Below, piece by piece: positions 1 to 64,000 of a stretch of 64,000 bases of DNA; the stretch's first letter is position 1; each line of letters opens with the position of its first letter. The DNA lies in the NCBI RefSeq assembly GCF_019059575.1, contig NW_024881989.1:1-64000 (forward strand). Reading direction: 5' to 3'. This DNA is from Amphibalanus amphitrite. Its lineage: Eukaryota > Arthropoda > Thecostraca > Balanomorpha > Balanidae. Position numbers and translations under genes: made by a program. The notes beneath the pieces were generated by a model, which saw only the letters and a list, made by a program, of their open reading frames with translations, had not been told where the DNA came from and did not search any database.

Positions 1-796
1 CAGAGAGAGCAATCAATCCTCTGCCGACAGATGGGGTCGTGCCGTCCCATTCGATACGAGGCGGATGGAGCTGTGCTGTCCCTCAGATATAGGAGGCGAA
101 AGGGGCCACTCCGGAGGACCGTTCGTCCGATACGGAACACGCCACGAGGCCATCACCTCTGACCCGCTGACCCACCGGGGGTCGCCGCCCTGATACCCTG
201 GAAGTACTCTGTCCTACTGCCGACCTACCGGGGGTCTGTGGGGTCTGAGGCTGGTGGGGTGCAGTATGGGGGTCTATGGGAGGGGGAGGGGCGGTGTAAG
301 AATTTGGTAGAGGGAGGGGGTGGCTGGCAGGTGCGGTGAAGGAGTCTGTGGGGGCCTCTGGGACTGGTGGGTGCGGTGCGGGCCCTCGGTCACACCTATC
401 TTTCCAAGACGGTGGCCCGTTTCCACCGCGATCTCGCTGCGCTGATAACAGGAACGCCAGCCGCCCATCAGCCACGGGTCGAGTTACGCCGAGCGGCGGG
501 GCGGGGTGTCAGCCGTAAGCCGTCAGTCGCCCTGCGCGTCCCCGCAGCGTCGGCCGGCCCTCTCCCAGCTGGAGCGAACTGGAGCCCGCAGCAGCAGCGC
601 GCCGCTACCGGGAGCGACTCTGAGACCGAGGGGCCCGCAGCAGCAGCGCGCCGCTCCCGGGAGCGACTCTGAGAGCGGGGAGCCCGCAGCAGCAGCGCGC
701 CGCTCCCAGCGCCGGCGGCTGGGACTCCGGGGGTGCCGAGTGAACTGCACTGGACTCCGAGCGTGCCGAGTGAACTGCGCTGAGCTGCGCGGTGCC
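1..796 (+). other. 5' flank and probable 5' UTR of the first exon at 797
   Basis: No independent gene is seen here. From about 250 the strand is GC-rich, and it becomes repetitive toward the start codon. A unit of about 58 bases containing GCAGCAGCAGCGCGCCGCT occurs three times between about 570 and 706. A 36-base unit with GTGCCGAGTGAACTGC occurs twice between about 724 and 780. The upstream sequence stays open in frame with the ATG at 797, but only from there does the product look like a signal peptide. A promoter is expected in this stretch; I see no clear TATA box. Confidence 0.4.
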
Positions 797-943
797 ATGG
801 CTCTGTCGGCCCGACTCAGACTGCTGGTGGCCGCTCTGCTGCTGCTCCTGTCCGTCCCGGGCGGCCGCGCAGCCGTGCTGCCCTTCATCGGCTACTACGA
901 CGTGTTCCCAGAGCCGTACGAGGTGCTGCAGACCTTCCGACCG
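797..943 (+). CDS. First coding exon of a secreted protein, sister of the exon at 41118
   Basis: This is a 49-codon exon starting at ATG 797 and ending at CGA CCG before a GTGAGT donor at 944, phase 0. Residues 1-26 form a textbook signal peptide: a short basic start, a leucine/alanine core and a small-residue cleavage region (GGRAA). The mature start reads LPFIGYYDVFPEPYEVL. The exon at 41118-41279 encodes the related LPFINYYEVYLEPYSGL after its own signal peptide and also ends in phase 0. No second exon belonging specifically to this one was found downstream on the plus strand. It is therefore either an alternative first exon of the DM4/12-like gene (a 55 kb span over other genes) or the remnant or start of a paralogue whose other exons are outside or lost. 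Function is unknown; it is inferred to be secreted. Confidence 0.7.
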
Positions 944-2193
944 GTGAGTCGGGGAGGTGCGCGGGCCCGGTCACAGCACTGTAGTCAGGTGACGGCGTTG
1001 CCGATCGGGAGGGGAGGGGGGATCCCCTGTGACCGGTCACCGTCGGTTGAGGGGCGGGTGCGGCTGCCGTGGCCATGGCCCGTCACCTCTAGTCTCAGAT
1101 CAAGCGCTTCCGCTGATTTTTCTTGTCCTTGTGCCTAATGAAGCCTTGCGATGTATTTTTTTTTTGCTTTACACATACAAAAAAACATCGAGTGGCACCG
1201 GCCGAAACAAATTTCATATTTTCCGCGGCGCCCGGCGCTGCATCTCCATATCAAATAGGTACCATGCGCGCATTGACGCTACCACCATCAACAAGACGAA
1301 TCGTCGGCGTGTTGCGACCAACGCTGCTCGGCGGCTGAAATTCGATCGTGGTAGGTATCTTGTTTATATATATCCAGAACGATATTGACGGTTATCTCTA
1401 TACATGGTCGAGTGGTTCACCGACTCTAATTGAATGTGTTCGTCATCTTATTGAGAGCATCTGGAATGTGTTCATCATATCAGTGCGGATCGATTGATAC
1501 GCACCATTGTTAACTATACCTACACCTGCAGAGCCTACATCGTACCTATAGGTACTACATCAACACCGTGCGTATAGGTAAAATTTAATGCGTCGAAGTT
1601 GAGAGGTAGGTTCGGAATGCATCGTTGGCCTTCTATGCAAAGCGAGTTGAGTCGACTCCCTTGCACACACCTTTTAGTGATCTGTCTTCCTTGGTCCCGA
1701 TCTGCAGAGCTCTATAGTAAGCTCACTGAAGGGCTAAATTTGATACGGCCCAGTCGCTGCTGAGGTGGCGAAATACCTACTGCTTCCAACATTGTGATTT
1801 GGCCCGCCAACCTGTTATGATAGCCAAGGAAGAGTTGCACTGAGGGCTGTTTGCAACATTGCCTAATGGCTTGAGGTCCACTGGCTTTGCTGGACGACTT
1901 CTGGATAATCGACCACTTCTACTGGTACAAACATACCTATTGGATGGAAGGTGACAGACACAGACTGGTTATTGATTCACCTTTTTGGATCGATTAAATC
2001 ATTGATTCATTTGATTTTTTTTTCGATTTAATCACCGTTCAATTCCTTCAAAAAAAAAGGTGAATCAATTCCTTTTGATTCAGAGACTAAGAAAATAAAA
2101 AAGGGATGATTCACGTTTGATTCAGCCAAAAACTTAATGAACGATTCTTTTTTTTTAATACATGTGAGATGGTTCTTTTTGCCATGATGAATA
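944..2193. other. Intronic or intergenic DNA without recognisable gene
   Basis: After the donor the sequence becomes AT-richer. From about 1960 to 2140 it has many GATTCA/TGAATC words, matched by similar words at 4440-4640 beyond the Penelope-like element. The GATTCA-rich DNA may be an older repeat, perhaps hAT-like, into which that element inserted; the segment at 4611-4636 reads as a terminal repeat with GATTCACC. No coding sequence is supported. Confidence 0.35.
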
Positions 2194-2267
2194 GATATAA
2201 ATATGTGAAAATGATCAATAACATGGCAGAAATGTAAAACTTTTATTGTAAAATAGGCCAAATATGA

Positions 2268-2301
2268 GAATGAGCTTTCGCTTTACAGCATCATCAGATT
2301 C
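2268..2301 (-). ncRNA. Candidate hammerhead ribozyme motif, left arm
   Basis: This is the reverse-complement copy of the motif at 4214-4247 in the other inverted arm. The core order CTGATGA, short hairpin, GAAA, AGCT, C is preserved. Confidence 0.5.
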
Positions 2302-2340
2302 ATTGTTTTATGACATTTAAAAAATTCTAGCTACACACAA

Positions 2341-3747
2341 AGTTTCAAACAAAACTCGAAACAAACAAAACTGATCTCCTCGGCCCTTACCAGACCACCC
2401 TGCCCATCCGGCAACAAAAAGTGCCATACTTGTGAAAATGGACTACCGGGGAAGTGCACCACAAAAAGCGTAGTGTACAGGATAGTCTGTAAGCTGTGCG
2501 AAACTACCCAACACGACGAAACTTATATAGGAGAATGCACCAGACCAGTCCGGTACCGATTTAACCCTCGCCCATGTAGGGGGGGGGGGGTTGGTGCAAC
2601 CCCCCCCCTGAGGTTTTTCAGAAATAGTGCAAAAACGGCGGCGCGCAGCGCCGCCAAATTTTGGGTACCTTATGGGGCAAACCTTGCGCATCTTTTGATA
2701 AAAAAAAATTTGACCGGGTCATGTCAGGTCACGGAGTTATGACGTCACAAAGGGAACAGCCTCCGGCCGGATTTTCACAAACTGAGTGCCAACGCCCGAG
2801 GTTTCCTGCCGGTGGTACGGACATCGGTTGATGGATCGTGATGAAACTTCCCATGCATGTTGGGGCAAGTATTGGCTATCACATGGTATAAGAAACTTGA
2901 CCGGGTCAGGTCAGGTCACGGAGCTATGACGTCACAAGAGGAACAGCGTCCGGTACTATTTTTGAAAAGCGCCCGAACCACTATTTTGCTAATTCTTGTC
3001 ACCTCAATGGGAATATGCAGCAATATTAGCTTCTATAGGGAGCAAATGGACATCCCAAATCCAAAAATACAATCAGATTTCAAAAATTTTAATTTTGATT
3101 TTTCGAATTTCTGCCGCCGACTGTGACCTTGCCGACTTCCGGCGCTCCCAACGCGCCATTTTTAGAGCTAGGGAAACGAAATACATACCAAACGATAGAT
3201 AATTGATCAAGGAACACGATAGTGAAGGTTTCAAGTCGATATCTCCCACCGTTTTGCCGCAATCGCCGCGGAAAATTTGAAAAAGTCTATTTTTCCGAAA
3301 ATTTGACCTTTGACCGGTCAAAAGTAGGTCAAATGTTGACCTAGGACCAAAAAATATACCACCAATCGCGAGATCTCGACGAGAGCAATCCGTTGGTCTT
3401 TTCAGCGAAGCTCTACGACGCTCCGTTTTCAAACGCCAAGGGGGGGGGGTCGCACCAACCCCCCCCCCCCCCCTGCATGGGCGAAGGTGGCAGATCGCCG
3501 TTTACGGGCGAGGGTTAACGAGCACCTGAGCGATGCACGTTTGCGTAAACTAGACACACCATTAGGGGACCACACGCTACATGCTCACTCTCAGCTTCCC
3601 AACGAGGATCTCAACAATGCGTTTAGAATTGAGATACTGGATAGAGGTAAGGACTGTGCTGACATCAAAATTAAAGAATCACTTCACATACGCAATCTTA
3701 AACCTAGTTTGAACACCATGCAAAGCTCTTGGCCACTGACTAGATAG
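2341..3747 (+). pseudogene. Penelope-like GIY-YIG endonuclease C-terminal domain, interrupted
   Basis: The frame is open from about 2341. First comes a cysteine-rich linker with CPSGNKKCHTC at 2401-2433, then YRIVCKLC followed by YIGE, the YIG half of a GIY-YIG nuclease site. The arginine that follows the YIG strand (RPVRYRF) is present. The reading frame stops being meaningful at 2561, where a TTAA transposon begins, and resumes at 3515 with NEHLSDARL through IKESLHIRNLKPSLN to a TAG at 3745-3747. A glutamate that fits the catalytic metal ligand lies in IKESLHIR. Apart from the insertion I see no frameshift in the domain. Reverse transcriptase is absent upstream. Confidence 0.8.
2561..3518 (+). 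mobile_element. TTAA-flanked nonautonomous element, family A (piggyBac-like ends)
   Basis: Target TTAA occurs at both edges (2561-2564 and 3515-3518), with terminal CCCTCGCCC on the left and GGGCGAGGG on the right. TTAA duplication and CCC ends are hallmarks of piggyBac-type cut-and-paste elements. Just inside each end a G-run and a C-run face each other (2579-2608 and 3440-3473). There is no transposase ORF. The interior from about 2840 to 3430 is closely matched by 36410-37010, so this is a multicopy family. It is inserted into the GIY-YIG reading frame. Confidence 0.85.
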
Positions 3748-4213
3748 TTCATTTCATTCGCCACGCCCCGCACAACACACAAACATCAGGACCACACTCT
3801 TCATCACCCTCTACCCTTACAAGTCACAACCCTCTCCTTTACACACACACCCGCACACACACACACACTTAACACACTCAAAGGTACTCAATTGTAATGC
3901 TAAGCACATTCTTTCGGACGCATGAGGGTACCTAGGCTGGAGTCTCGTATTTGTTGCTGGCTAGCCCTGTGATAGCCTTGTCGGCCCAGCACTCTTCTAC
4001 CTATCAGATATCTAGATGTGAACGATATCTTTCGTGCCTCTCGATTCTTTAACCTATTTGTTTGCCTTTGTACACTTCTACATATGTGCTAGATTCATGT
4101 TCGAAATTGTCCGTGTCAAGAATGTATGTATCTGCATTGCGATATTCCCACCTAACATTGAGCGCGTGATAGACTTTGTGTGTAGCTAGAATTTTTAAAT
4201 GTCATAAAACAAT

Positions 4214-4247
4214 GAATCTGATGATGCTGTAAAGCGAAAGCTCATTC
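4214..4247 (+). ncRNA. Candidate hammerhead ribozyme motif, right arm
   Basis: The core CTGATGA is at 4218-4224 and GAAA at 4236-4239. Stem II is GCT/AGC with a GTAA loop and one bulged T. Stem III is the self-complementary AGCT, followed by the cleavage-position C at 4243. Stem I pairs GAAT (4214-4217) with ATTC (4244-4247). The tiny palindromic stem III resembles Penelope-type hammerheads that act as dimers. The bulge in stem II is irregular. Confidence 0.5.
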
Positions 4248-4321
4248 TCATATTTGGCCTATTTTACAATAAAAGTTTTACATTTCTGCCATGTTATTGA
4301 TCATTTTCACATATTTATATC

Positions 4322-5513
4322 TTTTTTTTGCTGCAATTAGGTAAAACATTCCTGATTCAGGGATGTGCCTATCGTTATGTTTTTTTTTTTTTTGTCATGC
4401 AACTATATCACGTGGCATTATTGTTGATAATGAACTATGTTCACTTCAAATTTTTTTTTAGTTCACGAATCATTAACTTTTTTATTCAATCAACCCTGAA
4501 TCCTGATTCCCGATGCGTTCTATTCAATCATGGTTTGTGAATCGAAGTATCCTGGCCGTGAATCAAACCTTTTTGATTCAGCAAATTTTGTTGGATTCAA
4601 TCCAATCGATTCAATCACAGGTGAATCGAACACCTCTGGTCTGGACAGACAAAACAGTAAGCTTTTTCAGTTGATTGGTAGGTAGGTAGGTACTTAAGCT
4701 GAATGATGCGGGGCTGCCCGGCTGCGTGATGTAGGTAGGTACCTATGTCGCTTTGCTCCAGCCAACATCACTTGTCTGAAATAAACCCTTACGTAATTTA
4801 TTATATACATTGCGTCAACTTACATTTAATAATTCATATTTCACGATGTGTAGAACAATTGCACGATCATGGGCGGATCTAGGGGAACTTTTTGGGGGGG
4901 GTCACAAGTCGGCCGACATGCCGGGTCTGATAGATGAATTCTGACGACCGGGGGGGGGGGGGGGTAGGGAGCGAGTATCTCGAGATCAAATGACATTTGA
5001 TCTTCGTCGTTTCTAAGATGAAGTTTTATCATCGTAAGTCACTCGACTCAGTAGTTTTAGTTAGTGAAACCCACCTATACAGGGGCGTCGCCACGGGAAT
5101 TTTGTACTGGGGGGGGGGGGGGCGGATTAACCGACTTAAAAACCCAGAAGTAGACATAGTTACCTCACTTTTAGCCTAATGCATTAGGCAAAAAAAAACA
5201 TTTGTCAAAACACAGCTCTAAAACACAAATATTACAACCCTTTTAGCATGCTAGTACAAGCCGGAGTTCCTTCACAGTACACATATGAATTCCGACTCAA
5301 TTTGACACGGTTGGTTTACATTCACGATCTCTCTTATTGATTGGTGTATGAATCGGCGGCGCGAAGCGCGGAGAAAATTTGCAAAAGCATTTGTCAAAAC
5401 ACAGCTCCAAAACACAAATTTTACCACCCTTTTAGCATGGCAGTACAAGCCGGAGTTCCTTCACAGTACACATATAAATTCTGATTGAATTTGACACGGT
5501 TGGTTGGTGTAAT
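4322..5513. other. Repeat-rich DNA without a gene
   Basis: This stretch contains GATTCA-rich sequence to about 4640, G-runs at about 4893, 4951 and 5111, and transposon-end-like GGGGCGTCGCC. A segment of about 120 bp (about 5200-5320) is repeated at about 5388-5507; each copy has the words AACACAGCTC and GCCGGAGTTCCTTCACAGTA. The mariner element inserted in the second copy. No coding sequence is supported. Confidence 0.5.
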
Positions 5514-5515
5514 TA

Positions 5516-6508
5516 CAGGGTGTCCCAAAAATAATGTCACACCTGTCCAGCGTCAATTGCATGAAAATAACAAACATGAGAGGTGCGCTTTTCTTACATA
5601 TGTATCCCACCTTCTCCCTGATACGGGCAAGGATATGTTCCGGAACATCAGACATCAACATGTCCAGCTTCTGTGGACTGATCTTGGACCAGACAGATCG
5701 AACGTTCCTGGTCAGCGTGCCTTCAGATTATTCTGGTGCCATTTTGATCACCTCTTACCGGGCGATCGCCCTAAGATTTTCTATCGGCGACAGGTCGGGA
5801 CTATTTCCCGGTCATTTGTCCTTCTCCCAGAATGCTGGGAAGTTCGATCTGCACCAGTCCTGCGTCGTTCTAGCTCGATGAGCCGGGACCCCGACCTGTT
5901 GAAAGATGGCCCTGGACATGTTCAGCAGAGGTTTTCGGCTGGAAACGTGACTTGGTGGGCTTCAGCTTTAGAAGCAGCCTCCAGTACCGATGAATTGTCA
6001 ACTTGGAGACTGGATGACTGTTAGCAATCAGCCCCCTTGCCAGATTCCTTGTGGATAAGCCCGTATTTAGCTCCGCAGTTCGCGATGTCGAGCTGCACTA
6101 CCCGGCTGGCGGAAGTCTTCCTGCCGCGACCTAGCTTGTTCCCAGACGTCTATCCGCTTCTGTCGCAAGACAACCAGCGCCAAATCGTGCGGCAACTCGT
6201 GCCCAGTGCCTCGGCTACCAGGCCGTGGGTCATTCCGCCGCCAACCATGTCGACTGCCCCGCTGCGGGACGATTTGCTCTGCAGTTTTGCCATCCTGGAC
6301 ACATGGTCCGCGCGCGCTGGGTACTGCCCCGAAAATGACCTCCGTCCACCCCTTGACCGGTCAGGGTCACAAAAATTTGAAGGTCACGTGACTAGAATGT
6401 AGCCAATATGGTCTGGGAGCCAGTAACGGCGAAATTATATTGATATTGCGCCGTAGAAGGCAAAATAAAGGTTGTGAGAGGGTGTGACATTAATTTTGGG
6501 ACACCCTG
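5516..6508 (-). mobile_element. Degenerate mariner-like transposon
   Basis: TA dinucleotides flank the unit at 5514-5515 and 6509-6510. The terminal inverted repeats are about 28 bp, beginning CAGGGTGTCCCAAAA, with two mismatches between the ends. At 993 bp it is shorter than a full mariner (about 1.3 kb). The interior encodes a broken transposase on the minus strand. TA duplication, TIRs and transposase similarity agree. Confidence 0.85.
5560..6293 (-). pseudogene. Mariner-type transposase, internally deleted with stops
   Basis: Read from the ATG at 6293, the N-terminal part keeps a helix-turn-helix-like stretch (GLVAEALGTSCRTIWRWL). Further down, near 5895-5800, the sequence reads AHRARTTQDW, FPAFWEKDK and NSPDLSPIENL, the region around the last two catalytic acidic residues of the Tc1/mariner DDE/D fold. 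Several in-frame stops lie between and after these blocks and the middle is missing, so the product cannot be functional. The C-terminal tail ends near 5560 with PEHILARIREKVGY. Confidence 0.75.
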
Positions 6509-6510
6509 TA

Positions 6511-8039
6511 CAGTCACGATTTCGTATTGACCTGTACGTACATGAATCGGCGGCGCGAAGCGCCGCGAAAAATTTGCAAAAACATTTGTCAGAACACAGG
6601 GTGGTCTCCTCTCTAGAAAGGACCACCTCTCTACTGCGGGCCTCCTCTTTTCACAGGGCCTCTCAACTACAGAAGGCCTCCTCTCTACAGAGGGCTTCCT
6701 CTCTACTGAGGGTCTCTCCCTTTCAGAGTGGTGTGTGGCCGAAATCCGTTGAGTTTTTAATTTTGGGTATAGGTAGGGGCACCAGGAATTAAATTCATGA
6801 CCATCCCCTTGGAGTTTTCCTGGATCATCCCCTGGTGCTCGCACGGTTGAGACAAAAACGAGTAAGATTCTGGCCTTCAATACGCCTTTTCACGCAACAC
6901 GATCCAGAAAAACAAAGGTATTAGCTCATAAGTGTTTGACAGGTGATTTCAGGGGCGTAACTTTGTATACTTTTGAGGGTGCAGTTGCACCCTCAAAGTT
7001 AAATTATGCACCCTCAATGTTTATGTTGCACCCCCAATGTGTCATCCCTTTATTGGCACTAAGAATTATAAAATACGCAAAATTCTTTGTTTCAAATACA
7101 GAGCAAGAATATTCAATGTAAAATGGTGAAATAAAACAAGTGCACTCATGATATTTTGTCAGTAGTTATGCACGACTGGAAAGACTGGATCCGCGCGAAT
7201 AATGTGAGCTGACATACGCCGAATTTCGATTCTGGCCAAACATGGTCTCGAGTAATAGATAACAGGTTAAAGGTCATTTAGGTAGGGTCATACCTATGAT
7301 TTTTAAGGGTGTGTGTAAAATTTAGTAACTCGAGGATACTAAAAGTTTCGTCGCGATCAGCCGCTTTTTGCGCTAGTTATTCGCGAAAAACTGAGTAGGG
7401 TCGATCCGACCCCCCCCCCCCCTCCCTACAAGGGCGAGGGTTAAAGTTTCGAAAGAACCTACCCTACTCGTCGAGCACTGTCCATCTTCGCTCGCTCGTT
7501 ATGTATGTACATATGTAAATTTGTACATGCTCCTTAGGAGGCCCCTGCGAACTGGAGGCCCCGCCACTTGGAGGCCCCTTCCCTAGTTTGCACCCCCAAT
7601 GTCGTTTCCAAAGTTACACCCATGGGTGATTTTGAGCATGCAAGACGGCGTCTATAACGCATTTAGGTCTTCGGCTTTTGGGGGGGGGTCAAATGACCCT
7701 CTCAGACCTTTTGGGGGGGGTCATGACCCCGTGGACCCCCCCCAGGATCCGCCACTGTGCACGATCCATGGTTAATTCACCAGTAGGTATGTACTGCCAT
7801 CACAGATGGCTCAGCGACCAGCTCCCAGCCATCACAGATGGCGACACCAGCACCCGAATAGATGTCGCCCCGGTCGCGCCGCTGGCCGGCCGCAGCGCTC
7901 GCTGTCGGCGGGGCTCGCTCGGCTGTCCCTCCGCTCCGCTCCGACAGCCGGCCGGCCTCACTCATCAGACGGTCCATCGACACACGAGGGGCCCTATGTA
8001 CATACAAGGACACACCTCGCTGCTCACTGGTTTGACCCT
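6511..8039. other. Transposon fragments between mariner and SELENBP1 3' end
   Basis: 6549-6600 resumes the repeat seen at 5354-5402, so the mariner inserted into it. Short tandem units of CTCCTCTCTACAG type follow at 6600-6720. Segments at about 6953 (GGGGCGTAACTTTG) and about 7600 (CAAAGTTACACCC) face each other like ends of a TIR element. A TTAA-element end (AGGGCGAGGGTTAA) lies at about 7431-7444. GGATCCGCCACTG near 7745-7758 resembles a hAT end. No gene is supported. Confidence 0.5.
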
Positions 8040-8248
8040 TCTGTCCGCGGGTCCCCAACAGACTACAGACTCTCCAGTCTGTCCGCGGGTCCCCATCAGA
8101 CTCTCCAGTCTGTCCGTGGTCTGCTCACAGACTGTCCAGTCTGTCCGCGGGCTGCTCACAGACTGTACAGTCTGTCCGTGATCTGCTCACAGACTGTCCA
8201 GTCTGTCCGCGGGCTGCTCACAGACTGTCCAGTCTGTCCGCGGTCCGC
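8040..8248. repeat. Minisatellite immediately 3' of the SELENBP1 stop codon
   Basis: About six copies of a 31-33 bp unit (minus-strand core CAGTCTGTGAGCAG, then CCGCGGACAGACTGG) occur here. The array abuts the stop: the coding end CAGTCTCTGAGCGG is an obvious variant of the unit core, so the unit includes a copy of the stop-codon region. It is presumably 3' UTR. Confidence 0.75.
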
Positions 8249-8318
8249 TCAGAGACTGCACGGCTTTGTTGCCTCGGGAGCCAGCCAGATGTCGGAGGTG
8301 CAGTCTCCGCCCGGGTAC
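8249..8318 (-). CDS. SELENBP1: SELENBP1 exon 9, terminal (residues 452-474 and stop)
   Basis: Acceptor GGCAG at 8323-8319. The product completes Arg and reads [18 protein letters not shown] to SL and TGA at 8251-8249. The family C-terminus normally ends at or just after SDIW, so this tail of about ten extra residues is slightly long. Confidence 0.93.
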
Positions 8319-11300
8319 CTGCCGCCACATATCAGTCACATATCAGTCATGCATCAATCACATCAGTCACAAATCAGTCACACATCAGTGGTACCTACTG
8401 CCTGCGGTCACACATCAGTCACGCATCAGTCACATCAGTTACATCAGTCACACACCAGTCACACATCAGTCACACATCACCGGGTAAATTCAGCCACACA
8501 TCAGTCACATCACATCAGTCACATTAGCGGTTACCTGCAGTCACACATCAGTCATACATCAGTGGGTACCTGCGGTCTCACCTCAATCATATCAAATCAC
8601 ACCTGTCACACATCTCGTGGGCCAGTGATTTTGCTGATTGCTGACCTCATCTCGTGGGCCAGTGATCAGAAGGTAGGTACTGACCTTATTTCGTGGGCCA
8701 GTGATCAGTACTGACCTCATCTCGTTGGTCAGTGATCAGTAATGACCATCTCGTGGGCCAGTGATCAGAAGGTAGGTACCGACCTCATCTCGTGGGCCAG
8801 TGATCAGAAGGTACTGACCTCATCTCGTGGAGCAATGGTCAGAAGGTACTGACCTCATCTCGTGGGCCAGTGGTCAGAAGGTGGGTACTGGCCTCAACTC
8901 GTGGGCCAGTGATCAGAAGGTGGGTACTGGCCTCAACTCGTGGGCCAGTGATCAGAAGGTAGGTACCGACCTCATCTCGTGGGTCACTGATCAGAAGGTA
9001 CTGACCTCCTCTCGTGAGGCAGTACTGACCTCATCTCGTGGGCCAGTGATCAGAAGGTACTGACCTCATCTCGTGGGCCAGTGATCAGTACTGACCTCAT
9101 CTCGTGGGCCAGCACGGGGCCGTCCGGCTCGTCGTGAAAGTCCACCAGGAAGTCCTTGTTGAGGCTCAGTCCGCCGCGCTCCGTGTCAACGTCAATCTGC
9201 AGCATCATGGTGCCGCGCCTGTTGTCCACAGAGCACGCATCAGCAGTCAGCACACAGCAGCACACAGCAGCACACATCAGCACACAATAGCACACAACAG
9301 CAAATATCAGCAACATTAGCACACAACAGCACACATGCTACCGCGCCTGTCCGGGGAGCACTTTTCAGAGAACGCCTCACCATCAGCGGGTAAAATTGTC
9401 TGATCTGGGGACACTTACTTCACCATCTGTGGGTAGAATTGTTTGTCCCGGGAAGGGGGTACACTTACTTTACCATCTGTGGGTAGAATTGTTTGTCCCG
9501 GGGAGGGGGTACACTTACTTCACCATCTGGGGGTAGAATTGTTTGTCCCGGGGAGGGGGTTCCCTTACTTCACCATCTGCGGGTAGAACTGTTTGTCCCA
9601 GGGTGGACACTTCCTTCACCATCTGCGGGTACAACTGTTTGTTCCAGGGGGTACCTACACTTACTTCACTATCTGCGGGTACAACGGTTTGTCCCAGGGG
9701 GTACCTACACTTACTTAACCATCTGCGGGTAGAATTATTTGTCCCGAGGGACACTTACTTCATCATCTGCGGGTAGAACTGTTTGTACCGGGGGCTCCCT
9801 TACTTCACCATCTGCGGGTAGAACTGTTTGTCCCGGGGTGGACACTTACTTCACCATCTGCGGGTAGAACTGTTTGTCCCAGGGCGAGTAGAGCGAGTCG
9901 GTGACGTAGAGCCGACGGCCGTCCAGGCTGAGCTGCAGCATCTGCGGCGCGCCCTCGATCCGGCGGCCCTTGATATAGACGGGCTCCGGCTGCGCCTGCG
10001 GGAGGACACACCGGCCGTCAGCGTACTCACACCAGAGACACACCGACCCGTCAGCGTACTCACACCAGAGACACACCGGCCCGTCAGCGTACTCACACCA
10101 GAGACACACCGGCCCGTCAGCGTACTCACACCGGCCCGTCAGCGTACTCACACCAGAGACACAACGGCCCGTCAGCGTACACCAGAGGCACACCGGCCCG
10201 TCAGCGTACTCACACCAGAGACACACCGGCCCGTCAGCGTACTCACACCAGAGACACACCGGCCCGTCAGCGTACTCACACCAGAGACACACCGGCCCGT
10301 CAGCGTACTCACACCAGAGACACACCGGCCCGTCAGCGTACTCACGCCAGAGACACACCGGCCCGTCAGCGCACTCACACCGGCCCGTCAGCGTACTCAC
10401 ACCAGAGACACACCGGCCCGTCAGCGTACACCAGAGGCACACCGGCCCGTCAGCGTACTCACACCAGAGACACACCGGCCCGTCAGCGTACTCACACCAG
10501 AGATACACCGACCCGTCAGCGTACTCACACCAGAGACACACCGGCCCGTCAGTGTACTCACACCAGAGACACACCGGCCCGTCAGCGTACTCACACCAGA
10601 GACACACCGGCCCGTCAGCGTACTCACACCAGAGACACACCGGCCCGTCAGCGTACTCACGCCAGAGACACACCAGCCCGTCAGCGTACTCACACCAGAG
10701 ACACACCGGCCCGTCAGCGTACTCACACCAGAGACACACCGGCCGTCAGCGTACTCACACCGGCCCGTCAGCGTACTCACAACAGAGACACGCCGGCCCG
10801 TCAGCGTACTCACACCGGCCCGTCAGCGTACTCACACCAGAGACACACCGGCCGTCAGCGTACTCACACCAGAGACACACCGGCCGTCAGCGTACTCACA
10901 CCAGAGACACACCGGCCGTCAGCGTACTCACACCAGAGACACACCGGCCGTCAGCGTACTCACACCAGAGACACACCGGCCCGTCAGCGTACTCACACCG
11001 GCCCGTCAGCGTACTCACACCAGAGACACACCGGCCGTCAGCGTACTCACACCAGAGACACACCGGCCGTCAGCGTACTCACACCAGAGACACACCGGCC
11101 GTCAGCGTACTCACACCAGAGACACACCGGCCCGTCAGCGTACTCACACCGGCCCGTCAGCGTACTCACACCGGCACGTCAGCGTACTCACATCGGCCCG
11201 TCAGCGTACTCACACCAGAGACACACCGGCCGTCAGCGTACTCACAACAGAGACACGCCGGCCCGTCAGCGTACTCACACGACACACACCGGCCCGTCAG

Positions 11301-14300
11301 CGTACTCACACCAGAGACACACCGGCCCGTCAGCGTACACCAGAGACCGAGCGGGCATCGCGCCTCAGTCGGGCATCCAACAGAGTAGGCTTACGTGGAC
11401 CGCATGACTCACAGAGCATGGAACAGGCGCGCAGTTTACGTCGGAGGATAACCAGCACGTTTGCCATATAGCTGCTCTGGCAAACAAAAAGGCGTGACAG
11501 CTTGGATAAGCTCTGGGCTCTCGTGGCCTCAACTTGACCTCATCATGACCTCACCGTGACCTCGTTATGACCTCGCCGTGACCCCGCTGTGACCTCACCA
11601 TGAGCTCTGTGTCGCGGGTGACCTCACCGTGAGCTCGGTGTCTCGGGTGGCCTCACCGTGAGCTCGGTGTCGCGGGTGACCTCACCGTGAGCTCGGTATC
11701 TCGGGTGACGGTGACCGGGCCGCCCCGGACGATGCTGCCGCCCAGGAACACCTGGCCCACCAGGCGCGGCCGGCGCGGGTCGCTGACGTCGTACTGCCGC
11801 ACGTCGCCGTGCGCCCAGTTGGAGAAGTACAGGTACCGGTCGTCCAGCGACAGCAGGATGTCCGTCATCACACCTGCGGCGGCCGGCCGTCAGAGCGGTC
11901 AGCGGTCAGTCACCAGAGGTCAGAGAGGTCAGAGTGGTCAGTGATCAGCGGTCAGATGAGTCACCGGTTATCAGTCAGCGGTCAGTGGTCAGCCGTCAGC
12001 GGTCAGTGCAGCGGTCAGACGGTCAGTGGCAAGACGGTCATTGGTCAGTGGCAAGACGGTCATTGGTCAGTGGTCAGCGATCAGATGGGTCAGCACTCAT
12101 CAGTCAGTGGTCAGCGGTCTGAGCGGTCAGTGGTTAGTGTCACAGGTCAGCGGTCAGCGGTGATCGGTCAGCGGTCAGCGGTGAGCGGTCAGCGGTCAGA
12201 CGATCAGCGTTCAGATGGTCAGTGGTCAGTGATCAGCGGTCAGAGGTCAGCCGTCAGAGTTCAAACGGTCAGCGGTCAGACGGTCAGTGGTCAGACGGTC
12301 AGTGGTCAGCCATCAGAGGTCAAACGGTCAGTGATCAGCGGTCTGAGCGGTCAGCGGTCAGTGTCACAGGTGAGCGGTCAGGCGGGCCGCTCGGACTCAC
12401 TCACCGGGCATCTCTGGCAGCATCCAGCCGGTGACGCTCTTGGGCGGCACCTGGATGACCTTTTCGGCGGCCCAGCTGCCGTCGGGCTCCAGGTAGAAGC
12501 GGTACACGACCGCGTTCAGCGCGCAGCCGACGAACCCCTGCGGCTGCTTCGGGTCGTGCAGAAACCGGATCTCCAGCGGCATCACACCCTCCGCGCCCAG
12601 GTCAATCCGCTGCCGGGGGGGGGGGAGCACAGGTCAGTCCGCTGCCAGGGGGGGGGGGGGGCGGGCACAGGTCAGTCCGCTGCCGGGGGAGCACAGGTCA
12701 ATCCGCTGCGGGGGCAGGCAGGCGGCTCCGCCGAGTGATATATTAATGCATTGTACCTGAAACGGTAACTGTGTCACCCGGCGGCTGGTTCCGTCCGGTC
12801 AGTATGCAGTACCTGCAGGAGCCGGCGGCTGGTCCCGCCCCGTCAGAGCACAGTACCTGCAGGAGCCGGCGGCTGGCCCCGTCAGTACACAGTACCCGCA
12901 GGAGCCGGCGGCTGGTCCCGTCCGTCAGTACACAGTACCTGCAGGAGACGGCGGCTGGTCCAGCCCCGTCAGTACACAGTACCTGCAGGAGCCGGCGGCT
13001 GGTCCCGTCAGTATACAGTACCTGCAGGAGCCGGCGGCTGGTCCCGTCCGTCAGTAGACAGTACCTGCAGGAGCCGGCGGCTGGTCCCGTCCCGTCAGTA
13101 CACAGTACCTGCAGGAGCCGGCGGCTGGTCCCGTCAGTACACAGTACCTGCAGGAGCCGGCGGCTGGTCCAGCCCCGTCAGTATACAGTACCTGCAGGAG
13201 ACGGCGGCTGGTCCCGTCCCGTCAGTACACAGTACCTGCAGGAGCCGGCGGCCGGTCCCGTCAGTGCACGGTACCTGCAGGAGCCGGCGGCTGGTCCCGT
13301 CCCGTCAGTATACAGTACCTGCAGGAGCCGGCGGCTGGTCCCGTCAGTACACGGTACCTGCAGGAGCCGGCGGCTGGTCCCGTCAGTATACATTACATTA
13401 CAGTACCTGCAGGAGCCGGCGCTGGTCCCGTCAGTACACAGTGCCTGCAGGAGCCGGCGCTGGTCCCGTCAGTACACAGTACCTGCAGGAGCCGGCGGCT
13501 GGTCCCGTCAGTACACGGTACCTGCAGGAGCCGGCGGCTGGTCCCGCCCCGTCAGTATGCAGTACCTGCAGGAGCCGGCGGCTGGTCCAGCCCCGTCAGT
13601 ACACAGTACCTGCAGGAACCGGCGGCTGGTCCCGTCAGTGTACAGTACCTGCAGGAGCCGGCGGCTGGCCCCGTCAGTACACAGTACCTGCAGGAGCCGG
13701 CGGCTGGTCCCGTCAGTACACAGTACCTGCAGGAGCCGGCGGCTGGTCCCGTCAGTACACAGTACCTGCAGGAGCCGGCGGCTGGTCCCGCCCCGTCAGT
13801 ACACAGTACCTGCAGGAGCCGGCGGCTGGTCCAGCCCCAGACGTTGAGGTGCGTGCCGTACCGGCCGGCGGCCAGGTCGGCGGGGTCCAGGCCGCGGCTG
13901 AACGCCGCCGGCGCGCCCCACTCAGTCGAGATCAGCACGTCAAAGTACGGCTGGTACCAGAAGTCGTAGCCGAACGGAGCCGCCGCGTCCCCGGCCGGCC
14001 ACGTCCCTGCCGAGCAGACACAACGTGACACCTGGTTAATCCGCGGTCCTGTTTCACCGGTCTGAGCCGGCCAAAACAGACCGCTAGTACAGCGTGAGCC
14101 CAGCCGCAGTCGTGACTCGGCCGGCCCTCCTGGTCCGATTGTCGTGGGACCTCGCAGGGCGCGGCCGCTCTCTCTGTGAGCCGCCTGATGGGATCGGGGG
14201 CATCACAGCTGTGTGGCGGGCACTGCAGTGGGCTGACCGTCCCCCACGGAGCACAGCCCGCGGGCCGCGGCCGTCCGGTGAGCCCAGGGCCGGGACCCCG

Positions 14301-17300
14301 CACCTCCCGTCAGATACCCTCCGTCCGGTACCCGGAGACCGGCCGGCCCCGTGTCCCCGCCAGGACGCTGCCCTGTGACCGTCCCCACGTCAGCACCGGC
14401 TGCAGGCCGCGCGGCGCGCCGGCGCACCTTTGAGTTTGAACGTCTTGCCGTCGAGCAGGATGAAGGTGCCGCGCCCCTGGCCGTTCCGATCACCCATGGT
14501 CGAGATCATGATGTCGCCGGTGCCCAGGCAGTGCGTGGTGTGCGGCGTGGAGACATTCAGAGCGGCCAGCTCCTCCGGCTCCACCGTCTGACGGTCAGAG
14601 GTCAGAGGTCAGAGGTCAGAGAGCAGAGTGGCTAGCTCCTCCGGCTCCACCGTCTGACGGTCAGAGGTCAGAGGTCAGAGGTCAGAGGTCAGCGCGTCAG
14701 AGGTCAGAGCGGCCAGCTCCTCCGGCTCCACCGTCTGACGGTCAGAGGTCAGAGTTCACAGGTCACAGGTCACAGGTCAGAAGTCAGCGGTCACAGGTCA
14801 CAGGTCAACAATAAGAGGTGACAGTGCAGAGGCCATATGTCAGAGGTCAGAGGTCAGAGGTCGCAGGTCATAAGTCAGCGGTCACAGTCCACAGGTCAGC
14901 GGTCAGAGGTGAAAGGTCGGAGGTTAGAGGTCAGAGGTCAGGGCAGAGGTCGTAGGTCAGAACCATATGTCCGCGGTCAGAGGTCAGTTCCCAGGTCAGA
15001 GGTCAGGTCACAAATCAGGGATCAGAGGTCAGAGATCAGGGCAGAGGTCGTAGCCTCGTAGGTCAGAACCATATGTCCGCGGTCAGAGGTCAGTTCCCAG
15101 GTCAGAGGTCAGGTCACAAATCAGGGATAAGAGGTCAGAGGTCAGGGCAGAGGTCGTAGGTCAGAACCAGATGTCCGCGGTCAGAGGTCAGTTCCCAGGT
15201 CAGAGGTCAGAGGTCAGGTCACAAGTCAGGGGGTCAGAGGTCAGAGATCTGAGGTCAGGGCAGAGGTCAGAACCAGATGTCCGCGGCAGAGGTCAGGTCA
15301 CCTGTCTGCGGTAAGAGGTCAGGTCACAGGTCAGGGGTTAAGAGGCCAGAGGTCAGAGCGGTGCGCCGCGCCGCTGCGCCGTACTCACGGTGAGGAGCGC
15401 CGGCGCGCGCGGCCGGCTGACGTCGGCGATGTAGACGCGGCTGGAGCCGATAGCGGGAAGCACCAGCCGGTCGCGGCGCCGGCTGCAGTCGCCGTGGCAG
15501 CTGGAGCACGCGTTCCAGCCGCTGTGGTGCAGCTCGTCGTTCTTGTGTGGCATCACCAGCCGGTGCACCACCTGCAGCCACCGACACACACTCGGTCACC
15601 CGGAGGGACACCCGGACACCCGGACACTCGGACACTCGGACACCCGGACACTCGGACACTCGCAGTCACGCAAAACTTTGCTGGTATTGATGATCCCAGC
15701 ATTCACTCCCTGATTGAGCCAGAGCTTCGCGGAAAGAGCGAACGTGCTGCCCGTTACGAGAGGAAGCCGATGACACCCAATTTTAAGGTTTAAGGTCATT
15801 GCTTGACCAGGTCAGATCAATGACCCAAAAGTCGGGAAAATCGGGACCGGTTAGAATGTCATTAAGTGTGGCTGCTATGGAGTTTTTAGGGGTGCTGATC
15901 AAGAATATCATGATAGTTTTGATGACAGATGATTTCTCCATTATCTAAGCCGGGTCGGGTCAGGTCAAGACAGGTCAACCAGTAGGGGTCCTTTCGGGTA
16001 TTCGAAGTAGGTGTCAACCGCCTCTGGCAGCTTCGTAACATGTTACGAAGGCCCCAAAGCTACTTCGTAACTGTTAAAATGGCTGCTAATTTCGAATTCA
16101 GCTAACAAACTAGGCTAGAAACTTATAAAACTCGTAAAAGTGAGCCGAGGTCACCAAAGGTCAATGGTCTGACCTGACATTCTCGTGAAATTGACATCCA
16201 CCCTAATGCATGGGGCCAACAACATATCACATGTTTGAACGTTCAGTTTGACCTCAATAACTCCTGACCTAAGATGACCTAAGACTTGAAATTTTGTGTG
16301 AAGGTGTCTTATTGATGCCCGGGAAGGAACTACAAATTTGCCGGGCGGAGTTTTCCTGCTATTCAGGAAAAACCACAGGGGGGGGGGCAAATTGGCCCCT
16401 CCCCAGCGGGACGAGGGTTAACCCGCGCCCGCGGGTGGGCCTCGCAGCGAACCTCGCCATGGCGGGGGGGGGGGTGTTTTTTACTACATCAGGTTATCTC
16501 GAAAAGTAAACAAGCAAGAAACACGCAGTAAAAAGCAATCGATAGTTCGCTATAACATCTTCCAGAAGCATACAGGCGATTTTTTATCAGGTCATCGCTG
16601 AGGTAACTGGAGGTCACCAGAGGTAAAATTTTCGGAATATTGTTCTCGATTTTGAGAACTTCTCACAAATCAGCGCATAAGCTTCGGGAACCAACAAAGC
16701 CACAGCGCTGCGTAAAAGCGATAGCTCCTTCAAAGGTCTCTACATATTGTTCTCAGATTTGACCTAAGATCAACGGTTTGAGTTTTTGCTCCAGAAGGCA
16801 AAAATCTCAAAATTTAACGGTTTTTCACAAAAAGGTGTTTGTATCATAAGTTTTCAGTTCAAGTTTAAGAGAGTTTAGCGTAGTGAGGAAAATCATATTG
16901 ATGATTATGAGCATATTTTTAATTGACCGAATCCTCAATGTAATCTGAATAAAATGACAAATAGCAAAAATTCGGGTATATTCGATCACAGATCTTTGTC
17001 AACCGATACCAGCAGGCGCCACCTGGTATCGGTTAGGTATACCTGGTATAGGTGGCCACCTGGTATAGGTGGCGCCTGCTGGTATCGGTTGACAAAGATC
17101 TGTGATCGAATATACCCGAATTTTTGCTATTTGTCATTTTATTCAGATTACATTGAGGATTCGGTCAATTAAAAATATGCTCATAATTTTCAGTTCAAGC
17201 TTGTATTAGGTACGCTGATTTTACCGGCATCGCGTTTGTCTTGTCAAGACGCGTAGAATGAATTATAAGTTGACCTAAACAAAACTTGAAAACAAATTAT

Positions 17301-20300
17301 TGACCTCAGGTCAAGGTCACTGAAAAGATCATGCTACATATCATTCGATTTGTAATGGTTAATTGAACACATTCATGGCGTTTCCAGCGCTCTAGCATGC
17401 TTCTATCCAAAGTTATTGTCAAAAACGGCTGGGGACGTTTAATGACCTGAGATGACCTCAGGAGCACAGAGCCTCAGGAGGATGACGTCAGGAGCAGGTC
17501 AAGGGTGCAATTTTCCAGTTCAGTATGTCATGTTCACCTGTGTCCTGATGTTTGAGGGTGTTTTCGCCAAAAGAAGAGCATTTCAACTTTCTCCCATTAG
17601 TTAACTTATATCTTATAGGTCATAAATTGAGGTCATGAATTGACCTAATCATAGGTCACCGATATCGAAATTTCGAGATAAACAAATTTTAGGTAGGGGA
17701 GAGTGGGGTAAGATGCCCAGGGTGGGAAAGACGCCCCACCCCCTCTAGCGGCGAAACAAAGAATCGAACCTGGAAATTAATGTTCTTAGCGTAAAGCGGA
17801 AGCCTGCCTTGTTAACTGCACAAAAATTTGCGAAGCTCAGTTGGGCAACGGCTGGCTGATGATTGCATGTTTTTTATTTGCTGCTTTCAAAAAATATTTT
17901 GGTGTCAAAACATTGTAAATATCAAAGAAGTTAAATAATTTTTGCGTCCCTTGCTATAGTCGTGATACATTAGCATGCGTGTACTGTGTCCCAAACGGTT
18001 TGTTTAAGGGTGTCGTTTTATGGCTAACAAATTGTACTGATTTAATGTTACTTCGGTACCTTGGGGTAAGATGCCCCCTGTCCTGATGGGGAAAGACGCC
18101 CCCCTAAATCCGTAGGCTGCCCTTCAAACAGCCCGTCAAATCATTTATTACATACTTGTGATGTAGACAAAAGCCGATCTGGGACTATTGAGAGTCCAGT
18201 ACGGTCGGGTGCTCCCCATGCCGGTCTCTCGGCCCACACAGCGACTTTTTGGGCGGCATCTGACTCTGAGAGCCCTCACGACGGCCTCTGTGGGCCCCAT
18301 TATTGGCTCCAGGACCCCTCACGACATCCTTTGAGGGCTCCCACGTTGGCCCCACGGGCCGCGCTGGCATCGGAGGTCCCCAAGATGGGCTCGAAGGCCC
18401 TCAAGCATCATGAAGACCTATAAGAGCCCCACAGTGGTCTCCGAACGCCACCACGGAGGCTTGTTTGGCCGCGCTGGACTATGATGGCCCTAACGATGAC
18501 CTCTGAAGCCCCTTACGACTACTTTTGAGGGCCCTTATGATGACGTTTGGTGTCTACTGCAGGCTCGAAGGGACTACTGATTCGTTCAGGCGATTCACGT
18601 GCCCATTTATGTCACTTATAGTGCAGGGGGCATCTTTCCCAACGCCAGGGGGCGTCTTTCCCACCCTGTGGGGTAAGATGCCCCCTTTCACTTCTTCAGG
18701 AAAATGCTTAATAGCAAAAAAAGTTATCTTAGTTCAGGCACGAAAGTGTGATATTTTTGGAGAAAAATGATGTCGACTTCCGTTGAAACTCCAAGTTTTT
18801 GCTTTCCCATCGTCATTTTCGAATAATATATGACATAGTAAAACCCTGGGCATCTTTCCCCACTCTCCCCTACTGATTATCTCATGCAATAGCTTGAGTT
18901 TCAAGCTTCAGCGATGTACACTGTAGGAAAACTGAATCACAAAATGTTTTAGAGGCATGGCCACTTACCTTGACCTGGTGACCTGACTTATGTGACCTGG
19001 GGTCAATAATTTTACACACGATGCGAAGTTAATGCATGATAAGCTATACCCTGTTTTGCAGCGCTATTTACGCTATAAAAAAAACTGGCGGGTGAGGTCA
19101 AAAACACCCCCCCCCCCCCACGCAGGCAGTCAAAGAAGTTGTGAAAGCTTGGGACTTCACCACGGAATATATAGTCTACGACATATATTCCGTCGTATTC
19201 CGTCGACATATATTGTCGTAGACTATATATTCCGTGACTTCACTAAACTTCTGTCAATCAGGTTGTAAGCAATTTCTCAAAGCACAATGTTTTGACAACA
19301 TAAAACGCCAAGAACGTATGACGTTATACGGGTCAGTGACCTTACCAAAGGTTGGTAACAGTTTGGTTATTGCATTAAAAATCAGGCAGACCAAATTCAA
19401 GTAAGCATAAATTGCATGTTGTACTCTTTCCGCGACAAGTTCTAGAAACGTACGTAAAAAATGATGTAAACTGCAGCACTGGCTCTTGCTGGAAAACGTC
19501 CAAATGTCATGAGCAATGTATTCTATCCTCAGCTAGAGGTCTGCTATCGCTATATACAAAGTATATAATGTAATTTAATACCACCAGACGCTGGTATTTA
19601 CAGCCCAGGCAGCGCCGAGGCGCAGATCAGATACTGCGTGTCATGCCACTTCGCAACACTGAAGCGCAGCTAGTGAAAAATGTATGCGAGAGCGGACTTT
19701 CGCTCCCATACCTGCTAGTGTCCTTTTTGCCCCGCATGCTTAATAAGCAGTATGTCGGCCGCCTGACATCAGCCCACATGGACGCAGCTCCAACAACGTT
19801 GATGCGTCTGAATGTCAAATAAACAGTTATAGCCAGATATAACCGGTCTTGGTCAGTTAAAACTAGCTATCCTATCAGCGACATAGGCCCATGCGACGAG
19901 CTTGCCGAGATGCCGACTTGATGATAAAGCGGCGTTGGGGTTATCTCGCGGCTCGCGCGGTGAAATTTAAAACAAATGGACACCATGGTACTGCGCTTTT
20001 TCTGTAGGAGTGAGTTTTTGTTGGTAGGTACTAAGTAGGGGAGAGTGGGGCAAATCGGCCACCCTAACGTTTCTCACGATGCCAACGCTTGATTTTTAAA
20101 CTTGGAAAGATTCTTTCTATACCAATGTGATCCCTATTAAGTTGCCTTTTATTTCAACTGCGTTTTATTTCCAAAGGCGTTCACATATGAAAGATATTGA
20201 CAAAATTTTAAACCTATGCATATTGGCCACTTTGCCCCATACCCTGGGGCAAAGCGGCCACCGACGTCTTCTCAAGTCCCGATATGAGAAACAAAATAGT

Positions 20301-23300
20301 TGCCTCGTGAGGGTATTTGATGGTGACAAGGTTAAGCGAGGATGGATGTTTACTTTATCATCTTCCACCTGTAGGTAAACAAAGAAAGGATTTTCATGAA
20401 AAAAAAACATTTAATTGCATTATTTGGTAAATCATGCAACTGAAAAGTGGCCAAGATGAATGCATGACGACACATTTGAATACAAGTAATGTTTTTTATC
20501 CAGATGGAGGCAACTTATGGCCAATTGGGGGTTGGCCACTTTGCCCCGGCCACTTTGCCCCGCGCAAACCGTCCGAGACAAAAATATTCCAGCTTAGCTA
20601 TTAGTGGGGTAAAAAACATTAAAATTGGTAGAATACATGTACGATAACCATGCAATGCATGGACAAGAACACTTATAAAAATTCCAAACGGTTATGAAAT
20701 AACATAGCATTTAAAAATTGTAAAAATAGTTGGTAACCTGGCAAGAAATGCTTTTCCCTGTTTCACAGAACAATGGTGATGGGCCTGAAACTCCGGTCTG
20801 GCTCATTCGAACGACCGTGAAGAGAAGTATAATTGGAAACCATAAATTGGAACTGATGTCAGCTATGAAGGGCTAAAACGATGGGTGGCCGCTTTGCCCC
20901 GGGTGGCCGCTCTGCCCCACCCTCCCCTACGCAGCCACTCAGGTCTAGGTATATCCTAATTGGAGGCACATACTGTTTTAATTTAGTTGCAGTCAATGCG
21001 CGAAGCCATCGCCGTCCGTTTTGTTTGCGATTGTCCTCACGGCAGCCGTCTTAGTACCGAGGTACCGAGCACGGCACCGTTCTCGCGGTGCACATTGGAG
21101 AGTACCTACTGTGTCCGTGGGCGGTACAGCCGTGGTAGGTGACCTCTCCCGTTCGTTACACCAATGGGGAATGCTGCTGCCGCTCGCCTCCTGTGTGGCT
21201 ACATCCGTCTAATGCTGCTGCCACTCGCCTCCCGTGTGGCTACATCCGTCTAATGCTGCTGCCGCTCGCCTCCCGTGTGGCTACATCCGTCTAATGCTGC
21301 TGCCACTCGCCTCCCGTGTGGGTACATCCGTCTAATGCTGCTGCCACTCGCCTCCCGTGTGGCTACATCCGTCTATTGCTGCTGCCACTGCTCCTGTTGC
21401 TGATACTCACATCCGTCACTGGATCGCACCTGGAACTCGACGCGTCATTGGTGCCTGTTGATCCGTGTACTGCTGGCTCTGAGCGGGGCGCGCTGCTCCG
21501 TCGGGCCCAGTAATCGTCCCCGTCAATCTGACCCCGTGTTACCGGGAAGTGGCCTGCGTTCACTGAGCTGTGGTACATACAACTGGCTGTTGTTGACAGC
21601 GCTGTAACCCAGCGGGGCCAAAGGCACCGCGGCGCTCCAAGCCTATAATGTAAACACTAACAGTGATGGCGGTGACGAGGACTGCGAGCCATCTCCTCCC
21701 TATCCCCTATCCCCCTGTGAGCGGAAAACCGTCCACTGCCTCGGCCGTCCACTCCCGTCCACTGCGGCGGACAGATACGGCCAGATACGGCCAGAAACCG
21801 GACAGATTCGGGCAGATGCGGCCAGATACCGGACAGATACGGACAGATACCGGACAGATTCGGAAAGATACGGCCAGATACCGGACAGATACGGCCAGAT
21901 ACCGGACAGATACCGTACAGATTCGGACAGATACGGACAGATACGGCCAGATACCGGACAGATTCGGACAGATACCGGACAGATGCCGGACAGATACGGC
22001 CAGATACCGGCCGCAGCGGTCACCGCCAGCGCACAGACCCGCACTGTGCCTGTGGCGGCCGGAGGAGAGTCACCAGTTCAGTCCCACGCACAAGGGGGAA
22101 AAGCTCAAATTATTGAGCGCTCAAAATATTGAGCGTGTGACGTCAGAGGCTCCCATAGGCGTAATGCTGAGGGCTCAAAAAATTGAGCCGTTTCAGGAAC
22201 ACGTTTTGCAAAAGCAACTCGCAACACCTAGGGAGAAATGGCAACACCCTAGGAGAATCACTAATGATGCAAAACAGATTAGGCTTTCATATTTTTCACT
22301 GCTCAAGCTTCAATGATTGGGGGAACACCAATTTATAGGTCGAAATCTTACGGCATACCAGGATGACTTAAAAACAGGCCAATATTTATGTCGAAATAAA
22401 AGTTATTTTTTGTCCATTCACGTTTTTTACTAGGGTTCTGTTGGAAAGAGCATTTTTCATACTACCCAAAATGATTGCGATTCAATTTCACATTACCCAT
22501 ATCGGAGAATATTTTTCATTTGGCGGCGCCGTTTGTTTATTTCGTCGCGACGTCTCCGGTCGCGTGGTTGTCGTCGTCCTTGTGTTGAGGGTAAGTTTTT
22601 ATCGTTTTAGTTGTACTTAGATGTTTAAAGGTACACTGAAAAGTTTGAATATGCTGTGATTTTAAATTTGGAAACACGTAAACGTCAATCAATTCACGTT
22701 TTCCTCGATTTGCGTGCAGATAAGTAACTGTCGACGAAAGTGGCGCCATCCGATATGATGTTTTGAAGGAAGGAGACACAACATATTTACGTGAAAATTT
22801 TTGTTTTTTAGTGGTCTAAGTGCTTCAAAGAGGCTGTGAATGTTTTCTTCACACAATTTTTCATTAGTTATGATGAGGTAAAAGGTAGTTTCAGTCTTAA
22901 CTTTCATATAATTGACATTAAAACATATGATAGTCCACTGCTATCAGTGATTGAGTACCTGGATATTTGGCATTTCTTATTAATTTGAATGTATTCTCTA
23001 TCCATATGTCCTGATAGTAAGTGACAATACTCTGCCAATATGTTTCCATAGTTTTCACATTCATTTTCCAGTCCTTTACATAACATCACAATTTATAATC
23101 AACAAAACTCACTCCTTCATTACTTCACAACACTGACAGCATGACAGACTGACAGTCAACTATTGTGTGGGTGAATGCTGAAACAGGATAGCCACTTTGC
23201 TGACTGGCTCGCTCATATGAAATAAGATAAAAATGATCCTTTATATCATTTCCATCTGGAGGATCGGAGTCAACGGAAAAGGAAGGCCACTTTCAAGCCT

Positions 23301-26300
23301 CAAGGTCTAGGCCGCCAGACGCCAGTCGGCAGTCACCACCAAATTTATAATCGATTAATTCATTATTATACTTTGAGACCCTTAGGTCACTGGATCAGCA
23401 TCACATTTTCAGTTTCAATATAGTAAAGGTTTTTATTTGTATGATGTGAAATATTTTCCTGAATCAGAATTTAATTATCCCTAGGTACCTGGTAGAGGTT
23501 TTGGATTTAATGCTCATTGTTGGTGTGCAGTCAGGATTTTTTGACAGGTCCAGATAGGGAATCCTGAGCAATTTTATAGTAAAGTGGTCTCCTTATAATC
23601 ACCACACATTTTATCAAAAGCATTTGCAGAATTCATTCAATGAAGAATTTTATCAATGTTGCACCCATTTCTTAGACGACCTAGGCTGCATCTCTTTTTT
23701 AGTTCCTGTTGTATGACATATTTTCCGTTTTGTTCCACTGCATAAAGAAAAAAAATCGTTTGAGATCACCAAACAGCTTTTCTTTTTCTGGCAGGTCTGC
23801 ACAACCAAGCGGTCGCTGGCGAGGACGTCGGCCGTCTCTGTGGGTAAGGTCATCTGCTCAGCCTTTGTGGAGATCAGCAAGACGTCACTAAGATGAAGAC
23901 TTCGCTGGAGCAGAAGCCGCTAACCCGTGTCCGATCGGGCAGGTCATGCTCGACGGCACGAGCCACAACTCGAACGACTCGGTGACATCAACAACATGGT
24001 GGAGCAGGTGAATGAGTTTGGCGACGTGTTGTGCGACTGCAAGAAGGGTTGTCTGCGTGTTCTGGCCGGCGGAGCGGCGACGCTGCGCAGTCTGTGCTGG
24101 CGGTGAGCAGCTGGCCGTGGTGACCGCGCGCGCCCACATGCGCCGACAACCTGTGCGGCTTCGACGGCTCGGGACAGCCCGATGCCGCCCACTATGCGAC
24201 GCCGACCGCGCACTGTCCGCACGGCCACATGGAGGTGTGCCCGCGCCTTTTGCCCGCACGCCGCTACCTCGCAGCTGGTCTACAACCACGCCGTCGCCGC
24301 CTGTAGCCCGATAGCAAAACGGCTGTCTGATAATGCCGCGTGTTCTTTGTGATAATGCTACTGTGATCGTTGCTACTGCTGGTCCGAGACTCGATGTTTC
24401 CATTCGTCTTTTACATGTTAAGGATTTGATAATGATAAGCTTAGTCCGAGCTTAGGTCGCTTATATCATTTGTTATATGGCATATTTTGGATCAAAGCAG
24501 TACGACACTGCCTCCTGCTTTTGTGATGTATGCTGGCAAGACGCAGGTTCCGGTCGCAGGTCACCCGGACCCGGTTCCAATGTGGTCGGGCTGGCATGCG
24601 ATAATGTGAATTGTGATGTTGTTTTGCTCGTCTCTGTGTTCCACACTTGATGATGTTTGTGAATCTAACCCACATTGTATAGTATTTTTGTTTGTTTGCG
24701 GCCGATGGCCTTGTAAGTTGTAACCGTGGCAATACAGTTTTTCCTGCTATAATTCTCCAATATTCAAGGGTGGGTGGATATCTCTGTATTCACGTATTCC
24801 CTTCTCCCAGTACAGTCAGAGAATATCAATTACAGTATTCATACGGATTATTCAAGCCTTGTATAATTATTTGAGGTGTGCCGAATCCGAAAGACCGATA
24901 AAACTACTAGCGGAAAATGTGACATGATGCCATGGGTTTGTGAAAAGTTTAGGTACCACGTAGCATTCAACTTCCTGCATTTCTGTTTCAACTCATTTTA
25001 ACGTATTTCAACGAACATAACATCAAAAATGGCAGCCAGTACCGGCTTCACCTGTCACGGAGAACGCTCAAAAAATTGAATGTAGATGCTGGCCGGCACT
25101 CAATTTTTTGAGCGCCAGCTGACTGTCGTCTGTCGTGGCGCTCAATTTATTGAGTATCGCGGTCCCGAACGACAAGTGGCGCTCAAAAAGTTGAGCGTCT
25201 TTAGGGCATTTTCTTTCCAAAAACACCGATATAAATTATCACGGCGAGTGTTCGAGAAGAAACCTTGTTGCTCTCTCTTGCCATTGATACCTTATTTGGA
25301 TACGATATTTGCCGTAGTGTGACGCTAAAGGCATTGTAAAATACCATCGTTTCGCCTATTCCTTCATAATGGGGCCCGCTCAATTTTTTGAGCGCTCAAT
25401 TTTTTGAGCTTTTCCCCCTTGTGCGTGGGACTGAGTTCAGTTGAGGCCGACTCCGCGGCCGCTATCAGGTCGAGTCGAACCCGCAGCAATGGACCAGACA
25501 GCTGCCATGATCCCGCAACTGGACCGTGCGACACATCCCGTGGTGGCATTCAATGGAGGGAATGATACGGGACATATCCCGTAATGGGACTGGGACCTGG
25601 GGCACATCCCGAGGTGAAATTCAATGGAAGGAAACAGCCACATCTGAAGCGATTGCCCTAGCAATACCGGTTACCAAAGCGATGCGATGAATCTAGTGCT
25701 AATCTGAGGGCAGATTTAGTTCGGCTCCACTAGACTAGACTACTAGTTACGTTATGAGGTTATCGGTGGAGCCAACAAATAACTAAATGCACTTACTTTT
25801 ACTGACGTTTCGGTTTCAAACAACCTTCGTCAGAATAGAATTACAAGTTACGTCTCATATTTCAAAAACGCACATATTTCAAACACACTGAGAACATAGC
25901 AGAGAACATATCTGCTATGTTCTCAGTGTGTTTGAAATATGTGCATTTTTGAAATATGAGACGTAACTTGTAATTCTATTCTGACGAAGGTTGTTTGAAA
26001 CCGAAACGTCAGTAAAAGTAAGTGCGTTTAGTTATTTGTTGGCTCCACCGATAACCTCATAACACAAATATGTCCCTAAATAATCAACTACTAGTTACGT
26101 TTATGCATCACTCCTCTAGGCCAACAGTTGACTAGCTCTGTTCCATTCGAGTCAGTTGTAATCTGGTTCGCCGGTCCTGGCAGGGTCAGATGCGGTCCCG
26201 GCTGCAAAAATAATTTACCGAAAAATGCAAAGGTAAACGTGGATCCGAAAAGCGGGGAATTTGCAACCGTTTTGACGGCATGCCTCATTAGCTGCGATCT

Positions 26301-26923
26301 CATTCGTGGTATTGTTTTTTTTAGTATTGATCTCGCTAGCGTCCTCGCTGATGTAAACAGAGGCAGTTCAGCTGCTGACCGGCCTCAGAGACTGCGGACG
26401 AGAGCGGCGCTGGCCGCCAGGTCGGAGCCGCTGGTGCCGCCGTGTGTGCCGCCCCCGCCCCCGCCGCTGGGAGCTCGTCGCTGCTGGGAGCTCGCCCCCG
26501 CTGCTGGGAGCTCGCCGCTGCTGGGAGCTCACCGCTGGGAGCTCACTGCTGCTGGGAGCTCACTGCTGCTGGGAGCTCGCCGCTGCTGGGAGCTCACCGC
26601 TGCTGGGAGCTCGCCGCTGCTGGGAGCTCGCCACTGCTGGGAGCTCACCGCTGGGAGCTCACTGCTGCTGGGAGCTCGCCCCCGCTGCTGGGAGCTCGCC
26701 GCTGCTGGGAGCTCACCGCTGCTGGGAGCTCGCCGCTGCTGGGAGCTCGCCGCCCGCGCTCGGCGCTCACCTGCTGTTTGTTGAGGTCGACCGTGGCCAG
26801 GTAGTCGTGTCTGCCGGCCGGCGCGATGCACGGCACGTAGATGAGCTCCTCGCGCGGCCCCTTGGTCATGGCGTCGCGCGGGCTGGCGTAGCCGGGCCCC
26901 GTCCTGGCGCCGAACCGAAACAT
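8249..26923 (-). CDS. SELENBP1: Selenium-binding protein 1 / methanethiol oxidase, complete nine-exon gene
   Basis: Joining 26923-26771, 15571-15389, 14587-14428, 14006-13810, 12609-12405, 11873-11686, 9995-9850, 9218-9096 and 8318-8249 gives 1425 nt, i.e. 474 codons plus stop, with every junction in phase and GT/AG borders. Vertebrate SELENBP1 is about 472 aa, so nothing is missing. Family landmarks in order are GPGY and KGPREE (near residues 9-25), HHSGWN and CSSC (73-76), [72 protein letters not shown] and SDIW near the end. In animals the enzyme oxidises methanethiol to formaldehyde, hydrogen sulfide and hydrogen peroxide, in the cytosol. The human selenium-linked Cys57 position appears to be Gln here. 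The 11.2 kb first intron is full of transposons; the other introns are mostly minisatellites. Confidence 0.96.
8320..8610. repeat. CACATCAGT minisatellite in SELENBP1 intron 8, acceptor side
   Basis: Many copies of a 9-11 bp CACATCAGT unit occur here. The words GGTACCTGCGG and GGTTACCTGCAG at about 8385, 8527 and 8567 are copies of the exon 9 acceptor (minus strand CCGCAG then GTACC). Confidence 0.7.
8620..9095. repeat. Exon 8 donor-derived minisatellite in SELENBP1 intron 8
   Basis: About 12 copies of a roughly 38 bp unit occur here. On the minus strand each contains CTGGCCCACGAGATGAG then GTCAGTAC, which is exactly the end of exon 8 plus its donor. The array starts at the real junction (9096). 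Confidence 0.9.
9096..9218 (-). CDS. SELENBP1: SELENBP1 exon 8 (residues 411-451, two bases of 452)
   Basis: Starts GCGCGGC after AACAG and encodes [22 protein letters not shown] and VLAHEM. Ends AG before donor GTCAGT, phase 2. Confidence 0.94.
9235..9335. repeat. CAGCACACA short tandem repeat in SELENBP1 intron 7
   Basis: Irregular tandem CAGCACACA/CAACAGCACA units lie upstream of exon 8 on the minus strand. Confidence 0.7.
9365..9849. repeat. Exon 7 donor-derived minisatellite in SELENBP1 intron 7
   Basis: About ten units of 42-54 bp occur here. On the minus strand each includes GACAAACAGTTCTACCCGCA, GATGGTGAAGTAAGTG or close variants, which is the last codons of exon 7 (DKQFYPQMV) plus the donor. 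Several copies still encode [10 protein letters not shown]-like peptides. Confidence 0.92.
9850..9995 (-). CDS. SELENBP1: SELENBP1 exon 7 (residues 363-410, two bases of 411)
   Basis: Encodes [29 protein letters not shown] and [10 protein letters not shown]. Ends GTG AA before donor GTAAGT, phase 2. About ten copies of its 3' end and donor follow in the intron. Confidence 0.94.
10003..11345. repeat. 1.3 kb minisatellite filling SELENBP1 intron 6
   Basis: Roughly 40 copies of a 30-33 bp unit (CGTACTCACACCAGAGACAC then ACCGGCCCGTCAG) occur here. On the transcribed minus strand every unit contains GTGTGAGTACGC, a near-perfect 5' splice-site word. It is not an obvious copy of a neighbouring exon edge, unlike the other arrays. 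Long open frames here on both strands are artefacts of the unit length. Confidence 0.9.
11590..11685. repeat. 29 bp tandem copies of the exon 6 donor
   Basis: Units starting near 11593, 11622 and 11651 repeat the last 23 bases of exon 6 plus GTGAGG; the true site starts at 11680. A TGACCTC-rich stretch (11530-11595) lies alongside. Confidence 0.85.
11686..11873 (-). CDS. SELENBP1: SELENBP1 exon 6 (residues 300-362)
   Basis: Encodes [25 protein letters not shown] and [12 protein letters not shown]. It ends GAG CTC ACG before GTGAGG, phase 0. Three further copies of this donor follow at 29 bp spacing, so the choice of donor rests on joining in frame to AQPEP of exon 7. Confidence 0.92.
11885..12385. 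repeat. GGTCAGNG minisatellite in SELENBP1 intron 5
   Basis: Some 50 units of 8-10 bp of GGTCAGCGGTCAGTG type fill nearly the whole intron between exons 5 and 6. Confidence 0.85.
12405..12609 (-). CDS. SELENBP1: SELENBP1 exon 5 (residues 232-299, first base of 300)
   Basis: Starts CGG ATT GAC after GGCAG. It encodes [26 protein letters not shown] and LPEMPG. Phase 1 end before GTGAGT. Confidence 0.95.
12612..12720. repeat. Exon 5 acceptor-derived tandem copies
   Basis: Three additional copies of an approximately 40 bp unit, AGGTCARTCCGCTGCC followed by a G-run and AGCAC, lie upstream of the true acceptor on the minus strand. The unit is the first bases of exon 5, the AG and a polypyrimidine tract of up to 14 C on the transcribed strand. 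Confidence 0.85.
12775..13809. repeat. Exon 4 donor-derived minisatellite filling SELENBP1 intron 4
   Basis: About 25 copies of a 39-44 bp unit occur here. Minus strand: GACCAGCCGCCGGCTCCTG, CAG then GTACTGTGTACTGAC, i.e. the last residues of exon 4 (TSRRLLQ) with its GTACTG donor. Units of 39 bp keep the frame, so translation through the array yields repeated [12 protein letters not shown] peptides. Confidence 0.93.
13810..14006 (-). CDS. SELENBP1: SELENBP1 exon 4 (residues 166-231)
   Basis: Starts GGACGTGG after CCGGCAG-type acceptor sequence. The product has [14 protein letters not shown] and [12 protein letters not shown]. It ends CTG CAG before donor GTACTG, phase 0. The last 27 bases are the seed of the 25-copy array that follows. 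Confidence 0.94.
14428..14587 (-). CDS. SELENBP1: SELENBP1 exon 3 (residues 113-165, first base of 166)
   Basis: Starts ACG GTG GAG CCG after CGTCAG, and contains [16 protein letters not shown] and FILLDGKTF. It ends in phase 1 with a GTGCGC donor, a weak consensus but one that restores the Gly codon with exon 4. Confidence 0.93.
14588..14750. repeat. Exon 3 acceptor-derived tandem copies
   Basis: Two extra copies of the exon 3 start (minus strand CAG then ACGGTGGAGCCGGAGGAGCT) at about 14628-14662 and 14710-14745, separated by AGGTCAG repeats. Both keep the AG and could act as decoy acceptors. Confidence 0.85.
14750..15355. repeat. AGGTCAG array in SELENBP1 intron 2
   Basis: Dozens of AGGTCAGAGGTCAG words occur here, plus a higher-order unit of about 110 bp (with ACCATATGTCCGCGGTC or ACCAGATGTCCGCGG) present three to four times. 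AGGTCA repeated with one intervening base is the DR1 arrangement recognised by RXR/HNF4-type nuclear receptors; regulatory use here is only a possibility. Confidence 0.8.
15389..15571 (-). CDS. SELENBP1: SELENBP1 exon 2 (residues 52-112)
   Basis: Acceptor CTGCAG, 183 nt, donor GTGAGT, phase 0 at both ends. It carries HHSGWN and the CSSC dithiol motif (residues 73-76). Confidence 0.95.
15590..15662. repeat. CGGACACTC short tandem repeat
   Basis: Seven or eight units of 9-10 bp lie just upstream of the exon 2 acceptor in intron 1. Confidence 0.8.
15715..16421 (-). mobile_element. TTAA element, family B copy
   Basis: A clear terminus lies at 16408-16421 (GGACGAGGGTTAA) with a G-run/C-run hairpin at 16380-16405. 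The interior from about 15720 matches 48937-49732 and, inverted, 29989-30730. The far end is ragged and lacks a visible TTAA. A second TTAACCCGCGCCC end starts at the same TTAA and runs to the right with its own G-run at about 16460. Confidence 0.65.
16904..17187. repeat. Large palindrome, about 130 bp arms
   Basis: The two arms are near-perfect reverse complements, from GATTATGAGC (16904) to GCTCATAATT (17187). The short asymmetric centre (about 17025-17070) has GGTATAGGTGG repeats. No coding capacity. It lies in SELENBP1 intron 1. Confidence 0.9.
17694..18872. mobile_element. TA-flanked TIR element with GGGGAGAGTGGGG ends, copy 1
   Basis: Ends are TAGGGGAGAGTGGGG and CCCCACTCTCCCCTA. Subterminal words GGGTAAGATGCCCC and GGGAAAGACGCCCC recur at about 17705, 18060 and 18670. 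No ORF of note. The same ends occur at 20036-20929 and 51079-52316. Confidence 0.8.
19150..19232. repeat. AT-rich hairpin
   Basis: ACGGAATATATAGTCTACGAC is mirrored by GTCGTAGACTATATATTCCG, with CATATATTCCGTCG words between: a hairpin with about 25 bp arms. Confidence 0.8.
20036..20929. mobile_element. TA-flanked TIR element with GGGGAGAGTGGGG ends, copy 2
   Basis: Same ends as copy 1 with one change on the right (CCCACCCTCCCCTA). Interior words GGGGCAAAGCGGCCAC and GTGGCCACTTTGCCCC are scattered as inverted pairs near both ends. No transposase. Confidence 0.78.
20930..22078. other. Intron 1 sequence with two tandem arrays
   Basis: 21167-21380 has five units of about 45 bp (AATGCTGCTGCCRCTCGCCT, then CCCGTGTGGCTACATCCGTCT). 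21770-22010 has about 20 units of GACAGATACCG/GCCAGATACCG type. Nothing else recognisable is seen. Confidence 0.7.
22079..25433. mobile_element. 3.35 kb TIR transposon with palindromic TTGAGC motifs, superfamily undetermined
   Basis: The ends are CAGTCCCACGCACAAGGGGG and its reverse complement, extending to about 30 bp, flanked by AGTT on both sides (22075-22078 and 25434-25437), a likely 4 bp duplication. Near both ends GCTCAAWWWWTTGAGC palindromes recur (about 22103, 22120, 22165; about 25067, 25100, 25140, 25180, 25379, 25395). They look like transposase binding sites or deliberately self-pairing termini. The interior is AT-rich with two short minus-strand open stretches (about 23089-22904 and 22907-22689) that I cannot assign, and a GC-rich island at 23880-24410 that looks like a broken gene. 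Confidence 0.7.
23800..24380 (+). pseudogene. Broken chitin-binding (peritrophin-type) gene fragment
   Basis: Pieces in different frames resemble chitin-binding type 2 spacing: [20 protein letters not shown] near 23920-23980, [17 protein letters not shown] near 24000-24050, [15 protein letters not shown] near 24155, [10 protein letters not shown] near 24215, and [13 protein letters not shown] near 24270-24310, running to a TGA at about 24350. At least three frameshifts separate them and several expected cysteines are lost. It is GC-rich inside an AT-rich transposon, so it may be a captured or host fragment. Assignment is tentative. Confidence 0.4.
25790..25842 (-). ncRNA. Candidate hammerhead ribozyme motif, left arm of palindrome
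   Basis: Mirror copy of the motif at 25971-26020. Confidence 0.5.
25971..26020 (+). ncRNA. Candidate hammerhead ribozyme motif, right arm of palindrome
   Basis: CTGACGA (25981-25987), stem II GGTT/AACC with loop, GAAA (26003-26006), minimal stem III ACGT, cleavage C at 26010 (triplet GTC). Stem I pairs TTCTATT (25974-25980) with AGTAAAA (26011-26017) with one mismatch and one wobble, then continues. All invariant core positions are present. Confidence 0.6.
26460..26770. repeat. 17 bp minisatellite at the SELENBP1 exon 1 donor
   Basis: About 17 units of GGGAGCTCRCCGCTGCT occur here. On the minus strand units read CAGCAGCGGTGAGCTCC, resembling the exon 1 junction CAGCAG then GTGAGCGCC. The array begins about 20 bp inside intron 1. 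Confidence 0.85.
26771..26923 (-). CDS. SELENBP1: SELENBP1 exon 1 (residues 1-51)
   Basis: ATG at 26923-26921; the product begins [12 protein letters not shown], with family motifs KGPREE and DYLATVDLN. It ends CAG before donor GTGAGC (26770-26765), phase 0. The frame is open upstream, but the family N-terminus fits this methionine and no upstream coding exon is needed. Confidence 0.9.
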
Positions 26924-27189
26924 GCTGCCGTCTGTGTGCCGACCGGACGGACCGTGTGCTGCTGCTGGCCGACCCCTCCGTCCACAGCCGCGGGCGTCCA
27001 CGGACTGGCTGCACCACCCGCCCGACCGCCCGTCCGGGGCTGCACACCGCGCCAAGGACGTCAGAGGTCAGCGGCGGGCCCGGCCCAGACATACACAGTA
27101 CACACTACACGCCGCCGCTGTGCACATGCACCGGGCCATGGGGTGCTGGCCGCCGACGCACAGTAGGCCATCCAGGCGTTCTACATAGT

Positions 27190-29740
27190 CTAGCGCTTCA
27201 GGGACCCAGGATACCAAAGTGAAAAATATAGCCGAATGATGGTTTATTGTGTAGTCAGATATCCTGGCAGGTGAAAAGCAATACTATTTTTGACTTATGC
27301 AAGGCACTTCCAAACCATACCCATCTGAACGCCACCCAAGCTCGATAAGCTGAAATAGGTATCTTTCCTTGGCCGTCAGGGCATATTTTAACATACTGAC
27401 TGCGTCCCATTTTGGGACGCAGCCCCCTGCCTTTGGGACGTAGCCCTCGCGAAATTTGGACCACTGCGTCCCACATTGAAATGCCACGGTTTCAGCCGAA
27501 AACCGCGAGCAAGTAACATGCCTCGGTCTTTAAATGCGTAACAGATGCTGCCTTTCCGATTGCTTTCTGGTTAACAGTAAATCAGGGCACGCCACAAAAC
27601 AATTTTACTATGTGCCGTAGCACATACATGCCCTCTCCAGTCCTTTTTGCCCTGCCCTATTCTAAGGTCGTTCACTTTGTTATATCCTTCCCTAACTACA
27701 TATACCCCTAGGGTATGTGCCCTGCCCAGTGTCCTGTCCGTAGGTCTTGTACCTTGTCCTGCCCTTCCTTCATGCCCTGCACCCTGCTCTGCATTCAGGC
27801 CCTGTGCCCCGCCCTGCCCTGCCCTCAAACCCGATACCTTATATGATACCCGATACCCGATACCAGCGCCTTGCCTTGCCTTTGGACCCTGCATCCTACC
27901 CAGTCCTGAAGCGCCTAATGTGTCTTATCTTAGCCTCATGGCCAATGCCTGCCCTGTCCTTAGGGCTCAGACTCTGTGTCCTGCCCTTCCCTGAGGCTCT
28001 GTTTAGAGATGTCAAGGTCGAGACCATCGGGCCCGGCAGGGCTTTTCCATGGCCTGAACGCGATGCTGCCGGGCTCATGCCGGGCTTGCAGAATGAACAG
28101 CGTAATGCTGAAAGGATATACCGCCGGGCTTGATGCCGGGCTCAAGTATACTTGCACTCAGCACTCATAATTATATGAGTGCTGGGCTTCATGCTGAGCC
28201 CAACCAAACTTGGTGCGGTGCCGGTCCGGTGCTAGTCCCGGATTTCGGGGAAATTTTGACACCTCTAGTCCTGTTCCTTGCCCTGCCCTCAGATCCAGAA
28301 GGTACTTATATTGATAAAAAATAAAAGCATAAGACTTTAGCTAAAACTGGAGAAGAGTAAGACTATCCCATCGCCACACCGATTGTGGATTGCTCTTGAT
28401 CGTCAATACATACATACATACATACATACATACATCCCTGAGCCTGGGCGGAACCGACAGAGGCGAGGCGGGTAATCACAAGCAATATAAGTGGCAGCTT
28501 TAATCCCCTCCGCTCCCCTCCCCTGTGGCACCGCCCGCCGCCCATTCACAGTCGCATTCACATTCGGTGCGTCCTTTGCGGAAAAATAATGCGTCACGAC
28601 TGGGCGAATTTCGGGACTGGCCAAAAGCAATCACAGCCCGCTCACAATATCCCGCTTGCAGTGCCCCTCCACCAGCACAGTACAGTCCAGGGGCGCGGGA
28701 ACTACTTTCCGACTGGGGGTGCACACCATAATAGAGGTCAACCTAGGGTACCCCCAAATCTAGTTTTCTCACCGGTTTTAGGCCACTTATTTTTCACCCC
28801 TCGGCTTTTTCAACAAAAAAAGAAAACATTTGCAAAAAAAAAGTGTGGTATTCCGTCTCAAAGCTGTGGGGGCACCGCCCCCACGGCCCCAGAGTTGGGG
28901 AGGCAAGCTGCCCCCACTGCCCCCCCCCCCCGGCTCCCGCGCCTATGCTGAGTACACAATGACCACGGTATCTGTAGACTGTACATTATCTCACTTGCAT
29001 TATATAATATTTCGCTTGCGATGTGCCCTTTCCGATCGAAGCATGTGCCCTACGCCACCTTTGGGACGCAGTAAAAAATCCTTAAAATATGCCCTGTATG
29101 GCCGTGGCCCGACCCTTGTTGTTCTGTGCTCTGTTACTCATGAATATCGCCCAGAACGCGTTTGAATGTAATTGAAGTTTGTACTTTACACCTTCTCAAG
29201 CATCATGCGTGCCAAATAAGTTTGTTTTGAACTTGCGTATGCATTTGTATATCATTTGCATTATATCAATCCTTTCAAACGCATCGCTCCGATTCTGTAT
29301 AGAATACTTTGACAATGCGCAACTTTTGCCATCCGCACGATTCGGCATTAAAAATCCCATTAACGTATAGCATAGCTCTTGTTCTCAATGTCCTGTAGAA
29401 ATTAGCTCCCACTTTTTGCGACTCTTTGAGTTATTGAAGTTTTTGTAACACATAACTGGTCGATAAAGGGGGTACGTCAACTGGTGAGTAGTTTCAGGTG
29501 AAGCGCAATGAAATGTTCTACAAAAATGAGAGGTAACAAGCTCAGTTATTTCGAGTCTAACTCGAGATATATGTAAGCCATGACGTGCTAGAATAGCGAA
29601 ATCGCCTACTGTGCGATGGCCGTGAACCGGCCGGTGTCCGGCGCCGGCCGCTGAGCCACGCAGTACCTGAATCGCCCGAGCCGAGTGACTTGCAAAGTTG
29701 CAGCCGAGAAGAGGGCCTCTGCCTGGTAACGACAAACGGC
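27190..29740. other. No gene recognised; low-complexity and transposon-end sequence
   Basis: 27400-27480 has repeated GCGTCCCA/TTGGGACG words. 27640-28270 is rich in CCCTGCCCT and in GCCGGGCTC words. 28408-28433 is a CATA microsatellite. 28725-28790 resembles 42300-42365 (CTAGGGTACCCCAAATC), the interior of a hAT element. No coding feature is supported. Confidence 0.4.
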
Positions 29741-29766
29741 GGACAGCGGCCGCGCTGGACACCAGC

Positions 29767-29890
29767 GGCTTGTTTGTTTGTTTTGTTGGGTTAGGCCCTT
29801 TCGGTCCAATGAGACCATTGCAGAGCCGAGAGGATGATGGGAATTACGGGGAGACATTGGTCTGGGCAGGCACCCTAGTGAGTCTAAGGG
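29767..29890 (-). mobile_element. SINE or LINE-tail repeat, reverse copy
   Basis: TTTGTTTGTTTTGTTGGGTT followed by CCCTTTCGGTC and GACATTGGTCTGGGCAGG is the reverse complement of the 3' parts of 30750-31035 and 31615-31897. Confidence 0.65.
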
Positions 29891-29988
29891 GGCGGAACTC
29901 GTCCAATTGGACAGGCCTTCTAGCCTTCCAAGCTCACTGAACTCACTGAACCCGGCTACGGATGTGCTCCCTTCTTAGGAACCGCGGG

Positions 29989-30730
29989 TTAACCCTCGCC
30001 GGCACATGGGGTTGATGCAACCCCTCCCAAGGTTTTTCGCAAATAACTCGCGTAAAAAGCGGCCGATTGCAACAAAACTCTAAGTACCCTCGCATTGATC
30101 AATTTCACACCTACCCTAAAACTTTCATGACCCTGACCTAAATGACCTTTGACCTGTGACCTAATTTTCGAGACCATGTTTGGCCGGAATCGCGATTCGG
30201 CGTATGTCGGCTCGCATTAGCTCGCGTTTGCAGTCTTTTCGTGGTTCCAAGCGTTCAAACATGTGATTTGATGTTACTCCAATGCATTAGGGTGTATGTC
30301 AAGGTCACCAGAAGGCCAGGTCAGGTCATTGACCTTTGATGACCTCGGCTCACTTTTTTAGGTTTACATGTTTCTAGGCTAGTTTTTTTTTTAGCTGAAT
30401 TCGAATTTAGCAACCATTTGAACATTTACGAAGTAGTTTTGGTGCCTTCGTAACACGTTACGAAGCTGTCAGAGGCGGTTGACACGTATTACGAATACCC
30501 GTCACGACCCCTACCGGTTAACCTGACCTGACCTGACCCGACCTGGTCTAAATGCATAAAGACATTATCTGTGATCATCGCTAACATGATATTCATGATA
30601 TTCAGCACCCCGAAAAAAACCATGGTAGCCACGCTTTACGACGTTCTAACAGGTCCCGATTTTCCCGACTATTGGGTCATTGACCTGACCTGGAAGGTCA
30701 ACTGATGACCTAAGACCATAAAATTAGGTA
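29989..30730 (+). mobile_element. TTAA element, family B copy
   Basis: The left end is TTAACCCTCGCCGG at 29989. The interior is the reverse complement of 15720-16420 and 48950-49730, including GAGACCATGTTTGGCCGGAA and an interior TAACACGTTACGAAGC. The right end is not defined. Several TGACCTGACC runs. Confidence 0.65.
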
Positions 30731-30749
30731 TCTGAAATCCTTTTCCTCC

Positions 30750-31035
30750 ACGTCGCAACCCCCACTCCGGGCTGAACAGGCACCTTTAGGTATCTTATCC
30801 GGGCTGCTCCCTTGGAGCGGCACCGCTGCACCCGAGGGAGCGCACGCCGTAGCCGGGTGCAGAGAGTGCTTGGGGGGCTAGTCGGCCTGTCCATTCGGAC
30901 GGGCTCAGCCCCGGCGACTCTCCAGGGTGTCTGCCCAGACCAATGTCTCCCCCTAATTCTTATCATCCTTCCGGCTCTGAAATGGTCTTGTCAGGCCGAA
31001 AGGGCCCAACCCAACAAAGCAAACAAACAAACCGT
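30750..31035 (+). mobile_element. SINE or LINE-tail repeat, copy 1
   Basis: Shares GGACGGGCTCAGCCC, CCCAGACCAATGTCTCC and TATCATCCTTCCGGC with 31615-31897 and ends in AACAAAGCAAACAAACAAA. No Pol III A and B boxes were recognised, so it may be a LINE 3' tail. Confidence 0.65.
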
Positions 31036-31199
31036 GTCTCTGTTCCGAAGCTGCCTCTCAGTGTATGTTTTCCCAAAGATATACCGGTAGCTGTGTTGCT
31101 GAGGCTGACAGCTTACCCCGGGGCCCGGCGGCTCAGCTACTGGACGTGCTGACCATCTCTGTCCACACATAGATGGGCCGGGTCAATATACCCTGGGCC

Positions 31200-31485
31200 G
31201 GGTGGCGCGGATGGGGCAGGTGGCGCGGATGGGACATGTGGCGCGGATGGGGAGGGTGGCGCGGATGGGGCAGGTGGCGCGGATGGGACATGTGGCGCGG
31301 ATGGGGAGGGTGGCGCGGATGGGGAGGGTGGCGCGGATGGGGAGGGTGGCGCGGATGGGACATGTGGCGCGGATGGGGAGGGTGGCGCGGATGGGACGGG
31401 TGGCGCGGATGGGGAGGGTGGCGCGGATGGGGCGGGTGGCGCGGATGGGACGGGTGGCGCGGATGGGGAGGGTGGCACGGCGCCC
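31200..31485. repeat. 18 bp minisatellite GTGGCGCGGATGGGGAGG
   Basis: About 16 units of 18 bp give open translations in several frames (arginine/methionine/glycine or tryptophan/arginine/glycine). A short minus-strand peptide frame (TRPIYVWTEMVSTSS, stop) lies beside it at about 31190-31137, but no gene can be supported. Confidence 0.9.
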
Positions 31486-31565
31486 AGCTGAGTGGCCACT
31501 CACAGCTGCGGGGAGCGGCTGGCCGCACTGTTGACACAAGTGGGCCAACGCTGAGCGCCGATCGC

Positions 31566-31594
31566 ACCTCTCTCTCTCTCTCTCTCTCTCTCTG
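31566..31594. repeat. CT microsatellite
   Basis: About 14 CT dinucleotides. Confidence 0.95.
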
Positions 31595-31614
31595 CCATCC
31601 TCAGGACAGACAAA

Positions 31615-31897
31615 TCTGCTTCCTCCACGCCTCTTCCCCTGTTCCGGGCTGGACGGGCAGCGGGCGGCTCCCATTGGAGCGCACAGCAGCTCCCAAGGGA
31701 GTACACCCGTAACCGGGTGCAGTGAGTACCGGGGGCTGGTCTGCCTGTCCTTTGGACGGGCTCAGCCCTGGTGACTCTCTACAGGGTGCCCGCCCAGACC
31801 AATGTCTCCTCCTATGTAATTCCTATCATCCTTCCGGCCCTGAAATGGTCTCGTCAGACCGAAAGTGCCTGACCCAATTCAAAACAAAACAAAACAG
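31615..31897 (+). mobile_element. SINE or LINE-tail repeat, copy 2
   Basis: Second plus-strand copy, ending in a (CAAAA)n tail at 31880-31897; about 80% similar to copy 1 by eye. Confidence 0.65.
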
Positions 31898-32124
31898 AGC
31901 GCTGATCAGACAGCGTCTAGCCGGAGCACGGCGGGTGGTCCACCGTTGGCGCGGTGGGTCCACTATTACGTAGTGCTGGGTAAACTATGGCGACGAGCGC
32001 ACCGCGCCTGATTCGTCGGCGCGCGCCGGGTTTGTCAGCGCGCTGCGTTTGTCAGCGGGCGGCTTATGTGGGCCGGCGGCGCAGCGCGGCGGTTTTTGTG
32101 TCCGCGGAGAGAGCTCGGTGTTGG

Positions 32125-32485
32125 CGCTCCGTGGCGCCTCCGTGAGCTCGGTGTCCGCCGAGAGTCGGTCGGTGTCCGCCGAGAGTCGGCCGGTGTTCGC
32201 CGAGAGTCGGTCGGTGTCCGCCGCACAGAGTCGGTCGGGGGAACAGGGCCAGGCCGGCGTGTGGTGGGAGACTCCGCCGCCGGCACCGGGAGACTCCGCC
32301 GGCACCGGGAGACTCCGCCGGCACCGGGAGACTCTGCCGCCGGCACCGGGAGACTGAGACTCCGCCGGCACCGGAGACTGAGACTCCGCCGGCACCGGGA
32401 GACTGAGACTCCGCCGGCACCGGGAGACTCTGCCGCCGGCACCGGGAGACTGAGACTCCGCCGGCACCGGGAGACTCTGCCGCCC
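32125..32485. repeat. Compound minisatellite
   Basis: 32150-32235 has about 4 units of GTGTCCGCCGAGAGTCGG. 32270-32485 has about 10 units of GCCGGCACCGGGAGACT(GAGACT)CC. Confidence 0.85.
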
Positions 32486-32519
32486 CATTCGCCGGACTCG
32501 CGCGGACAAACGCCCCACT

Positions 32520-33894
32520 CGGGTCACCGCCCGTGGGAGCACAGAATACACAGCCCTTTTACCGAATAGCCTATAATGTCTTTATGTGATAACTTTGGAC
32601 TCAAGAAAAGCATGACATTACTTTTGCCAGCACCGTGTTCCTCTCGTCGAGACGCGAGCAAAGTCGGTAGCAAAGTCGGTGTAGCTATGACGAGCATGCT
32701 AACTTTTTCTGAGATCAAAGGTCACTCAACGTGAGCTGGTGACCTGACCTTGGGAGACATGGGTCTGAAATTTTCACATGTGCAGAAAAGATGCATATGT
32801 AAACGGCTGTAAGCGCCACCATTTTTTCAGGCATCTGCAAAAAACCGCAGGGGGTCCAAACTCCAAACAACCTCCCCGCAGTCCCGTCGCGGCTTAAAAG
32901 TAAAAAATCGTTGTTATAAACATAATTGTTGTAAATACTTTTGATGACTTCGTACGAGTTTAGAGATGTAGGGTCACGGGTGCAATTTATCAACTCAGCA
33001 TGCAACAGAAGACCACTTAATGTTTTGAGAATGCTTAAAAAGACTCTTGCGAAAAAGGTGTTATGCTACATTTCTCATTAACTAATTGACAATACAATAC
33101 AAAGGTATCTAATCCTGGCGATTTCACCTGAACGAAGGGCTCAAGGCCACTGATGTCTGATATTTATAATATATCCGGGAGAAACGTTTCATAACCCCAC
33201 ACATCTTCTCACCGACCAATCAAGGACCATTTCGAGGCGATCGTCTAGTCCGTGGCGGTGGGGCCGGCGAGTGTTTCATGCTGGCAGCGACATGTCCCAT
33301 CTAGATGAGTTTCTTCAGTCAGCAGAGCAGACGGACGGCAGCCCACAAAAAGTCGGGAGATCGGCCGCCTGGGCCGCGGTGAAACCGTGGAGCCACCCGG
33401 CGGCGCGTGTACCGCTCACAGCTGAAATCCCCGACCCCGATCGGAGCCAGGATCTGGGCCCGGGGCGGCCTCACGCCACCAGCGCCGGATCTGGGCCCGG
33501 GGCGGCCACACGCCACCAGCGCCCACCGCGGCACGCGACCGGGCGGCGCGCCGCCGGCGGCGGGTCCCAGAGAAATATTGTATTGGTCAGTCACCTCGAA
33601 TACATGAGGCCTGTCGTGTGTCAAGGCACATACTTCTCTCTATATGTATAGAGAGCCAATAGGTATATATAGAGAGAGAAGTCTGTGGTCAAGGCCATCC
33701 ACGGCCATTCGAGGTCACATGAGCCGTGTACAAAGTTGTCGTGCAAGGGTGCTGCAAAAAAATGCTAAAGAATATATATCCGGTGACGGCAAGTGAGCAT
33801 GGTCTATTTTTTTCCCAAAAAATTGAAGATTGATTAAAGATTGATTATTGAATATTGATGGGGAAAATGTACTGAAAGCTTTATGCTCCCATCT
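32520..33894. other. No gene recognised; TTAA-element-like interior and hairpin
   Basis: 32640-32860 resembles TTAA-element interiors (compare 37310-37390 inverted) and ends in an ACCGCAGGGGG-like stretch. A GC-rich stretch at 33240-33570 repeats GATCTGGGCCCGGGGCGGCC twice. 33625-33685 is a hairpin of CTCTCTATAT/ATATAGAGAG. No coding support. Confidence 0.4.
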
Positions 33895-36800
33895 TTAACC
33901 CTAGAACGCCTAGGGGGGGGGGGTTGTGGGTCTCAGGTTAAATAGGTGCGTGTTCGGAAGAAAGGAAATTACCCACAATGAAAGAACGAAATAAACAGTG
34001 AAACGATGGTTAGATATGGGTTGAAACTGGGAGAAAAACGTGAGAAATAAAACTAGGAACTCGTCGAAATACTCAGCCTCTCTGACACTCCGCGTACGAT
34101 ACTAAATTTATATTTTAACTGAGAGCACGTGCCAAAAGCCATAGAGATCAAAACGAACAGGAAGTAAACGGGGGCGGAACTACACAGCCAAAAATTAAAA
34201 CACTTTTTTACATAATCAAAAACGAATCGAGCATATAGAAACGGCGAAAAGTCAATCTAGAAATTACAACAAATTAAAGCAAGGACAAATATTAAATACG
34301 GTTGAAAACTATAAAACAGAAGTGACGATAATAACGAATTTACAATAATATAAAGCAGGAAAACAAACGTTCATGATAAAATAGTAAACACTGCGCGAGG
34401 CGGCGATTGGCGGCGCAAAGGGCGGCCGGGCTGGGCGGACACGCCGCAGCTAAATTACCGGCGCTAGCGCGCCACACTGCTCCCCCTCTTAGTCGCGGAG
34501 CGCATCACATCACATTACAATTCACAAAAGGGGGCCTGCGCGGTGGTCACCAGTGACCCGGCGGCCGGGAGCGGCGCGACGGCGAGCGGATCGGCGTCCG
34601 GTGGCGGCGGGACTCGACGGCGAGCGGCTCGGCGTCCGGTGGCGGCCAGCAGCTCGTCGGTCCAGGTGGTTGCGGACAGCACCGAGTCCAGGCAGTGTCG
34701 TTCGCAGGTGTGAAGCTGGTACAGGCGGCAGTCATCTTGGGCTGGCAAGTTGGAGGCGATCTGCCAGTGTCGATGTGGTGGCTGGCAGGTATCAGGCAGG
34801 CGTCCGAGGTCTCTCCAGGCTGGAACTGCTCCAAGATGGAGGGGTCGCTGGCACAGGAGAGTCTGGACTGGAGGTGGCTGGTCAGGACTGGTTGACCATG
34901 GGAACGCACCTGGATTGTCTGGGAAGTGGGAAGCACAGTCAACCACAAGACGACAGGAAATGAGCCAGAAGGGGTACAGAGACCTCAGCAACAGCGAACA
35001 TACACTGGAAGGAACAACAGCGGGCCAGGATAGGAAAATAATGGAAAGGTCAACATGAGGAAACAAACGTCAGTCGTCAGGAGTCAGGATGTCTCCTGCA
35101 CTCGAAGAATGAGGCGGTCTTCAGGTCGTTCATCTGTGGTTCAGATGGCGTGCAGGTCGGTGACGTCCACAGTGACGGCGTTGACTGGTGTCCCAGCAGC
35201 TGAGGCAGTCAACTGGTAGTCAACCGGCGGAGCTCCTGCCAGGTGCGGCTTGACAGAGGCCCCAGGAGAGGCGGCTGCGTCCTGCGCGGCAGGGTCGTCA
35301 TCCTGTGCAGCAGGGTCGTATCGACTTATTGCTGGTCGCCTCTCTCGTCCTGCTGCTGGTGCTGGTTGACGGCGGGGGGCTGCTCAGCGGAAGTGCGAGA
35401 CAGCTGGTTTGTCAGGCTGCACGCGGGTGCGAAAACAGCACCAACAGCAGAAGGCAGGGCCAGGGACTCAGCCACAAGCACATCATCAGAGTGAGGCATG
35501 ACGAGTAGGTAGGCAAGGTCAAGGTTAGCAACAAAAAGCACAAAAAAATGGCAACAAAAGCACAGGATATATCAACAGGTTAAACTCATCACTTCAAATC
35601 ACGTCGGGGTCACCAGAATGTGGGTCTCAGGGTAAATAGGTGCGTGTTCGGAGGAGAGGAAATTACCCACAATGAAAGAACGAAATAAACAGTGAAACGA
35701 TGGTTAGATATGGGTTGAAACTGGGAGAAAAACGTGAGAAATAAAACTAGGAACTCGTCGAAATACTCAGCCTCTCTGACACTCCGCGTACGATACTAAA
35801 TTTATATTTTAACTGAGAGCACGTGCCAAAAGCCATAGAGATCAAAACGAACAGGAAGTAAACGGGGGCGGAACTACACAGCCAAAAATTAAAACACTTT
35901 TTTACATAATCAAAAACGAATCGAGCATATAGAAACGGCGAAAAGTCAATCTAGAAATTACAACAAATTAAAGCAAGGACAAATATTAAATACGGTTGAA
36001 AACTATAAAACAGAAGTGACGATAATAACGAATTTACAATAATATAAAGCAGGAAAACAAACGTTCATGATAAAATAGTAAACACTGCGCGAGGCGGCGA
36101 TTGGCGGCGCAAAGGGCGGCCGGGCTGGGCGGACACGCCGCAGCTAAATTACCGGCGCTAGCGCGCCACAGGGTTGTATCAACCCCCCCTGAGGTTTTTT
36201 CGAAGTGCACGCTAAACGGCTTGTCGTAGCGGGCTGAAATTTTCAATACCCTCTGGGGCAACCTTTGCGCATCTTTTGCCGAAAAAAAATTGATCGGGTC
36301 ATGTCACGTCACGGAGTTATGACGTCATAAGAGGTACAGCCTCCGGCCGACAGTTACCAAACGTGTGCGCCGAATCCCTAGGTTTTCTGCCGGTGATACC
36401 CACATTGTTTGATGGATCATGATGAAACTTCCCATGCATGTTGGGGCAAGCATTGGCTATCGTGTGGTGCAAGAATTAACCGGGTCAGGTCAGGTCACGG
36501 AGCTATGACGTCACAAAAGGAACAGCGTCCGGTACTATTTTTGAAAAGCGCCCGAACCACTATTTTGCTAATTCTTGTCACCTCAATGGGAATATGCAGC
36601 AATATTAGCTTCTATAGGGAGCAAATGGACCTCCCAAATCCAAAAATACAATCAGATTTCAAAAATTTAAATTTTGATTTTTCGAATTTCTGCCGCCGAC
36701 TGTGACCTTGCCGACTTCCGGCGCTCCCAACGCGCCATTTTTAGAGCTAGGGAAACGAAATACATACCAAACGATAGAGAATTGATCAAGGAACACGATA

Positions 36801-37091
36801 GTGAAGGTTTCAAGTCGATATCTCCCACCGTTTTGCCGCAATCGCCGCGGAAAGTTGAAAAAGTTTGATTTTTTTCGGAAAATTTGACCTTTGACCGGTC
36901 ATAAGTAGGTCAAATGTTGACCTAGGACCAAAAAATATACCACCAATCGCGAGATCTCGTTGAGAGCAATCCGTTGGTTTTTTCCGCTAAGCTCTACGAC
37001 CTTCCGTTTCGAAACGCCAGGGGGGGGTCGTAACAACCCCCCCCCCTGGTCGTTCGTGTTATGAGAAATGGCCTGGTCGTGCGAGGGTTAA
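33895..37091 (+). mobile_element. TTAA element family A, split by an LTR retrotransposon
   Basis: Left end TTAACCCTAG plus G-run at 33895-33924; right end GCGAGGGTTAA at 37081-37091. Removing the LTR element (33925-36170 and one copy of GGGT) leaves about 950 bp that aligns with 2561-3518 throughout, including the G-run/C-run hairpin the insertion cut in two. Confidence 0.85.
33925..36170 (-). mobile_element. Nonautonomous LTR retrotransposon, gypsy-like, young
   Basis: Two 552 bp LTRs (33925-34476 and 35619-36170) start TGTGGGTCTC and end GCGCGCCACA on the plus strand. They differ at only a few positions near one end. The 4 bp GGGT is duplicated at 33921-33924 and 36171-36174. Orientation is minus: next to the upstream LTR is TGGTGACCCCGACGTGAT (35615-35598 read on minus), a tRNA-type primer site. 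Next to the other LTR is AAGAGGGGGAGCAG, a polypurine tract (34490-34477). The 1.14 kb interior has no protease, reverse transcriptase or integrase; short open frames there are not recognised. It depends on another element for movement. Confidence 0.88.
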
Positions 37092-38038
37092 GCGTTCGGA
37101 AGTTGTCGTGAATATTTGTCACGGGGGGGGGGGTCGAAAAGTGCACCCCGAGCCTGCAAACTAAGCATGGGTAACTTTTGACCCTCGCCGGGTCGGGGGG
37201 AGGGGATGTTCGGACATCCACCCCCGAGGTGTTTCGCAGAATTCGCCGTTGTACATCTGTTCATGCATCTTTTTTTGCACATGTTATAAAACAAAAATCA
37301 GACTCAGGTCGTTCGAGGTCAGGCCACGGCACAGCAAGTGGCCTCACTTCAGAAAAGGTTGGAATGCTCGTCATAGCTACATCGACTGAACGATCGCCTT
37401 GAAACTTTCAGTGTTTGATATGTTTGATGAGAGTAACAAATATGTTCAAAACGATCAAACGATCGGAATTTTACATCGGTGACCAAAGGTCAGGTCAATT
37501 TCGCGCCCTCTCCATGAGGTCACGATGGGAGAAAATTGAAAAGCGCTTTTTGTAATGAAACTTCATTCTAAATACTCTCAAACATCGGGTTGCCGGTAGA
37601 GTTGACACACTGAATCGGAAACTGCACCCGTGACCCTCCTTATGCCTCTGAGGTCATAGGTCATAACAGGTCCCCAGCAGTTTTTGGCAATAAGCTTTGC
37701 TAGAGATATACTAATATGTGTTCACTAAAAATTGAGACAAAGTTTAGTAGGCTGCCTACCTTCGGTAAAAATGTATCGATTCAAACAAACGAGGTATCAT
37801 TCCACTGCGCATTGTATCTGCTGCAAGCTGTAGAGCGTTAACAGATTTGTGTGATTGCTATCGGTCCTTTTTTGGACATTTGTTTGGAAGCGTCGTCAAA
37901 GGCTCTGGCACGGTTGGGCCGTGCCTTTGGCCAATTTATGGCGGTCACGAGCTTTAAGTTGATCTTTTGTATGACATTTAAAGACACCACCATACGTTAT
38001 GGCCTTCGACAAAGCACATGAGATGCTCATTTGTTACA
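37092..38038. mobile_element. Diverged TTAA-family fragment
   Basis: Starts near 37170 with TGACCCTCGCCGG, a G-run/C-run hairpin and GAGGTGTTTCGCAG, like the left ends of complete copies. The right end is not seen before the next element at 38039. No gene. Confidence 0.5.
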
Positions 38039-39224
38039 TTTAACCCTCGCCCCGTTGGGGGGGTCAATTTGCCCCCCCCCCCTGTGGTTTTTCCTAAATA
38101 GCAAGAAAACGGCGGCGCGCAGCGATTTTCAGTACCTTCCCGGGCATTAATTTGACACCTTCACACCAAATTTCAAGTCTTAGGTCACCTTAGGTCAGGA
38201 GTTATTGATGTCAAACTGAGGTCATGTTCGAGCAAAAATGAGCAAAAAACATGCAATATTGAAACGCTCACCAAATCTACAGTTACCAAGCAATTTCAAA
38301 GTTCTTTATATGTTCTAGTAGACAAAAAGCGGCGCTACAAAACTGCTATCTCGGATTTTCAAAATTTTGGGTTTTTGACCCCCAAAAATTCAAAAAATTG
38401 ATTTTTTAGAAAAACTAAAAAAATCCAAATAATTTTCCGAATTTCGAAAAAACAGAATATATGTGATAGTCCCTGCGCTCTTCTATATACATACCAAATT
38501 TCAGATCGATATCTCGTTTTTGGCCAAGTTATTGCGAAAAAAAAACTGTTCAAAAATGATGACGTCAAATTTTTGAACTCAATTTTTAGCGATTCTAGAC
38601 CACGTAGGGCAAAACAAAGACCACCATTGAACTCTCCGTGACGAGCTGCATCGAATCGATACCCATTTTATGCAAAAATATCAACTTTGAAATTTGAACT
38701 AATTTGACCTCACTTTGACCTGACCTTGACCTGACCTTGACCAAAACGTGACCTAAGCTGGCCCCAAAGGCTACCTGACTCACATAATCGTATTTGTCAT
38801 GTAAAATAGACCATAAAAACATGTATCACACGACACTTTCATATTGTGACCTACCAGTGACCTGACCTCTGTGACCTGACCTGGTATCAGTGAACTCAAA
38901 TAGCAAAATATGTGTTTGAAGAACATTTCCCCATCGATGATTTTCAATGAAATGCATTTTACTCGATTTTACAAGTTACAACGCATTTCTTGAAATGTCT
39001 GTAAACGGTGAAAATTCGACCTTTGACCTGACCTGTGACGTCATCGGTTTGACCTAGGTGAATAAAATTGGGTCACAAGGTAGTTCCCTGATAGGGCTAT
39101 CCAACACCGTTTGCCGCTTGTCGCTAGGTTGCGTGGTTCTCGAGATCTTAGGGGGTGGGCCAATTTGCCCCCCCCCCCCCAACAGGGCGCGTTGCTCGGC
39201 AGAGTCCAACGGGGCGCGGGTTAA
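38039..39224 (+). mobile_element. TTAA element, family C, complete
   Basis: TTAA at both edges; 18 bp terminal repeats TTAACCCTCGCCCCGTTG and, inverted, TTAACCCGCGCCCCGTTG (one difference). Hairpins GGGGGGGTCAATTTGCCCCC (38057-38090) and GGGTGGGCCAATTTGCCCC (39151-39180). 1186 bp, noncoding, many TGACCT words near 38706-38755 and 38850-38885. Confidence 0.85.
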
Positions 39225-41117
39225 GCATGATTTGTTGTCCTTGAATAATCCGGGCTTTTTCTGATGTGTTTTGGCTCATTCTTGATCATTGCGTATTTGC
39301 CTCTATTGCTTTATGTAGTTCCCGGTCGATTCGATAAACCATTTCCGCCGTTTGTAACTCATCCCAGCCTCAGGTGAAAACCGGCCCGGCGCGGGTGAAA
39401 CAAATAGAAAGTCACAGAAAGTCTGTTGGGCATAAGAAAGCCAGCTTTGAAAGGTTTTTTAGAAATGGAAACTTTTTTTGGGAGACCCCTACCCCGCAGC
39501 ACCCCATGCCTCTGCTCTTGATCCGCTAGTGCCGCCGATTTCTTCCTTCAGCCGCGGGCGGGCATTTTGCTTACCAATGCTGCATAACGCCAGACAACCT
39601 CGGCTTACTTCGGCGCCACTCATAAGCTGTGTCGAACATACCCAATGTGACGCTTTGGATTGGAAACTTGCTTCCCGAATCTCTCTGCGGCGAGAGATGG
39701 CACCGCCTATGCGGCACCTGTTTCAAAACGCCTCGCGATATCCACCGGTCATTGCCATGGGCTCTGCCCGCTTGACCGGTACGTTCTGCCCGAGTTAGCT
39801 GCTTGAGCAGCTACGCCACCTGCCTTCCCTCCTCCTTCGCCGTGTTTGAAGTGCTTACAACATACCCAGGCATTTAGGCAATACATGAACCCATTACCAA
39901 CACGGTGCCTTTGCCAGCCCGAGCGAGGATTATCGCATTCACAGCGTATTCTATTCGGCTTCTGGAGCCGCAGTGGAGCGGTGGTCTTCAAACCTTTCCA
40001 TCCGATGGCCTCTGTCTGTCAGTTCATGTCCCGTGTCTGGGAGTTGATGTCCAGTCTAAAACACGCTGTCCATTCATTTGCCAGAGAATGTCAAGTCTGG
40101 GAGTTGATGTCCAGTCTAAAACAATTGATTTCCACTGTCATGTGCAGTTGATTTCCAGTCTAGGGCAGTTGGTTTCCACTGGCACTGTCAGACAGTTGAT
40201 GTTCAGCGACGGACAGTTGATGTCCAGTCTAGGGCAGTCGATGTCCATTCTCTGGCATATGATGACCAGCTATAGGGCAGTTGATGTCCACTGTCTCCCA
40301 GTTGATATCCATTGTCTGATGCCCACTGCCGGTCAGCTGGTGTCCAGTGTCGGTCAGCTGATATCCAGTGTCGGTCAGCTGATGTCCACTGCCGATCAGC
40401 TGATGTCCAGTGTCGGTCAGCTGCTGTCCACTGCCAGTCAGCTGATGTCCATTGTCCAGTGCCGGTCGGTTGCTGTCCAGTGTTGGGTCCGTGTGCTGTA
40501 GCCGGTGAAACCCGGCCACGGCCCGCGGCTGGGAGTGACGTCACGGCCTCCCGCTGCCACCGGACCCGGCCGGGACCGTCACCATTGGACAGTCCGGAGA
40601 GAAGGAGAGCCGGGCGAGCGTCACAGGTGGACAGTACGGAGGGAAGGAGAGCCGAGAGAGGGTCCAACACTGCCCGCACCGCGAGCACCGACTGCGGACT
40701 GAGACGGACCGAGGCGGACCGAGGCGGACTGAGGCGGACTGAGACGGACTGAGACGAACCGAGGCGAACTGAGGCGGACTGAGGCGGACTCGGGCTCAGT
40801 GTGACAGCGGACAGATTCAGTGGAGAGCGACTGGACGGCCGCAGCGACCCGAGTTGCACAGCCCGAGACTGACCCGACGGACTGAGAGCGCGGACTGAGA
40901 CTGGTCCGAGAGACTGAGAGCGCGGACTGAGTTTGACCACGAGCGAGGCGCCCAGCGCAGCAGAGCCAATCAGGGGTCGGTGAGCCGAGTGGCGGTGGCA
41001 GACCGCCTCCGACCGTCGGCCCTCCACCGTCCGTCGCTGCCCGGCAGTGTCCGGCAGTGTCCGCTGTCCGGTGCTGTCCGGTGCTGTCCGCTGCCCGGCA
41101 GTGTCCACTGTCCGGCC
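39225..41117. other. 5' flank of the DM4/12-like gene, minisatellite-rich
   Basis: 39440-39990 is unassigned. 40020-40500 has GTTGATGTCCAGTCTRGGRCA and GTCAGCTGATGTCCACTGCCG units. 40680-40800 has GGACTGAGGCGGACTGAGAC units. 41035-41110 has GTCCGGCAGTGTCCGCT units running up to the start codon, presumably 5' UTR. A promoter is expected near 40900-41050, but no core element is certain. Confidence 0.5.
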
Positions 41118-41279
41118 ATGCGGCGGTGCGTGGCGCGCTCCGCGGCGCTGCTGGCCGCCGCGCTGGTCGCGCTGGTGACGCCCGGCGGCGCCAGCGTGCC
41201 CGTCCAGCTGCTGCCCTTCATCAACTACTACGAGGTCTACCTGGAGCCGTACTCCGGACTGACACAAAAACTGCGCGGC
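41118..41279 (+). CDS. DM4/12-like secreted protein, exon 1 (signal peptide)
   Basis: 54 codons from ATG 41118 to GGC before donor GTAAGT, phase 0. Residues 1-26 are a signal peptide (MRRCVARSAALLAAALVALV), with cleavage likely after GGAS or nearby. The mature start has LPFINYYEVYLEPYSGL. It joins in phase to exon 2 at 56181 across a 14.9 kb intron that contains the receptor gene and several transposons. A sister exon lies at 797-943. Confidence 0.75.
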
Positions 41280-44200
41280 GTAAGTACTAGTACGTCCGGA
41301 CGCACAGACTGCACCGCTTAAATCCGTACCTATTTACATATCATGTCGACGGCTTGGCGCGCTATTCGGGTCCCACCTGCCCAGGACACCGGTCCATGAA
41401 CCAGCTCTGAGTTCCCAATTACTACTTTATATAGAGGAGGCACAGGATTCAGCGCCGAGGCTGAGAGCACCGGCAGCGGATTGTCGGCGGCTCTCTGCCT
41501 GATGAGCTATGTCAGCCACCGGGTACCGGGGAGTCCCGCGGGCCGGCTCACAGAAAAAAACCTCCTCTCCGTTACAGACGTTGTACAGTTATAGGTAGTT
41601 ATAGGTTATCTCTCTGAAAGGGTCTGCACTCCTGTCAGATTGTATGGTTTATACGCCACATGCTCCTATTGAAACAGCTGCGGGCGCCGGCGGCGGAGCT
41701 TTTTGTTGATTCCGCTCCATTTCAGTGATTATATCCGTTTTATTTGTATCACGGGTCAATGCGTCAGCGGCTCAGGGCGGTGTGATCTACTCTGTCCCAC
41801 CGCGGCGTGTCCCACCGCCGCCCTCTGTCCCACCGCGGTCCCTCTGTCCCACCGCGGGCCCTCTCTCCCACCGCGGGCCCTCTGTCCCACCGCGCTGTGA
41901 AACCCTCTGTCCCACCGCGGTTCCGCTGTCCCACCGCGGTCCCTCTGTCCCACCGCGGCGTGAGCCCCTCTGTCCCACCGCGGTCCCTCTGTCCCACCGC
42001 GGCGTGAGCCTCTCTGTCCCACCGCGGCGTGAGCCCCTCTGTCCCATCGCGGTCCCTCTGTCCCACCGCGGCGTGAGCCTCTCTGTCCCACCGCGGCGTG
42101 AGCCCCTCTGTCCCATCGCGGTCCCTCTGTCCCACCAAACGTCTGTGGTGGGGGCTCACTCTAGCGTCTCTGAGCAGTGCGACTCAGAGGAGGCAGTCTG
42201 TAGACCGCACAGTCTGATGTCTGAGTAGTGACGCTCAGAGGCGGCAGTCTGTGGACACTGGCGGATCCAGGCTTGCGTTTTGGGGGGGGGGGGCAACTCA
42301 TGCAGGAGCCAAACCTAGGGTACCCCAAATCCTGTTTTCTCATCGGATTTAGGCCACTTATTTTTCGTCACAGCCCTGACACTATGCATTTTTTTTAACT
42401 AAAAAGAAAAATATATAAATGGTAGCCCACCCGACCCATGCCTTTATATTACTTTGTAAACACTTACCATTGTTTTTATCGACCAGTTAAAGGGACCCTC
42501 CCACCTTAACATTAGATTTGAGCTGAGATAGCCAAAATGGGGTCCCTGGCTCACAATTACCGGTTTCGGCACGCACTCACAACATCGAGAAATGCCTTAA
42601 ATCGGAAATATTGAATTTCAAAATTGCAGCATTTTGATTCAGAGGGGCTAATGCTTTTGGATACCCCTCTGAATGTGTGACGTTAGCGGAGATCTAATGA
42701 TTTTTAATATTTTACTAAAACGTTTGGTAGCATGCGGTGGTATAGGCTGCTTTGCGCGCAACAAATGCCGCACTTTCGAATAAAGTCGCTAGGAACAGCA
42801 GCGGATATCCCAAAAAGTAAACAAAAATAAAAGTCTAATCTCTTGAAAACCGGTGAATATTTTTCGATAAAATTTGGTAGATATTCGTTTTCGCCCTTTC
42901 TGAAACTAGCGACATCACTTTCATGCCAATTCATTAACTTTTTTGAAGGTGGGAGGGTCTCTTTAACCCGCTTCGAATCAGTGCTTGGGTCCCTTTGCGG
43001 GCCGAGAGGTGGTAAAACAGCCCTGTCTAACTCGGCTCCTGGGCCACGCCCTGATTGAACTATGTTTCATTATCGTTTGGGGGAGGGGGAAAACGGGCCA
43101 CTTTAGGCCTCTGGGAAGGGGCATGGCCCTAAATGCCCCCTCCCTGGATCCGCCAGTGTAAGAAGAGACCATTGGAGCTGCAGTTGGGTACCTCAGACAT
43201 CAGGGTACGCCCTCAGATGTATGCATAGGACTCGCATGGAGACCTCTTATGCTATAGTTTACTGAAAGGACCCAAAGGAGCCTGTCTATATGGGCTCCCG
43301 GAGATAGACGTGGGCCCTCAGGAGCCCGCCAGAGCCCCAATGAGGGATAAGTGAGGGATACCAAGTGCCTGCAATTGCATATTGCATAAGCCATAACGCC
43401 TTTACAGATCAATATATTATGCATCAGTGGCAGATCCAAGGGGGGCCACATGGGTCATGACCCCCTTGGTGCCCGGGGGCACCACAGGCCTGTCAGGGGC
43501 ACCACCGGCCTAGTAGGGGCACCACCAGCCCGCCAGGGGCACCACAGGCCTAGCAAGGGCACCACGGGCCTGTGAGGGGCCCCACAGGCTTGTCAGGGGC
43601 ACCCCAGGTCTGTCAGGGGCACCATGGGCCTGTCAGGGACACCAGAGGCCTAGCAGGGGTACCACAGGCCTTACAGGGGCACCACCGGCCTTGCAGGGGC
43701 ACCTTGGGCCTGTCAGGGGCACCACAGTCCTGTCAGGGCCCAGGGGCACCAGCGGCCTAGCAGGGGCACCACCGGTCTAGCAGGGGCACCATTGGCCTGT
43801 CAGGGGCCCCACCAGCCTCGCAGGGGGCACCACCGGCCTCGCATGCATCACGGCATCACGCAGGGGCACCTTGGGCCTGTCGGGGGCATCACGGGCCTGT
43901 TGGGGGTACTTTAGGCTTGTCGGGGGCACCACAGTCCTGTCAGGTCCCAGGGGCATCAGCAGCCTAGCAGGGGCACCCTAGGCCCGCCAGAGGTACAGCC
44001 CACCGCTAAAGTAATGTAGGGTTTTACCAAACTCAACGGTTGGCTTTGACTGGCGATTGTTTAATGCGAAGTGATTGAAAAGAAGATGTCAATAGCTAAA
44101 GTTGCAGCTGCAAGGGTGACGATACATATAAGCTACATTCAAAGTTTCATTGTAGTCTGGCTAATCGTTCCTAAGCTTCAGAAGCAGAACATACCCATGA

Positions 44201-47200
44201 CTGAAACCCCACATTACTTCTGCTGTGGACTGTACCACAGGCCTAGCAAGGGCACCACGGGCCTGTCAGGGGCACCTCAGGCCCCACCGGGTCACTCATA
44301 GCCTGCCGCCCCCAGGGGGCGCCACGCACCGCCCGGTCCGTCGTCCGCCGCTGGGCGCAGTTAGGTGGAATCGTTTTGTATTGATAAGGAAATTTTGAAA
44401 AAGAGAAGCTATTTGGATGCCGTCTTTCAAACTTAGATCGGTACCACTGAGAAGAATGTCAAGCTTCTTTGAGTTGTTTGCTTGCTGGAACTTTGAGGTT
44501 ATGTAAGAGATTTGACTAAAGAGTTCAGACCGCAGCATGTTGAAATGGGGACAATTTAGTACGAAATGTGCTACGGTCTCTTTTGGGCTCCCGCAATCAC
44601 AGTAAGGAGAAGAGGCTTTTTGAATTTGGAAAAGATTATATGTCTGTGAGTAGTGAGGCTCAGAGACGGCAGTCTGTAGACCGCACAGTCTGACGTCTCT
44701 GAGCAGTGCAATTGCGACTCAGAGGCGGCAGTCTGTAGACCGCACAGTCTGATGTCTGTGAGCAAGTGCGACTCAGAGGCGGCAGTCTGTAGACCGCACA
44801 GTCTGATGTCTGTGAGTAGTGACGCTCAGAGGCGGCAGTCTGTGGACCGCACAGTCTGATGTCTGTGAGTAGTGACGCTCAGAGGCGGCAGTCTGTGGAC
44901 CGCAGTCTAACGTCTCCGAGAAGTCCGACTCAGAGGCGGCAGTCTGGCTGTTGGCAGTAGGCCACTGGATCAGCGTGGCACTCACAGACACAGAGACACC
45001 CTCAACACACAGTGACTGGCCATTGAATCAACACGGCCCAGGTCGGCACTGTCAGACGCCGATGGATCACCGCACTGCCACTACTGGGGATAGAACACCG
45101 GGGCCGAACGCACCACTGGGGGATAGAACACCGGAGCCGAACACAGTGCTGAGGACAGGACACAGCAGAGTACCTACACGGGCAGAACATAAGACTGATG
45201 GACTGAGGACCATGGCAGAAACGACGTCCCGCAGAGCGTCCAGCGGAGGTAGAATGTCCCACAGATTGTCTCACAAGATGTCCCACAGATTGTCCCACAT
45301 GGGATGCCCTACAGGGCGGTCCACAGGGCTTCCCGCGGAGGCAGGGTGTCCCACAGACTGTCCCACAAGGCGTCCCACAGGTTGTCCCACAGGGTGTCTC
45401 ACAGGACGTCCCTCAGGCCTCAGGGCTGTCCCTCGGAGACTGTGTGTCCCACAGGGCGTCCCTCGGATACTGTGGGCCGTGGGGTGTCCCGCAGGGTGTC
45501 CCACGGAGACTGTGTGTCCCGCAGGGTGTCCCGCGGAGGCAGTGTCCCAAAGATTGTCCCACAGTGCCTCCCCCGGAGACAGGGTGTCCCGCAGGGTGCC
45601 CCGCGGAGCTCCGGCGAACTTTGTGGCCGACTGGTGAGCCGTCTCAATATCGGCGCGAGTGTTGCGGGCCTTTTGTCCGCCCGCTGCGGTGTGTCCGTGT
45701 TATACAAGGTCGTCCAGCCAACGACTCGCTAAGAAAGCACATACTTTCCCGATGTCTACTCCAAATAGCACCTCCGTCTCCACGGAGTGCAATAATTCAA
45801 CGAAACTTAACCGCTGCCCATGACGAATAATACAATACTGAATACATATTTGAGACCGTCCTAAGCCATGGTGGGAAGCATGCCTACTTTTTGTGCTGTA
45901 CGTACAATAATGCACCTTGAAATGATTTGCTTAAAAGCATTCAGCTATTACATAAAGTCGAGCTTCTGATTTCATCTCCCTGTCGGTATATTATTCGATG
46001 ATAGCAGCCTGCTAAGTCGTCTTCGGTCTTTGAGGGACTTTTGTGATATGATCATCGTCAAGGCATTTAACGGTGGCAGTCCCACAGTCCCAGTCCGTGG
46101 GTTATCACCGGTCACCAGAGCGCATATCCAATCCAGGCAGAGAGGTGGCTGGAGGATGGTCCGAGCGGGCGGCCTCCTGATTGATTGGTGCAGCAGGGCG
46201 TCGGCGGCGCGGACAGCGACTGCGCTCGGGTGATCAGGGCAGGGCGGAGGATCAGACGGCCGTCCGACGCCGCCCGGACAGCAGCCGGACAGCAGCCGGA
46301 CAGCAGCGCGCCGTCCGGACAGCAGCCGGACAGCAGCGCGCCGTCCGGACAGCAGCCGGACAGCAGCGCGCCGCCCGGACAGCAGCCGGACAGCAGCCGG
46401 ACAGCAGCCGGACGGCAGCCGGACAGCAGCCGACTGTCCGCAGCAGCGACCGCAGCGCGGCAGGCGATGGCCCAGCTCAGTGCGGAGCCTGGGAACGCCA
46501 GCTGCCTGTTCAGCAGCCCGCACCTGCACTGCTACCGGCAGCGCGCCGGCCCGTGGCCCCCGGCGGCTCCGGGCGCCGGCCCGTGGTCGGACGGCGGCCC
46601 CTGGCGGCTGGTGTGCGCCTCGACCGCGGGCCCGGAGCGGGCGGCCGGCCTGTACGGCGCGCTGGTGGCGCTCACCGGCTGCCTGGTGCCGCTGGTGGTG
46701 GTGCTCAACCTGGCGGTGGTGGTGACGGTGCTCTCCAGCCGGCGGCTGCACACCGTCATCAACGCGCTGGTGGTGGTGCTGTGCGCCTCCAACGTGCTGT
46801 GGGCGGCGCTGCCCGTGCACCTGTCCGCCTGGCGCAACGCGCCCGTCCAGTGCCGCCTGCGCACCTTCCTGTTCGTCATCACGCGCGGCATCAGCAGCAC
46901 GGCCATCCTGGGCATCACCGTGCTGCGCTACCTGCTGGTGGTGCGCAACCGCAGCTTCTCGGCCAGCCGGCGCAACGTGGCGGCCGCCGTGGGCCTGGCC
47001 GTGCTGCCCAGCCTGGGCAAGTGGCTGCTGCGCAGGGGGGACGATAAGGCCGGCTGCCAGCCGGTGCTGGCCTGGTCCCCGGACGGCTTCCCGATCATCG
47101 CGCGCTTCGAGCGGGCGCTGGACCCGGTGCTGGTGGCCGCCTCGGTGTCCGAGTACGCCGTCGGCCTGCTGGTGCTCGGCTTCTGCTACTCGGCCATCCT

Positions 47201-50200
47201 GGTCGCCGTGGTGCGCTCCAAGCGGCGCGTGGCCGGCGCCGGCGGCGCGCCCCACCAGCCCGGCGCGGCCGCGGCAGGGTCTGGTGGACCAGCTGCGGGG
47301 CGCCCCCAGGGATCGGAACAGGACAGTGGCAGCGCGCCGACGCCCCGGCAACCACCGGCAACGCGGACAGGCGACAAAGTCCGGCTGTTTGTGATATCCA
47401 AGAAAGCTGACGCCCCGGCCGTGCCGTGTCCGATGAGGGCCAGCCAGTCTGGACCACTCACAAACACAAACCCTAACACCAGCCGCCCGGCCGTCCAGGA
47501 GCCCTCGGCTGCCAGACCCGAGCGCCCCGCGCTTCTGAGCGTGCCGAAAAGAGCACCACCCGCCCACCAGTCGCCAAACCGAGCCCGCACTACAGCACTG
47601 GAGCCGTCCTCCCAGTCTGCGTCTTCTGAGGCGCCTCCTTCACCTGCCAGCTCTGCGAGCCAGCGATCTGGGGACTTCAGCAGCACGGCGCCCCGGCCCG
47701 GCCCACCCGGCGGCTCCGCGGCCCGACCCGGCCCACCCGGCGGCTCCGCGCCCTGGCCCGGACCACCCGGCGGCTCCGCGCCCCGGCCCGGCCCACCCGG
47801 CGGCTCCGCGCCCCGGCTCGGCCCACCCGGCGGCGGCCGGCCGGCGCCCGCCCGCCGGCCCGCCGGCCGGGTCGACCTGGTCGCCACGGTCTCACTGTCG
47901 GTGTTCGTAGTGGTGCTGTTCGTCACCATCTTCCCGTACGTGGTGAGCCTGGGCGTCATCAACGCCCGCGCCGAGTGCGTGCTGAGCGCGGCGCAGCGCG
48001 TGCTCGTCTCGGTGGTGGTGGTGGCCAGCATGGGCGCGGCGGCCGTCGGCGGCCCGCTGGCCACCGTCCTCTTCAGCGCCGACTTCCGGCGGGCGTTCGG
48101 CGTCCTCTGCCGGCGGCTCCGACGGGCGCTGACCGGGCGCTGACCGGGCGTTCGGCGTCCTCTGCCGGCGGGTGCGAGGGACGCTGACCGGACGCTGACC
48201 GGTGACACTCCATATTCAGTGGACCGGGGTGACACCCCTGCAGTCGACCGGACGGGGGTTCTCTAATGGATTACCTCGGGCTTTTCAAAAAGATGTCGCT
48301 GCTAAAATAATTATTCTTCCATGCCTAGCTTGTCAAAAAAGGAATAAATTATTTAATTCATATCTCCTAGTCCTAGTCGTATTTGTTGCTGTCGCGTCTC
48401 GCGGTGTGTCCTCAATGTATACGTATACAGGTACACTGTACCTACATCAGTGTGTCAGTGTACACTGCGGAGGCTGCACCAATTCCGCAGGCGCTGGAGT
48501 TTGGTGTTGATGGAGTCCGGAGTTTGGACACCGTGTGTCTGAGAGGCACCCACCTCACCGTGAAGTGACGACTAGGAATACACGCACAACGCACCTGTCC
48601 GTCAGTAGGTCTGCGTGTCTGTCAATGACGTCTGGTAACGGGAGGCCGGCCGCCCAGAGCGGGCACATGGCAACTGGCTGCCTCTGAGCCTGTTTGTATT
48701 TCTGGGTGTCATCACATCAGTCATCACCGACCCGACCACCCACCTGGAGGCGGTGTCAGGGGCGGTGGAGAAGGCAGGGTGCGAGGCCGTCCCCCGAACA
48801 GCGGGCAGGGTGCGAGGTCGTCCTCCCGGACAGCGGGCAGGGTGCGGGACCGTCCTCCGGACAGCGGGCAGGCGAGTGGGGCCGTCCTCCGGACAGCGGG
48901 CAGGGGAGTGGGGCCATCCTCGCCCCTGAACGAGCTAGAGCTTCGCGGAAAAACGAGCGTGTTGCCCGTGACGAGAGAAAACCGATGATATGCAATTTTT
49001 AGGTCCTAGGTCATTGGTTGACCTTCCAGGTCCGGTCAATGACCCAAAGTCGGGAAAATCGGGACCTGTTAGAAAGCCGTAAAGTGTGGCTGCTATAGGG
49101 TTTTCGGGGTGCTGATCACGAATATCAGGCTAGCTTTCATTACAGATGATGTCTCCATGCAATTAGGCCAGGTCGGGTCAGGTCAGGTCAGGTCAAACAG
49201 TAGGGGTCCTGCCAGGTATTCGTAGTAGGTGTCAACAGCCTCTGACAGCTTTGTAACATGTTACGAAGGGACCAAAACTACTTCGTAGATGTTCCTATGG
49301 TTGCTAAATTCGAACTCAGCTCCAAAAACTGGCCTAGAAACACGTAAAACTCGAAAAAGTGAACCCTGGTCATCAAAGGTCAATGACCTGACCTGACCTT
49401 CAGGTGACCTTGATACTCTCCCTGATGCATGGGACCACCATCATTTCACATGTTTCAACGCTTGAAACCACGAAAAGACTGCAAACGCGCGGCTAATGCG
49501 AGCCGACACCTACGCCGAATCGCGATTCCGGCCAAATATGGTCTCGAAAAGTAGGTCACAGCCAGGTCAAAGGTCATTTGGGTCAGGGGCATGCAATTTT
49601 GAAGGTAGGTGTAAAATTGATCAACTCGAGGGAACTGAAAGCTTTGTCACGATCAGCCGCTTTTTACGCGAGTTATTCGCGAAAAACCGAGGGGGCCGTT
49701 CAACCCCCCCCCCCTATACGGGCGAGGGTTAAATGTTCAGAGGCGGTGTAAAATTGATGAACTCGACTTCGGGGGTAGGTAGGTACCTACTAAACGTTTC
49801 GTCGCGATCGGCCGCTTTTTGCGCGATGTATTCTCGAAAAACCGAGGGTCTGGAATTGGATATAATGCATACCTATGATAGATCTGGCACATGGGTGGAG
49901 AACCTACCCCGGCCACCCCGGCCGTGGCCGGGGTAACTTTCAGCCAACCCCGGCGCGGCCGGGGTAACTTTTTCCACTTTTGTTAATCCTGAAAGCTGTC
50001 TCCATACGAAAACAAACTGCCATCTATAAAAGCGTCTCTCATTATTCTTATCTACCTTGAAAAGTTCTTGAAAATTTACTTTATTTTCATTTTGGAGCTT
50101 CTATGTTTTTAACCCGCGAGTTGCTGGGGGGGGGGCGTTAAACGCCCCCACTTTTTTCGCCGGGCCATAGCATAAAAACGGCGCGCCGCAGGCGCGCCAA

Positions 50201-53200
50201 ATTTTGGGTACCTGTAGGGAATTGATTGAAGTTTATTGTGACAAAGTTTCAAAAAATCGGTCGGAAAATTTTTGAGATATCGAGGTTTTAGTGACGTCAT
50301 GATTTCTGAGTTTTCGACCAAAAACGGCATATGTTCAAAAAATCATATAAAATCACAGAATAGACATACAGACATGCCGTAAACGCCATTAGACTGCCAA
50401 TACCATGATCAATCAAATGGCTATCTTCGATTATTGATTATCGTTCCGCATTTTCCATAATCTTGAACTGAATCTTGGCAATTTTTCGTGACTACTTCAC
50501 GACCAAGATACATGAATTTCTTAAATTGAACTTTTTGAGCCAAACACGTACACATAATGATAAAATGAATGTCACCATCGTGTTCTACGCCCCAAATTAC
50601 CTAAAAAACATGTGTCACAGGCTGCGAATATCAGTTTTGATTTTCGGGGATATGTGCCTACCCGGTTGACCTGACCTTGACCCTGACCTATGCTTGACTG
50701 ACCCCTACATGGAGCTGACACTCTCGTAGGCCTTATAAGATGGATTGTGCACCGTTTTGACAGAGTTTATAGCGAGAGGCGCCCATTGCGAAGTCCTGAA
50801 GTCCATGCTACTGAAAGCCCGATTTCAGGTGTTTGACCTGACCTTGACCCGACCTGTGACCTCAAAATTCAACTTTAAAGTACTCATCTGAAGCGTCTCG
50901 TCGCGCTCTTTCGTTTGCCGCCTCGTGCGTTTCGCTGCGCCTATTGGTTCTCGAGTTATCGGCTGGGGGCGTTTAACGCCCCCCCCCCCCCCAGCAAACG
51001 GTGGGTGGCGAAATGCCCCAGCAACTGCCGGGTTAATTCTTTTCATCGCGGAGCCCGACATGTTTCATCAAACAGAAGTAGGGGAGAGTGGGGTAATTTG
51101 GCCGCTTTTTTAGAAAACGATATAACTTAAAATTGACGACACATTTCTGCATTTTCTCAACGCTGGCAGGTGTCGTATTCATTTTACTTTGCTGGACAGT
51201 GAACTTGAAATGATAGAGTAATTACTTATATTGAAATTGTGACGTATTACAAAGGTCTGCAAGGCGGCCAAATTGCCCCACTAGCAGGGTTATTTGGCCG
51301 GGTGTGTGGGGCAATTTGGCCGGTGTTAGTCTGCAGTCGGGATTTTCTGTTATATTGCGAGTCAGCTTCAGATCCAGCAATGACGTGTGTCCTATGACTC
51401 ATTTGCTGCATTTTGGAGGTTGACTCAGGGGTCACAGGGGTCAAAATAGCCAAATTAGCGGCTCTAAATGCGAAGACAGTTTTTTTACGAATAACTTTTG
51501 AAGTAATCAAGCTAGGCCAAAACTTCGAGTACCATCGTAACTCTCTCGTCAGTCCGCATCGAAAGATATATGTGTTTACCTTGAGAAGTCAAGGTCAAAG
51601 GTTGACCTCAGGTCACGTTGCATATGGTCGCTTGACCTCAAGGTCACGTGCTTTCAAGGTCATCATGCATATCATTCGATGCGCCTTGGCGAGCTGAACA
51701 GAATGAGACCATTTGTACGGCTGTACCATTTTTATGTAAGGATTTATTAGCAAAAAACGTTTGGTAACCTTTGATGACGTCACATGCTCTTACAGTTGAC
51801 CAATCGGAAGTAAGGCATCAAAATAGTCAAAGCTGGTCATGAATCATGTCATTTATGGTACAATTGACCATGAAAACTCGGCCGTCCCAGCATATAGACC
51901 ATGAGCGCACCGGCCAAGTTGCCCCGCTAGTCCCGGCCAAATTACCCCATATTGTCATTCTGAAAATTGTTGTCTATAAAGTCATCACGGCTGTACGGAA
52001 TTAGATAAAATTGCTCTTGGAACCGCTGAACACCCCCAAGAATGGCGCTATAATGTCTGAATTCGTTTTGAGCCCAAATACTACATGTTATACAACTTAG
52101 TAAACAGAAGTAAAAGTTACCATTTTCTAATGAAATTAACGTTTTATTAATTTTGAATAAAACTACGAGGGGAAAAGTTTTGACCTTTCTCCTCCAGTTA
52201 TTTCTACCCATGACAAATGAATAGAGACTAGAGCTATTTCACTCACTTTTATTAGACAGCGTACAGGTGGGGGCGGCCAATTTACACCACCGGCCAAATT
52301 ACCCCACTCTCCCCTAAATCATATTAAGGGCCGTTATCGTAAGATGGCACTGTAATAACATCACAAGACAGGACGAGGTTAATATCAGTGAGATAGAAGG
52401 ACGAGCTGCTGGGGCTCAAGGCTCCCCCAACTTAACCCGCGCCAGGGTGGTGGCCTTATCGTAAACGTTGAGTCGAGAGGTGGGCTTTTCACGCTCCTTC
52501 TAACTCGGTTACTGGGCTACGAGGCGAGAAGCGGAACGACGTTTGAGAGAGCGACAAACGTGATCAGAGAAATCTGGTCATGTTTTAGGCAAGCTCAATA
52601 ATAAAATCACCATAGATCATCAAATGCCAAATTTCTCTGATTTTAGCGTTCTCCGACAACTTTTCTCACAGTTCATGAATATAACGGAGCTTAAACACTG
52701 CAAACAAAACATTCGATTGCATACTCGTTTAACCCGCGCGGGGCTGGGGGGGGGGTAAATTTTACCCCCCCTCGCGAATTTCTGCGATAGCTCAAAAACG
52801 GCGGCGCGCAGCGCCGCCAAACTTTCAGTACCTTTTCTTACATCAATTTGACACGTTCCCTGAAAATTTGAGCGAAATCCGTCGGAAAATTTTTGAGAAA
52901 TTGACGTTTTAGTGACGTCATGTTCGCCATTTTCGCCTCAAAAACGGCAAAAGTTCAAACGCCGCTAACATCTTCATTTTTAAAGGAATCAAGACGTAAC
53001 AAAAAAGGTTATACGTAATTTTTCTTTGTCTATCAAATGGCTATCTCGGTTTTTTGAAAATTTTGGATTTTGGCCTAAATTTTTTCAAAAAACTGACTTT
53101 TTTGGGAAAATCATTATAAAATCCAAAATTTTGAGTCTATCGAAAAAACCGTAATATATGTCAGAGAAGTGGTCTATGTGCACCTACATACCAAATTTTA

Positions 53201-56200
53201 GAAGAATCGGTTCAAAAATGTGGGAGTTATTCAAAATTTTATGACGTCACGACACACAATTTTTTTGAAAAATGACTTTTTTGGAAGTTCTAGACCTTGT
53301 ACGGAAATAAGAATAGCACCGTTCGATTCGCCGTGAAAAACTGCATCAGATAGACACCTTTTTAGGCCTTAACAACCAACTTCAAAATTTGACCTCACTT
53401 GACCTGACCTTGACCTGACCTCGACCTGAAATTCATCCAGAGGTGGTCCATATCACTTATTGAGTGTGCCTATTGAATTCTATGAGTAAAATGACCCATA
53501 AAACATGTGTCGCACATGCCCTTTTCTATATTTTGTTTTTTGGTGACCTGACCTGACCTGACCTGACCTTGACCTTGACCTCTGAATGATATTGTATGCA
53601 ACGAATATTGTCTTGGTAGCCTAAGAACACGTTTTGGGCGATCAGTCTCAGTCCATGACTCCATTCTTCGGCAACTACGGTGTAAGGCCGATACTGTAGA
53701 AACTTGCAATTTGTACCCTTGACCTGACCTTGACCTTGACCTCAAACTTTAAATTAAGTACATGTTTTTAGTAGTTCGTGATGAGAGCTTTCGATTGGCG
53801 TTTGAATTTTCCAAATCGGACCATTAGTTCGCGAGATAACAGGGGGGTAAAATTTACCCCCCCCCAGCCCCGCGCGTTCGGCTGGAGACCCCAGCCCCGC
53901 GCGGGTTAAGGCTCGGTCGCGAATAATATTTCAGGTGCGAGCTCAAATCAATAGAGGGTCATGCAAAACGGTCAAATTTGACATTTTGTTTTGTGTGGGA
54001 AGGTTGCAACTTCCACGGAATAAGCTTTGCAAAGGGCATGATGGCATTTTTAGCACGATCATCCAGCAAATTTGACCTGATGACCTGACCTAGCACTAGG
54101 TGACATGCGTCCGAAATTTTAAGGCGTGTTGCAAAATTGTTGTTACAATTACGAAATCTTCCGCACCTGCGTGCAGCAGATTTCCCTAAAAACGTACAAA
54201 CGACAGACATCCATTATTCTATGCCACAGAATAGGGGTTTGTTGATAACCGTTGACAAATAGGTATTTGAGCATCATCGTCTTTCTGACTTTCGGTCGCC
54301 GGCCGGGGTAACTTTTTCAAACATTCTCCACCCGTGATCTGGCATGTGGATAGCCACCTGAGTGGATATGACCTATGACATTTCAACAGAGGTCAGCCTC
54401 GATCAATCAGAAAACACTTTCGTGAATCGTAAGGAAAGACATGTTAAATTGTGAATATTCCAGTGTTTATGATTATGTCATAAATATGCAACCACAGAAA
54501 CCTCATTGACCATTTATTTACCTATGATGTCACAGGAAGGTCAGATAAGGTCAAATTGTACCGGTTTACAACGAAAAACAATTGTTTACGTAAAAATGAC
54601 TTTACTCACGTAAAGGATCATATTCAGTCAGGAATAGGCTAATTAGCATCATTAATATTACTCCTGACTGATTTCAAGCACAAATACCTACCGAAAATAT
54701 TGTGACGTCATAAAAACAGTCGCTACTATTTCAGTCATTCAAATGGCTATATGTCTGGCAGTTTTAGAGATATTTTGTTAATTTTTGGTAAGTGTAAGGC
54801 CTGTGTAAAGGCGTTCTCTGACATATAGGTATTCCGTTTTTTAACAATTCAAAATTTAGATTTCTTGGGATATTTTTGAAATTTGAATTTAGAAATCCCT
54901 AGATCTAGTGACTTTTTATTTCGGAAATTTTGAAATAGCCATTTTGTTTGCATGTTTTTTATACAAACGGACCAATTTTTGAGTCGCTTAGTTGAAACTC
55001 TGATTTTCTGCGATTTTTCTCCGTGAATAACTTTTCGACGAAAAATCGTCGAACATGACCTCAGTTTGACCTCTATAGCTCGTGAACCGAGATGACCTGG
55101 GACCTAATTTTTTAAGGAGTTGTGTAAAATTGATATCTGGAGAGGTACTGAAAAGTTTAAGTCGAAATTCGCAGCCGTTCCTGAGTTATCTACGAAAAAC
55201 CACAGGGTGTGACCCTTTGCCCCCAGTCCCCCCCCCCCCCAACGGGTCACGGGTTAATGTGAAGACAAGTGAGACAACATATGAAAAAAAGAATGAAAGA
55301 AAACAAAATCACTGCAGGTTTGTGCGGAAAACCGACGGCAGCTCGACATTTGTGACTGCGCACATGGCCTGCAGTGCCGGGTGGCCGTCTGACCGGGCGG
55401 GCCGTCTGTTCCGCCGTCTGTTCCGCTGTCTGATCGGGCCGGGCCGTCTGTTCCGCCGTCTGTTCCGCCGTCTGACCGGGCGGCGGGCCGTCTGTTCCGC
55501 CGTCTGTTCCGCTGTCTGACCGGGCGGCGGGCCGTCTGTTCCGCCATCTGTTCCGCTGTCTGACCGGGCCGGGCCGTCTGTTCCGCCGTCTGTTCCGCTG
55601 TCTGACCGGGCCGGGCCGTCTGTTCCGCTGTCTGACCGGGGTGGGCCGTCTGTTCCGCCGTCTGTTCCGCTGTCTGACCGGGCGGCGGGCCGTCTGTTCC
55701 GCTGTCTGACCGGGCGGGGCCGTCTGTTCCGCCGTCTGACCGGGCCGGGCCGTCTGTTCCGCCGTCTGTTCCGCTGTCTGACCGGGCGGCGGGCCGTCTG
55801 TTCCGCTGTCTGACCGGGCGGCGGGCCGTCTGTTCCGCCATCTGTTCCGCTGTCTGACCGGGCGGCGGGCCGTCTGTTCCGCCGTCTGTTCCGCTGTCTG
55901 ACCGGGCGGCGGGCCGTCTGTTCCGCCATCTGTTCCGCTGTCTGACCGGGCCGGGCCGTCTGTTCCGCCGTCTGCTCCGCTGTCTGACCGGGCCGGGCCG
56001 TCTGTTCCGCTGTCTGACCGGGCGGCGTGCCGTCTGTTCCGCTGTCTGACCGCGGCGGGCCGTCTGTTCCGCTGTCTGTTCCGCTGTCTGACCGGGCGGG
56101 GCCGTCTGTTCCGCCGTCTGACCGGGCGGCGGGCCGTCTGTTCCGCTGTCTGACCGGGCGGCGGGCCGTCTGTTCCGCAGCCCAACTCGTACGCGGCCAC

Positions 56201-58254
56201 GCTGGCCATGCTGGGCCTGGTGGCGGCCGGCACCCTGGGCTACCTGCCCGTCAACCTGCGGGACGTGGCGCGCGCCATCGACAGCAGGCGCCGAAGGCGA
56301 CGGGGCCGGGGCCGGGGCGGCCGCCAGCGCCGCAACGCCGCCGCCGGGACCGGCCCGCACACACTGGAACAGGTCAGTGTCAGACAGGAGTCAGTGTCAG
56401 TGTCACACAGGAGTCAGTGTCAGACAGGAATCAGTGTCAGTGTCACACAGGAGTTAGTGTCAGTGTCAGACAGGAGTCAGTGTCAGTGTCACACAGGAGT
56501 TAGTGTCAGTGTCAGACAGAAGTCAGTGTCAGTGTCACACAGGAGTTAGTGTCAGTGTCAGACAGGAGTCAGTGTCAGTGTCAGACAGGAGTCAGTGTCA
56601 CACAGGAGTCAGTGTCAGTGTCACACAGGAGTCAGTGTCAGTGTCACACATGAATCAGTGTCAGTGTCACACAGGAATCAGTGCCACACAGGAGTCAGTA
56701 TCAGACAGGAGTCAGTGTAACACAGGAGTCAGTTTCAGACAGGAGTTAGTGTCAGACAGGAGTCAGAGTCAGTGTCAGTGTCACACAGGAGTCAGTGTCA
56801 GTGTCACACAGGAGTCAGTGTCAGTGTCACACATGAATCAGTGTCAGTGTCACACAGGAATCAGTGCCACACAGGAGTCAGTATCAGACAGGAGTCAGTG
56901 TAACACAGGAGTCAGTTTCAGACAGGAGTTAGTGTCAGACAGGAGTCAGAGTCAGTGTCAGTGTCACACAGGGGTCAGTGTCAGTGTCAGACAGGAGTCA
57001 GTGTCAGACAGGAGTCAGTGTCAGTGTCAGACAGAGTCATTGTCAGACAGGAGTCATTGTCAGACAGGAGTCAGTGTCAGACAGGAGTCAGTGTCAGTGT
57101 CAGACAGGAGTTAGTGTCAGTGTCACACACAGCTGTTAGTGTCACACAGGAGTCAGTGTCAGACAGGAGTCAGTGTCAACTGTCACACAGGAGTCAGTGT
57201 CAGACAGGAGTCAGTGTCATAGGAGTCAGTGTCAGACAGGAGTCAGTGTCAGATAGAAGACAGTGTCAGACAGGAGTCACTTCAGTGTCTAACAGGAGTC
57301 AGAGTCAGTGTCAGGCAGTAGTCAGTGCCTGGTGTCTGCTGTTTCAGCTACTGGTGGCCGCTGACGGACCGGTGTTTGTCCGTTGTTTCAGCCGCTGACG
57401 GACCGGTGTCTGTCCGGTGGTTCAGCCGCTGACGGTCACTCTGTCTGGTGTGTCAGTGCTACCGCTGACCGCGGTGTCTGTCTTGTGTTTCAGTGCTGCC
57501 GCTGACCGCTCTGTGTGGTGTTTCGGCCGCTGACGGTCGCTCTGTGTGGTGTTTCAGCCGCTGACGGTCGCTCTGTGTGGTGTTTGGGCCGCTGACGGTC
57601 GCTCTGTGTGGTGTTTCAGTGGTGCTGCTGACCGCTCTGTGTGGTGTTTCGGCCGCTAACGGTCGCTCTGTGTGGTGTTTCAGTGCTGCCGCTGACGGTC
57701 GCTCTGTCCGGTGTTTCAGTGCTGCCGCTGACCGCGGTGTCTGTCCGGTGTTTCAGCCGCTGAACGCGGTGTCTGTCCAGTGTTTCAGTGCTGCCGCTGA
57801 CCGCTCTGTGTGGTGTTTCGGCCGCTGACGGTCGCTCTGTGTGGTGTTTCAGCTGCTGCTGACTGCCGACCCGGACCGGTGTGTGCTCCGACTCATCTGT
57901 GAGGCAGAGTTCGTCGGCCCGCGCTGGGCCGCCTCAGCCGAAGAGCGGCTCGTTCACCATCTCTTCGGGTGAGCTGCAGGCGCGCCGGAGCACAGTGACT
58001 GGGCTCAACACATGGAAAATGCCACCAATTTCAGCGCTCCCGCCGCTGTGCGCTACTCTAACCGTCTCCGTGTATTGCCTGTCTGGCAGGGCCAGGCCGG
58101 GCCGGCGGCCGCCGCTGCCGGCGCCCATGGAGCGCGCGGCGCGCCGCGGCCGGCAGGCGCGGCTGCGGGCAGCACCCAGCGCGCGCTGCCACCTGCTCAG
58201 CCCGCGCTGCCGCGCCAGCCCGCTGGAGGCCGTGCGGCGCGGCACCGGCGTCAG
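41118..58254 (+). CDS. DM4/12-like secreted protein gene, four exons recognised
   Basis: Exons 41118-41279, 56181-56372, 57853-57968 and 58090-58254 join with phases 0, 0 and 2 and encode about 211 residues after which the end is uncertain. The parts are a signal peptide; a hydrophobic stretch YAATLAMLGLVAAGTLGYL; a very basic linker of arginines (about residues 89-106); LEQLLLTADPDRCVLRLICE, matching the conserved CxLRxICE core of DM4/12 proteins; and RCHLLSPRCRASPLE, matching their terminal C-x6-C-x-x-S pattern. DM4/12 is an arthropod family of small secreted proteins with no settled biochemical role. If no splice occurs at 58255 the frame runs on to a stop at 58451-58453. Family assignment is from motif spacing; an intervening missed exon between 1 and 2 is possible. 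Confidence 0.6.
41280..41780. other. Proximal intron 1, no feature recognised
   Basis: Unique-looking sequence after the donor; nothing coding or clearly repetitive was recognised. Confidence 0.4.
41785..42140. repeat. CTGTCCCACCGCGG minisatellite
   Basis: About 17 units of CTCTGTCCCACCGCGGTCC, some extended by CGTGAGCC. The CGGCGTGAGCC units carry GTGAGC donor-like words on the plus strand. Confidence 0.9.
42165..42255. repeat. 59 bp tandem repeat, left part of a split array
   Basis: Units GACTCAGAGGCGGCAGTCTG, then TAGACCGCACAGTCTGATGTCT; they continue at 44640-44950 after intervening insertions. Confidence 0.85.
42256..43158. mobile_element. hAT-type nonautonomous element with a nested TTAA element
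   Basis: Perfect 16 bp terminal repeats CACTGGCGGATCCAGG. CACTGGCGGATCC-type ends are common among hAT elements. An 8 bp target duplication was not seen. No transposase. A 480 bp TTAA element lies inside. Confidence 0.75.
42487..42966. mobile_element. Short TTAA element, family E, nested in hAT
   Basis: TTAA at both edges with 21 bp ends TTAAAGGGACCCTCCCACCT(T); one mismatch between the ends. Noncoding. Confidence 0.8.
43440..44000. repeat. 20 bp minisatellite GGGCACCACAGGCCTGTCAG
   Basis: About 25 irregular units; three more at 44230-44285. Confidence 0.88.
44296..44632 (-). pseudogene. LINE reverse-transcriptase C-terminal fragment
   Basis: On the minus strand the frame reads SPYCDCGSPKETVAHFVLNC then PHFNMLRSELF and ends after about 50 more residues. 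The CxC(x8)H(x4)C arrangement is the zinc-knuckle-like tail of jockey/R1/CR1-type LINE polymerases. The rest of the element is missing upstream. Confidence 0.7.
44635..44950. repeat. 59 bp tandem repeat, right part of a split array
   Basis: Five units of GGCGGCAGTCTGTGGACCGC, ACAGTCTGATGTCTGTGAGTA type, the same as 42165-42255. Confidence 0.88.
45185..45625. repeat. GTGTCCCACAGG minisatellite
   Basis: About 30 degenerate units of 15-18 bp (CAGGGTGTCCCGCGGAG). Followed to 46256 by sequence without recognised features. Confidence 0.8.
46257..46440. repeat. CCGGACAGCAG repeat upstream of the receptor gene
   Basis: About 15 units of GCCGGACAGCA (11 bp) with CGCGCCGTC variants. Open in frame with the receptor, but probably 5' UTR. 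Confidence 0.85.
46467..48143 (+). CDS. Atypical intronless rhodopsin-fold (class A-like) receptor
   Basis: 558 residues from ATG 46467. An N-glycosylation site (NAS, 10-12) precedes seven hydrophobic helices: about 62-89, 97-120, 131-160, 170-188, 221-249, 469-497 and 509-537. Cys129 and Cys197 fit the usual disulfide. Loop 3 is about 220 residues, rich in Pro, Ser and Ala, with four or five PGPPGGSAPR units (about 410-457). The C-tail is short, with DFRRAF as helix 8. Signature residues are altered: the helix 2 Asp is Asn109, DRY reads LRY (153-155), the helix 6 CWxP reads TIFP, and NPxxY reads GPLAT. Ligand and coupling are unknown. The frame extends upstream, but the repeat there makes 46467 the best start. 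It lies within intron 1 of the DM4/12-like gene, same strand. Confidence 0.85.
   Translation: MAQLSAEPGNASCLFSSPHLHCYRQRAGPWPPAAPGAGPWSDGGPWRLVCASTAGPERAAGLYGALVALTGCLVPLVVVLNLAVVVTVLSSRRLHTVINALVVVLCASNVLWAALPVHLSAWRNAPVQCRLRTFLFVITRGISSTAILGITVLRYLLVVRNRSFSASRRNVAAAVGLAVLPSLGKWLLRRGDDKAGCQPVLAWSPDGFPIIARFERALDPVLVAASVSEYAVGLLVLGFCYSAILVAVVRSKRRVAGAGGAPHQPGAAAAGSGGPAAGRPQGSEQDSGSAPTPRQPPATRTGDKVRLFVISKKADAPAVPCPMRASQSGPLTNTNPNTSRPAVQEPSAARPERPALLSVPKRAPPAHQSPNRARTTALEPSSQSASSEAPPSPASSASQRSGDFSSTAPRPGPPGGSAARPGPPGGSAPWPGPPGGSAPRPGPPGGSAPRLGPPGGGRPAPARRPAGRVDLVATVSLSVFVVVLFVTIFPYVVSLGVINARAECVLSAAQRVLVSVVVVASMGAAAVGGPLATVLFSADFRRAFGVLCRRLRRALTGR
48144..48930. other. 3' flank of receptor gene
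   Basis: 48147-48205 repeats the coding tail (CGTTCGGCGTCCTCTGCCGG). 48760-48925 has about five units of CCGGACAGCGGGCAGGG type. Nothing else recognised. Confidence 0.6.
48937..49732 (-). mobile_element. TTAA element, family B copy
   Basis: Right end GGGCGAGGGTTAA at 49720-49732 with a C-run. Begins with AGAGCTTCGCGGAAA as at 15719. Interior includes CGTAACATGTTACGAAGG-like words and TGACCTGACCTGACC. A second, truncated copy of the end region follows to about 49860. Confidence 0.7.
50109..51036 (+). mobile_element. TTAA element, family D, complete
   Basis: TTAA both sides; ends TTAACCCGCGAGTTGCTGGG and CCCAGCAACTGCCGGGTTAA. Hairpins GGGGGGCGTTAAACGCCCCC (about 50126-50150) and GGGGGCGTTTAACGCCCCC (about 50966-50990). 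928 bp, noncoding. 58917-59843 is an inverted near-identical copy. Confidence 0.88.
51079..52316. mobile_element. TA-flanked TIR element with GGGGAGAGTGGGG ends, copy 3
   Basis: Ends TAGGGGAGAGTGGGGTAA and its mirror TTACCCCACTCTCCCCTA. Subterminal GGGGCAATTTGGCC words at about 51280 and 51310, inverted at about 51910-51945. Noncoding. Confidence 0.82.
52729..53909 (+). mobile_element. TTAA element, family C-like, complete
   Basis: TTAA both sides; ends TTAACCCGCGCGGGGCTGGG and CCCAGCCCCGCGCGGGTTAA. Hairpins GGGGGTAAATTTTACCCCC (52750) and GGGGGTAAAATTTACCCCC (53844). Long TGACCTGACCT runs at 53400 and 53545-53580. 1181 bp, noncoding. Confidence 0.87.
53910..55257. mobile_element. TTAA-family fragment with right end only
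   Basis: Right end GGGTCACGGGTTAA at 55244-55257 with a C-run; interior resembles other members (GTGACGTCA, TGACCT). The left end was not found. CCGGCCGGGGTAACTTTTTC at about 54300 faces a similar inverted word at about 49905-49975. Confidence 0.5.
55374..56172. repeat. CTGACCGGGC/CTGTTCCGC minisatellite up to exon 2 acceptor
   Basis: About 30 units combining CGGGCCGTCTGTTCCGC and TGTCTGACCGGGCGG. The last unit runs straight into the acceptor (CTGTTCCGCAG), so each unit carries a near-copy of the polypyrimidine/acceptor approach without the AG. Confidence 0.9.
56181..56372 (+). CDS. DM4/12-like gene exon 2
   Basis: 64 codons after TTCCGCAG, ending CTG GAA CAG before GTCAGT. Contains the hydrophobic segment and an arginine/glycine-rich run that could be a proprotein-convertase-type cleavage region. 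Confidence 0.75.
56373..57330. repeat. Exon 2 donor-derived minisatellite
   Basis: About 50 units of CACACAGGAGTCAGTGTCAG or CAGACAGGAGTCAGTGTCAG. They resemble the exon 2 junction CACACTGGAACAG then GTCAGTGTCAG, so most units hold a GTCAGT donor-like word. A larger duplication of about 185 bp (about 56630-56775 and 56815-56960) is visible inside. Confidence 0.9.
57340..57852. repeat. Exon 3 acceptor-derived minisatellite
   Basis: About 14 units of 30-38 bp with GTGTTTCAGTGCTGCCGCTG or GTGTTTCAGCCGCTGACGG, versus the true GTGTTTCAG then CTGCTGCTGACTGCC. Each unit has a pyrimidine tract and AG. Confidence 0.92.
57853..57968 (+). CDS. DM4/12-like gene exon 3
   Basis: Acceptor GTGTTTCAG, 116 nt, donor GTGAGC, phases 0 to 2. 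Encodes ADPDRCVLRLICEAE and ERLVHHLF. Confidence 0.78.
58090..58254 (+). CDS. DM4/12-like gene exon 4 (end uncertain)
   Basis: Acceptor TCTGGCAG; the first base completes Gly. Encodes MERAARRGRQARL and CHLLSPRC. A GTCAGA donor at 58255 is proposed because copies of the same junction form the array beyond it; otherwise translation continues to 58453. Confidence 0.6.
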
Positions 58255-58395
58255 GTCAGAGCGGTCCCCGACCCCGACTCCCCACACCAGTCCCGGGTCA
58301 CCAGTGCGGGTCAGGGCGGCCACCAGTGCGGGTCACCAGTGTCAGGTCAGAGCGGCCACCAGTGCGGGTCAGAGCGGTCACCAGTGCCAGGGCAC
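58255..58395. repeat. Exon 4 end-derived tandem copies
   Basis: CACCAGTGTCAGGTCAGAGC and CACCAGTGCGGGTCAGAGC units echo the exon 4 end CACCGGCGTCAG then GTCAGAGCGG. Confidence 0.75.
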
Positions 58396-58817
58396 TATAA
58401 GTCCAAGAAGCATGTGGTTCAGCTCGATTCGGTCACCTCAATTACCATTATAGTGGTTTCCGAATTACAAGAATGCCTAACCCATATATGGCCTAATGGC
58501 TTATAATAATAGTACCTAAAATCAAGAGTAAAATGGCAAAAAATCGAAATCAACATCGTGCCACCGTCATGCTGAACTGCCGATTCCGTCGATTTTGATG
58601 CATAACACATGGGTCCCTAAAGCACAGTTTTTAGCTAGCACTTATCTCTTTGGTGAGCCGATTTCTATGGACATAATGGAAGCAAAACATTGGCGCATGA
58701 CCTAAGCAAGCCTTAGTTTTCGTGACAATTTGTGACCTAGCCTGACCTAGCTTTGACCTGAAACATACCAAATATTGTCCCTCTTGAAAGTATCGCTACT
58801 TGAAAGCTGGTTAGGGA

Positions 58818-58917
58818 GCCCCAGGCTTTTCAGGGTTAGCCGCTTGGCCGGCCTATACCGTTTTCACGGTTTCGCGGGCCGGCCAGGCGGCTAAAACCCT
58901 CAAAAGCCTGTGGCTCT
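58818..58917. repeat. GC-rich palindrome beside the TTAA element
   Basis: GAGCCCCAGGCTTTTCAGGG, GCCGCTTGGCCGGCC is mirrored by GGCCGGCCAGGCGGCTAAAACCCT on the other side of a CCGTTTTCACGG centre. Confidence 0.85.
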
Positions 58918-59843
58918 TAACCCGGCAGTTGCTGGGGTATTTCGCCACCCACCGTTTGCTGGGGGGGGGGGGGGCGTTAAACGCCCCCAGCCGATAACTC
59001 GAGAACCAATAGGCGCAGCGAAACGCACGAGGCGGCAAACGAAAGAGCGCGACGAGACGCTTCAGATGAGTACTTCAAAGTTGAATTTTGAGGTCACAGG
59101 TCGGGTCAAGGTCAGGTCAAACACCTGAAATCGGGCTTTCAGTAGCATGGACTTCAGGACTTCGCAATGGGCGCCTTTCGTCATAAACTCTGTCCAAACG
59201 GTGCACAATCCATCATATAAGGCCTACAAGAGTGTCAGCTCCATGTAGGGGTCAGTCAAGCATAGGTTAGGGTCAAGGTCAGGTCAACCGGGTAGGCACA
59301 TATCCCCGAAAATCAAAACTGATATTCGCAGCCTGTGACACATGTTTTAGAGGTAATTTGGGGCGTAGAACACGATGGTGACATTCATTTTATCATATCT
59401 GTACGTGTTTGGCTCAAAAAGTTCAATTTAAGAAATGCATGTATCATGGTCGTGAAGAAGTCACGAAAAATTGCCAAGATTCAGTTCAAGATTATGGAAA
59501 ATGCGGAACGATAATCAATAATCGAAGATAGCCATTTGATTGATCATGGTATTGGCAGTCTAATGGCGTTTACGGCATGTCTGTATGTCTATTCTGTGAT
59601 TTTATATGATTTTTTGAACATATGCCGTTTTTGGTCGAAAACTAAGAAATCATGACGTCACTAAAACCTCGATATCTCAAAAATTTTCCGACCGATTTTT
59701 TTAAACTTTGTCACAATAAACTTCAATCAATTCCCTACAGGTACCCAAAATTTGGCGCGCCTGCGGCGCGCCGTTTTTATGCTATGGCCCGGCGAAAAAA
59801 GTGGGGGCGTTTAACGCCCCCCCCCCAGCAACTCGCGGGTTAA
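58917..59843 (-). mobile_element. TTAA element, family D, inverted copy
   Basis: Same ends, hairpins and interior as 50109-51036 but reversed; differences by eye are few. TTAA at 58917-58920 and 59840-59843. Confidence 0.88.
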
Positions 59844-61040
59844 ACCAGGGAGAGATAGCGATACTTTCGAGTAAAGATACTTTTAATAGATACATGCTCG
59901 ATAGTCGATACCTAGGTACCCACAGGGTATCTTCATCATACATGTGAGTGTGTAAAATGTAGACCATATATGATTTTTATGCGACTTATTTAGCGGCTAG
60001 AGCCCGAACTACCTAAGAACAAGCCTACCTAAATGTTGACGTTGACCTGACCTATGACGTCACTGACTCACTAGTCACTGGTAACCTCGAGGTCAACAAA
60101 ATAGTAACAATCCACCTCGTTGACAGATGTTCTGCACCTGCAGCTGCCCTTGACTCAGCAGCCCGCACGGTGCCCGGCAGGTCCTAGGGCCCTGTGAGGC
60201 GGCGCCCGGCGGCGCGGCGACTGACCGCCTCTGCTCTGCCGGTCTCTGAGCTGCGGCTGGCGGCCCCCCGGCCCAGCGGCACACCACAGCCGGACTCACT
60301 GCGAGCGACAAATGGAATCCGGCAGAGACCGACTGCTGAGTATCGAACGTACAGAGTGTCCATTCAATGTTGATCCAATAACTCAGGTGTGCGCGCCTCG
60401 CAGTCAGCGTTCGACTGTCAATACAAGAAACGGGCGCTGCGCGGCGTGCGACGAACCATAAACGGACCGACGGACGGGCGCTGAGGGACTGGACTGACGG
60501 GCCGCGGGACGGGCTCTGAGGGACTGACTGACGGACCGACAGACGGGCGCTGAGGGACTGACAGACGGACCGACGGACGGGCGCTGACGGACCGACAGAC
60601 GGACGCTGAGGGACTGACTGACGGGCCGACGGACCGACGGACGAGGACTGACTTCTGAGCGGACAGGTCGGCCGTCCGCTCACACGGTCGGACTCAGCCA
60701 GCGGCCGGCTCTGCGACACGGCGTTGTTACCGTACGCCAATGTTATAGTAAGTTGTTATGCTCCTTAGGATATTAGGAGCGATTGTTATCGCTATGTATG
60801 GGTTGTGTGCATCTTTGGGCGCTAATATGTACTGTAGTGTTTGGTTTACACAACAGACGTAGGTGTAACTGAATTTCGTACTGGCTACGCGTACAATCAC
60901 TAGCTATGTACTAGCTGTAATAGCAGGGATGTAGTATGAAGGCATTTGTTTTGTTGATAATAAATCAGTTGTTGGACGATGACCTCTCTAGCGACGCTGC
61001 GTGTTGGGCTACCACGGACGGTCCAGGAGCACCGCGTCAT
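59844..61040. other. No gene recognised
   Basis: 60440-60650 has GACGGACCGACAGACGGGCGC and CTGAGGGACTGA units. The rest is unassigned. Confidence 0.5.
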
Positions 61041-61049
61041 CATACCATC

Positions 61050-61685
61050 CCGATATACGGCTCCGTCACACTGCTCTGTCACACTGCTCCGATATACGGC
61101 TCCGGCACACTGCTCCGATATACGGCTCCGTCACACTGCTCCAATATACGGCTCCGTCATACTGCTCCGATATACGGCTCCGATATACTGCTCCGATATA
61201 GGGCTCCGTCACACTGCTCCGTCACACTGCTCCGATACACTGCTCCGATATACCTCCGTCACACTGCTCCGATATACGGCTCCGTCACACTGCTCCGATA
61301 TACGGCTCCGTCACACTGCTCCGATACACTGCTCCGATATACGGCTCCGTCACACTGCTCCGATATACGCTCCGATATACTGCTCCGTCGCACTGCTCCG
61401 ATATACTGCTCCGTCGCACTGCTCCGTCACACTGCTCCGATATACGGCTCCGTCACACTGCTCCGTCACACTGCTCCTATATTGCTCTGTCACACTGCTC
61501 CGATATAAGGTTCCGTCACACTGCTCCGATACACTGCTCCGATATAAGGCTCCGATATACGCTCCGTCACACTGCTCCGTCACGCTGCTCCGATATACTG
61601 CTCTGATATAAGGCTCCGTCACACTGCTCCGATATACGGCTCCGTCACCCTGCTCCGATATACGGCTCCGTCACACTGCTCCATT
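61050..61685. repeat. CTCCGATATACGG/CTCCGTCACACTG minisatellite
   Basis: About 45 alternating 13 bp units; gives open frames without meaning on both strands. Confidence 0.92.
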
Positions 61686-61899
61686 CGTTGTCAGGTATGT
61701 AATGAACCTATACCGTTCCGTCCTGCGGGCCCCAGTTGCTCTGGCAGACCCGCAAGGAGGATCTGCCATTGTGCATATTATAAAGTAATCTTGGTTGTAC
61801 ATACGGAACGGCAGACACGAGAGCTTAGGGGCACTAACTCACCGTCTGCGATACCCGTCAAACTCTCTCAGCACGAAACTACACCTTTTCACCCTCAAA

Positions 61900-62815
61900 T
61901 TAAAATGACGGGATTTCAATTTGAAATATTGGACTTTCAAATAACAAAAGGATTTCAAATAAACGACAGGATTTCAAATCAAATCAAGGACTTCACTTTA
62001 AAACAAGGAGAATTCAATAAAAATCGAAGGAATTCAAATTAAATCTGATTTTGATGTAGTTAAATGTGGATATTTTGAATCGGTTTGTTTGCTAATTATC
62101 AAAGCAGAAGCATCTCCCACTCTGATGTCATTTTCCTCCAGATACACATTTTCAGCCTCCAAGCTGTAGGTATTGGGCAGAACCCTCTCACGAGCGTGAC
62201 CATCGAGGCATCATGCTATCTGAATATCATGCCATTCTTAATATCATGCCTTTCCTTGCCCATTCTTTTATATTTTCCTCGCATGAAGCCTGGCTTTACA
62301 CCACGTCGTCGCGGCTCACCATAGGTTTTCGTTCATGGTATCAAAATAGTCTACATTGGATTCATCTTCACTTACATCTAAGCTCATTTTGTACTCAAAT
62401 AGCGAACAAAACTTGTAAACGAAGACAAGAACCTCTAGGTCAAGTTCTAGGTGAAAATGCGCATTTTATTGTACATGTTTTTTTGCATCTCGTATTGTAC
62501 GCACGCGAATATTATCATGGCCACTGGCCAGCCTTTATGGGTATTCCGCTTTAGAAGAAAATGAATGGAGAATGAATTAAGATTCAGCGATAATTAAAAT
62601 ACCGAATGAGCATTCCCGCCAAAATATCAAGCATATACTTCTTATGACATTTTTGGGTTTAACTTGAATTCCTTGGTTTTAATTTGAATCCTAATATTTT
62701 TAAATGAAATTCCCTCGCTTTGATTTGTTGCCCTGGTGTTTTAATTTGAAGTCCTCTTGCTTTCATTTGAAGTCCTATTTATTTTATTTGAAGTCCTTTT
62801 ATTTTAACTTGATGG
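61900..62815. mobile_element. Foldback-like structure: inverted arrays of a 19 bp AT-rich unit
   Basis: 61905-62050 has six to seven units like GGATTTCAAATCAAATCAA. 62655-62815 has seven to eight units in reverse, like TTTTAATTTGAAGTCCT. About 600 bp of unassigned sequence lies between. Terminal repeats built from tandem units are a foldback-element hallmark. Confidence 0.5.
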
Positions 62816-62935
62816 TAAAAAGGTGTATACGCCTTCTGCTCCCTGAGTTATCCGAAGCCAGAGCATCTTTCTGTAATTTAGCTGAGGTATTTTTTCAGGC
62901 TGAGAAACAGGGAGGAAGGAGGAGGGATGGGACAG

Positions 62936-63523
<588 letters not shown>

Positions 63524-63630
63524 AGCCCATTAGGTCAAGCAGCTGGAACAAATTTACTGTTACAAATCCATCACAAAGGGAGCTGAATTCCCTGTAAGCG
63601 ATACAGCACCGTAGGCTGCTAACTGACGTC

Positions 63631-63704
63631 TATCCGATAGCTCGGTTGGTAGAGCGCTGGACTGCCGGTAGTGAAAGCCCGGGTTCGAGCCGCTCCGGCG
63701 CTCG
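63631..63704 (+). mobile_element. tRNA-derived SINE head (tRNA-like promoter)
   Basis: A-box-like TAGCTCGGTTGGTAGAGCG and B-box GGGTTCGAGCC at tRNA spacing. The D stem pairs, but the anticodon stem does not and the acceptor ends pair poorly, so this is not a working tRNA. A SINE-like body follows to about 63830. Confidence 0.7.
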
Positions 63705-63829
63705 ATATTTGGGACTCCTGACGGGGATGGTCCGTGGTTGGTGGGAGCAGCCGCGGTCAGTTGAAGTCGTGAGTGGGGCGGACCGCGTCCAGCTTTGCTG
63801 AGCACGTTTAACCACGGCCTGTAATTTTC

Positions 63830-64000
63830 CCCATTACCCGGAATTGCCTAATCGGACGGGTAGGGGCTGGGGCCTGCGCGACCATCTGCTTAACGTGGGC
63901 TCCGGCTCTGTCAATCCGCCTATTCAAACATTCGAACAAAATTTTGACAACTACCGATAGCAAGCAACCGAAAGCTGAAAGAGCCCAAGGCGAGAAAATC
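63830..64000. other. Window end, nothing recognised
   Basis: No coding or repeat feature identified. Confidence 0.4.

Follow-up and report, generated by a model that had tools for sequence, protein, structure and literature searches.

Border-spanning minisatellites at splice junctions of the SELENBP1 gene of Amphibalanus amphitrite

The SELENBP1 gene and its tandem arrays

A complete SELENBP1 gene was located on the minus strand of the window (the whole stretch of Amphibalanus amphitrite DNA that was analysed, 64,000 nucleotides). The spliced model comprises nine exons: exon 1 (26771..26923; start codon, donor CAGCAG|gtgagc, and a PF05694 match within the stretch), exon 2 (15389..15571; SBP56, E=1.4e-22), exon 3 (14428..14587), exon 4 (13810..14006; donor CTGCAG|gtactg), exon 5 (12405..12609), exon 6 (11686..11873), exon 7 (9850..9995; donor GGTGAA|gtaagt), exon 8 (9096..9218; donor GATGAG|gtcagt) and exon 9 (8249..8318; stop codon). 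The span first assigned to the gene, 8249-15571, holds exons 9 to 2, but exon 1 falls outside it at 26923-26771, 11.2 kb away. The predicted 474-aa product matched PF05694 (SBP56) with E=3.1e-199 over positions 2-453 of 453, covering the full length of the domain, and aligned along the archaeal structure 2ECE. Use of the first donors and last acceptors gave this single open frame, with zero residues from beyond a first donor or before a last acceptor; the outermost sites (5'-most donor, 3'-most acceptor) are presumably those used in RNA. One SELENBP1 locus was found in a search of the assembly, and no second locus was reported.

Copies of each border were counted as matches to a 20-nt border word, tolerating at most 4 mismatches. 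Between 2 and 24 extra copies of an exon edge with its splice site were found at 6 of the 16 splice borders, namely the donors of exons 4 (24 extra copies), 6 (5), 7 (9) and 8 (12) and the acceptors of exons 3 (2) and 5 (3). The other 10 borders had 0 extra copies by the same count, and shuffled introns (two-base blocks, 50 each) gave a mean of 0.00 at every border. Exon-edge 16-mers (162 words) averaged 2.60 copies in flanking non-coding DNA versus 0.10 for interior 16-mers (755 words; rotation P=0.013). For the seed test, the unit consensus of each array was compared with the last or first 20 exon bases, and every third interior 20-mer (268 words) served as a control. None of the 268 controls reached any of the six seeded arrays, with a small margin for exon 5 (score 12 versus 11 for the best control). 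The donor-side seeds (exons 4, 6, 7 and 8) and acceptor-side seeds (exons 3 and 5) proposed in the initial annotation were thereby borne out, although the same alignment of units to exon edges, a check set beforehand, did not sustain the seeds proposed at exons 1 and 9.

The six seeded arrays, all on the minus strand, were each recovered by TRF, border word and seed test. On the donor side, the exon 4 array (12778..13837) repeats the exon tail and donor with a period of 38-49 bp, mostly 39 or 44; the exon 6 array (11589..11709) consists of 3 extra full-length 29-bp units followed by shorter donor-core repeats; the exon 7 array (9407..9884) repeats approximately 31 nt of exon with the donor; and the exon 8 array spans 8611..9112. 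On the acceptor side, each exon 5 copy (12598..12717) holds a C-rich tract, AG and 12 nt of exon, and each exon 3 copy (14588..14745) holds the acceptor and approximately 30 nt of exon. The exon 3 copies are adjoined by a TGACCTC heptamer array (minus strand) that runs to 15358 and occupies most of intron 2. A dispersed element was considered as the source of the exon 4 unit and rejected, as a DNA search, in which very common words were skipped, matched only the SELENBP1 locus.

Further minus-strand arrays, delimited by TRF, lie in the same gene. The 17-bp array (26461..26753; approximately 17 copies) starts about 17 nt inside intron 1, and exon 1 could not be retained as its seed (113 of 268 interior words scored equally well). 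An 11-bp array (8326..8563) adjoins the exon 9 acceptor, and seeding from this acceptor was not above chance (controls as good: 112/268 for an 81-bp unit, 39/268 for the 11-bp unit). A GCTGACC heptamer array without an exon seed (11894..12381) occupies most of intron 5, and a 33-bp array in intron 6 (10005..11338; approximately 43 copies) reaches the exon 7 acceptor tract (27/268 controls as good). In the 3' flank, a 31-bp array (8065..8258) whose first unit includes the stop codon extends 10 nt into the coding sequence, which ends at 8249 (26/268 controls as good). Intron 3 (421 bp) is array-free. The tandem-repeat share (TRF) was 85% in SELENBP1 introns 2-8, 23% in the window and 3.7% in introns of the CCT genes surveyed below; elsewhere on the contig it was 83% in the next 8 kb and 6.4% in 8 kb at mid-contig. 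Repeat share and GC content were correlated within the window (rho 0.56).

Slippage or R-loops at G-rich borders had been suggested as the mechanism, and the seeded arrays lend it no support, as their coding-strand G-skew was near zero or negative (exon 4 +0.02, exon 5 -0.30, exon 6 -0.06, exon 7 -0.06, exon 8 -0.08, and exon 3 copies -0.25 when measured jointly with the adjoining intron 2 array). Positive values came from the 33-mer array (+0.31) and the 3' flank (+0.15), both not clearly seeded.

Decoy splice sites within the arrays

Real splice sites do sit amid decoys that include both coding bases and a GT or AG, as the initial annotation had stated: GT was retained in 23/24 decoys of exon 4, 8/9 of exon 7 and 10/12 of exon 8. 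Sites were scored with a generic matrix, with GT terms for these decoys and without them for the intron 4 ladder described below. Thirty-one of the 45 decoys scored at least as high as their own real donor (exon 4, 19/24; exon 7, 5/9; exon 8, 7/12). Local sequence can hardly separate the true donor from its decoys, because most of the up to 24 copies equal it in score.

Variation among decoys was 4/90 at GT, 8/180 at +3 to +6, 48/1011 at copied exon bases and 31/288 in the rest of the intron part. Copied exon bases in a decoy have no known job. Selection for intron filler that keeps splice signals therefore received no clear support, since GT and +3 to +6 are no less variable than the copied exon bases. 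Compared with the remaining intron part, the copied exon bases show less variation (P=0.0004), a difference that ungapped alignment and the choice of units by border word may inflate. Because the variation of all three classes is below that of the remaining intron part, some constraint or re-copying may act on the decoys; low exon-base variation is unexpected under simple neutral homogenisation, and re-copying from a constrained exon would produce it.

A functional role for the decoy arrays, in which an AG|GT ladder in intron 4 would be spliced stepwise or would regulate output by competition, is very improbable. Intron 4 does contain 25 decoy donors and 24 decoy acceptors that are at most 0.5 bit below the real sites or better, versus medians of 0 donors and 0.5 acceptors in CCT introns under the same criterion, and the donor positions are less variable than the remaining intron part. 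AG|GT sites are also described as usable as both types, with such introns enriched in tandem-repeat genes (PMC10809524). However, variation at the donor positions matches that at the copied exon bases, none of the intron 4 AG|GT sites exceeded 2 bits in both roles, and the real intron 4 donor is itself weak (0.8 bits without GT), which sets a low bar for its decoys. A UBC-like dual-specific AG|GT array is defined by copies that serve in RNA as donors as well as acceptors; the intron 4 counts were made on the DNA sequence.

Duplications in other genes and the question of border preference

The pattern is not an accident of one gene, as border-crossing duplications were found in a second window gene and in CCT and ALDH genes elsewhere in the assembly. 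The second window gene (56181..57970, plus strand), which has a coding score and two putative exons, contains a 1.48-kb intron (56373-57852). A donor-side array in this intron carries a 16-nt border word 31 times, and 12 upstream TTTC(A/G)G units form an acceptor-side array; with 4 mismatches allowed 1/12 of these units matched the 20-nt border word, and with 6 allowed 4/12 did. Its Pfam matches, DM4_12 (E=0.18) and TIL_2 (E=0.15), were both below cut-offs. Duplication is not limited to splice sites, because in a rhodopsin-type GPCR gene of the window a 55-bp tandem duplication (48090..48202, plus strand; TRF) spans the stop codon, and the coding region itself contains an in-frame 30-bp array. 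No second haplotype of this GPCR gene was reported, with weaker partial matches elsewhere.

The CCT survey covered 17 regions and 9 genes, of which 6 were represented on two haplotype-like contigs; matches on C233, C689, C335 and C1157 were left out. Both borders of the 58 introns were set by an automatic rule (the L052 start, at 5947, is probably a decoy mistaken for the real site), and haplotype pairs were counted apart unless merged, such that the counts of 58 and 116 include non-independent entries. Border-word copies were found at 6/58 acceptors versus 0/58 donors. In the CCT introns, 7/14 duplications crossed a border (5/12 with haplotypes merged) versus an expected 12.5%, which assumes copies of 40 bp throughout (P=0.0007 and 0.0115). 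A dispersed 20-bp array (L053) was entered as an interior event. The scan also recorded 19 duplications across 83.9 kb of unannotated DNA, 3 across 19.0 kb of exons and 7 across 34.7 kb of intron interiors, and the rates per kb were similar among the three. Six ALDH stretches, covering 8/12 matches, yielded one border event, one exonic event, and arrays flanking one gene pair; the same scan of three myosin stretches found no tandem duplication.

Copy number differed between paired contigs, which are presumably haplotypes. One CCT acceptor had 3 versus 2 extra copies on C1029 and C1931, another was duplicated once on C481 and zero times on C222, and an ALDH acceptor was duplicated on C436 and single on C1110. 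The duplication process looks current, because one haplotype-like contig carries duplications that its partner lacks.

Placement by chance alone, in which some arrays of a repeat-rich region happen to touch exons, is highly unlikely as the entire account; it forms a component of the favoured explanation and does not fully compete with it. Of the 11 arrays listed for SELENBP1 introns 2-8 (our own choice, excluding intron 1 and the 11/22-bp repeats of intron 6), 6 cross a border, where 4.6 are expected if ancestral introns were 100 bp (P=0.26) and 3.8 with the residual intron lengths (P=0.12). Chance would, however, need ancestral introns near 100 bp, whereas array-free intron 3 is far longer and most surveyed CCT introns exceed 300 bp; at 200 or 400 bp, P falls to 0.02 and 0.0008. 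The border excess in SELENBP1 thus depends on ancestral intron length.

It is possible, but doubtful, that a mutational process favours borders, with splice-junction DNA itself a preferred target of duplication by virtue of its GC step, its C-rich acceptor tract, or pausing or repair. The CCT excess favours this, as do the SELENBP1 units of at least 25 bp in introns 2-8, of which 6/7 cross a border (P=0.027, residual intron lengths), and the C-rich tracts in the units at three duplicated CCT and ALDH acceptors. Against it, detection bias may explain the CCT excess: a border pair stays detectable longer because selection holds one copy constant, and when border copies are assumed to be detected about twice as readily, which lifts the border share to 22.3%, the P values become 0.021 and 0.107. 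The CCT border events are all at acceptors versus four donors and two acceptors in SELENBP1, and therefore no single border feature fits. The similar CCT rates in exons, unannotated DNA and intron interiors, the sparse ALDH and absent myosin events in the stretches scanned, and the lack of positive G-skew in seeded arrays also count against such a process. That borders in this arthropod are preferred birthplaces of duplications beyond the coding filter, with introns growing outward from their own splice sites and decoys made continually genome-wide, seems unlikely.

Proposed origin and relation to known repeats

The SELENBP1 arrays probably arose as border-spanning tandem duplications from a GC-rich hotspot that were kept by a coding filter and expanded as arrays. 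Short tandem duplications (approximately 30-70 bp) would arise often in such a region via slippage or repair. Within an exon, such a duplication would usually break the protein and be lost; one within an intron or across a border would spare the outermost site and persist, because that site still yields the same mRNA and the same protein. Once two copies were present, unequal exchange and gene conversion could expand and homogenise the array, and the splice motif would be multiplied as a presumably neutral passenger. Two results weigh against an origin by the filter only: chance plus coding filter underpredicts the merged CCT border events, and SELENBP1 shows an excess if its ancestral introns were about 400 bp.

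The SELENBP1 arrays are a known kind of repeat, unusually dense here. Repeats of this kind have been named "mirages" and were described in amphioxus Adh3, the globins BflGb6 and BflGb9, and PGBD5 (PMC3087553). As described there and in PMC3902484, they span borders at either side, have units of approximately 10-160 bp with many copies carrying splice signals, and differ in copy number between haplotypes. SELENBP1 resembles them in that its units hold exon edge plus intron with the splice site and many copies keep GT. Unstable copy number between alleles is a trait of amphioxus mirages; in the assembly, differences between haplotype-like contigs were seen in two CCT genes and one ALDH gene, and a single SELENBP1 locus was found. 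Undisturbed regular splicing, a further mirage trait, may hold for SELENBP1, whose predicted 474-aa model is intact. For the globins, the amphioxus descriptions concern one border per gene, and for PGBD5 its 5' and 3' sites, whereas in SELENBP1 6 of the 16 borders of one gene are involved, with introns 2-8 mostly tandem repeat. The occurrence of mirages in an arthropod rather than a cephalochordate is a matter of taxonomic range, not a structural criterion, and extends them to this group. The arthropod identity agrees with the Chitin_bind_4 domain, which had at least 150 matches in the assembly (150/150 scored, of 705 candidates), an abundance that marks arthropods.

In human segmental duplications, border minisatellites are reported to alter splicing and create introns (PMC2812944); that account compares recent paralogues with RNA support, whereas SELENBP1 is one locus known from its sequence. 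The Rogers model, with a case in potato RdRp, holds that introns are gained through tandem duplication of AGGT segments (PMC4974935). Splice signals are likewise duplicated between copies in SELENBP1; unlike in that model, existing introns grow, and no new intron position is shown. In the available text of a Daphnia tandem-repeat paper (PMC3152781), the terms 'splice' and 'exon-intron' do not occur. SELENBP1 provides a natural test of how the true splice site is chosen among decoys (first donor, last acceptor), and the single duplications on one haplotype-like contig in other genes would make the birth of arrays, and perhaps of introns, traceable in populations.

Elsewhere in the window, the other ORFs had no Pfam match at E up to 0.1 (7/7), and searches with Rfam at the gathering score and for tRNAs returned no match.

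Copies of exon borders in the SELENBP1 gene

The nine exons of SELENBP1 are located on the minus strand of the window at (plus coordinates, exons 1 to 9) 26923-26771, 15571-15389, 14587-14428, 14006-13810, 12609-12405, 11873-11686, 9995-9850, 9218-9096 and 8318-8249, all with GT/AG borders. When spliced, these exons yield a single 474-aa frame whose product covers SBP56 positions 2-453 of 453 (E=3.1e-199) and is also similar to 2ECE, an archaeal protein of solved structure (E=4.8e-94). Relative to 2ECE, the product has roughly 17 residues more near the exon 6/7 joint, encoded by exon bases preceding the first donor and following the last acceptor, and roughly 5 residues fewer at the exon 1/2 joint; the 11-kb intron 1 (window 15572-26770) may conceal a very small exon. 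A search of the whole assembly (807.55 Mb, 2644 contigs) for the SELENBP1 family returned eight matches, all at this locus.

Arrays were detected using TRF in seven of the eight introns, making up 85-97% of introns 2, 4, 5, 6, 7 and 8 and 10% of intron 1; intron 3 (421 bp) contained no TRF array. Border copies were counted using a donor word of 12 exon and 8 intron bases and an acceptor word of 8 intron and 12 exon bases. At 6 of the 16 splice borders the word was repeated in the adjoining intron (donors of exons 4, 8, 7 and 6 with 24, 12, 9 and 5 copies; acceptors of exons 5 and 3 with 3 and 2), and at the remaining 10 it had zero copies there. Shuffled introns gave a mean of 0.00 copies. In flanking non-coding DNA, 16-base words from exon edges had a mean of 2.60 copies, compared with 0.10 for words from exon interiors. 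When unit consensus sequences were compared with the exon edge, six arrays beat all 268 interior words tested, and 26 of the 268 were equally good for the stop-codon array. The initial annotation, in which the arrays were read as grown from adjoining exon edges across the gene, was thus upheld by the border-word and consensus tests for exons 3 to 8 and was not confirmed for exons 1 and 9, where 113 and 112 of the 268 interior words, respectively, were equally good. A DNA search using the exon 4 unit, which skipped very common words, gave matches at the SELENBP1 locus only.

Decoy splice sites within the arrays

GT was retained in 23 of 24 extra copies of the exon 4 border, 8 of 9 for exon 7 and 10 of 12 for exon 8, and 31 of the 45 decoy donors in these arrays equalled or exceeded the real donor in score. 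In intron 4, decoys scoring no more than 0.5 bit below the real pair numbered 25 for donors and 24 for acceptors; both types are numerous because the array unit contains CAG|GTACTG, and the bar is low because the real donor is weak. Deviations from the unit consensus in the exon 4, 7 and 8 arrays numbered 48/1011 in copied exon bases, 4/90 in the GT, 8/180 at +3 to +6 and 31/288 in the rest. The splice motif is not being purged, nor is it retained any better than the copied exon. The copied exon part varied less than the rest of the unit (P=0.0004), which may reflect re-copying of a constrained exon or ungapped alignment around the border word.

Tandem duplications in other genes and a possible origin

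The comparison survey covered 17 regions with nine CCT genes, together with ALDH and myosin genes. At least one border copy was present in the intron at 0/58 CCT donors and 6/58 acceptors; at least two were present at 2/116 CCT borders (one border, on two contigs) versus 6/16 in SELENBP1 (P=3e-5). Scanning the CCT regions for tandem duplications yielded 7 that crossed borders. A further 7 lay within the 34.7 kb of introns, 3 within the 19.0 kb of exons and 19 within the 83.9 kb of DNA lacking annotation. With haplotypes merged, 5 of 12 events crossed borders, against an expected share of intron events of 12.5% (mean intron 598 bp, copies 40 bp; P=0.0115); this becomes P=0.107 if selection on one copy makes border pairs about twice as detectable. 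The same type of scan found no tandem duplication in three stretches with myosin genes. Among three ALDH gene pairs, one acceptor was duplicated, on one contig; one duplication within an exon and arrays flanking another pair were also found.

Copy number differed between paired contigs. One CCT acceptor had three extra copies on contig C1029 versus two on C1931, and another had a single extra copy that was present on C481 and absent from C222. The ALDH acceptor had its extra copy on C436, with C1110 lacking it. The near-equal matches suggest that the paired contigs are two haplotypes, in which case border arrays would be in the process of being born or lost.

The repeat load is regional. In introns 2-8 repeats made up 85% of the sequence, in the window as a whole 23% and in the next 8 kb 83%, compared with 6.4% of one mid-contig stretch and 3.7% of the 34.7 kb of CCT introns. 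Other coding edges in the window behave like those of SELENBP1. A second gene (56181-57970, plus strand, two predicted exons) has an intron at 56373-57852 with 31 donor copies, counted using a 16-nt word. The intron also has 12 acceptor-like units; 4 of these matched the 20-nt border word at ≤6 mismatches and 1 at ≤4. A rhodopsin-type GPCR reading frame (46185-48140, plus strand; 7tm_1 E=1.5e-11) contains a 55-bp duplication spanning the stop codon and, at 47688-47834, an in-frame 30-bp array whose encoded repeat motif is rich in proline and glycine; duplications are therefore not confined to splice sites and also occur where the protein tolerates them.

The best-supported account of the arrays is one in which short tandem duplications would arise again and again in a GC-rich hotspot, be filtered by coding function and, where they survive, expand via exchange and conversion. 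This account requires splicing at the outermost splice sites, and the intact protein model supports these as the putative used sites. Present counts hint that mutation may additionally favour borders.

Relation to mirages and further repeats

R&R cuticle domains had at least 150 matches in the genome (150 of 705 candidates scored); domains this numerous, a mark of arthropods, point to an arthropod genome. With an arthropod as host, mirages would range more widely than cephalochordates. Tandem repeats of the present kind, spanning exon/intron borders, were described under the name of mirages in amphioxus, a cephalochordate (PMC3087553, PMC3902484). Among the literature matches listed, none described mirages from an arthropod, most subscription papers being beyond reach of the search.

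Additional features were observed in and around the window. The protein of the second gene has a DM4/DM12-like stretch under the Pfam cut-off (E=0.18). In the stretch examined directly past the window on the same contig (C492:64001-72000), some 60 copies of a 105-bp unit form an array that occupies 6.3 kb and extends to the end of that stretch. The 20-bp unit GGGGCACCACAGGCCTGTCA forms arrays both at 43476-43944 and, on a different contig, within an intron of a CCT gene (stretch L053, 2969-3628), so that it seems to belong to a dispersed element. Two signal-peptide-like first exons about 40 kb apart (797-943 and ~41118-41280, plus strand) have the common motif LPFIxYYxVxxEPY, with short arrays directly before each start codon. 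Finally, the stretch at 5510-6510 ends in GGGTGTCCCAAAAATAAT and its inverted match, and presumably resembles a mariner-like element.
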